27,624 nt of DNA from a virus. Numbering within the stretch: the first letter of the stretch is position 1; the number at the start of each line of letters is the position of its first letter. Shown piece after piece: positions 1 to 27,624 of this stretch. The stretch is taken from positions 1 through 27,624 of IMG/VR virus record IMGVR_UViG_3300021964_000409, one strand, 5' to 3'. Under the pieces are notes generated by a model, which did no database searches, was not told where the DNA came from, and saw nothing but the letters and a program-made list of their open reading frames with translations. The position numbers and the translations under genes were made by a program.

Positions 1-715
1 AAACATCAACTGTTTTGTTGTTCATAGTATCATGGAACATGATGTAAGGATAACCTATCTCACCTCTTCTTTGGATTACCTTCGCCCAAATAGCTCTTTT
101 TTCCTCGTCACCCGCAATCATTTCATTCATGAATTCATCTGTCACAGTAACTGCGTGAGTCAAGTCTTGAATAGGTGCACCTTCTGTTCCGATTTCTAAA
201 AACTCCATAATATCTGAATGTTCTACAGGTAAATAAGGTGAAAAACGTCCTCTACGAGTCGAACCTTGAGAAATATTATCTACGACACTCTCAAACAAAT
301 TCATGAAGTGGACAGCACCAGGTGCGTGTCCATTGTCTGTAATCTCAGCACCTCTGTGTCTGAGGTTACCAAAGTACCCTGATGTTCCTCCACCCATTTT
401 ACTCATCTCTCCAACCTCAGCTTGAGTATATAATATGGATTCAATGTTATCACCGATGTTAGAACCAAAACAACTAACAGGTAAACCTCTTTTCTTTCCA
501 AAGTTAGCCCATACAGGTGATGATAAAGAATACCATCCTTTACCCATGTAGTTATAAAATTTATCTGCGAAACCATCAATACCTAATAATTTTTCAGCAT
601 GGTCTGCAATAGTTCTAATTCTTTCTAAAGGTTCTTCACCTTCACTCAAATATCCTCTACGTAAAAACGTAATTGACTCTTCATTAATCCAATCGAATTC
701 TTTTACTTTATTCAT
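1..715 (-). CDS. nrdA: Ribonucleotide reductase class I, large subunit (NrdA), N-terminal part; truncated by window start
   Basis: The catalytic subunit reduces ribonucleoside diphosphates to deoxyribonucleotides in the cytoplasm, together with NrdB encoded just upstream. About 238 residues are visible, from ATG at 715; the rest lies before position 1. The readable protein opens MNKVKEFDWINEES and goes straight into the R1 barrel region. It includes the stretch LPVSCFGSNIGDN, whose Cys82 fits the N-terminal redox cysteine of the active site, and a glycine-rich SKMGGGTSGYFGN segment typical of class I R1. There is no N-terminal ATP-cone, unlike E. coli or T4 NrdA, and this is matched by an ATP-cone on NrdB. 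The start follows NrdB by 19 nt and is preceded by an A-rich stretch with no clear Shine-Dalgarno. The catalytic and radical-transfer residues further on cannot be checked here. Confidence 0.93.
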   Translation of the reverse strand, partial: MNKVKEFDWINEESITFLRRGYLSEGEEPLERIRTIADHAEKLLGIDGFADKFYNYMGKGWYSLSSPVWANFGKKRGLPVSCFGSNIGDNIESILYTQAEVGEMSKMGGGTSGYFGNLRHRGAEITDNGHAPGAVHFMNLFESVVDNISQGSTRRGRFSPYLPVEHSDIMEFLEIGTEGAPIQDLTHAVTVTDEFMNEMIAGDEEKRAIWAKVIQRRGEIGYPYIMFHDTMNNKTVDV

Positions 716-734
716 TTTCTTTTTTTAATTTTTG

Positions 735-2015
735 TTAAAACAAATCATTTGATGTTATTGACTTACTTTTCTTACTGTAATTGATACTTCTTTTATTGAA
801 GAAATCTGTGTGCTTTGTAGTTAATATTTCATCATCAAACCATTCTGTAGTTTCTAATATTTTCTCATCAACATGGAAAATACTGTCAATACCAATAGAG
901 TTTAATGATACATTAAAACGATGTTTAATAAACTCTAAAGTCTGTGTTTTGGTTAAGAAATCTAAATCACCTTCTTCGAATATCCAATCAATAATATCCG
1001 ACTCAGCACTAAACGCTTCCATAGTCGCATCAATTAAATCTTCTACTAATTCAGGAGTCCACCATGACGGATTTTCTTTTTTGATTAGGTTTACCAAATC
1101 AAACCCGAATTCTGCGTGTATATTTTCTTCTTTTGATGTCGCCTCTACAGCATTACTCATACCTTTTAACATATTCTTATGTTTATTAAATGACATAATA
1201 ACTAAGAATTGTGAAAATAATGAAACGTTTTCTACAAACATTGAGAATAATACCACAGATTCAAAATAATCTCTGTTTTCAACTGCCTTAGAATGTAAAA
1301 TAGACTTTTCTAAATACTTAATTCTTTTTCTAATCGCAGGAACTTGTAATAGGTTTTCAAACTCACTATTCAAACCTAATACCTGAATTAAGTTAGAATA
1401 CGCATCTGCGTGTCTAACTTCTGACTCTGCAAATGTAGCACCAACATTACCAATTTCAGGTTTTGGCATTCTTTTATAAATGTCACCCCAAAACGTTTTA
1501 ACCGCAATTTCAATTTGTGAAATCGCTAACATAGCTCTTTGTACTGCAGTTTTTTCAGAATGAGAAAGGTGTACTTTAAAGTCTTGAATATCCGATGTAA
1601 AATTAAATTCTGTGTGTACCCAATATGAATGTCTAATAGCATCAACGTACTCCACCAACTCAGGATATTCATATGGTTTTAAATTAACTCTTTTTGAAAA
1701 GATATCAGGTCTGTGTTTTGAGCGATAAATAATATATTCTCTCGCCACATCATTAAGACCATTATCCATCAATTTGTTTTCAACCATTTCATGAATTTCG
1801 TCTACATGTGGTATTCTTTCTTTATCTTCTCTGAACAAACTTTTTCTAGTTATTCTAGCAATCTTTTCAGCAGTTTCATCATCAACAATATTAATACTTA
1901 ACATCGCCTTAGTTACTGCATTTTTAATTTTTTCTTCCTGAAATAAAACTTTTTCACCGCTTCTTTTAATTACGAAACGTGCGTCTCTTTCTTCTAAATT
2001 TACAAAATTATCCAT
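735..2015 (-). CDS. nrdB: Ribonucleotide reductase class I, small (radical) subunit NrdB with N-terminal ATP-cone
   Basis: This 426-residue protein is longer than a usual R2 because residues about 13-101 form an ATP-cone (VIKRSGEKVLFQEEKI, later AREYIIYRSKH), a nucleotide-sensing domain normally found on the large subunit. The ferritin-like R2 core follows. Probable metal ligands are Glu169, Glu199 and His202 (ESEVRHADAY), Glu262, and Glu297 and His300 (KEENIHAEF). Tyr206 sits four residues after His202, where the radical tyrosine lies in E. coli R2. The first ligand is apparently Glu rather than the Asp of E. coli class Ia. Known biology: in Leeuwenhoekiella blandensis, an ATP-cone on NrdB controls activity through dATP-driven oligomerisation; the same control here is inference. 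The gene lies between the helicase gene and nrdA, in the same direction. Confidence 0.95.
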   Translation of the reverse strand: MDNFVNLEERDARFVIKRSGEKVLFQEEKIKNAVTKAMLSINIVDDETAEKIARITRKSLFREDKERIPHVDEIHEMVENKLMDNGLNDVAREYIIYRSKHRPDIFSKRVNLKPYEYPELVEYVDAIRHSYWVHTEFNFTSDIQDFKVHLSHSEKTAVQRAMLAISQIEIAVKTFWGDIYKRMPKPEIGNVGATFAESEVRHADAYSNLIQVLGLNSEFENLLQVPAIRKRIKYLEKSILHSKAVENRDYFESVVLFSMFVENVSLFSQFLVIMSFNKHKNMLKGMSNAVEATSKEENIHAEFGFDLVNLIKKENPSWWTPELVEDLIDATMEAFSAESDIIDWIFEEGDLDFLTKTQTLEFIKHRFNVSLNSIGIDSIFHVDEKILETTEWFDDEILTTKHTDFFNKRSINYSKKSKSITSNDLF

Positions 2016-2028
2016 AGTGTTTTTAATT

Positions 2029-2036
2029 TATTTATA
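2029..2036 (-). promoter_or_regulatory. TATAAATA box upstream of nrdB (candidate T4-type late promoter)
   Basis: On the minus strand this reads TATAAATA, exactly the T4 late-promoter consensus, 13 nt before the nrdB ATG and overlapping the helicase stop codon. In T4 the late sigma gp55 recognises such a box with no -35 element. The DNA here is very AT-rich, so a chance match is possible, and nrd genes are not normally late genes. Confidence 0.3.
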
Positions 2037-3408
2037 TTTGATTTCCTTGCTTACGTTTGTCAAGCAATTCTTTGATTCTAAGTCTATTCTTCTCTTCCTT
2101 CTGTTCTTCCAACCCTAAGAATGTTACACTTTGTTCGGTATCAATCTCAAGAAGTTCATTATCGAACTTACAATTTTCGAATACGATACCATCTTTACCG
2201 ATACGTGATTTAGTTATCGCAATAGTGGCTAAATTCATTTCTTTTTGTTGTAGTGATTTTGCAACAGAAATAATAACGTGTCCTACTTGAGCTTTCTTAA
2301 TAGAACCACCCATTTGGTCAGTAGTAACAACATCTGAAGATATTGAAGAACGATTACCTTGCGTTGCCGTCCATCCCGCAATGTCAAGTTCATGACACAT
2401 AGCCTCAAAACCTCTCATCACAGACCCTTCACTTTTCCATTCATCACCCAAATTCTTATCAGGCATAATACAATCAATATAATCTAACACTACCATATCA
2501 ATTTTGTTTCCTTCAGCAATCATTTTTCTGATTTGATTTTTAACTTGATTCATAGTCAAAGTATCTGAAGGTAACTTTTTTAGTGTTAATTTATTAGGTG
2601 TTGTATCTTGAATGGATTTTACCTTATCCAACACTTGTTCTTTATGTAAAGACAAGTTGTCAGGCTCAATACCAGTCCATAGGGTAAAATGTTTTCTTTG
2701 AATAATCTTAGGGTTATCCTCAAAAAATACTTGTAAAACATTATAACCTAAGTTAAATCCGTGGTTTGCAATCTTAGTTAGTACGGTTGTTTTACCAACA
2801 CCTGTAGGTGCCAATATTACTCCAATCTCACCTTTAGCCAATCCACCTTTTAAACAGTTATCAATTCCTGGTATTCCAATCGGAATCGGATGTCTAAAAT
2901 CGTCCTGTAGTACTTGGTCCAAATTAGCAAATACATCGTCTAATCCCTGATTTAATTCACCAACCTGTAATGCCTCTCTGACCATCTCTTCAAGTTTGTC
3001 ATAACTCTCAAAATCACCTTTATCGATAATCTTTTGAGCTTTACCCATAACTTTCTGTAGTTCTTGTTGTTTACAGAACTTTAAAGACTTTTCTTGAACA
3101 AACTGATGACCCTGAAATGGAGCCTCTTTTACCTGTGAGACCATGTCCAGTACCATTTTTTGAGCCATAGGTGAAGAAATTTCACTTTTGGTTAACTGTT
3201 CTAAAGTTTCAAATGTTGGTGCGTGTTCGTACTTTATATAGTACTCCTTAATCATTTGCATTATCAAACGAAAGTATTGATTATCGAAGTACTTTGGGTC
3301 TAGAACATCTACTATAGAATTAGCAAAATCTTTATATAAGATGATATTATTTAAAAGTTGTATCTGAAATGTGTTTCCTAGGTATCCAAAATTCTTTTCG
3401 TCTGACAT
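2032..3408 (-). CDS. 41: Replicative DNA helicase, gp41/DnaB family
   Basis: This 458-residue RecA-fold hexameric helicase unwinds the replication fork 5' to 3' and recruits primase. The N-terminal third (residues 1-150) is helical and resembles the DnaB/gp41 N-domain. The motor domain has Walker A APTGVGKTT at 200-208, Walker B KIDMVVLDY ending at Asp309, a polar sensor TATQGNRSS around 347-355, and a basic SRIGKDG at 401-407 in the place of the arginine finger. Length and layout match T4 gp41 (475 residues). It follows a 150-residue unknown gene with a 44-nt gap and precedes nrdB, so it belongs to the replication cluster. No primase or helicase-loader gene is recognisable beside it. ATG at 3408 is the first in-frame start and is preceded by A/T-rich DNA. 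Confidence 0.93.
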   Translation of the reverse strand: MSDEKNFGYLGNTFQIQLLNNIILYKDFANSIVDVLDPKYFDNQYFRLIMQMIKEYYIKYEHAPTFETLEQLTKSEISSPMAQKMVLDMVSQVKEAPFQGHQFVQEKSLKFCKQQELQKVMGKAQKIIDKGDFESYDKLEEMVREALQVGELNQGLDDVFANLDQVLQDDFRHPIPIGIPGIDNCLKGGLAKGEIGVILAPTGVGKTTVLTKIANHGFNLGYNVLQVFFEDNPKIIQRKHFTLWTGIEPDNLSLHKEQVLDKVKSIQDTTPNKLTLKKLPSDTLTMNQVKNQIRKMIAEGNKIDMVVLDYIDCIMPDKNLGDEWKSEGSVMRGFEAMCHELDIAGWTATQGNRSSISSDVVTTDQMGGSIKKAQVGHVIISVAKSLQQKEMNLATIAITKSRIGKDGIVFENCKFDNELLEIDTEQSVTFLGLEEQKEEKNRLRIKELLDKRKQGNQI

Positions 3409-3452
3409 AATTTCTAATGAAGTTTAGTTTGTGTGAGTTTTAATAAATATGA

Positions 3453-3905
3453 TTAATTCAATGAATAATCCAGATATTCGTGAGTTAAATTTTCTCTTGA
3501 AAAAATGTCAGTCAACATACGAAGTATATTTTTTAGTCTTGGGCGTATGTCAACAGTATATCTTACCTTCGGAGGGTATAATTTAGCATCCCATCCAGAC
3601 TGACAAATTGTCTCATCTCCAATCTTAATTGTCATGAAAAAATTCTCAGGACCGTCAGTATTTGAAGTGTTTAGAATCTCTTCATCCACAGCAATTTGTT
3701 CGTAATTTTCAAGTAGATAGTAACAAGATTTGTTGGTTAAATCTCTCTTAATATCATAAATGATATCATGAATAGTCTCCATTAAATCTAAACTTTTACG
3801 TGCGTTAGGGTTGTATCCTCTAACGTTGAAGTAACGTTGTACTACGATGTTCTCATTTAACTTCAATAAGAACTCTAGCTTTACTACATCATTCTGTTCT
3901 TTCAT
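3453..3905 (-). CDS. Unrecognised 150-residue protein in the replication cluster
   Basis: I do not recognise a family with certainty. The protein has a beta-rich N-terminal third (EFLLKLNENIVVQRYFNVRG), a helical segment around residues 38-57, an acidic middle, and a C-terminal stretch with a basic patch (RPRLKNILRMLTDIFS). It has only two cysteines, no signal peptide and no membrane segment, so it is probably a soluble cytoplasmic protein. It starts 4 nt after the RNase H stop, suggesting translational coupling, and lies just ahead of the gp41-like helicase. Position suggests a role in replication, for example a helicase or polymerase accessory factor, but no motif shows this. Confidence 0.85.
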   Translation of the reverse strand: MKEQNDVVKLEFLLKLNENIVVQRYFNVRGYNPNARKSLDLMETIHDIIYDIKRDLTNKSCYYLLENYEQIAVDEEILNTSNTDGPENFFMTIKIGDETICQSGWDAKLYPPKVRYTVDIRPRLKNILRMLTDIFSRENLTHEYLDYSLN

Positions 3906-3909
3906 AATT

Positions 3910-4917
3910 TTACTTTTTGTTTTTAAATCTTCTTTTTTCTTTTCTTGTGAGTTTCATAAAGGGTTGTAGGAACTCAACCCAAGCATTGTCTTTTTTTGGT
4001 AGGTATTTGAAAAGTCCATCTTCCATCATGTACTTTATTAAGTTTTTGTACCCCCTACCTTCAGGGTCCAAATCTTCTCGATAATATAATTCTATTTCTT
4101 CCTTTCCATCTTCCGTAATTAAAGGGTTAGACAAATCTACTATTTTTTTGTTAGTATCTAAAATTTCTTTTCCAAATGTACCATTCTTTGTTGTTCCCTC
4201 AACCAAGTTAATCAAAGTCTTGTTTTTGTTGTTATCTTCGATTAACTCATTTGCTCGGTTTAAAATATTGTCAATAGATGTCGGACTGTCAACTATCTCA
4301 GGAAAAAACTTTAAAACAGTCTTTTCACCCATCCTAAGAATACCGTCAATATTATCCGACTTATCACCAGTAATAACTTTTAATGTAACAACATTTTCAG
4401 GAATTACTTCAATGTGACCAAACTTAACTTTATCCCCCTTCTTTATGTATTCTTTTTTCAAAGGAGAATAAATTTGTACTCGGTCTGATATTAATTGTGT
4501 AAGGTCTTTATCTGATGAAAATATAGTTTTATTCTCATCTTGAGAAATTTTACAGTAGTAGGATATAGAATCATCCGATTCACAACCGTCAAGTGTGACC
4601 TGACGAATGAACATTTCTTCCAAATACAGACGCACACGTGACTTCTGGTGATAGAACGACTGTTTCTTTATCTCATTCATCGTCTCACGTCTATTGTCCT
4701 TATATTGGGGATATAAGGCACGTCTTTGGGAGGCATTGTTATTACCATCCCAAAAGACTATAACCTTGTCGTAGTTATGTTCCTCTAAAAACTTTTTGAG
4801 TGTGTTGATAAAATGAAATATACCACCTATGTGATTACCTTCATGGTAATAATCTCTAACACCATGAAATCCAATCTTAAATAGGTTGTCACCATCAACC
4901 AATAGAGTCTTAGTCAC
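3910..4917 (-). CDS. rnh: RNase H / FEN-type 5' nuclease (T4 Rnh-like), GTG start
   Basis: This 335-residue member of the 5'-nuclease (FEN/PIN-like) family would remove RNA primers and adjacent DNA from lagging-strand fragments. The acidic metal-binding set is visible in order: LLVDGDN (Asp8, Asp10), FWDG (Asp57), CESDDS (Glu113, Asp115, Asp116), SSDKDL (Asp136, Asp138) and GDKSDNIDGI (Asp185, Asp188), followed by the helix-hairpin-helix region. The start is GTG at 4917: Asp8 is essential to the fold and the next methionine is only at residue 80, so no ATG start is possible. AAGG immediately precedes the GTG. The gene follows uvsX by 10 nt. Length is close to T4 RNase H (305 residues). Confidence 0.92.
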   Translation of the reverse strand: MTKTLLVDGDNLFKIGFHGVRDYYHEGNHIGGIFHFINTLKKFLEEHNYDKVIVFWDGNNNASQRRALYPQYKDNRRETMNEIKKQSFYHQKSRVRLYLEEMFIRQVTLDGCESDDSISYYCKISQDENKTIFSSDKDLTQLISDRVQIYSPLKKEYIKKGDKVKFGHIEVIPENVVTLKVITGDKSDNIDGILRMGEKTVLKFFPEIVDSPTSIDNILNRANELIEDNNKNKTLINLVEGTTKNGTFGKEILDTNKKIVDLSNPLITEDGKEEIELYYREDLDPEGRGYKNLIKYMMEDGLFKYLPKKDNAWVEFLQPFMKLTRKEKRRFKNKK

Positions 4918-4927
4918 CTTCGTTCTT

Positions 4928-5932
4928 TTAAATGTCCAACGATTCTTCTTCTAACTTAAAGTCACCTGATGTACCGATAACTTTTTTCCAATATTCCGAT
5001 TGTTCGGTTTTGTACGTCTCAATAGATTTTTTTTCTTCTGACGCTTCTTTTCCTGCGAGAAACCCGTGAGGAGTGACAATAATTTTACCGTCCTCATATC
5101 CGAGACCATTAATGTGGTTTTTCATAACAGAAATCTTAGTTCTTGATGCAAACTTTACTTTTCTCTTATCTTTAACCGCAGTAATCTTAGTGGTACCAGC
5201 ATTTTTCTGATTACCAAACAAGAAAACTAATGATGAGTTTAACCAAATAGATTCTCCACCTTTAGCTTTAATTTTAGGTTGTCCAAAAGGATTGTCAGGT
5301 AATTCAACCCACGGTTGATTAACAATAACCAAAGTGTTTTCATATTTTGATTCTGCTCTACGAGAACCTGAGATTCTTTGGTTAATACCCATACCAATTT
5401 TGTCTGCCAATGTAGCTGCATTATGTTGCTTACCACCCTTACCTTCATAAGTCATTTTACAAGGTACAGAACCTACAGAGTCCCATAAGAATAGTAAATC
5501 ATACTCCAATTCACCTTTCGATTGAGCATCTAATAGTTCATTGATATAATCAGTGATTTGTTCAATATATTCAAAATTATTATTGAATATAAAAAATCCG
5601 TCCCATTCTAATTCACCTGTTTCTTCGTCAACAACCTCTTCACATTCAAAACCCATAAGTTGAGCATGTTCGAAAGACCATTTTTGCTCTGTAATAATGA
5701 ATACAGGTAAAATACCCTTCTTCTGTGCATCAACTGCAGTCTTAACCAATGCAGTAGTTTTACCCGTGTCTGAATGACCTAAAAACATATTTAAGTGTCC
5801 AATAGCAGGACCAGGTACACCAACAGCATCTAAGAATTGTCCCCCCAAATCAAAGAATCTTTGAGGTTTGTATTTAGCAGAAGTAGAAAACTTCTTCTTA
5901 ATACTACTAAAATCTTTTTTCTTTATTGCCAT
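4928..5932 (-). CDS. uvsX: UvsX, RecA-like recombinase
   Basis: This 334-residue RecA/UvsX-family ATPase forms filaments on single-stranded DNA and drives strand exchange for recombination-dependent replication and repair. Visible motifs are Walker A GHSDTGKTT at 52-60, the likely catalytic glutamate in FIITEQKW (Glu82), Walker B LLFLWDSVGS (Asp151), and a loop-2 region NQPWVELPDNPFGQ followed by KAKGGESIW. The C-terminus is acidic (KLEEESLDI), as in many RecA proteins. It is the first gene after the gp32 terminator and is followed at 10 nt by the RNase H gene. The start ATG at 5932 is preceded by an AT-rich leader. The terminator upstream leaves little space for a dedicated promoter, so expression may depend on read-through or on an unrecognised promoter. 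Confidence 0.94.
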   Translation of the reverse strand: MAIKKKDFSSIKKKFSTSAKYKPQRFFDLGGQFLDAVGVPGPAIGHLNMFLGHSDTGKTTALVKTAVDAQKKGILPVFIITEQKWSFEHAQLMGFECEEVVDEETGELEWDGFFIFNNNFEYIEQITDYINELLDAQSKGELEYDLLFLWDSVGSVPCKMTYEGKGGKQHNAATLADKIGMGINQRISGSRRAESKYENTLVIVNQPWVELPDNPFGQPKIKAKGGESIWLNSSLVFLFGNQKNAGTTKITAVKDKRKVKFASRTKISVMKNHINGLGYEDGKIIVTPHGFLAGKEASEEKKSIETYKTEQSEYWKKVIGTSGDFKLEEESLDI

Positions 5933-5944
5933 ATTATTTAATGA

Positions 5945-5975
5945 TAAAAAATGGTGCAGACATTGTCTGCACCAT
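5945..5975 (-). terminator. Rho-independent terminator after the gp32-like gene
   Basis: A nearly perfect palindrome at 5951-5975 (arms ATGGTGCAGACA and TGTCTGCACCAT around a single central base) is followed on the minus strand by a run of T (5945-5950). It starts 15 nt after the gp32 stop codon and separates this heavily expressed type of gene from uvsX. Confidence 0.9.
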
Positions 5976-5989
5976 CATGTTAGTTTTTT

Positions 5990-6844
5990 TTAGAACGGTA
6001 GGTCCTCATCGACCTTCATATTTGCTTGTGGGTCTTGTGTACTTTGTGAAGTATTAGAACCACCCATGGTCATTTCTTCTTCACTACTATCACCGTAAAC
6101 ATATTTCTTAGCCTCACTATCCCATACAGGAGTCTCTCCTCTTGCAACAGCCTCTAAGTATTCTACAGGTTTTTGTGAATATACATCCGCCCATGTCAAT
6201 TCATCTTCCATCCACTCTTTCATCTGAGATACATCATCGTGTAATGGTGTTGGGTCATCATACATGATAGTCTGAGTAATTGTATACTCTTTACCCGCAG
6301 GTGTTTTAGCTTTAGTCAATTCAACAATTAAATCACGACCTGTTTGAGAATCTGTAATATCACCTTTTTGTTTCCAAATCGGAATGATTTTATCTAAAAT
6401 TCCTTCTTGCTTATAGTTGTCTTTGAATCTCCAAAATTTAACACCATCTTCTTCTCTGTCTCGGTCAATAACTTTTACAATGTAGAATTTACGAGAACGG
6501 TATTGTCTTGCCAATTCTTTGTCTGAAGCTTTACCTGTAGAAATTAATTCTTCGTAGACTTCGTTCAATGGTGAACGTTCTCCGTCATTTTTACCAGGGT
6601 CATAAAGTTTCATCCACTGACCATTAACCTGTAGTTCATGGTACCATACTTCTTTAAATGGTGACGAACCATCTGAAGTTGGAAGAATACGAACTCTTCT
6701 CTGACCTGTTTTTTCATTTTTCTGAAGAATAGTTGTGAAATACTTCTTCATTCTTTCGTCTTGTGACATTCCTGTCCCACCACCCATAGATGTGGTGTTT
6801 TTTTCGTACTGTGCTAATACAGCATCTAAACTTGAATTACTCAT
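5990..6844 (-). CDS. 32: Single-stranded DNA-binding protein, gp32-like
   Basis: This 284-residue protein should coat single-stranded DNA during replication and recombination and interact with UvsX and the replisome. It matches gp32 in length, in an OB-fold core starting near QRRVRILP (48-55), and in the segment YHELQVNGQW (68-77), which parallels the gp32 sequence leading into its zinc ribbon. Two features are unusual. There is no cysteine anywhere, so the T4-type zinc site cannot form. The C-terminus is a Gly/Ser/Gln-rich linker ending in DEDLPF, very like the tip of bacterial SSB (DDDIPF). The N-terminus lacks the basic KRKST cooperativity motif of T4 gp32. The gene has its own promoter region and terminator, so it is probably a separate unit. 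An alternative is a divergent phage SSB of another lineage. Confidence 0.88.
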   Translation of the reverse strand: MSNSSLDAVLAQYEKNTTSMGGGTGMSQDERMKKYFTTILQKNEKTGQRRVRILPTSDGSSPFKEVWYHELQVNGQWMKLYDPGKNDGERSPLNEVYEELISTGKASDKELARQYRSRKFYIVKVIDRDREEDGVKFWRFKDNYKQEGILDKIIPIWKQKGDITDSQTGRDLIVELTKAKTPAGKEYTITQTIMYDDPTPLHDDVSQMKEWMEDELTWADVYSQKPVEYLEAVARGETPVWDSEAKKYVYGDSSEEEMTMGGSNTSQSTQDPQANMKVDEDLPF

Positions 6845-6890
6845 TTTACTCTTTTTTTAAATTAGTAGTTTATCTCTTTTATCAGTTATA

Positions 6891-6918
6891 ATTATAATCA
6901 AAGTAATGAATAAGTCAA
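6891..6918 (-). promoter_or_regulatory. Sigma70-like promoter and A-rich leader of the gp32-like gene
   Basis: On the minus strand, TTGACT (6918-6913) and a perfect TATAAT (6896-6891) are separated by 16 nt. A start about 7 nt downstream would leave a leader of roughly 40 nt before the ATG, ending in a run of A. T4 gp32 represses its own translation by binding an unstructured A/U-rich leader; the same may hold here (inference). The -10 box lies inside a 12-nt palindrome, TTATAATTATAA (6886-6897), which could be an operator or chance. Confidence 0.72.
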
Positions 6919-6930
6919 ACTGTTGTAAAC

Positions 6931-6957
6931 AAAAAAAGACCACCGAAGTGGTCTTTT
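6931..6957 (-). terminator. Strong terminator ending the tail/baseplate transcription unit
   Basis: On the minus strand, AAAAGACCAC, loop TTCG, then GTGGTCTTTT continuing into a run of T. A ten-base perfect stem with a UUCG tetraloop and U-tract is a textbook intrinsic terminator. It lies 20 nt after the stop of the acidic coiled-coil gene and just ahead of the gp32 promoter. Confidence 0.93.
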
Positions 6958-6977
6958 CATATTATTTTTTTTAGAAA

Positions 6978-7625
6978 TTAAAATTGATTATCGTCTTGTT
7001 CAAATTTGTTAAACGTATCTTTAATTTCATTTGGTGAATAGTTCTCAACTTCGTCTGAAGTTAAAATATATTCATTTTTTCCCGTAGCTTCAAACTCATC
7101 TTGTTTATCCATAAAGAAATCACTTAATTTTTGATTGTATGGATAACTATCTAAACTTCTTAACTGTAATTTTTCTTCAGGTGACTTCTCTCTATATTTC
7201 TCAATCTTATTTTCGATTGAATTGATTTTTTGGAAAATTGTATCCATAGCACCTAACTTACTTTCTAAGTCTGATAATTTATCAAACATTGAATTCATGA
7301 ATTCATCTTGTTTTGATTGTATGTCTTTTTGTGAGGTAACTAAATCTGTAATGTCTAATTCTTCAGTACCACCTTCTTCAGTCGGCTCTGAATTTGTAAC
7401 GTCCGTCTGAACATCACCTTCTGTATCATCAACAACTTCAACATCTGGGTCTGCAGTAACATCTACAGGTTCAGGGATTGTTTCAGTTTCTGTATCACCT
7501 CCCATTTCTGTACCAGGAACTTCACCACCTTCTTCAGGTGTTTCAGTATCAAATTGTTCCTCAATATAATTGTTAATCTTATTATATTGTGCAATTTCTT
7601 TTATTAATCTATCGTTTTTACTCAT
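6978..7625 (-). CDS. Acidic coiled-coil protein of unknown function (215 aa)
   Basis: I do not recognise the family. Residues 17-99 contain no Lys, Arg or His and are packed with Glu, Asp, Thr, Gly and Pro, so this part is very acidic and probably disordered. Residues about 100-150 are heptad-like (QDEFMNSMFDKLSDLESKL, then FQKINSIENKIEKYREK) and should form a coiled coil. The C-terminal third is again acidic, with a possible short helical domain (SYPYNQKLSDFFMDKQDEFE). No signal peptide or membrane segment is seen. It is the last gene before the strong terminator that ends the tail block. This suggests a virion, scaffold or assembly-accessory role, but an early-function or DNA-mimic protein is also possible. 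Confidence 0.85.
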   Translation of the reverse strand: MSKNDRLIKEIAQYNKINNYIEEQFDTETPEEGGEVPGTEMGGDTETETIPEPVDVTADPDVEVVDDTEGDVQTDVTNSEPTEEGGTEELDITDLVTSQKDIQSKQDEFMNSMFDKLSDLESKLGAMDTIFQKINSIENKIEKYREKSPEEKLQLRSLDSYPYNQKLSDFFMDKQDEFEATGKNEYILTSDEVENYSPNEIKDTFNKFEQDDNQF

Positions 7626-7636
7626 AACATTATTTT

Positions 7637-7861
7637 TTAACCATTCAAAAGAGTCTTAACCCCGTTTGGAGTTTCAACTCTAAGGGTTCTATTGAGTTTC
7701 ATTGAATTATCAACTCTTTCAATAAGGCCGTCTTTCATTCTTACTGTATAACAATCACCAGTATCTAAATCACAAACTTCTTTATAACCATTCCCCGCAT
7801 CACGCTCGGTTAGTCTTGTGTCTTTCATTAAGTAGTTATCTAAAAGATTTTTAATATCCAT
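7637..7861 (-). CDS. Small protein of unknown function (74 aa)
   Basis: No family recognised. A longer reading frame reaches a TTG at 7888, but the ATG at 7861 (MDIKNLLDNYLMKDTRL) is preferred: it is an ATG, it is preceded by an A-rich leader, and a TATTTAT motif lies between the two positions. The protein has an N-terminal amphipathic helix, two cysteines in EVCDLDTGDCYTVRMKDG that look like a beta-hairpin, and a beta-rich C-terminus. It sits between the giant hub-like gene and the acidic coiled-coil gene, 11 nt before the latter, so it is probably co-transcribed with both. Confidence 0.75.
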   Translation of the reverse strand: MDIKNLLDNYLMKDTRLTERDAGNGYKEVCDLDTGDCYTVRMKDGLIERVDNSMKLNRTLRVETPNGVKTLLNG

Positions 7862-7904
7862 AACTTTTTTATTAATAAATATATGCAAATATCAATTTTT
7901 CCAT

Positions 7905-10900
7905 TTATGCTAGTATTTTGATAACCGCATTTAACATTTTTTCCTTAATATCATCAAATTGTTGTTGTGTAAATGTACCATTACTAATTTTCGTATCAGT
8001 TTCTTGTTTAATCTGTGCACCATTTTTTCCCGTTGCATAATCCTGAACCCATGTAGATAAGTAAAGATATGTCAAGGCGTTTGCAAGTTTCTCATCGTCA
8101 TTTGTAATTGTTGTTGATAGTGAAATTAGTTTATCAATTATAGTAGTATAATTTACAAAGAACTCGATAAAGAATTTAATACTATTTTCTTTATTTTCAA
8201 AAGAGAAAATTGGTATTGTTGGTACTACTACTTCACCATTAACTTGTGATGATTGAGAATTATTTTTTACACACACTTGTCCATTTGTGAATCCTGTTAA
8301 ATTTTGATATCTGCTTGAAGTTGAATTAATACCAAATAAGTTATTGTTTGTACAATCAAATGAACCAATCCCACTATTCATTAAATAACACACCCCAAGA
8401 GAATATGCCCTTAAACTTCTACTATAGCTTGTTATAGTATTAAGATGATTAATCACATCATTAACTGCTATTCTTGTATTTTCAAAATCAACAAAACCTA
8501 TTGATGGGAATTGAGTTATGTCATTACACGCACCACTCTCATCAGGAACTAAAGGATTATTAATTCTAGTTTCATTATTTTGATTAGTTGCATTTTGTGC
8601 TGTCGCTTGTGATTGTTTTTTACGGTAAAAGGTTTCATACTTCTTCAATAGATTTTTATTTACACTCATTACTAATTTATCTATCGAAGGGAAAGAGAAT
8701 ATTGGTTGTCTCATACCTTCAAATGAAGTTTCAAATCCATTTACGTTAATGCTATGACTTACATTAGTAATGAAATACGGTCCATAAAACATCGGGACAT
8801 GTCTTAGATTAAAGTACATCGTTGGTTGTATCATCATATTACCCATTGACGACACACTACAGGTATAACTTCTTGTTCTGTAGATATTATATAATGAAGT
8901 TGTTTGTTGTGCAACCTTATCACCCGCAGCTTGGTTTGCCATATCACTTAAAACCTGAAAACTTTCTGAAGTGTTCTTGTATTGGTTTTGGTCCAAACTA
9001 ATAGATTTGAAAATATTTTGATTACGTATACCAAAGTCTAAATTGAAACCTACAACTTTATTAGACCTACTCCAATCTATTTTATTACTTTGATTTTCTA
9101 ATAGTGGATTATTACTTCCTCTTCTCAAATCAAATACATCTGTTTTAAATCTTGAACTTTTGTTTTCTTTCATATCAAGATGTTCAGATGGCTTACCAAC
9201 ATACATACATAAAAATTTAGGTCTCGAGTCTTGATAATCTACTGATAAGAATGTACCAAATGCAGAATTGGCAATATCAGGATTTACTGTCGGTGTTCCA
9301 TTTTTAGATGCCTCTTGAATACCATAGAAATTTATATATGACGGTAACGCCATGAATATAAAGTTATTCTGAGAAAGTATATAACCAATTAAACTCATTA
9401 GAGAATAACTTGATACTTTTCCTTTTAGGTATCCTTTTAATGATATTACATCAATAGTAAACGTGTCCCCAATATCTCTGTTAGCCCTGTCTAAAAATAA
9501 GAAGTCTTCAAATAATGTTCTTGTTTTAAAATTACCACCAGCAATCCATTTATCATTAAATGTTTTTAATGTTGAGTACACTTCTAATTTTGGCTGATTA
9601 CCATCAACAGCACTTAAACCACCCGTAGTATTAGACTCAGTGTAATTAGGTAACTTATTTCTTAATTGATTAAAAGTATTATTTAATACCGTCTGTCTAA
9701 AAGTAATTTGGTCATCCAATAATTGTTGTACCGTTGAATTAAACGATTGTGTCGTTATTGTGTTATCTTTCAACTTTTGCGTTGCGTAAATTTTAATAAT
9801 CTTAGATAACTGTTGTATATTTGATGTAGTAAAATTAATATTATTATCTATAAAGAAGTCAGTAATATATGAACCATTGTCACTATATTCCAAACCATCT
9901 ATAGTTGAGAACCCAACATATGTTCTAAGAGTATTCCATTCATCTGAATTATTAAGTTGACTATTAACCAAAGTGATACCTGAACCATCACCAGGTAATG
10001 TTCCTTGAACGTAATTACCATAGTCTATCGGCTGAGTTACAGTAGGTGGTGAAACAAAGGAACCAAAAATTCTTTGGTTAAATTCACCAACATTACCTAA
10101 TTTCAAAACAACATCGTAATTCAAGAAATCCTTCATGAAGTTTACAGTATTATCCATTTGTAATGATGCCAAGTTAAAACTATCTTTATCTGAACTACTT
10201 GTTTTAGTAAAATCACCAGCAAATCCAAAAATTTCAGACAACACTGACTGTATATTTCTATATCTTCTATCTGTTGCATTTGCAACATTAAAAAACGTAG
10301 AAGTACTAGTTTCACCATCCATGATTGGTACAGAATCATTGAGTGGTTTACAGAAATTTAAAAATTCGGTTTCAAACTTATCTAATATTTCTTTATCAAA
10401 AATAGAGAATAACTCCTCTATACTTGAGTATTGTACATCCGATTCAATACTAAACGCGTCTTGGATTAATGAATCTCCTGTAAAAATTTGTTTCAAATAC
10501 TGAGTAGGTGTTGGTTTTGTAACTAAATCATTATTAAAGAATCCATAGTTCGGTGATAACCATAATGTTCTAACAGTACCATTATAAACAGATGTATTAC
10601 CTGTCATTTCGGTAACCATCTTGTTGTTATTATTACTACACTCAAACTTAGACTGATTAAAAGGTAAGAATCCACAGGATGGTAGTAAGAAAAAGTCTTT
10701 ATTCTCTATAGGTGTCCCTATCCTTTCTTCATTAGTTCTTAAATCCATGTATTGGAAAAAGTTGTTAAGATATAAACCCCTATTAGGATTACCAACAATA
10801 TTACCTGTATTGAATACAATCTGAGACTCATTTAAATTTCCAACATACATTTTTTTATCATACGCCTGTTGCCAATCGTTTGATGTATACCCTGTTAAGA

Positions 10901-13900
10901 CTTCTCTCTCAGTAAAGAAATAATAACTATCATTAATCAATTTTGGATATAAACCAACATTCATTACTGATAAATCTGTTGGTGTGGGTATCGACAACGT
11001 AGTATTAAATTGTTGTGTTACTTGAGTAGTATTACCACTATAATCCCTGATATCGTATGTCGTAGTTGAAGAACTATTTACAGGGTCATAACCACCAGCA
11101 TAGTTATAATCCGTCCATACGTTATCGAGAATATCAACATTATCTTCAATATGTCTTTTGTAACGATGCCATATTGAACCGTATTTTAATATCCACGAAT
11201 ATGGAACTCTGTGAATCGCTGAGAACTTACTCATTACTGACCACACATAGTCTAACTCAGTTTCAACATCATCATCATTAAATGATTTATATTTTTCTCT
11301 AAGTGTTGCTAATGGTAGTGAATTTACTAACAGATATCCTAACGATGTGAATGACACATCACTTCCGTCCACTCTTTGTCTTAATAAATCCGCAGATTCA
11401 CTAATTGCGTTTGCAAAATACGGTGTATTAAGTAGGGATGTTGTTTGTGTAGGTGTTATACCCGATGTCCCATACTCATTACCATAATTTAAGTAAGACT
11501 CGGTAATCCATAAATTTTCAATATTTTTATTTTCATAAAATTCTTTGGCACCTTGTCTTGTTATTTGATTCAATCCTTGTGGTGATGAACCCGCCTGGCT
11601 AAAGTTTTCAAAATTTAAAACATTTTGTGTTGACCCCTCTCCTGTATTTCCTCTCCAATATGTTGAGGTGAATAAAGTTTTATCATAGGTATTGTCTTCT
11701 ATTCTAAATGATGAAATTGTTTTCTTGTTTTCATTAAACACCAACGTTTTTGTTGTGTTGTTAGAATCATTAGTAGAATTTATATTAGTACCATTAGCTA
11801 AGTTACTTTTACTCCATACTAAATCAGTAAAAGGGTAAACATCATAAGTTGTAAATTCATTAGATGTTGTCTTTTTTAAGTATTCTTCAATATTTTCTGT
11901 AGATGTAGAACCATTAGTCACTTCAGGACTATTCTCAAATATAGATACATCATATAATTGATTAGGGTTTTCAACATAATTTTTAATATATGGTGTTACA
12001 AAATTACCCTGTGAATATTGTGTCCATAATTCACCCTCACCATTTAAAGATTGTACTCGTAATTCATTTAAGAATGTTGGGTATGTAAAAGCAAAGTTCT
12101 TTAACTTAATAGTTAATGAAGTACTTTTCTTAACCGCTTCAGATATATTATGATATTCAAAGTCTCCTAATAAATCATATATTTCGTCACTATTACTTGA
12201 AGGTCTAAATAATTTAGTGTAGTTAGATGATAGTATAGACCTTTCTAAAATTTCATATAGGAAATTTGTTTCAGTTAAATTCTCATATGGTTCAACATTA
12301 TTTGGAAATTCAATAGCACTAACACCTATATACTCATTTTCAGTTTGAGGATTTGACAAACCTGTTGGACTTTGTTGTATTTCTTTCTGCACACTACCCT
12401 TTAAGTATTCTTCCACGAATTGTATCTCGGGCCATACATCATATAGATAACCCTTTGTTTTAGTTAATGACTGTGGGTCACCAGGATATTTTATGACATA
12501 ATTTGAGTTACCGTTTTGGTCTATTTCAGTTTCAAAATATTGAGGCCATGGATAAACAATACTATCCTCAGATAATTTACCATCTACAGTCACTTTTTGT
12601 AAGGAATCCTTTGCGTCTGTTCCAAAACTTTTTTCAGGGTCAATAATTGATGTTAATCTTATTGGATTCGCTTTTTGGTCATATGCTTTGGTGTGTGTTT
12701 CATCCATCAATCTTAAAAACGCGTCCGCATTTGCACAGATAACACCAATAGTATTTCTTATTGTCGGATTAAATCCTAACCCACCCTCCGAAGCTGGTCT
12801 CGTTATTTTTCTCGCTAAAGTACGTGATAGACTTGTTTCAATATTTTGTGAGTTTTTATTGAAAATTCTTTCCATCTTATCTAATAAACTTAAGAAAGAA
12901 TTCACAGGGAAGTTAGAATCATCAAATGAATTACCAAACACATAGTATGGTTGTTCTTCTGTAACAATATTTCCATTAACTAAAACTTGTACTTGCAGAT
13001 TTAGTTCAGCTTGTAGTCCTAACTTAAACTCACTAAGACTTTCAACAGTAGGTTGAGCATTGTTTCTAAGAATATATGTGTTTGTGTAGTCAACTTTATT
13101 TTTATCAATAGTCTTTTTAATTGTTTTGACATCTATTAAAAAGTTTATTTGACTATTAATAGTTTCCTTTTTTCCATTATCAGGGTTTTCAATAGTGTAA
13201 CTACCGTTTAAACCAAAGGTGGCATTACTTTCGAGTTTTTCTTTATATTTTTTTATAATCTCTTCTAACTTTATGTTAGCACTCTGAGTTTTTTGTGTGT
13301 TATCTCGTATACCACTCTGTAGTGGATAATACACATATCCATTACCTTTATCTTTTGATTCTACAATAGGTAAGGAACCATCAATGTAATCATTGTAAAA
13401 TGAACCACTAACACTTGAAAATATTTCCTTTCTAAATTTACTAAGGTCTTCTCTATATTTTTGTATATCATTTAATACCTCTAACTCCTGAGGTCCAAAT
13501 TGTTCGTTGATATATCTCTCTAACGATTCTATTCTATATACAAATTCACTAAGTGTTAGTTCTTCGAAATTTTCATCTAATAAACCTTTGGCTTTGTATT
13601 GACTGTAAACCTCCCCTAATACTTGTCTACCTCTCGTTGTATTTTCAATAGTGACTTGTGTTGTTGAACTAACATTTCCAGCTTGTGCCTGTTCTTGTTG
13701 TGCATTAGTAGCTGTCGACCCTTCATTACTAGTTATTTGTTTACCAAACATTCTTGGTGCGGTAAATAAATGTTGGACATTAATATCTTCTAAAATTGCT
13801 GATGTTCTCCCAATAAATTCAGTGGTGATTAAATAATTACCATCTGAAGGGTCAAATCTTGCATTAAATTTCTTCAACATTAATTCATACTTAACTGCCT

Positions 13901-14510
13901 TACCATAGTAACCTTTTACTGTTAAATAAAATATCGGATATGGTAGTTGGAAAAATGCTGAGTATGGTGATTGCTCTCCCTGTTCAAAAAGTGTTCGGCC
14001 TTGAACATCGACCATTTCAATAGTAACCTGAGGTATGTATGCTGCATTATTTTGAATCCTAATACTCGTAATACCTAACCCTTGAGTATCCTCAGAATTT
14101 ATTGTCTTTCTAACTATTTTTTGATTAGGTCGTTGTCCTACAATATATTCTTGAGTTTGGTTAGCACCTTTACCTTCTCTCGCACCTTTACCCGTTTGTT
14201 GGTCAGACCAACTTGTATCCATAGCCAATTTACCTCTCGGACTTAGGAAGTTGATTTCATGTATTCCAGGTTCACCTAAAGAAGCTACTGATGTATTAAC
14301 CACAGAGTCATCTAAGTCTGAACCAACCGCTAATTTTGTTCTTGGTAATACCTTCGCCTCTAAATTTGCATAAAAGACCAAATCTTCATGGTCTACTAAT
14401 CTTTCTTGAACTTCACCATTGGGCAGAGTGACCTTGTTTGGGTCAACCAAAATAATATTTTCGTAATCGTTTTCTACGTAAATGTTTTTACTCTGTCTGT
14501 TATCTGCCAT
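7905..14510 (-). CDS. Giant baseplate hub-like protein (2201 aa) with C-terminal degenerate GH73-like domain
   Basis: A very large protein, rich in Asn, Thr and Ser and probably mostly beta. Residues about 1790-1936 end in a segment (MMIQPTMYFNLRHV, then GPYFITNVSHSINVNGFETS) typical of gpD/gp27/VgrG-type hub domains. A low-complexity Gln/Asn linker follows at about 1965-1993. Residues about 2015-2140 look like a glucosaminidase (GH73) fold: MNSGIGSF, TNNNLFGIN, then FENKENSIKFFIEFF. The catalytic Glu expected in the family's ESGWG motif is Asn2045 here. The N-terminal 250 residues are a conserved-looking structural region (TVKGYYGKAVKYELM) whose function I cannot assign. T4 gp27 (391) and gp5 (575) are far smaller, so this may combine hub and cell-wall modules. 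It overlaps the gp53-like gene by 11 nt. Baseplate location is inferred from context and the hub-like segment. Confidence 0.8.
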   Translation of the reverse strand: MADNRQSKNIYVENDYENIILVDPNKVTLPNGEVQERLVDHEDLVFYANLEAKVLPRTKLAVGSDLDDSVVNTSVASLGEPGIHEINFLSPRGKLAMDTSWSDQQTGKGAREGKGANQTQEYIVGQRPNQKIVRKTINSEDTQGLGITSIRIQNNAAYIPQVTIEMVDVQGRTLFEQGEQSPYSAFFQLPYPIFYLTVKGYYGKAVKYELMLKKFNARFDPSDGNYLITTEFIGRTSAILEDINVQHLFTAPRMFGKQITSNEGSTATNAQQEQAQAGNVSSTTQVTIENTTRGRQVLGEVYSQYKAKGLLDENFEELTLSEFVYRIESLERYINEQFGPQELEVLNDIQKYREDLSKFRKEIFSSVSGSFYNDYIDGSLPIVESKDKGNGYVYYPLQSGIRDNTQKTQSANIKLEEIIKKYKEKLESNATFGLNGSYTIENPDNGKKETINSQINFLIDVKTIKKTIDKNKVDYTNTYILRNNAQPTVESLSEFKLGLQAELNLQVQVLVNGNIVTEEQPYYVFGNSFDDSNFPVNSFLSLLDKMERIFNKNSQNIETSLSRTLARKITRPASEGGLGFNPTIRNTIGVICANADAFLRLMDETHTKAYDQKANPIRLTSIIDPEKSFGTDAKDSLQKVTVDGKLSEDSIVYPWPQYFETEIDQNGNSNYVIKYPGDPQSLTKTKGYLYDVWPEIQFVEEYLKGSVQKEIQQSPTGLSNPQTENEYIGVSAIEFPNNVEPYENLTETNFLYEILERSILSSNYTKLFRPSSNSDEIYDLLGDFEYHNISEAVKKSTSLTIKLKNFAFTYPTFLNELRVQSLNGEGELWTQYSQGNFVTPYIKNYVENPNQLYDVSIFENSPEVTNGSTSTENIEEYLKKTTSNEFTTYDVYPFTDLVWSKSNLANGTNINSTNDSNNTTKTLVFNENKKTISSFRIEDNTYDKTLFTSTYWRGNTGEGSTQNVLNFENFSQAGSSPQGLNQITRQGAKEFYENKNIENLWITESYLNYGNEYGTSGITPTQTTSLLNTPYFANAISESADLLRQRVDGSDVSFTSLGYLLVNSLPLATLREKYKSFNDDDVETELDYVWSVMSKFSAIHRVPYSWILKYGSIWHRYKRHIEDNVDILDNVWTDYNYAGGYDPVNSSSTTTYDIRDYSGNTTQVTQQFNTTLSIPTPTDLSVMNVGLYPKLINDSYYFFTEREVLTGYTSNDWQQAYDKKMYVGNLNESQIVFNTGNIVGNPNRGLYLNNFFQYMDLRTNEERIGTPIENKDFFLLPSCGFLPFNQSKFECSNNNNKMVTEMTGNTSVYNGTVRTLWLSPNYGFFNNDLVTKPTPTQYLKQIFTGDSLIQDAFSIESDVQYSSIEELFSIFDKEILDKFETEFLNFCKPLNDSVPIMDGETSTSTFFNVANATDRRYRNIQSVLSEIFGFAGDFTKTSSSDKDSFNLASLQMDNTVNFMKDFLNYDVVLKLGNVGEFNQRIFGSFVSPPTVTQPIDYGNYVQGTLPGDGSGITLVNSQLNNSDEWNTLRTYVGFSTIDGLEYSDNGSYITDFFIDNNINFTTSNIQQLSKIIKIYATQKLKDNTITTQSFNSTVQQLLDDQITFRQTVLNNTFNQLRNKLPNYTESNTTGGLSAVDGNQPKLEVYSTLKTFNDKWIAGGNFKTRTLFEDFLFLDRANRDIGDTFTIDVISLKGYLKGKVSSYSLMSLIGYILSQNNFIFMALPSYINFYGIQEASKNGTPTVNPDIANSAFGTFLSVDYQDSRPKFLCMYVGKPSEHLDMKENKSSRFKTDVFDLRRGSNNPLLENQSNKIDWSRSNKVVGFNLDFGIRNQNIFKSISLDQNQYKNTSESFQVLSDMANQAAGDKVAQQTTSLYNIYRTRSYTCSVSSMGNMMIQPTMYFNLRHVPMFYGPYFITNVSHSINVNGFETSFEGMRQPIFSFPSIDKLVMSVNKNLLKKYETFYRKKQSQATAQNATNQNNETRINNPLVPDESGACNDITQFPSIGFVDFENTRIAVNDVINHLNTITSYSRSLRAYSLGVCYLMNSGIGSFDCTNNNLFGINSTSSRYQNLTGFTNGQVCVKNNSQSSQVNGEVVVPTIPIFSFENKENSIKFFIEFFVNYTTIIDKLISLSTTITNDDEKLANALTYLYLSTWVQDYATGKNGAQIKQETDTKISNGTFTQQQFDDIKEKMLNAVIKILA
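8090..8470 (-). other. GH73 (glucosaminidase)-like domain lacking the expected catalytic Glu
   Basis: Encoded domain at about residues 2015-2140 of the giant hub-like protein. The spacing of MNSGIGSF, NNLFGIN and the downstream SIKFFIEFF matches peptidoglycan glucosaminidases (ESGWG, NLFGIK, then a helix before the conserved end). Asn replaces the catalytic Glu, suggesting a binding rather than cutting role. The assignment rests on motif recognition only. Confidence 0.5.
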
Positions 14511-14817
14511 AATAGAAGAAGTGATTGTCTAATGCTGCCTTATAATCCTGTAAAGAAGTTATCAACGGAAAAGGAATAATCAATGTTGTCGAATCAGGAA
14601 TATTACTTTCCAACCCACCAAAATTAGGATTAGCCACCATTATCAACCATCCAAAGTATGGTGTGGAGTATATTTCTTGAGATATTTTATCAAGTCTACT
14701 TCTACCAACACGATAAATATATTTTTTATCTGTCGGCTTGGCTGGAATCCTTACAAATGGTACAACAGTTTGTTCTCCATTAATTAAGAAGTCTTTATAT
14801 CTGTTATAATATTGCAT
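14500..14817 (-). CDS. 53: Small baseplate wedge protein, gp53/LysM-like (105 aa)
   Basis: A short protein with the pattern of the T4 gp53 family and related LysM-like baseplate proteins: a Tyr-rich N-terminus, then YIYRVGRSRLDKISQEIY, then GWLIMVANP. This compares with the family theme of a mature chain that must start promptly, sit, and hold a residual aromatic-rich loop. Family role: gp53 joins neighbouring wedges around the hub in baseplate assembly. The start codon overlaps the stop of the upstream 1663-residue gene (TAATG), and its 3' end overlaps the start of the giant hub-like gene by 11 nt, so the three are probably translated in a coupled way as one baseplate module. Shorter than T4 gp53 (196 residues). 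Confidence 0.72.
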   Translation of the reverse strand: MQYYNRYKDFLINGEQTVVPFVRIPAKPTDKKYIYRVGRSRLDKISQEIYSTPYFGWLIMVANPNFGGLESNIPDSTTLIIPFPLITSLQDYKAALDNHFFYYGR

Positions 14818-17800
14818 TATTTAAGTCGTTTTTTACCATTAAAGGTTGTTTTATCACCTGTATTTACTTGCTCATATAAAGTAATTAAATCATCAGATAG
14901 TGAACTACTTGTAATTTTAGAGAAGGTAAAAGTTCTTGCCTTGTCCTGATTATATGGTAAGTATTGTGAGTACTTATCATTAAAATATTCATTTTTAAAC
15001 GAATCAAAAGCCTTAACAGACTCAACATATGCCGATTCATAGTAAAGTTGTAACTCATCTAAAATTTCATTCAACTCTTTTGAGAATCTTTCTTTTTGTC
15101 TATTGTTCTTAAAGGTCATCCCATTGATGAGTTTATTAAAAACTTTGTTTTTATCGTCTTTTATATCCTTACCTAATAAAGTAAATAAACTTACCTCAGC
15201 CGGTGAGTTAATTCTTTTTTCTTTACTAGTTCTAACTAACGCACTCTTTTTCTTAAGAGTAGTATTATCAGGATATACGCTATAAGTAAAATTATCATTC
15301 CATTCATTACTAAAAGTCGTAATCAAATAATACGATTCTAACTTGGTGTATAGTTCCCTCATATCAGAACCTATAACAGAAAAGTCATTAGATAATTCTT
15401 CCAAAGTATCTAATGGAGTACCAGGTGATGAAACATCAACATCTGAAGTACCTGAAACACTAAATATCACAGTACTACCTTGTTTTGTTTGATATCCATC
15501 ACTACCAGTATTAGAACCAGCAGATTGTGTTACAACATAATTTAATTTGTCTATATCAAAAATTAAGGTAGTTTCATCAGAAGACAATCGTTGTAGGTTA
15601 GTTTCCATATTAAGAACATACTCGTTCTTTTTTTCTTCCATTAAACTTTTAATTGAATTTTTGTAACTATCAATTAGAGAATTCTTAAATAAACCAAAAT
15701 TACCATAATCAATTAAAGGACAGGTTCCACTATCAACAGTGGTCACACAGAAATTATAAGTACTATCAACATTGTCTTGGAGGTAAGCACTCTTACCAAA
15801 CATATTGGTATCAACACCGTTTACCGTTCCATCACTATAATCTCTTAAGTTTACAAATAACTTTAATCCACCATATAAGTAGGTATTATTAATCTCCTCA
15901 AGTGAAGACAATACCGATTCCGCATATGATTTATTATGAGTGGTAATATCCTTCATAATACCCTTATAATCAGAAGTACCTGATATTGCACCTGTTTCAG
16001 CAACATTTTGTTGAGTTAAAATATTACCAATAGATACACCACCCAATCTTTGATTTTCTTCAGTCTGTCTTGGGTCCGTATTACCATTTTCTAATTGTAT
16101 AGATTCTAATATCTGAGCATCGAACTGTGATGCTGAAACATCGGTAACATCTGCCCTATCATCATACATCTCAGTATTTGCATAATAATTAAATGACAAC
16201 GCATTTTGTAATTTAGCCACAGGTTCTTTCAACCCTTCACCACCAATAAAATTAAATGATAAACTAACATCCGCAATCATCGGTTGTACACCAATACCTT
16301 CAGGATTCATATCCAACATTAAAGGCTCATATCTGATATTTAATGAGTTGATAACAATCTTTGAGTGGTAAAAATCACCAATTCGTAATACACAAACAGG
16401 TGGGGCACCAAATGCGGTGTTAAAGGCATCATTATAGACTCTCGTAACTCGACCTGTAGAATCTTTTTGAATTGTAGGTATAGTATCACCAGGTCTCATA
16501 CATTGTTGAAGGAATGTCAATCTTGAATTTAATCCTTCAGGTGTTATAGAGTGAAATACGGGTTGGAAGTATTTAAATTTCTCTTTAATACTTTCATAAA
16601 CCGCAGGTGAGTCTTGTTGTACCATATCAAAATAGTTACACTCACTTAAGGTTCTTCTTAAAACTCTTTTGGCAATATCTTGTCTAACTCTTGATTCTTG
16701 TGTTTCAACAGTATTTGTAGTTCTGATATTACTAGTTTCTTGAGTAACACCATTACTATCTGTTGTTGGTTCTGCCGGTTCTTCTGTTTTGGTTGAAGTT
16801 TCAGGAACTATCTCATTATCCATTCTTATTCTCACCCTTCTACAAGCCATCGCCCCTTGTGAAAACTCAGCATCAGTACCTGTAGAAGGAACGGTAGTAC
16901 AATCTACAGTGTTACCATTTACATCCGAAACCGTACCTTGTTCTCCTTGAGGTAACTGATTTATAGTTAATTTTTTATCATCTATATAATTTCCAATTTT
17001 ACCACCACCCTCTATCGGTATTTCTCTCAACCAATTTATAACCGATGATATTCTTCGTTGTGATAATTTTTTATTATATTCATCACTAGCCACAGGTGAT
17101 GCCGCCCCTAAAATACTAATATTTACACTATTACCTTGTTTTAAAGTTTCACCAAGTTTAGTAGTAAATTCTTTATTTAAATTATATGAAGATTTAATCG
17201 TTTCAAAGAATTGAACCATAGCACTCTTCTTAGTCTCATCAGGTTGGTTGTTTAATATAGTAGCTTCTCTACCAATATATGTATTATATGTACTATCATA
17301 ACTAACACTTACCGTTTCATCCCAATTAGGTCTAGTTCCTGCAGGACCTGGAATGTCATTATCAAAATAAAATACAAGTTCTTCTTCCTTAAAGTTAGTT
17401 AATTTTTTATCGTCCTGTTTTGGCTTTTCTGTTTGTATTTGAGGCGGTATTTCCCTAACCTCAGTTTTGTAATCCTCGACTGAGGTAATTTTATTTACAA
17501 TCTCGTATATATCAGACAATGAGAACTGCGGGTATTTCGCAACTAAATCGTATATGTCATAATTTAAACATCCCGCAATGAATGAATCCACAATAGCATT
17601 TACAGCTTCACCGTTCTGACCTTTTAATTCTTTGTCAATCAATAAGTTCATTATTGAAGGGTGGTCAACCACAATCTTCCATGAAAGATTACCAACACGA
17701 GTAGTATTATTGTATGTATATACAGGTTCAGGACGACCTAAAAATTCGTTAGATGTCCACCTTGTACTCACATTTTCATCCACCCTCATATCATATGGGG

Positions 17801-19808
17801 GGAACCACATAATACGACCACCGTTAGGTCCTTTTTCACAATTTGCCAAATCATCGTAAGTATAACCAGGTCTGTTTGCCGTTCTCCAAGCCAAGTTCTC
17901 AATAGAGAACATATACTTTTTAGGTCCGCTAGATGAGTAATCATTACCTAACATGTTAGAGGAGTCTTCACCCCTCATTGGTGCAATATTTAAATTGTAT
18001 GTATTATCTAAAACAGAATAAGTGAACTTCCTAATGTTTCCACTTTTCTTTTGTAGGTCACCCATATTGTAAAATGGCGTATCTTTTGTAAACACACGAC
18101 AAAACTCATAACCTTCAGTGTAGTTATTTTCACTTGAATATCTTACAACTCTTGAACCTTTACTTAAAATCTTATATCCGTCAGAGAATTTTTTACTTAC
18201 CTGATTTATGGCATTTCCCGCATGTTCTAATTTCTTATCACTACCATCGGCAGCATCAATAAGTTTTTGTGTATTGTCTAATATTGAACCTGCTTTGTAT
18301 TGGTAGATTGAATTATTACTCGTTTTAGAACCGAAAGTACTCTTAGTTGCAGTCCAAGAACTATCTGTCGGTTGTGAAGGGTTGTCATTTGTTGGACCAG
18401 GTCTTTTACCATATTGACCTTCACTCGAATCACTTGACCATACAAAACCACCTGTTATACCACCTGTATCGTAAGTTGATGTAGTGTTTAAACCAAACTG
18501 AAAATCATTTTCAGGACCTTCATATTCTTTACCTAATGCACCGTAACCAAATACAGGTGATTGCGTCGCATAACCATATTTGTCAACTGGCATCGCATCC
18601 GCAGGGAATACAATATCCGTAGGTTCAGAAGTCCTTTTACCTATATAATAGTTACCTGAGGGTGCACCTAAGTTGAGGTCATTTAAGAAATTTGCTCTAT
18701 AATCAGGACGATAGTCATTAAACTCTAAGTTGTTGAAAAGACTTGATGATTGACCTTGTCCTGTATTGGCTAAAAATATATCTGAAGATGTTCTGTTATT
18801 TGGTAATTCTAATTTTTTTACAAATTTCGAAACTCCATTAGCACCTAACGCTTTAGCAGCACTACCAACAGCATTGATACCTACATTCACTAAACTCGTT
18901 CTTTGTACTTGTTCTAAAAAACTTCTTTTTTGTGGTAATGAAAAATAATCACCAGGTATAAAAGAGTATGGTGCAGTAACACCAGCAATTCTTGAAATAA
19001 AATCTAATCCTTTACCTATAATCGAATCGGGTTGTGAAATATTCCAATTTGGTTCAATAAGTGGTACTCTACCAGCAGCTATACCTAAAGCTCGGAACGG
19101 GTCATTCGCGGCATCAATAACATTTGCTCGTCCTAATGTTTGTTGATATACATTCCCATCACGTCTTGTTTTCCAATCTCTTTGTAATAACTTAGCACCT
19201 ATTTGCATTAAGTCAGAATCTTCGGTCAATCTACCATCAGAACCTTGTGGGTCATCAGATATTAATATCTGATATGGTGAGTATAGTGATGAAATAAATT
19301 TGTAGTAAGTATCTCTTTGTTGAATTGGGTCTCTTTGATATTCTATAGGACTACCAGCAACTAAATTTAGAGGTATAATATTAGTTTTAACAACATCTTG
19401 AATATCTATCTCATCATCCCAACCTGCTTGTGGACCAAACTCATTTTTAATAAAAGAATCTTTTTGTGAATCTGCAGTTGTTTTTGAAGGTTCAGAAGCG
19501 TAGTAATCGTATTCACCTAAATTAGATTGTGTACCATTATCTTCATTTATATCAACAACGTCCCCATAACTTGAATTTGTATTTTCAGGACCGTAGGCAT
19601 TTTTAACATATAATAACTTTTCTTGGTCATCACCAATGTCAACCAATGAAGGACTATCAATAACCGCCAAATCATCAATATTCAAATCACCTATGGCCGG
19701 TTTTGATTTTGGTGAAAAAGCACCAGGATAGTTATAAGGTGGTAAGTTCCTTACAAGTAACTTTTTTCTAAAGTTTTCAGTTGAATTAAATGATAATGGA
19801 CTACTCAT
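14817..19808 (-). CDS. Large baseplate/tail structural protein (1663 aa) with internal OmpA-like domain
   Basis: A multi-domain virion protein with no signal peptide. Residues 1-550 are poorly conserved-looking, Gly/Ser/Asn-rich structural sequence. Residues about 550-780 (GGRIMWFPPYDMRVDE, NEFLGRPEPVYTY, GNLSWKIVVDHPSIMNLL) and 1135-1220 (LRIGDFYHSKIVINSLNI, IADVSLSFNFIGG) read like beta-sandwich tube-initiator or baseplate domains. Between them, residues about 810-998 form an OmpA-like module: VFYFDN, VNISILGAAS, YNKKLSQRRISSVINWL and a closing CRRVRIRM. The C-terminal third is helical and charged (LNEILDELQLYYESAYVESV). The gene follows the tape measure by 39 nt and overlaps the gp53-like gene, so a baseplate or tail-tube-initiator role is likely; a specific T4 counterpart (gp48 or gp54) is a guess. 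Confidence 0.82.
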   Translation of the reverse strand: MSSPLSFNSTENFRKKLLVRNLPPYNYPGAFSPKSKPAIGDLNIDDLAVIDSPSLVDIGDDQEKLLYVKNAYGPENTNSSYGDVVDINEDNGTQSNLGEYDYYASEPSKTTADSQKDSFIKNEFGPQAGWDDEIDIQDVVKTNIIPLNLVAGSPIEYQRDPIQQRDTYYKFISSLYSPYQILISDDPQGSDGRLTEDSDLMQIGAKLLQRDWKTRRDGNVYQQTLGRANVIDAANDPFRALGIAAGRVPLIEPNWNISQPDSIIGKGLDFISRIAGVTAPYSFIPGDYFSLPQKRSFLEQVQRTSLVNVGINAVGSAAKALGANGVSKFVKKLELPNNRTSSDIFLANTGQGQSSSLFNNLEFNDYRPDYRANFLNDLNLGAPSGNYYIGKRTSEPTDIVFPADAMPVDKYGYATQSPVFGYGALGKEYEGPENDFQFGLNTTSTYDTGGITGGFVWSSDSSEGQYGKRPGPTNDNPSQPTDSSWTATKSTFGSKTSNNSIYQYKAGSILDNTQKLIDAADGSDKKLEHAGNAINQVSKKFSDGYKILSKGSRVVRYSSENNYTEGYEFCRVFTKDTPFYNMGDLQKKSGNIRKFTYSVLDNTYNLNIAPMRGEDSSNMLGNDYSSSGPKKYMFSIENLAWRTANRPGYTYDDLANCEKGPNGGRIMWFPPYDMRVDENVSTRWTSNEFLGRPEPVYTYNNTTRVGNLSWKIVVDHPSIMNLLIDKELKGQNGEAVNAIVDSFIAGCLNYDIYDLVAKYPQFSLSDIYEIVNKITSVEDYKTEVREIPPQIQTEKPKQDDKKLTNFKEEELVFYFDNDIPGPAGTRPNWDETVSVSYDSTYNTYIGREATILNNQPDETKKSAMVQFFETIKSSYNLNKEFTTKLGETLKQGNSVNISILGAASPVASDEYNKKLSQRRISSVINWLREIPIEGGGKIGNYIDDKKLTINQLPQGEQGTVSDVNGNTVDCTTVPSTGTDAEFSQGAMACRRVRIRMDNEIVPETSTKTEEPAEPTTDSNGVTQETSNIRTTNTVETQESRVRQDIAKRVLRRTLSECNYFDMVQQDSPAVYESIKEKFKYFQPVFHSITPEGLNSRLTFLQQCMRPGDTIPTIQKDSTGRVTRVYNDAFNTAFGAPPVCVLRIGDFYHSKIVINSLNIRYEPLMLDMNPEGIGVQPMIADVSLSFNFIGGEGLKEPVAKLQNALSFNYYANTEMYDDRADVTDVSASQFDAQILESIQLENGNTDPRQTEENQRLGGVSIGNILTQQNVAETGAISGTSDYKGIMKDITTHNKSYAESVLSSLEEINNTYLYGGLKLFVNLRDYSDGTVNGVDTNMFGKSAYLQDNVDSTYNFCVTTVDSGTCPLIDYGNFGLFKNSLIDSYKNSIKSLMEEKKNEYVLNMETNLQRLSSDETTLIFDIDKLNYVVTQSAGSNTGSDGYQTKQGSTVIFSVSGTSDVDVSSPGTPLDTLEELSNDFSVIGSDMRELYTKLESYYLITTFSNEWNDNFTYSVYPDNTTLKKKSALVRTSKEKRINSPAEVSLFTLLGKDIKDDKNKVFNKLINGMTFKNNRQKERFSKELNEILDELQLYYESAYVESVKAFDSFKNEYFNDKYSQYLPYNQDKARTFTFSKITSSSLSDDLITLYEQVNTGDKTTFNGKKRLK
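16815..17381 (-). other. OmpA-like (peptidoglycan-binding) domain inside the 1663-aa baseplate protein
   Basis: Encodes residues about 810-998. The core YNKKLSQRRISSVINWL fits the OmpA C-terminal signature NxxLSxxRAxxVxxxL very well, and the domain closes with RRVRIRM as in the family. The family's GHTD, whose Asp contacts diaminopimelate, reads GAAS here, while the Arg of LSxRR is kept. The first strand and second strand are about 80 residues apart, longer than usual, implying an insertion. Confidence 0.72.
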
Positions 19809-19847
19809 CTATTCTTTTATTAGATAAATAGATTGTTGATTGATTTT

Positions 19848-21797
19848 TTATACATAACCAGGTGTTGAATTACCTAAAGGTGAACTCAGTCGGTCTATTA
19901 ACTGTTTTCTAACCGCCGCGGTAAATTCAGGACTCTTCATCATTCTTTCAAATTCTTGATTATTCACACCTGTAACATTTAAATCCATCCTAAAAGTTCC
20001 TCCGACATTAACATTTTGTTCCGTAACACCTCGAGAACTATTACGTGTTAGATTAGTACCAACAACAACCTCATCCATCCTATCTAAACTAAACGTATCT
20101 TTACCCGCTTTAATAACCTGTGCACTTCCTGGTGAAAAATAACCATCATTCATACCCTGATAATTATTACTACTAATTGCAGTTATAAGGTCCTGAATAG
20201 TGGTGTTTAGTGCATTAGCAGATACCGTCAAAGTACCTAACCCGTCTGAAAATTGGTTCATTTCTTCAGTTACAACCGAGGTACCTTCAGGTACTTCAGG
20301 GTCAATCCTTGATAATGATTCACTAATATTATTAGGTAACTCATCAAACAATTTTTCCATCTCATCTTGAAATGATTCAAAGGTTGTTTTCAAACTATTA
20401 CCTAACTCATCTGAACCTGTGACAAAATCCGTAACTGTTTTGGTAAATTCAGATTTTTGTACAAACGCCTCAATAGTTTGTGTTGTTTGTTCTCCAGTTG
20501 CATCCGCAACAGCTCTCATTAAACTTTCTAAATCTTCACCTCTAGAACCTGGTTCTCCTGATGCATATCCACCAGCCAAGATACCTGATGTTTGTATTTT
20601 TGATAATGCAACTAATTGTTTTTCTTGTATACTAAGTTGTTTTTCAGCAATCTGTCGTTCACTTAATGAAGCAGTATCTCTAGCCTTTTCCAAAGCTTTG
20701 AATTCTTCAGAACTTTTATCTTGTAGAACAGACAAATCTGTAATTGGTTTTTTCAAGTCTGGTAGATTTAAACTTATCTGACCATCAGGACCTATTTCAG
20801 CTAAATTAGCAACTAATTGTTTAGTATCTTTATCAAGACCTGTGAAATCTAATGATTCCATGACTTTTTGTTCCTTAGCAGCCTTAACTGCAGTATTGGC
20901 TAAATCTTCATAAGTCATACCAAGAGCATCCGCCTGAGCACGTAACCTTCTCATTTCAACACCAGTAATCTTAAACTCACCAGTTTCTTCGTTGAACATT
21001 ACTGCCGATTTTGCAGTATCTACAATGGCATTTTGAAGACCTTCCATGTCATTCTCAGCCATATACATCAACTTAAATGGGTCTGCTAAATCACCAACAG
21101 CACCACCTAGTATTTGCATTTCCGCAGCCAAATCAATCGCCTTCTCAGGACTTAACAAATCCGCAGCTAATTTTGTGATAGAACTAAAATCCATACGAAG
21201 AGCTTGAGCTCTTGCAACCATTCTACCTAACCCTTCAACACCATTTTGAAATCCATACGCATTAACAAGTTTAAGATTTTCACCTGTTGTTTTTAAGAAT
21301 TGACTAACGTTTAGACCATAACTTCTAGCAACTTGAGTCAACTGTTGTGTTTTTTCAATAGCAGCATCTGTTCCTTGACCTAAATCTTGAAACCCTGTAA
21401 CCATTGAACCTATTTCTTCCGCTGTTAAATTTGTTGTCCTTTGTAATGTTACTAAACTTTCTAACTGTTCTGATGTAAGATAGTTATTTCTTTGTAATGA
21501 TTGTGATATCGATTTATAAATGTTTACATTGTCCTCTAAAGTTGCACCAATTTCAACAGTACTCTTAAATGATTCAACTAAACTTTTTTGTATACTTCTA
21601 GAAGCATCACCCACTTGACCAAAAACAGTTCTCGCAACTTGTTTAGCCTGATTTTCAACGGTTTTTAAACCTTCAATAAATTGTTGTGGTTTAACTGCAT
21701 TTAATGCAGCTTCACTCGCATTTTTAATAAAATTACCATCACCACCTGGTGTTGCGAAAGGACCTGTACCTGCATTAGAGTTATCTTGAAAAAACAT
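19848..21797 (-). CDS. 29: Tail tape measure protein (gp29-like)
   Basis: A 649-residue, largely helical protein that sets tail length and sits inside the tail tube until ejection. It is rich in Ala, Gln, Glu, Ser and Thr, with long predicted helices. The repeated-helix style (ARTVFGQVGDASRSIQKSL, then LTAEEIGSMVTGFQDLGQG) and Gly-rich breaks (ILAGGYASGEPG) are typical of tape measure proteins, as is a C-terminal beta-rich segment ending near the tube tip (DEVVVGTNL). Length compares well with T4 gp29 (590 residues, about 100 nm tail), suggesting a similar tail length. It follows directly after the overlapping chaperone pair, which is the conserved position for tape measure genes in contractile and non-contractile phages. 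ATG at 21797 is preceded 16 nt upstream by a TATTTAT motif. Confidence 0.88.
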   Translation of the reverse strand: MFFQDNSNAGTGPFATPGGDGNFIKNASEAALNAVKPQQFIEGLKTVENQAKQVARTVFGQVGDASRSIQKSLVESFKSTVEIGATLEDNVNIYKSISQSLQRNNYLTSEQLESLVTLQRTTNLTAEEIGSMVTGFQDLGQGTDAAIEKTQQLTQVARSYGLNVSQFLKTTGENLKLVNAYGFQNGVEGLGRMVARAQALRMDFSSITKLAADLLSPEKAIDLAAEMQILGGAVGDLADPFKLMYMAENDMEGLQNAIVDTAKSAVMFNEETGEFKITGVEMRRLRAQADALGMTYEDLANTAVKAAKEQKVMESLDFTGLDKDTKQLVANLAEIGPDGQISLNLPDLKKPITDLSVLQDKSSEEFKALEKARDTASLSERQIAEKQLSIQEKQLVALSKIQTSGILAGGYASGEPGSRGEDLESLMRAVADATGEQTTQTIEAFVQKSEFTKTVTDFVTGSDELGNSLKTTFESFQDEMEKLFDELPNNISESLSRIDPEVPEGTSVVTEEMNQFSDGLGTLTVSANALNTTIQDLITAISSNNYQGMNDGYFSPGSAQVIKAGKDTFSLDRMDEVVVGTNLTRNSSRGVTEQNVNVGGTFRMDLNVTGVNNQEFERMMKSPEFTAAVRKQLIDRLSSPLGNSTPGYV

Positions 21798-21825
21798 TTT
21801 GTGTTATTTTACAATAAATAGATTC

Positions 21826-22035
21826 TTATTTATTTTTTTGTTTTTCATATATTTCCTGTTGTTTATCAAAATCTTCAACTATTTTATTTATAAAATATTT
21901 TCGTTCAAATACAGGCATATATAACATATCACGATAACTAAAGTTAACGTGTTTAGCTAAAAAATAAAATTCATCTAATTGTAATTTTTTATAATCAGAA
22001 GAAAGGTCGAAAAAACTCCGCCCCGAAAGTGACAT
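21826..22035 (-). CDS. Second tail-chaperone ORF (69 aa), possibly expressed by frameshift from the gp26-like gene
   Basis: A short helical ORF between the gp26-like gene and the tape measure. Its body (LDEFYFLAKHVNFSYRDMLY, then MPVFERKYFINKI) has the look of the C-terminal 'T' segments of tail assembly chaperones. It overlaps the upstream gene by 41 nt in another frame. It has its own ATG at 22035, but an AGGAG lies 15 nt upstream, which is far, and an in-frame TGA stands just before the ATG. In the overlap both frames share a T6 run (22015-22010). A +1 or -2 slip there would give a fusion of about 307 residues. Independent translation from the ATG remains possible. Confidence 0.75.
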   Translation of the reverse strand: MSLSGRSFFDLSSDYKKLQLDEFYFLAKHVNFSYRDMLYMPVFERKYFINKIVEDFDKQQEIYEKQKNK

Positions 22036-22750
22036 TGATACTCACTTTTTCTCCTGACGGGGCTAAAATTTCACGTCTTAAGTCAAGACGAGGTTCTGCC
22101 AATCTTAATTGTTGTCTGATGTACTTAGCATCTGAAATTGGCATTTGTGTAATAAACACAGATATATTTTGTTTATTTTCATCACTGTCTAAGGTTACAA
22201 TTTGTTTTTCCAATCTTTTTGTAGCAACAGGAGCCACCATACCTTCAGGGTAAGTGTTTTGTATTCTATCTATTTCTTCTTGTTCACCAATATTTAATAA
22301 TTTACATTGAACAACTTTTCCTGAAGAAGGTAGTTTTAATTCAAATAAACCATTTTCATTAGGTTGTAATTCGGGTGTTATAAAATTAATTTCATCTAAC
22401 TGAATTTCAGTCTCAAAATCTTTTTTAGTTATTGGGTCAATCGTCTGTATTCTATACCCCGTACCAAACGCAGTATTTCTTAAGAATAATAATATTGCCT
22501 GAACATCACCATCTAATAATTCTTCAACATTAAAGTTTGGTTCGTATATCTTTTGTTTCAACAAAGTTTTTATCAAACCTTCACTTTGTATCATATTAGG
22601 TGACATCAAAATATTTTCATCATTAGCAGTAAGATATCCCACTTTTATTGATGATTTTTTGTTTTTATAAAATTTACCACCTGAAGGAAGCTTCACCACA
22701 TCGTGTGGTAAGTTCATGTTCATTTGTCCGTATTGTTCTGCTGTATTCAT
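21995..22750 (-). CDS. 26: gp26-like baseplate hub / tail assembly chaperone
   Basis: A 251-residue soluble protein resembling the T4-like gp26/gp51 family, which acts in baseplate hub and tail assembly. Typical points are the opening LPHDVVKLPSGGKFY, a loaded middle (TANDENILMSP, LKQKIYEPNFNVEELLDGD), and the second LPSSGKVVQCKLLNIGEQ block. Such proteins usually act as assembly factors and may not stay in the virion. It starts after the terminator that follows the tail tube gene, within about 12 nt of the end of its U-tract, so a promoter must overlap that terminator or transcription must read through. Its last 41 nt overlap the next small ORF. Assignment as gp26 rather than gp51 is uncertain. 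Confidence 0.77.
   Translation of the reverse strand: MNTAEQYGQMNMNLPHDVVKLPSGGKFYKNKKSSIKVGYLTANDENILMSPNMIQSEGLIKTLLKQKIYEPNFNVEELLDGDVQAILLFLRNTAFGTGYRIQTIDPITKKDFETEIQLDEINFITPELQPNENGLFELKLPSSGKVVQCKLLNIGEQEEIDRIQNTYPEGMVAPVATKRLEKQIVTLDSDENKQNISVFITQMPISDAKYIRQQLRLAEPRLDLRREILAPSGEKVSINVTFGAEFFRPFF
22010..22015 (-). promoter_or_regulatory. Candidate frameshift site (T6 run) in the chaperone overlap
   Basis: On the minus strand the upstream frame reads GAG TTT TTT CGA. The downstream ORF lies in the +1 (equivalently -2) frame, and TTT can re-pair perfectly after either slip, continuing as TTC GAC into the small ORF. Stops in the two frames confine any shift to about 21997-22046. Confidence 0.45.
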
Positions 22751-22762
22751 ATATTTTTAAAT

Positions 22763-22792
22763 AAAAAAAACCATAGGGTTGCCCCTATGGTT
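22763..22792 (-). terminator. Rho-independent terminator after the tail tube gene
   Basis: On the minus strand AACCATAGGG, loop GCAA (a GNRA-type tetraloop), CCCTATGGTT, running into eight T (22770-22763). A perfect ten-base stem with U-tract, 36 nt after the tail tube stop. It would limit read-through from the abundant tube gene into the low-abundance chaperone and tape measure genes. Confidence 0.92.
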
Positions 22793-22828
22793 AAATATAT
22801 GACATTTATTTTTTTCGTAAATACTATA

Positions 22829-23317
22829 TTAGTAAACCAAAATACATCTATCAGGACGAAGAGTTGCCGTGATTGTTGCCAACCCATCATCACTATATCC
22901 TAATGAATCGAAGTTTACATCTGTTAAGAATGTACCTTGTAAAATCCATTTTTCAACAGCAACACCTGTAGGGTCTAACATTTCAAGGTCAATATCTTTC
23001 TTATAACCTGCAGCGTATCCCATACGTCCTGTTACAGACTCAGAGTGAAGACGTACCCACTCCATAAGTGCTTGTGATGCTGAAGGACCGATTGGGTCAC
23101 GGAATGTCACATTAATAGTGTTCCAGTTAAATCGTCCTGCAACGAATGTTGATGTGTTCAAAAATGGAATCTCAGTTGCTCCAATAGTCACTTGTGGTCG
23201 TGAAGTAGATTCAACGTACCAAGAGTTGATACCCAACGATGAAGGGAAAGTAAGGACGAATCGATTCTTTCTTTTTGGTTCATACGGTGTGGGCATTTTC
23301 ATTAATAAATCAGCCAT
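22829..23317 (-). CDS. 19: Tail tube protein (gp19)
   Basis: A 162-residue tail tube subunit, one of the most abundant virion proteins, which stacks in hexameric rings to form the DNA conduit. It has the gp19 family pattern: PYEPKRKNRFVLTFPSSLG at the start, SRPQVTIGATEIPFLN, then FNWNTINVTFRDPIGPSASQ and the closing LGYSDDGLATITATLRPDRC. Length matches T4 gp19 (163 residues). The gene stands alone: a 126-nt AT-rich gap with a TATTTAT motif precedes it and a strong terminator follows, as expected for a gene needing high, separate expression. Start ATG at 23317 is supported by the family length. Confidence 0.94.
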   Translation of the reverse strand: MADLLMKMPTPYEPKRKNRFVLTFPSSLGINSWYVESTSRPQVTIGATEIPFLNTSTFVAGRFNWNTINVTFRDPIGPSASQALMEWVRLHSESVTGRMGYAAGYKKDIDLEMLDPTGVAVEKWILQGTFLTDVNFDSLGYSDDGLATITATLRPDRCILVY

Positions 23318-23443
23318 AGTATTTTGGTTTTAATTTGTTTCTTTTATTTTCTTATAAATATTATGAGTTTGAAAAAATTTTTCTATTTACTTTATTTTAG
23401 AAATCAATTACTCATAGAATGAGCCCAGATTTACTGAAATACT
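23318..23443. other. AT-rich intergenic region upstream of the tail tube gene
   Basis: A 126-nt gap with no gene. It holds an A6T5 tract (23372-23382), a TATTTAT motif on the minus strand (23360-23354, 36 nt before the tube ATG), and a weak CTCAT/ATGAG inverted repeat (23411-23423) with no U-tract. It probably contains the tube gene promoter. Confidence 0.5.
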
Positions 23444-24298
23444 TTAAACTTCCTGTTTTTCTCCTCCTTTTGTTAAATAAGTTTTAACTAGTTTATCTTT
23501 ATCTTCTTTATCTAGAATATCTTTAATCTTCTCGATATTACCTGCATCATCATCTGAAAATCCGATATTAGGTACAAAATTGTTTTTTATATCATTTTTA
23601 AAGTAAGCAGATTTTTCACCTAACTCCTTTGCCATATTTTTGACGTAAGATAGGAAGTTTCTTAAAGCAACGATTTTCCCCTCTTCAGGATTAGCAGCAC
23701 TACCCTCACCATAAGTAACAGGGTGGAACTTAGCCAAATCTAAATAAAAGTCAATCATCTCTTTGTCACTCATTTTTCTTTCATCAAAATATTCACGGTA
23801 TTTTTTTAGGTTATTTAATAGTTCGTTTCTACTAATACCATTGTGGTCGGTCACAATCATATTATAAACCGCCTCACGAAGGGTGTTAGGGTTGTGTCCC
23901 CTCGCAGTGATTATTGAAAAAATCGACCCCCCATTTATTGCCTCAACAAAATCATCCCATGAAGGACCTGGTTTTGCCATCATAGCATCGATGATAAATG
24001 CCTTATCCCCCTGAACACCAAAATTACGGTAAGGGTTTTCTGCATAGTTTACAATTCTTTTGTTTTTATAGTCGAAAGGTTCTTTACCTATAATCTCTCT
24101 ATACTCGGCAAAGTCTTCAGTACTCATACCAACCTCATCACCATTTTCATCCATCAAAATAATTTGTGTCGGCATTGTAACTATATTATCATCCCAGTCA
24201 AAAGCATAGTACTTTAAATCAGGTTCACCCGCTTCATCGAAACCTTCTCTTAATTGTTTCTCTTCAGCATATTCTTTAATAATCTTACGTAAATTCAT
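23444..24298 (-). CDS. HAD-superfamily phosphatase-like protein
   Basis: A 284-residue protein with HAD-fold motifs in order: motif I AFDWDDNIV (nucleophile Asp34, acid/base Asp36), motif II SIITARGHN (Thr131), a possible motif III lysine in EEGKIVALRN (Lys208), and motif IV NIGFSDDDAGNIEKI (Asp249-251). All catalytic positions seem intact, so it should be an active phosphohydrolase; the substrate cannot be told. Residues 1-20 form a charged amphipathic helix (MNLRKIIKEYAEEKQLREG) outside the HAD core, perhaps a docking peptide. It lies between the sheath and tube genes, an odd place for an enzyme, and its ATG overlaps the stop of the 47-residue ORF (TAATG), implying coupling. It could be a virion-associated enzyme or a cargo gene in the late operon. 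Confidence 0.87.
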   Translation of the reverse strand: MNLRKIIKEYAEEKQLREGFDEAGEPDLKYYAFDWDDNIVTMPTQIILMDENGDEVGMSTEDFAEYREIIGKEPFDYKNKRIVNYAENPYRNFGVQGDKAFIIDAMMAKPGPSWDDFVEAINGGSIFSIITARGHNPNTLREAVYNMIVTDHNGISRNELLNNLKKYREYFDERKMSDKEMIDFYLDLAKFHPVTYGEGSAANPEEGKIVALRNFLSYVKNMAKELGEKSAYFKNDIKNNFVPNIGFSDDDAGNIEKIKDILDKEDKDKLVKTYLTKGGEKQEV

Positions 24299-24441
24299 TA
24301 TTTTTCTTTAGAAACTTTATTAATTAATCTTTCTAATTGTTCTTCTGAAATAACAATATTTTGTGGTTTTTCAGAAAAAGTTTTCTTATCAGAATTGTCG
24401 ATGTTTAACGCTTCGTTTAGATATTTCTTTTTAAATTCCAT
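24298..24441 (-). CDS. Small ORF (47 aa) between sheath and HAD genes
   Basis: ATG at 24441 opens MEFKKKYLNEALNIDNSDKK and ends SEEQLERLINKVSKEK. It is very charged, Lys/Glu-rich, with a C-terminal amphipathic helix preceded by NIVIS. The stop shares its last base with the ATG of the HAD gene (TAATG), typical of coupled phage genes. A leader AAAAAAAGACAATA precedes the start. No family recognised. Tight coupling and fitting into the gap between two genes support it being real. Confidence 0.65.
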   Translation of the reverse strand: MEFKKKYLNEALNIDNSDKKTFSEKPQNIVISEEQLERLINKVSKEK

Positions 24442-24464
24442 TATTGTCTTTTTTTAAGGCTATA

Positions 24465-24490
24465 AAGGGGGGAACTTTCGAACCCCCCTT
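24465..24490 (-). terminator. Hairpin (attenuator or terminator) after the tail sheath gene
   Basis: On the minus strand AAGGGGGG, a ten-base loop, CCCCCCTT, then TTATAG. The G/C-only stem is strong but the following U-run is short, so it may attenuate or protect the sheath mRNA 3' end rather than end transcription fully. It lies 20 nt after the sheath stop. Confidence 0.65.
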
Positions 24491-24509
24491 CTTTTATTAA
24501 TTATCTATA

Positions 24510-27500
24510 TTAGATATTTTCGAATGACGCTCCTGTAGGAGTAATCAAGAATTCAATATCGATGAATTCAAGAGCTCTTGTTGGTTTTAGATAAATCTTA
24601 CCTGTTAAAGTATTTGAATCTAAATCCTCAGGAGTGTTTGATACAGTCACACGGAAGTCAATTAAACCTCTATCTCTACGGATTGAATCCAAGATTGGGT
24701 TAACAGAATCCAAGAACTGTTGTCTTACTTTCTCATCATTTTGTTCGAATAACAATCTAACCGCAACTGCTGAAATCAACTTACGAGCTTGTAGTAACAA
24801 TCTTCTTACATTTATTCTGTCAAGTGCAGATTCTTTAATTTGTAGAGTTTTGTTACCCCAAATAACTGTACCTACATCAGAGAATGTTGCGATTGGGTTA
24901 ATTCTACCTTTGTATAGAGTATCTCTATCGTCCTGAGTTAACTTCTTACGTGCCTTCACTGAGTTTACAATACCTCTTGTGTAACCCGCTGATGCGAACC
25001 ATGGGAAAGCAATATTATCAGTCAATGCTAAATTTCTCACAACCTCACCTGTTGGTGGTAAGTAGATTTGAGTGTTATTGTTAGTATCTCTCGTCAAAAT
25101 CCATGGGTAGTAAGTTGCACTATAGTTAGAATCAATTCCTGAATCTTCTAATAAGTCAACCAACTCTTCAGGGTATATAAACTGAGTTTCAAAATCCGCA
25201 GTGTTTGGTGAGAACATATCATAGTCAGGTGCTGTTAAGACATAGATTGAATCAGCTCTATCTGTTTCAACCATCTCAATAGCATCATTCACTAACGATG
25301 CGTTGTTAACAAAATCAATACCTGGAGTTGTAAACACGTTAATGTTTACAGATTCAGGGTTATTGAATGTTGTTTGACCCCACAAGTATGCGTAGTAGTC
25401 AGTATTCGCCCATTGTTCTTGGTTTGGACCTGTTATTGGTTTAAAGTAACCCCATCCTGTTGAATCAGGATATGTAATTGAAGTTGAACTGTTACCAGCT
25501 AAGAATCCTGTATTACCAAGTGAGAATGTATTACCGTTTGTACGGTACTCTCTATAAATGTCCCATCCATCAAAACCACCTTGAGCTAATAGAGTGAATT
25601 TTCTTGACGCTAATGAGTAGTATGCGTTTGTACTATTATTAGGGTCAGATTGGAATGAAGTTACACCGACATCAAATGCTGATGTTCCTGATGAAGTATA
25701 TCCACCTGAAATTGTAACAACAGTTGCACCTGAGTCCATGTGGAAACCTTTTGTTAGTACTGGCCAATCTGTACCATTACCATCAGAAGTTGTTGGAACT
25801 TGTTTACCTTTATATTCGAAGAAGTCTCCGTCAACACCTACAGTTGAAGAGAAACCTAAGTAAGTTTTTCTAACTCTGTCTCCCGCACTTCTTACTATGT
25901 TATCCGCCCCTGAAGAAGCTCCAAATGGTGGGTTATAAACAATCTCACCAGGTGTGTAGTATTTAGTTTTGAACACAGGGAATGGATTTTTAACTCCTGA
26001 GTATTCTCTGAAGTTATACCCTTCAAATCCACAAGGAAGTGCATCGTCAGGATGGTCTTCATCCATTTCAACCATAATATATTTAGACTTCAACTCATAT
26101 TCACCGTTTGATGTACCTACTCTTTGAGCCACATATGAATTTTGTGTTGAGTTCATCGTACAATTCGTGAATTTTTCTAAAACTACAACGTTATCGTCAG
26201 TATCGAAGAAGTCACGAACGATGATATCAAAGGTACCATTACTGAACTGCATGTTAGCAATCGAAACTTTTACTTGTCTGTTTGCTGAACTACCATCAGA
26301 AATTAATACGAATTTGAATAGTCTATAAACAGTGTTACCACGTAATTCAGAAACAACATATGGTGTTGTTGGTGTCTGATAAGTATTCAAATACCAACCA
26401 ATAGATGTCGTATCTAAACCTCTTGCCTCAGGTAAAGCTGTTAATGAAGAATTTAATCCTCTAATATATCCATTGTTGTATGAGTCGTTTAATGTTGTTT
26501 GGAAAACTTCCTCTAAGAATACAGGTACTTCATTTCTTGGTTTAGAGAAGTTACCCTTACCAAATACTTTACTAATGTAGTTTGTATCTGAAGAATCAAA
26601 TGATGTATTGAATGTAAATGTTTCATCATCACTAGTGACACCTGATACTCTAAATGTTGCTTTTGGATTTGTTGATACTCCTGAGAATGCTCCTGAAGTT
26701 ACTAATGTTACATCACTAGTTCCTGTTACAGTGTAAACAGGACCGCCTGAAGAATCTGTAGTCACACCTCTTGAACGAAGAGTCGCAACAACTACATCAT
26801 CATAATCAGTATAAGATGTACCTGAATAATCACTATAGTAAACTTCCATAGTTCCTGAGAATGCTCCACTACCTAAATCTTCTAATGTGTCAAGTGCCGC
26901 ACCAAAACCAAAACCATCATATGCACCACTGTTATTATCAAATAAAGAGTAATACCATGGGTCATCATTTGGACTTGTAAAATCTGCCACGTCTTCAGTG
27001 ATACCTGAAACTCCAAATGTTTCAGTATATGCTGAATAGTTAGCATTTACACCTGTTACCGAATTAAATGTACTAGCACTTACAGTACCCCAGAAATATG
27101 CGGTACCACCTGATGCTCCAGTATCTAATAATGAAGGTAGGATATATCCTTGGAAATCTTCGTTAAGTGAAGATTCACCACCATTAAATGTTGTATATGG
27201 TAATGAGAATTTAGAACTTAATTTAGCAGGTATTGTTGTTATGTTTACTGTTCCACCTGTATTACCTGAGAACTCAAGAGTCTGAGGACCCGTTGTTCCT
27301 GTGATACCAACTGTTGATGTATCAACATTTGCTACAGTAGTAATAGACCAAGATGGACCAGCATCATAACCGTTTAAACCTAATACTCTCGTTACGAAAA
27401 GTTGATTAGATTGTTGTAAATATGCCTTAGCGATATACGCCGCTTCATATTTAGGTATCTGTGTGTTGACGAATTTCTGAGGTGTTGTACCACCGAAATA

Positions 27501-27624
27501 CGACAAGAATTCATCATAGTTAGTGATGAAAATAGGTTCAAAAGCTGGACCTTGTTGAGTTTCCCCAACGATTCCAAGTGTAGTTACACCGACACTCTGA
27601 GCTACGAAACTTAAATCTCTTTCA
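24510..27624 (-). CDS. 18: Tail sheath protein (gp18 family), unusually large; 5' end beyond window
   Basis: The contractile tail sheath subunit. The frame stays open to the window end, where ERDLSFVAQSVGVTTLGIVG is a typical sheath N-terminus, so the true start is just outside. At least 1037 residues are present, against 659 in T4 gp18. The conserved C-terminal sheath domain is clear from about 25020 downward: AFPWFASAGYTRGIVNSV, NPIATFSDVGTVIWGN, and the last strand FIDIEFLITPTGASFENI, which locks subunits together. Between about 26550 and 27360 lies a Gly/Ser/Thr/Asp-rich beta-type insertion containing SGAFSG twice. Such insertions form the variable outer domains of sheath proteins. A TTG at 27506 could be taken as a start but would delete the N-terminal linker strand. 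Confidence 0.95.
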   Translation of the reverse strand, partial: ERDLSFVAQSVGVTTLGIVGETQQGPAFEPIFITNYDEFLSYFGGTTPQKFVNTQIPKYEAAYIAKAYLQQSNQLFVTRVLGLNGYDAGPSWSITTVANVDTSTVGITGTTGPQTLEFSGNTGGTVNITTIPAKLSSKFSLPYTTFNGGESSLNEDFQGYILPSLLDTGASGGTAYFWGTVSASTFNSVTGVNANYSAYTETFGVSGITEDVADFTSPNDDPWYYSLFDNNSGAYDGFGFGAALDTLEDLGSGAFSGTMEVYYSDYSGTSYTDYDDVVVATLRSRGVTTDSSGGPVYTVTGTSDVTLVTSGAFSGVSTNPKATFRVSGVTSDDETFTFNTSFDSSDTNYISKVFGKGNFSKPRNEVPVFLEEVFQTTLNDSYNNGYIRGLNSSLTALPEARGLDTTSIGWYLNTYQTPTTPYVVSELRGNTVYRLFKFVLISDGSSANRQVKVSIANMQFSNGTFDIIVRDFFDTDDNVVVLEKFTNCTMNSTQNSYVAQRVGTSNGEYELKSKYIMVEMDEDHPDDALPCGFEGYNFREYSGVKNPFPVFKTKYYTPGEIVYNPPFGASSGADNIVRSAGDRVRKTYLGFSSTVGVDGDFFEYKGKQVPTTSDGNGTDWPVLTKGFHMDSGATVVTISGGYTSSGTSAFDVGVTSFQSDPNNSTNAYYSLASRKFTLLAQGGFDGWDIYREYRTNGNTFSLGNTGFLAGNSSTSITYPDSTGWGYFKPITGPNQEQWANTDYYAYLWGQTTFNNPESVNINVFTTPGIDFVNNASLVNDAIEMVETDRADSIYVLTAPDYDMFSPNTADFETQFIYPEELVDLLEDSGIDSNYSATYYPWILTRDTNNNTQIYLPPTGEVVRNLALTDNIAFPWFASAGYTRGIVNSVKARKKLTQDDRDTLYKGRINPIATFSDVGTVIWGNKTLQIKESALDRINVRRLLLQARKLISAVAVRLLFEQNDEKVRQQFLDSVNPILDSIRRDRGLIDFRVTVSNTPEDLDSNTLTGKIYLKPTRALEFIDIEFLITPTGASFENI

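Follow-up and report, generated by a model that had tools for sequence, protein, structure and literature searches.

N-terminal ATP-cones have been described on the class Id radical-generating subunits (NrdBi) of ribonucleotide reductases (RNRs) from viruses and bacteria (Rozman Grinberg et al. 2018), and such beta-subunit cones are found almost only in operons of beta-alpha gene order (Burnim et al. 2022, PMC9669993); NrdAi enzymes are generally without an ATP-cone (PMC5794259). The cone-on-NrdB arrangement itself is already known. For the NrdBi of Leeuwenhoekiella blandensis (5OLK), the cone-cone interface is formed by helices 3 and 4 and Arg102 contacts the gamma-phosphates (PMC5794259), and the enzyme has a dATP Ki of about 20 uM (PMC8350387). 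Facklamia ignava NrdBi (Grx::ATP-cone::NrdB) likewise has its cone on the beta subunit, where it acts as an on/off switch via beta4 and binds two dATP but one ATP; it differs by its extra Grx domain (PMC6187632). In StNrdD, the phosphates of the site-2 dATP lie along helix 4, with contacts to Tyr101, Arg105 and Arg109 (PMC12662201). The cone of the E. coli class Ia enzyme sits on the alpha subunit, NrdA, binds one dATP or two ATP, and inhibits through an alpha4beta4 ring and the unwinding of helix 2 (PMC11447812). The ribose 3'-OH of the site-1 nucleotide is bonded by a sensor residue in helix 3, a role described for His59 of E. coli NrdA and Gln79 of StNrdD (PMC11447812, PMC12662201), and the E. 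coli H59A variant cannot discriminate ATP from dATP (PMC11447812).

The viral DNA analysed here (the window), 27,624 bases long, makes up an entire IMG/VR record and carries at one end an nrdB gene followed by nrdA, in beta-alpha order:

735-2015, minus strand: nrdB, class Id-like (NrdBi) radical-generating subunit with N-terminal ATP-cone, 426 aa (Pfam PF00268 and PF03477; 5OLK)
1710-1976, minus strand: ATP-cone domain, NrdB residues 14-102
738-1703, minus strand: ferritin-like core and C-terminal tail, NrdB residues 105-426 (conserved marks and ligands)
2-715, minus strand: nrdA (NrdAi), first 238 aa, cut by the end of the window, no ATP-cone (Pfam; completed in contig L002)

Residues 14-102 of NrdB match the ATP-cone profile PF03477 with 74.3 bits (E 1.2e-20, curated cut-off 25.8 bits), the single match of this profile in the whole record, and Ribonuc_red_sm is matched at residues 109-383. 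An earlier note on this DNA had placed a cone at residues 13-101 of NrdB and asked for this profile search; the domain was recovered well above the cut-off, with its range shifted by one residue. The L. blandensis structure 5OLK is both the best PDB sequence match (E 2e-158) and the first-ranked Foldseek match of the window NrdB, so that a chance or weak cone call is ruled out by the 74 bits together with the fold match, and the top matches by sequence and fold are all class Id beta subunits (5OLK, 6SF4, 8DQ3, 6CWO, 8DQ4/5). L. blandensis NrdB being the closest solved relative, the statement of the earlier note that the arrangement is known from flavobacterial enzymes is borne out. The Lys/Trp and metal-ligand pattern of class Id (PMC6370689, PMC5794259) is present as Lys173 and Trp176 (L. 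blandensis Lys174 and Trp177) and as the ligands E169, E199, H202, E262, E296 and H300, along with Tyr206; these residues are conserved at the L. blandensis positions in 105 of 105 viral and 81 of 81 bacterial sequences and are invariant in alignment A2. The sequence evidence supports the assignment of the window enzyme as an NrdAi/NrdBi (class Id) RNR with its cone on the beta subunit.

The NrdA fragment in the window contains only the R1 all-alpha and barrel domains by Pfam. Its complete form is available from contig L002, in which NrdB and the overlapping part of NrdA are identical to those of the window; this NrdA is 568 aa long, has the same two R1 domains with PF03477 absent from its full length, and carries cysteines C82, C252 and C267 and a C-terminal C563xxC566. 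It thus has the features of an NrdAi, namely a length of about 565 aa (the median of class Id alpha subunits is 565 aa; PMC9531940), no cone, the catalytic cysteines and a CxxC tail. A cone hidden in an NrdA extension is ruled out by the lack of room upstream of the start, as the L002 frame is closed by an in-frame stop a few codons before the start and, in the 78 relatives with nrdA, no more than about 20 codons are open ahead of the aligned start. The cone-less NrdA proposed from the fragment by the earlier note is therefore confirmed, and E. coli NrdA does carry the cone, as that note remarked. In a small set of relatives (L028-L031 and L042-L045), NrdB is 83-85% identical to that of the window and the adjacent NrdA about 94%, the reverse of what is seen in other relatives, a pattern suggestive of allele exchange by recombination between nrdB and nrdA in these phages.

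The window NrdB shares with L. blandensis NrdBi (5OLK; PMC5794259) the N-terminal cone, the cone-less NrdA partner and the class Id core marks, with about 56-59% identity over the protein, but the two differ in the end of helix 4 and the linker that follows it:

1707-1721, minus strand: shortened helix-4 end and linker, NrdB residues 99-103 (SKHRP), Pro103 invariant (alignments, models)

Helix 4 reads Y94-I-I-Y97-R98-S-K-H-R-P103-D-I-F in the window and Y-I-I-Y-R-N-K-R-A-L-E-R-K-T-N-I-F in L. blandensis, so that the phage linker after the helix-4 "YR" is four residues shorter and counterparts of L. blandensis Arg98 and Arg102 are missing. Cones were accordingly sorted by the number of residues between YR and [DN]IF, five in the short type and nine in the long type. 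A helix-4 motif YRxxRxxxR is shared by four solved two-dATP cones (L. blandensis NrdB, P. copri NrdD, P. aeruginosa NrdA and the NrdD of 9D3X, taken as StNrdD because its residue numbers fit PMC12662201), whereas the window reads YRSKHRPDIF. Tyr101, Arg105 and Arg109 of StNrdD align with L. blandensis Y94, R98 and R102, and the distal site-2 arginine corresponds to Arg109 of StNrdD (PMC12662201) and Arg91 of PcNrdD (PMC11226230). This distal arginine is present in 85/85 flavobacterial NrdBi, 7/7 long-type phage sequences, all four solved cones and 20/20 other Bacteroidota cones sampled (NrdA, NrdD or 450-aa proteins), and in none of 166 short-type phage sequences. At the proximal position, His or Asn occurs in 155 of 165 viral short-type sequences; the distal arginine alone is strictly diagnostic, since about half of the flavobacterial cones have Gln at the proximal position.

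The second difference concerns the site that is otherwise kept, and two positions are needed to describe it:

1962-1967, minus strand: Lys17-Arg18, site-1 phosphate ligands of the hairpin (StNrdD K19/R20, E. coli NrdA K9/R10; alignment)
1791-1793, minus strand: His75, site-1 ribose sensor position (E. coli NrdA His59, StNrdD Gln79, L. blandensis Gln72; alignment)

Lys17-Arg18 is invariant in 146/146 short-type and 91/91 long-type cones. The ribose sensor is His in 144 of 146 short-type phage cones as opposed to Gln in 91 of 91 long-type cones, and all four solved two-dATP cones have Gln in helix 3 where the window has His75. The neighbouring Asp73 of L. blandensis is changed to Glu in the window and to Lys or Arg in many relatives. 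Other residues kept in short-type cones, besides K17-R18, are K29 (ATP in site 2), I30 (2'-OH discrimination) and Y94/Y97; the site-1 dATP ligands are invariant or nearly so, as is the 2'-OH-sensing Ile30. In its His sensor and its lack of site-2 dATP arginines the phage cone resembles that of E. coli NrdA, which is itself without the distal site-2 Arg; the E. coli Trp28 gate is absent from the phage cone, which has Lys36 at that position.

Relatives of the window NrdB are encoded on 498 IMG/VR stretches, and the bacterial viruses with this type of enzyme make up a large aquatic group. The five-residue spacing was found in 265 viral loci, part of which were collected with the short motif itself, and in a Salicola phage; the nine-residue spacing was found in five viral loci on three contigs, in Staphylococcus and Sporosarcina phages, and in 88 of 88 bacterial proteins. 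Two protein searches free of motif selection gave the same picture: all 80 loci taken from the search with the window NrdB were of the short type, and the second search returned short-type loci except for two long and six cone-less ones. At the DNA level, the short motif matched at least 120 viral contigs versus three for the long motif. An assembly error or deletion artefact of a single contig is ruled out by the recurrence of the same linker in the 265 viral loci. The short motif was found in none of 396 Bacteroidota genomes, and the nearest bacterial NrdB are 57-61% identical to the window and all of the long type, which argues against a recent capture from a flavobacterial host. Among viral contigs, L170-L173 and L189-L190 encode cone-less NrdBi that are 63-73% identical to L. 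blandensis NrdB. In the bacterial genomes, four loci (L411-L414, from the Bacteroidota genomes G388, G033, G011 and G356) are open frames of some 450 aa, a length below that of NrdA or NrdD, with an N-terminal ATP-cone of the two-nucleotide type that is about 40% identical to the window cone, and a further locus (L372, G250) has an NrdBi core within a 933-aa open frame, possibly a fusion protein.

Phages with a cone-bearing NrdB above the Pfam cut-off are Staphylococcus phages CF5, Romulus, vB_SscM-1 and Golestan101-M, Sporosarcina phage Lietuvens and Salicola phage SCTP-2. The NrdB of the Staphylococcus (Silviavirus, Sciuriunavirus, Baoshanvirus) and Sporosarcina phages resemble the window in having an N-terminal cone on NrdBi and beta-alpha gene order, but their long linker, distal site-2 Arg and Gln sensor are those of the L. 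blandensis type. SCTP-2 (MF360958) is the only cultured phage found with a short-type cone; its NrdB has the same four-residue deletion and His sensor motif as the window, yet it is distant (49% identity, long branch), and when used as a query over the viral contigs it gave one weak, cone-only match. The NrdA of SCTP-2 also differs in carrying an intein, which has a LAGLIDADG endonuclease (L084:4303-6972), and in Staphylococcus phage CF5 an HNH endonuclease gene sits between the parts of a split NrdA. No description of the rewired cone of the short-type phage clade was found in the literature.

A tree of the NrdB core, built from 37 representatives after removal of the linker columns, places the 19 viral short-type NrdB in a single group (89/88) with the Salicola phage just outside it on a long branch; the flavobacterial long-type NrdB cluster in another part of the tree with the Staphylococcus/Sporosarcina phage NrdB and some of the cone-less NrdB. 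Two cone-less lineages among L170-L173 and L189-L190 branch with the flavobacterial NrdB in this tree. A tree of the cones also unites the short type (91/88); it neither shows nor rejects a single origin of all NrdB cones (p-AU 0.086). The cones of the Staphylococcus/Sporosarcina phages (L082, L083, L362) group with an NrdD-type cone (98/96) and not with L. blandensis in another version of the cone tree, which has only 92 columns and is distorted by the E. coli branch. This hints at more than one transfer of a cone to NrdB, with one origin not rejected. The earlier note had described the ATP-cone as moved from NrdA to NrdB; this is a claim about history that is not supported as worded, given the generally cone-less state of NrdAi and the p-AU value above. 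A two-dATP cone may have lost residues to give the short form, or the short form may have arrived as a cone of different build; the functional prediction is independent of this origin.

The cone appears to be maintained as a working domain, and its interface elements can be located:

1716-1805, minus strand: helices 3 and 4 of the cone, NrdB residues 71-100, the cone-cone interface in 5OLK (AF2, dN/dS, PMC5794259)

Over 106 sequence pairs whose synonymous divergence was usable, dN/dS comes to 0.082 for the whole cone, 0.034 for helices 3-4 (residues 68-98) and 0.038 for the core, and the values for the cone and for helices 3-4 rule out a decaying phage cone. AF2 places helices at residues 71-84 and 88-100. 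The interface residues M83, I95, I/L/V96 and the K/R92 position are conserved in phage cones. Helix 4 ends two residues past the YR Arg in the window model, compared with six in a Zobellia homologue, although the model is weakest at residues 102-117 (pLDDT below 50) and this predicted shortening is supporting evidence only.

Keeping, dropping or retuning the dATP brake decides how far lytic phages can raise host dNTP pools. Cone loss has been described for the RNRs of cyanophages and of eukaryotic viruses; here the cone is kept under strong selection, and environmental phage sequences numbering in the hundreds differ in its dATP-specific contacts. It appears somewhat more probable than its converse, judging from the residues, that this is a working cone with altered nucleotide sites and E. 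coli-like logic, with a dATP brake predicted to be weakened or retuned. Starting from the domain content, the residue changes and their near-complete distribution in the clade, the purifying selection and the predicted helix shortening, the mechanism would run as follows. The canonical site 1 would be kept, with His replacing Gln as ribose sensor, and with helix 4 and the linker shortened by one turn, the arginines that hold the site-2 dATP phosphates are absent. The lysine for the second ATP being kept, ATP could occupy both sites and NrdB would stay an active dimer, while dATP would bind only, or mainly, in site 1, a one-dATP/two-ATP logic. As dATP would then not clamp helix 4 from site 2, the inactive cone-cone tetramer may be weaker or differently tuned, and the phage might continue dNTP synthesis at dATP concentrations under which a flavobacterial enzyme of the L. 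blandensis type would be shut down. Between a brake that is kept and one altered to escape dATP shut-off, the two options raised by the earlier note, the sequences favour a domain that is kept with nucleotide sites that are altered, whereas the escape itself stays a prediction. That a widespread phage clade has re-engineered its beta-subunit cone into one that reads ATP and cannot take the second, clamping dATP is put forward tentatively, at a little below an even chance.

The main counter-argument to a weaker brake comes from the E. coli analogy itself: one dATP per cone is enough for strong inhibition of E. coli NrdA, whose site 2 is not needed for the off-state (PMC11447812), so that loss of the dATP site 2 need not weaken inhibition and the brake may survive in another form. 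The largely conserved cone-cone interface and K/R92 favour a retained tetramer switch. A rather unlikely reading goes further and holds that the L. blandensis brake is intact, with two dATP per cone, inactive tetramers via helices 3-4, and a deletion and His that are neutral or compensated. Helices 3-4 are indeed constrained to the same degree as the catalytic core, the cones of F. ignava bind two dATP despite strong sequence differences (PMC6187632), and the basic K100, H101 and R102 of the window might partly substitute for the lost arginines nearby. These basic residues are, however, not conserved, Lys or Arg being missing at residues 99-102 in 25 of 128 relatives, and the distal arginine is missing in every short-type cone, while all other NrdB, NrdA or NrdD cones of this type that were sampled have it, the two linked changes being near-fixed across the clade. 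It is more doubtful still that the short type is ordinary inherited variation, from bacterial NrdBi of an unsampled host lineage and with nothing phage-specific about it. The bacterial search with the short motif covered Bacteroidota genomes, the Salicola phage indicates that the type occurs in more than one habitat, and the single origin of NrdB cones is neither shown nor rejected; on the other side stand the empty result in the 396 genomes, the long linker of all 88 bacterial cone-NrdB, the excess of short over long motifs in viral contigs and the low identity of the closest bacterial NrdB.

A cone without a useful dATP response, serving as an ATP-only activator or as a structural or assembly module, seems the least probable reading. 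It would agree with the retention of the ATP-mode site-2 ligands K17 and K29 alongside the loss of the dATP-mode ligands, and a lytic phage would gain from unrestrained dNTPs, as argued for cone-losing cyanophage RNRs (PMC6370689), but the near-invariance of the site-1 dATP ligands and Ile30 speaks against it, and a brake that is not needed could just be dropped, as in the cone-less NrdB of a syntenic Flavobacterium phage, Immutovirus. If, on the other hand, the tentative reading of a re-engineered cone is true, the short type would amount to a naturally dATP-desensitised (or ATP-biased) RNR switch, whose tuning rests on a one-turn deletion and the Gln/His sensor difference, where other phages simply delete the cone. 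The short-type clade provides a natural set of mutants for testing the model of ATP/dATP discrimination by sites 1 and 2.

The surroundings of the RNR genes bear on the host, the replication genes lying directly upstream of nrdB on the same strand:

2032-6844, minus strand: replication block, followed by nrdB-nrdA (order as in Immutovirus)
5990-6844, minus strand: gp32
4928-5932, minus strand: UvsX-like recombinase
3910-4917, minus strand: 5'-3' exonuclease
2032-3408, minus strand: DnaB-like helicase

Among 50,697 phage records the window recombinase matches only that of Immutovirus (42%), which shares the order gp32-recombinase-exonuclease-DnaB-NrdB-NrdA; its NrdB is 34% identical to the window NrdB core. 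The synteny suggests that the host is probably a member of the Bacteroidota. A 150-aa protein between exonuclease and helicase (3453-3905, minus strand) has no family matches and no annotated counterpart at that place in Immutovirus. T4-type tail genes are also present in the window. Two proteins of the structural region, of 2201 and 1663 aa (7905-14510 and 14817-19808, minus strand), have no PHROG match, and a 284-aa protein of the tail cluster (23444-24298, minus strand), with no Pfam or PHROG match, contains an FDWDDNI motif reminiscent of HAD phosphatases. The tail sheath (24510-27623, minus strand) is about 1000 aa or more in length; only some 340 C-terminal residues match T4-type sheath families, and the remainder has the look of a very large insertion or extension.
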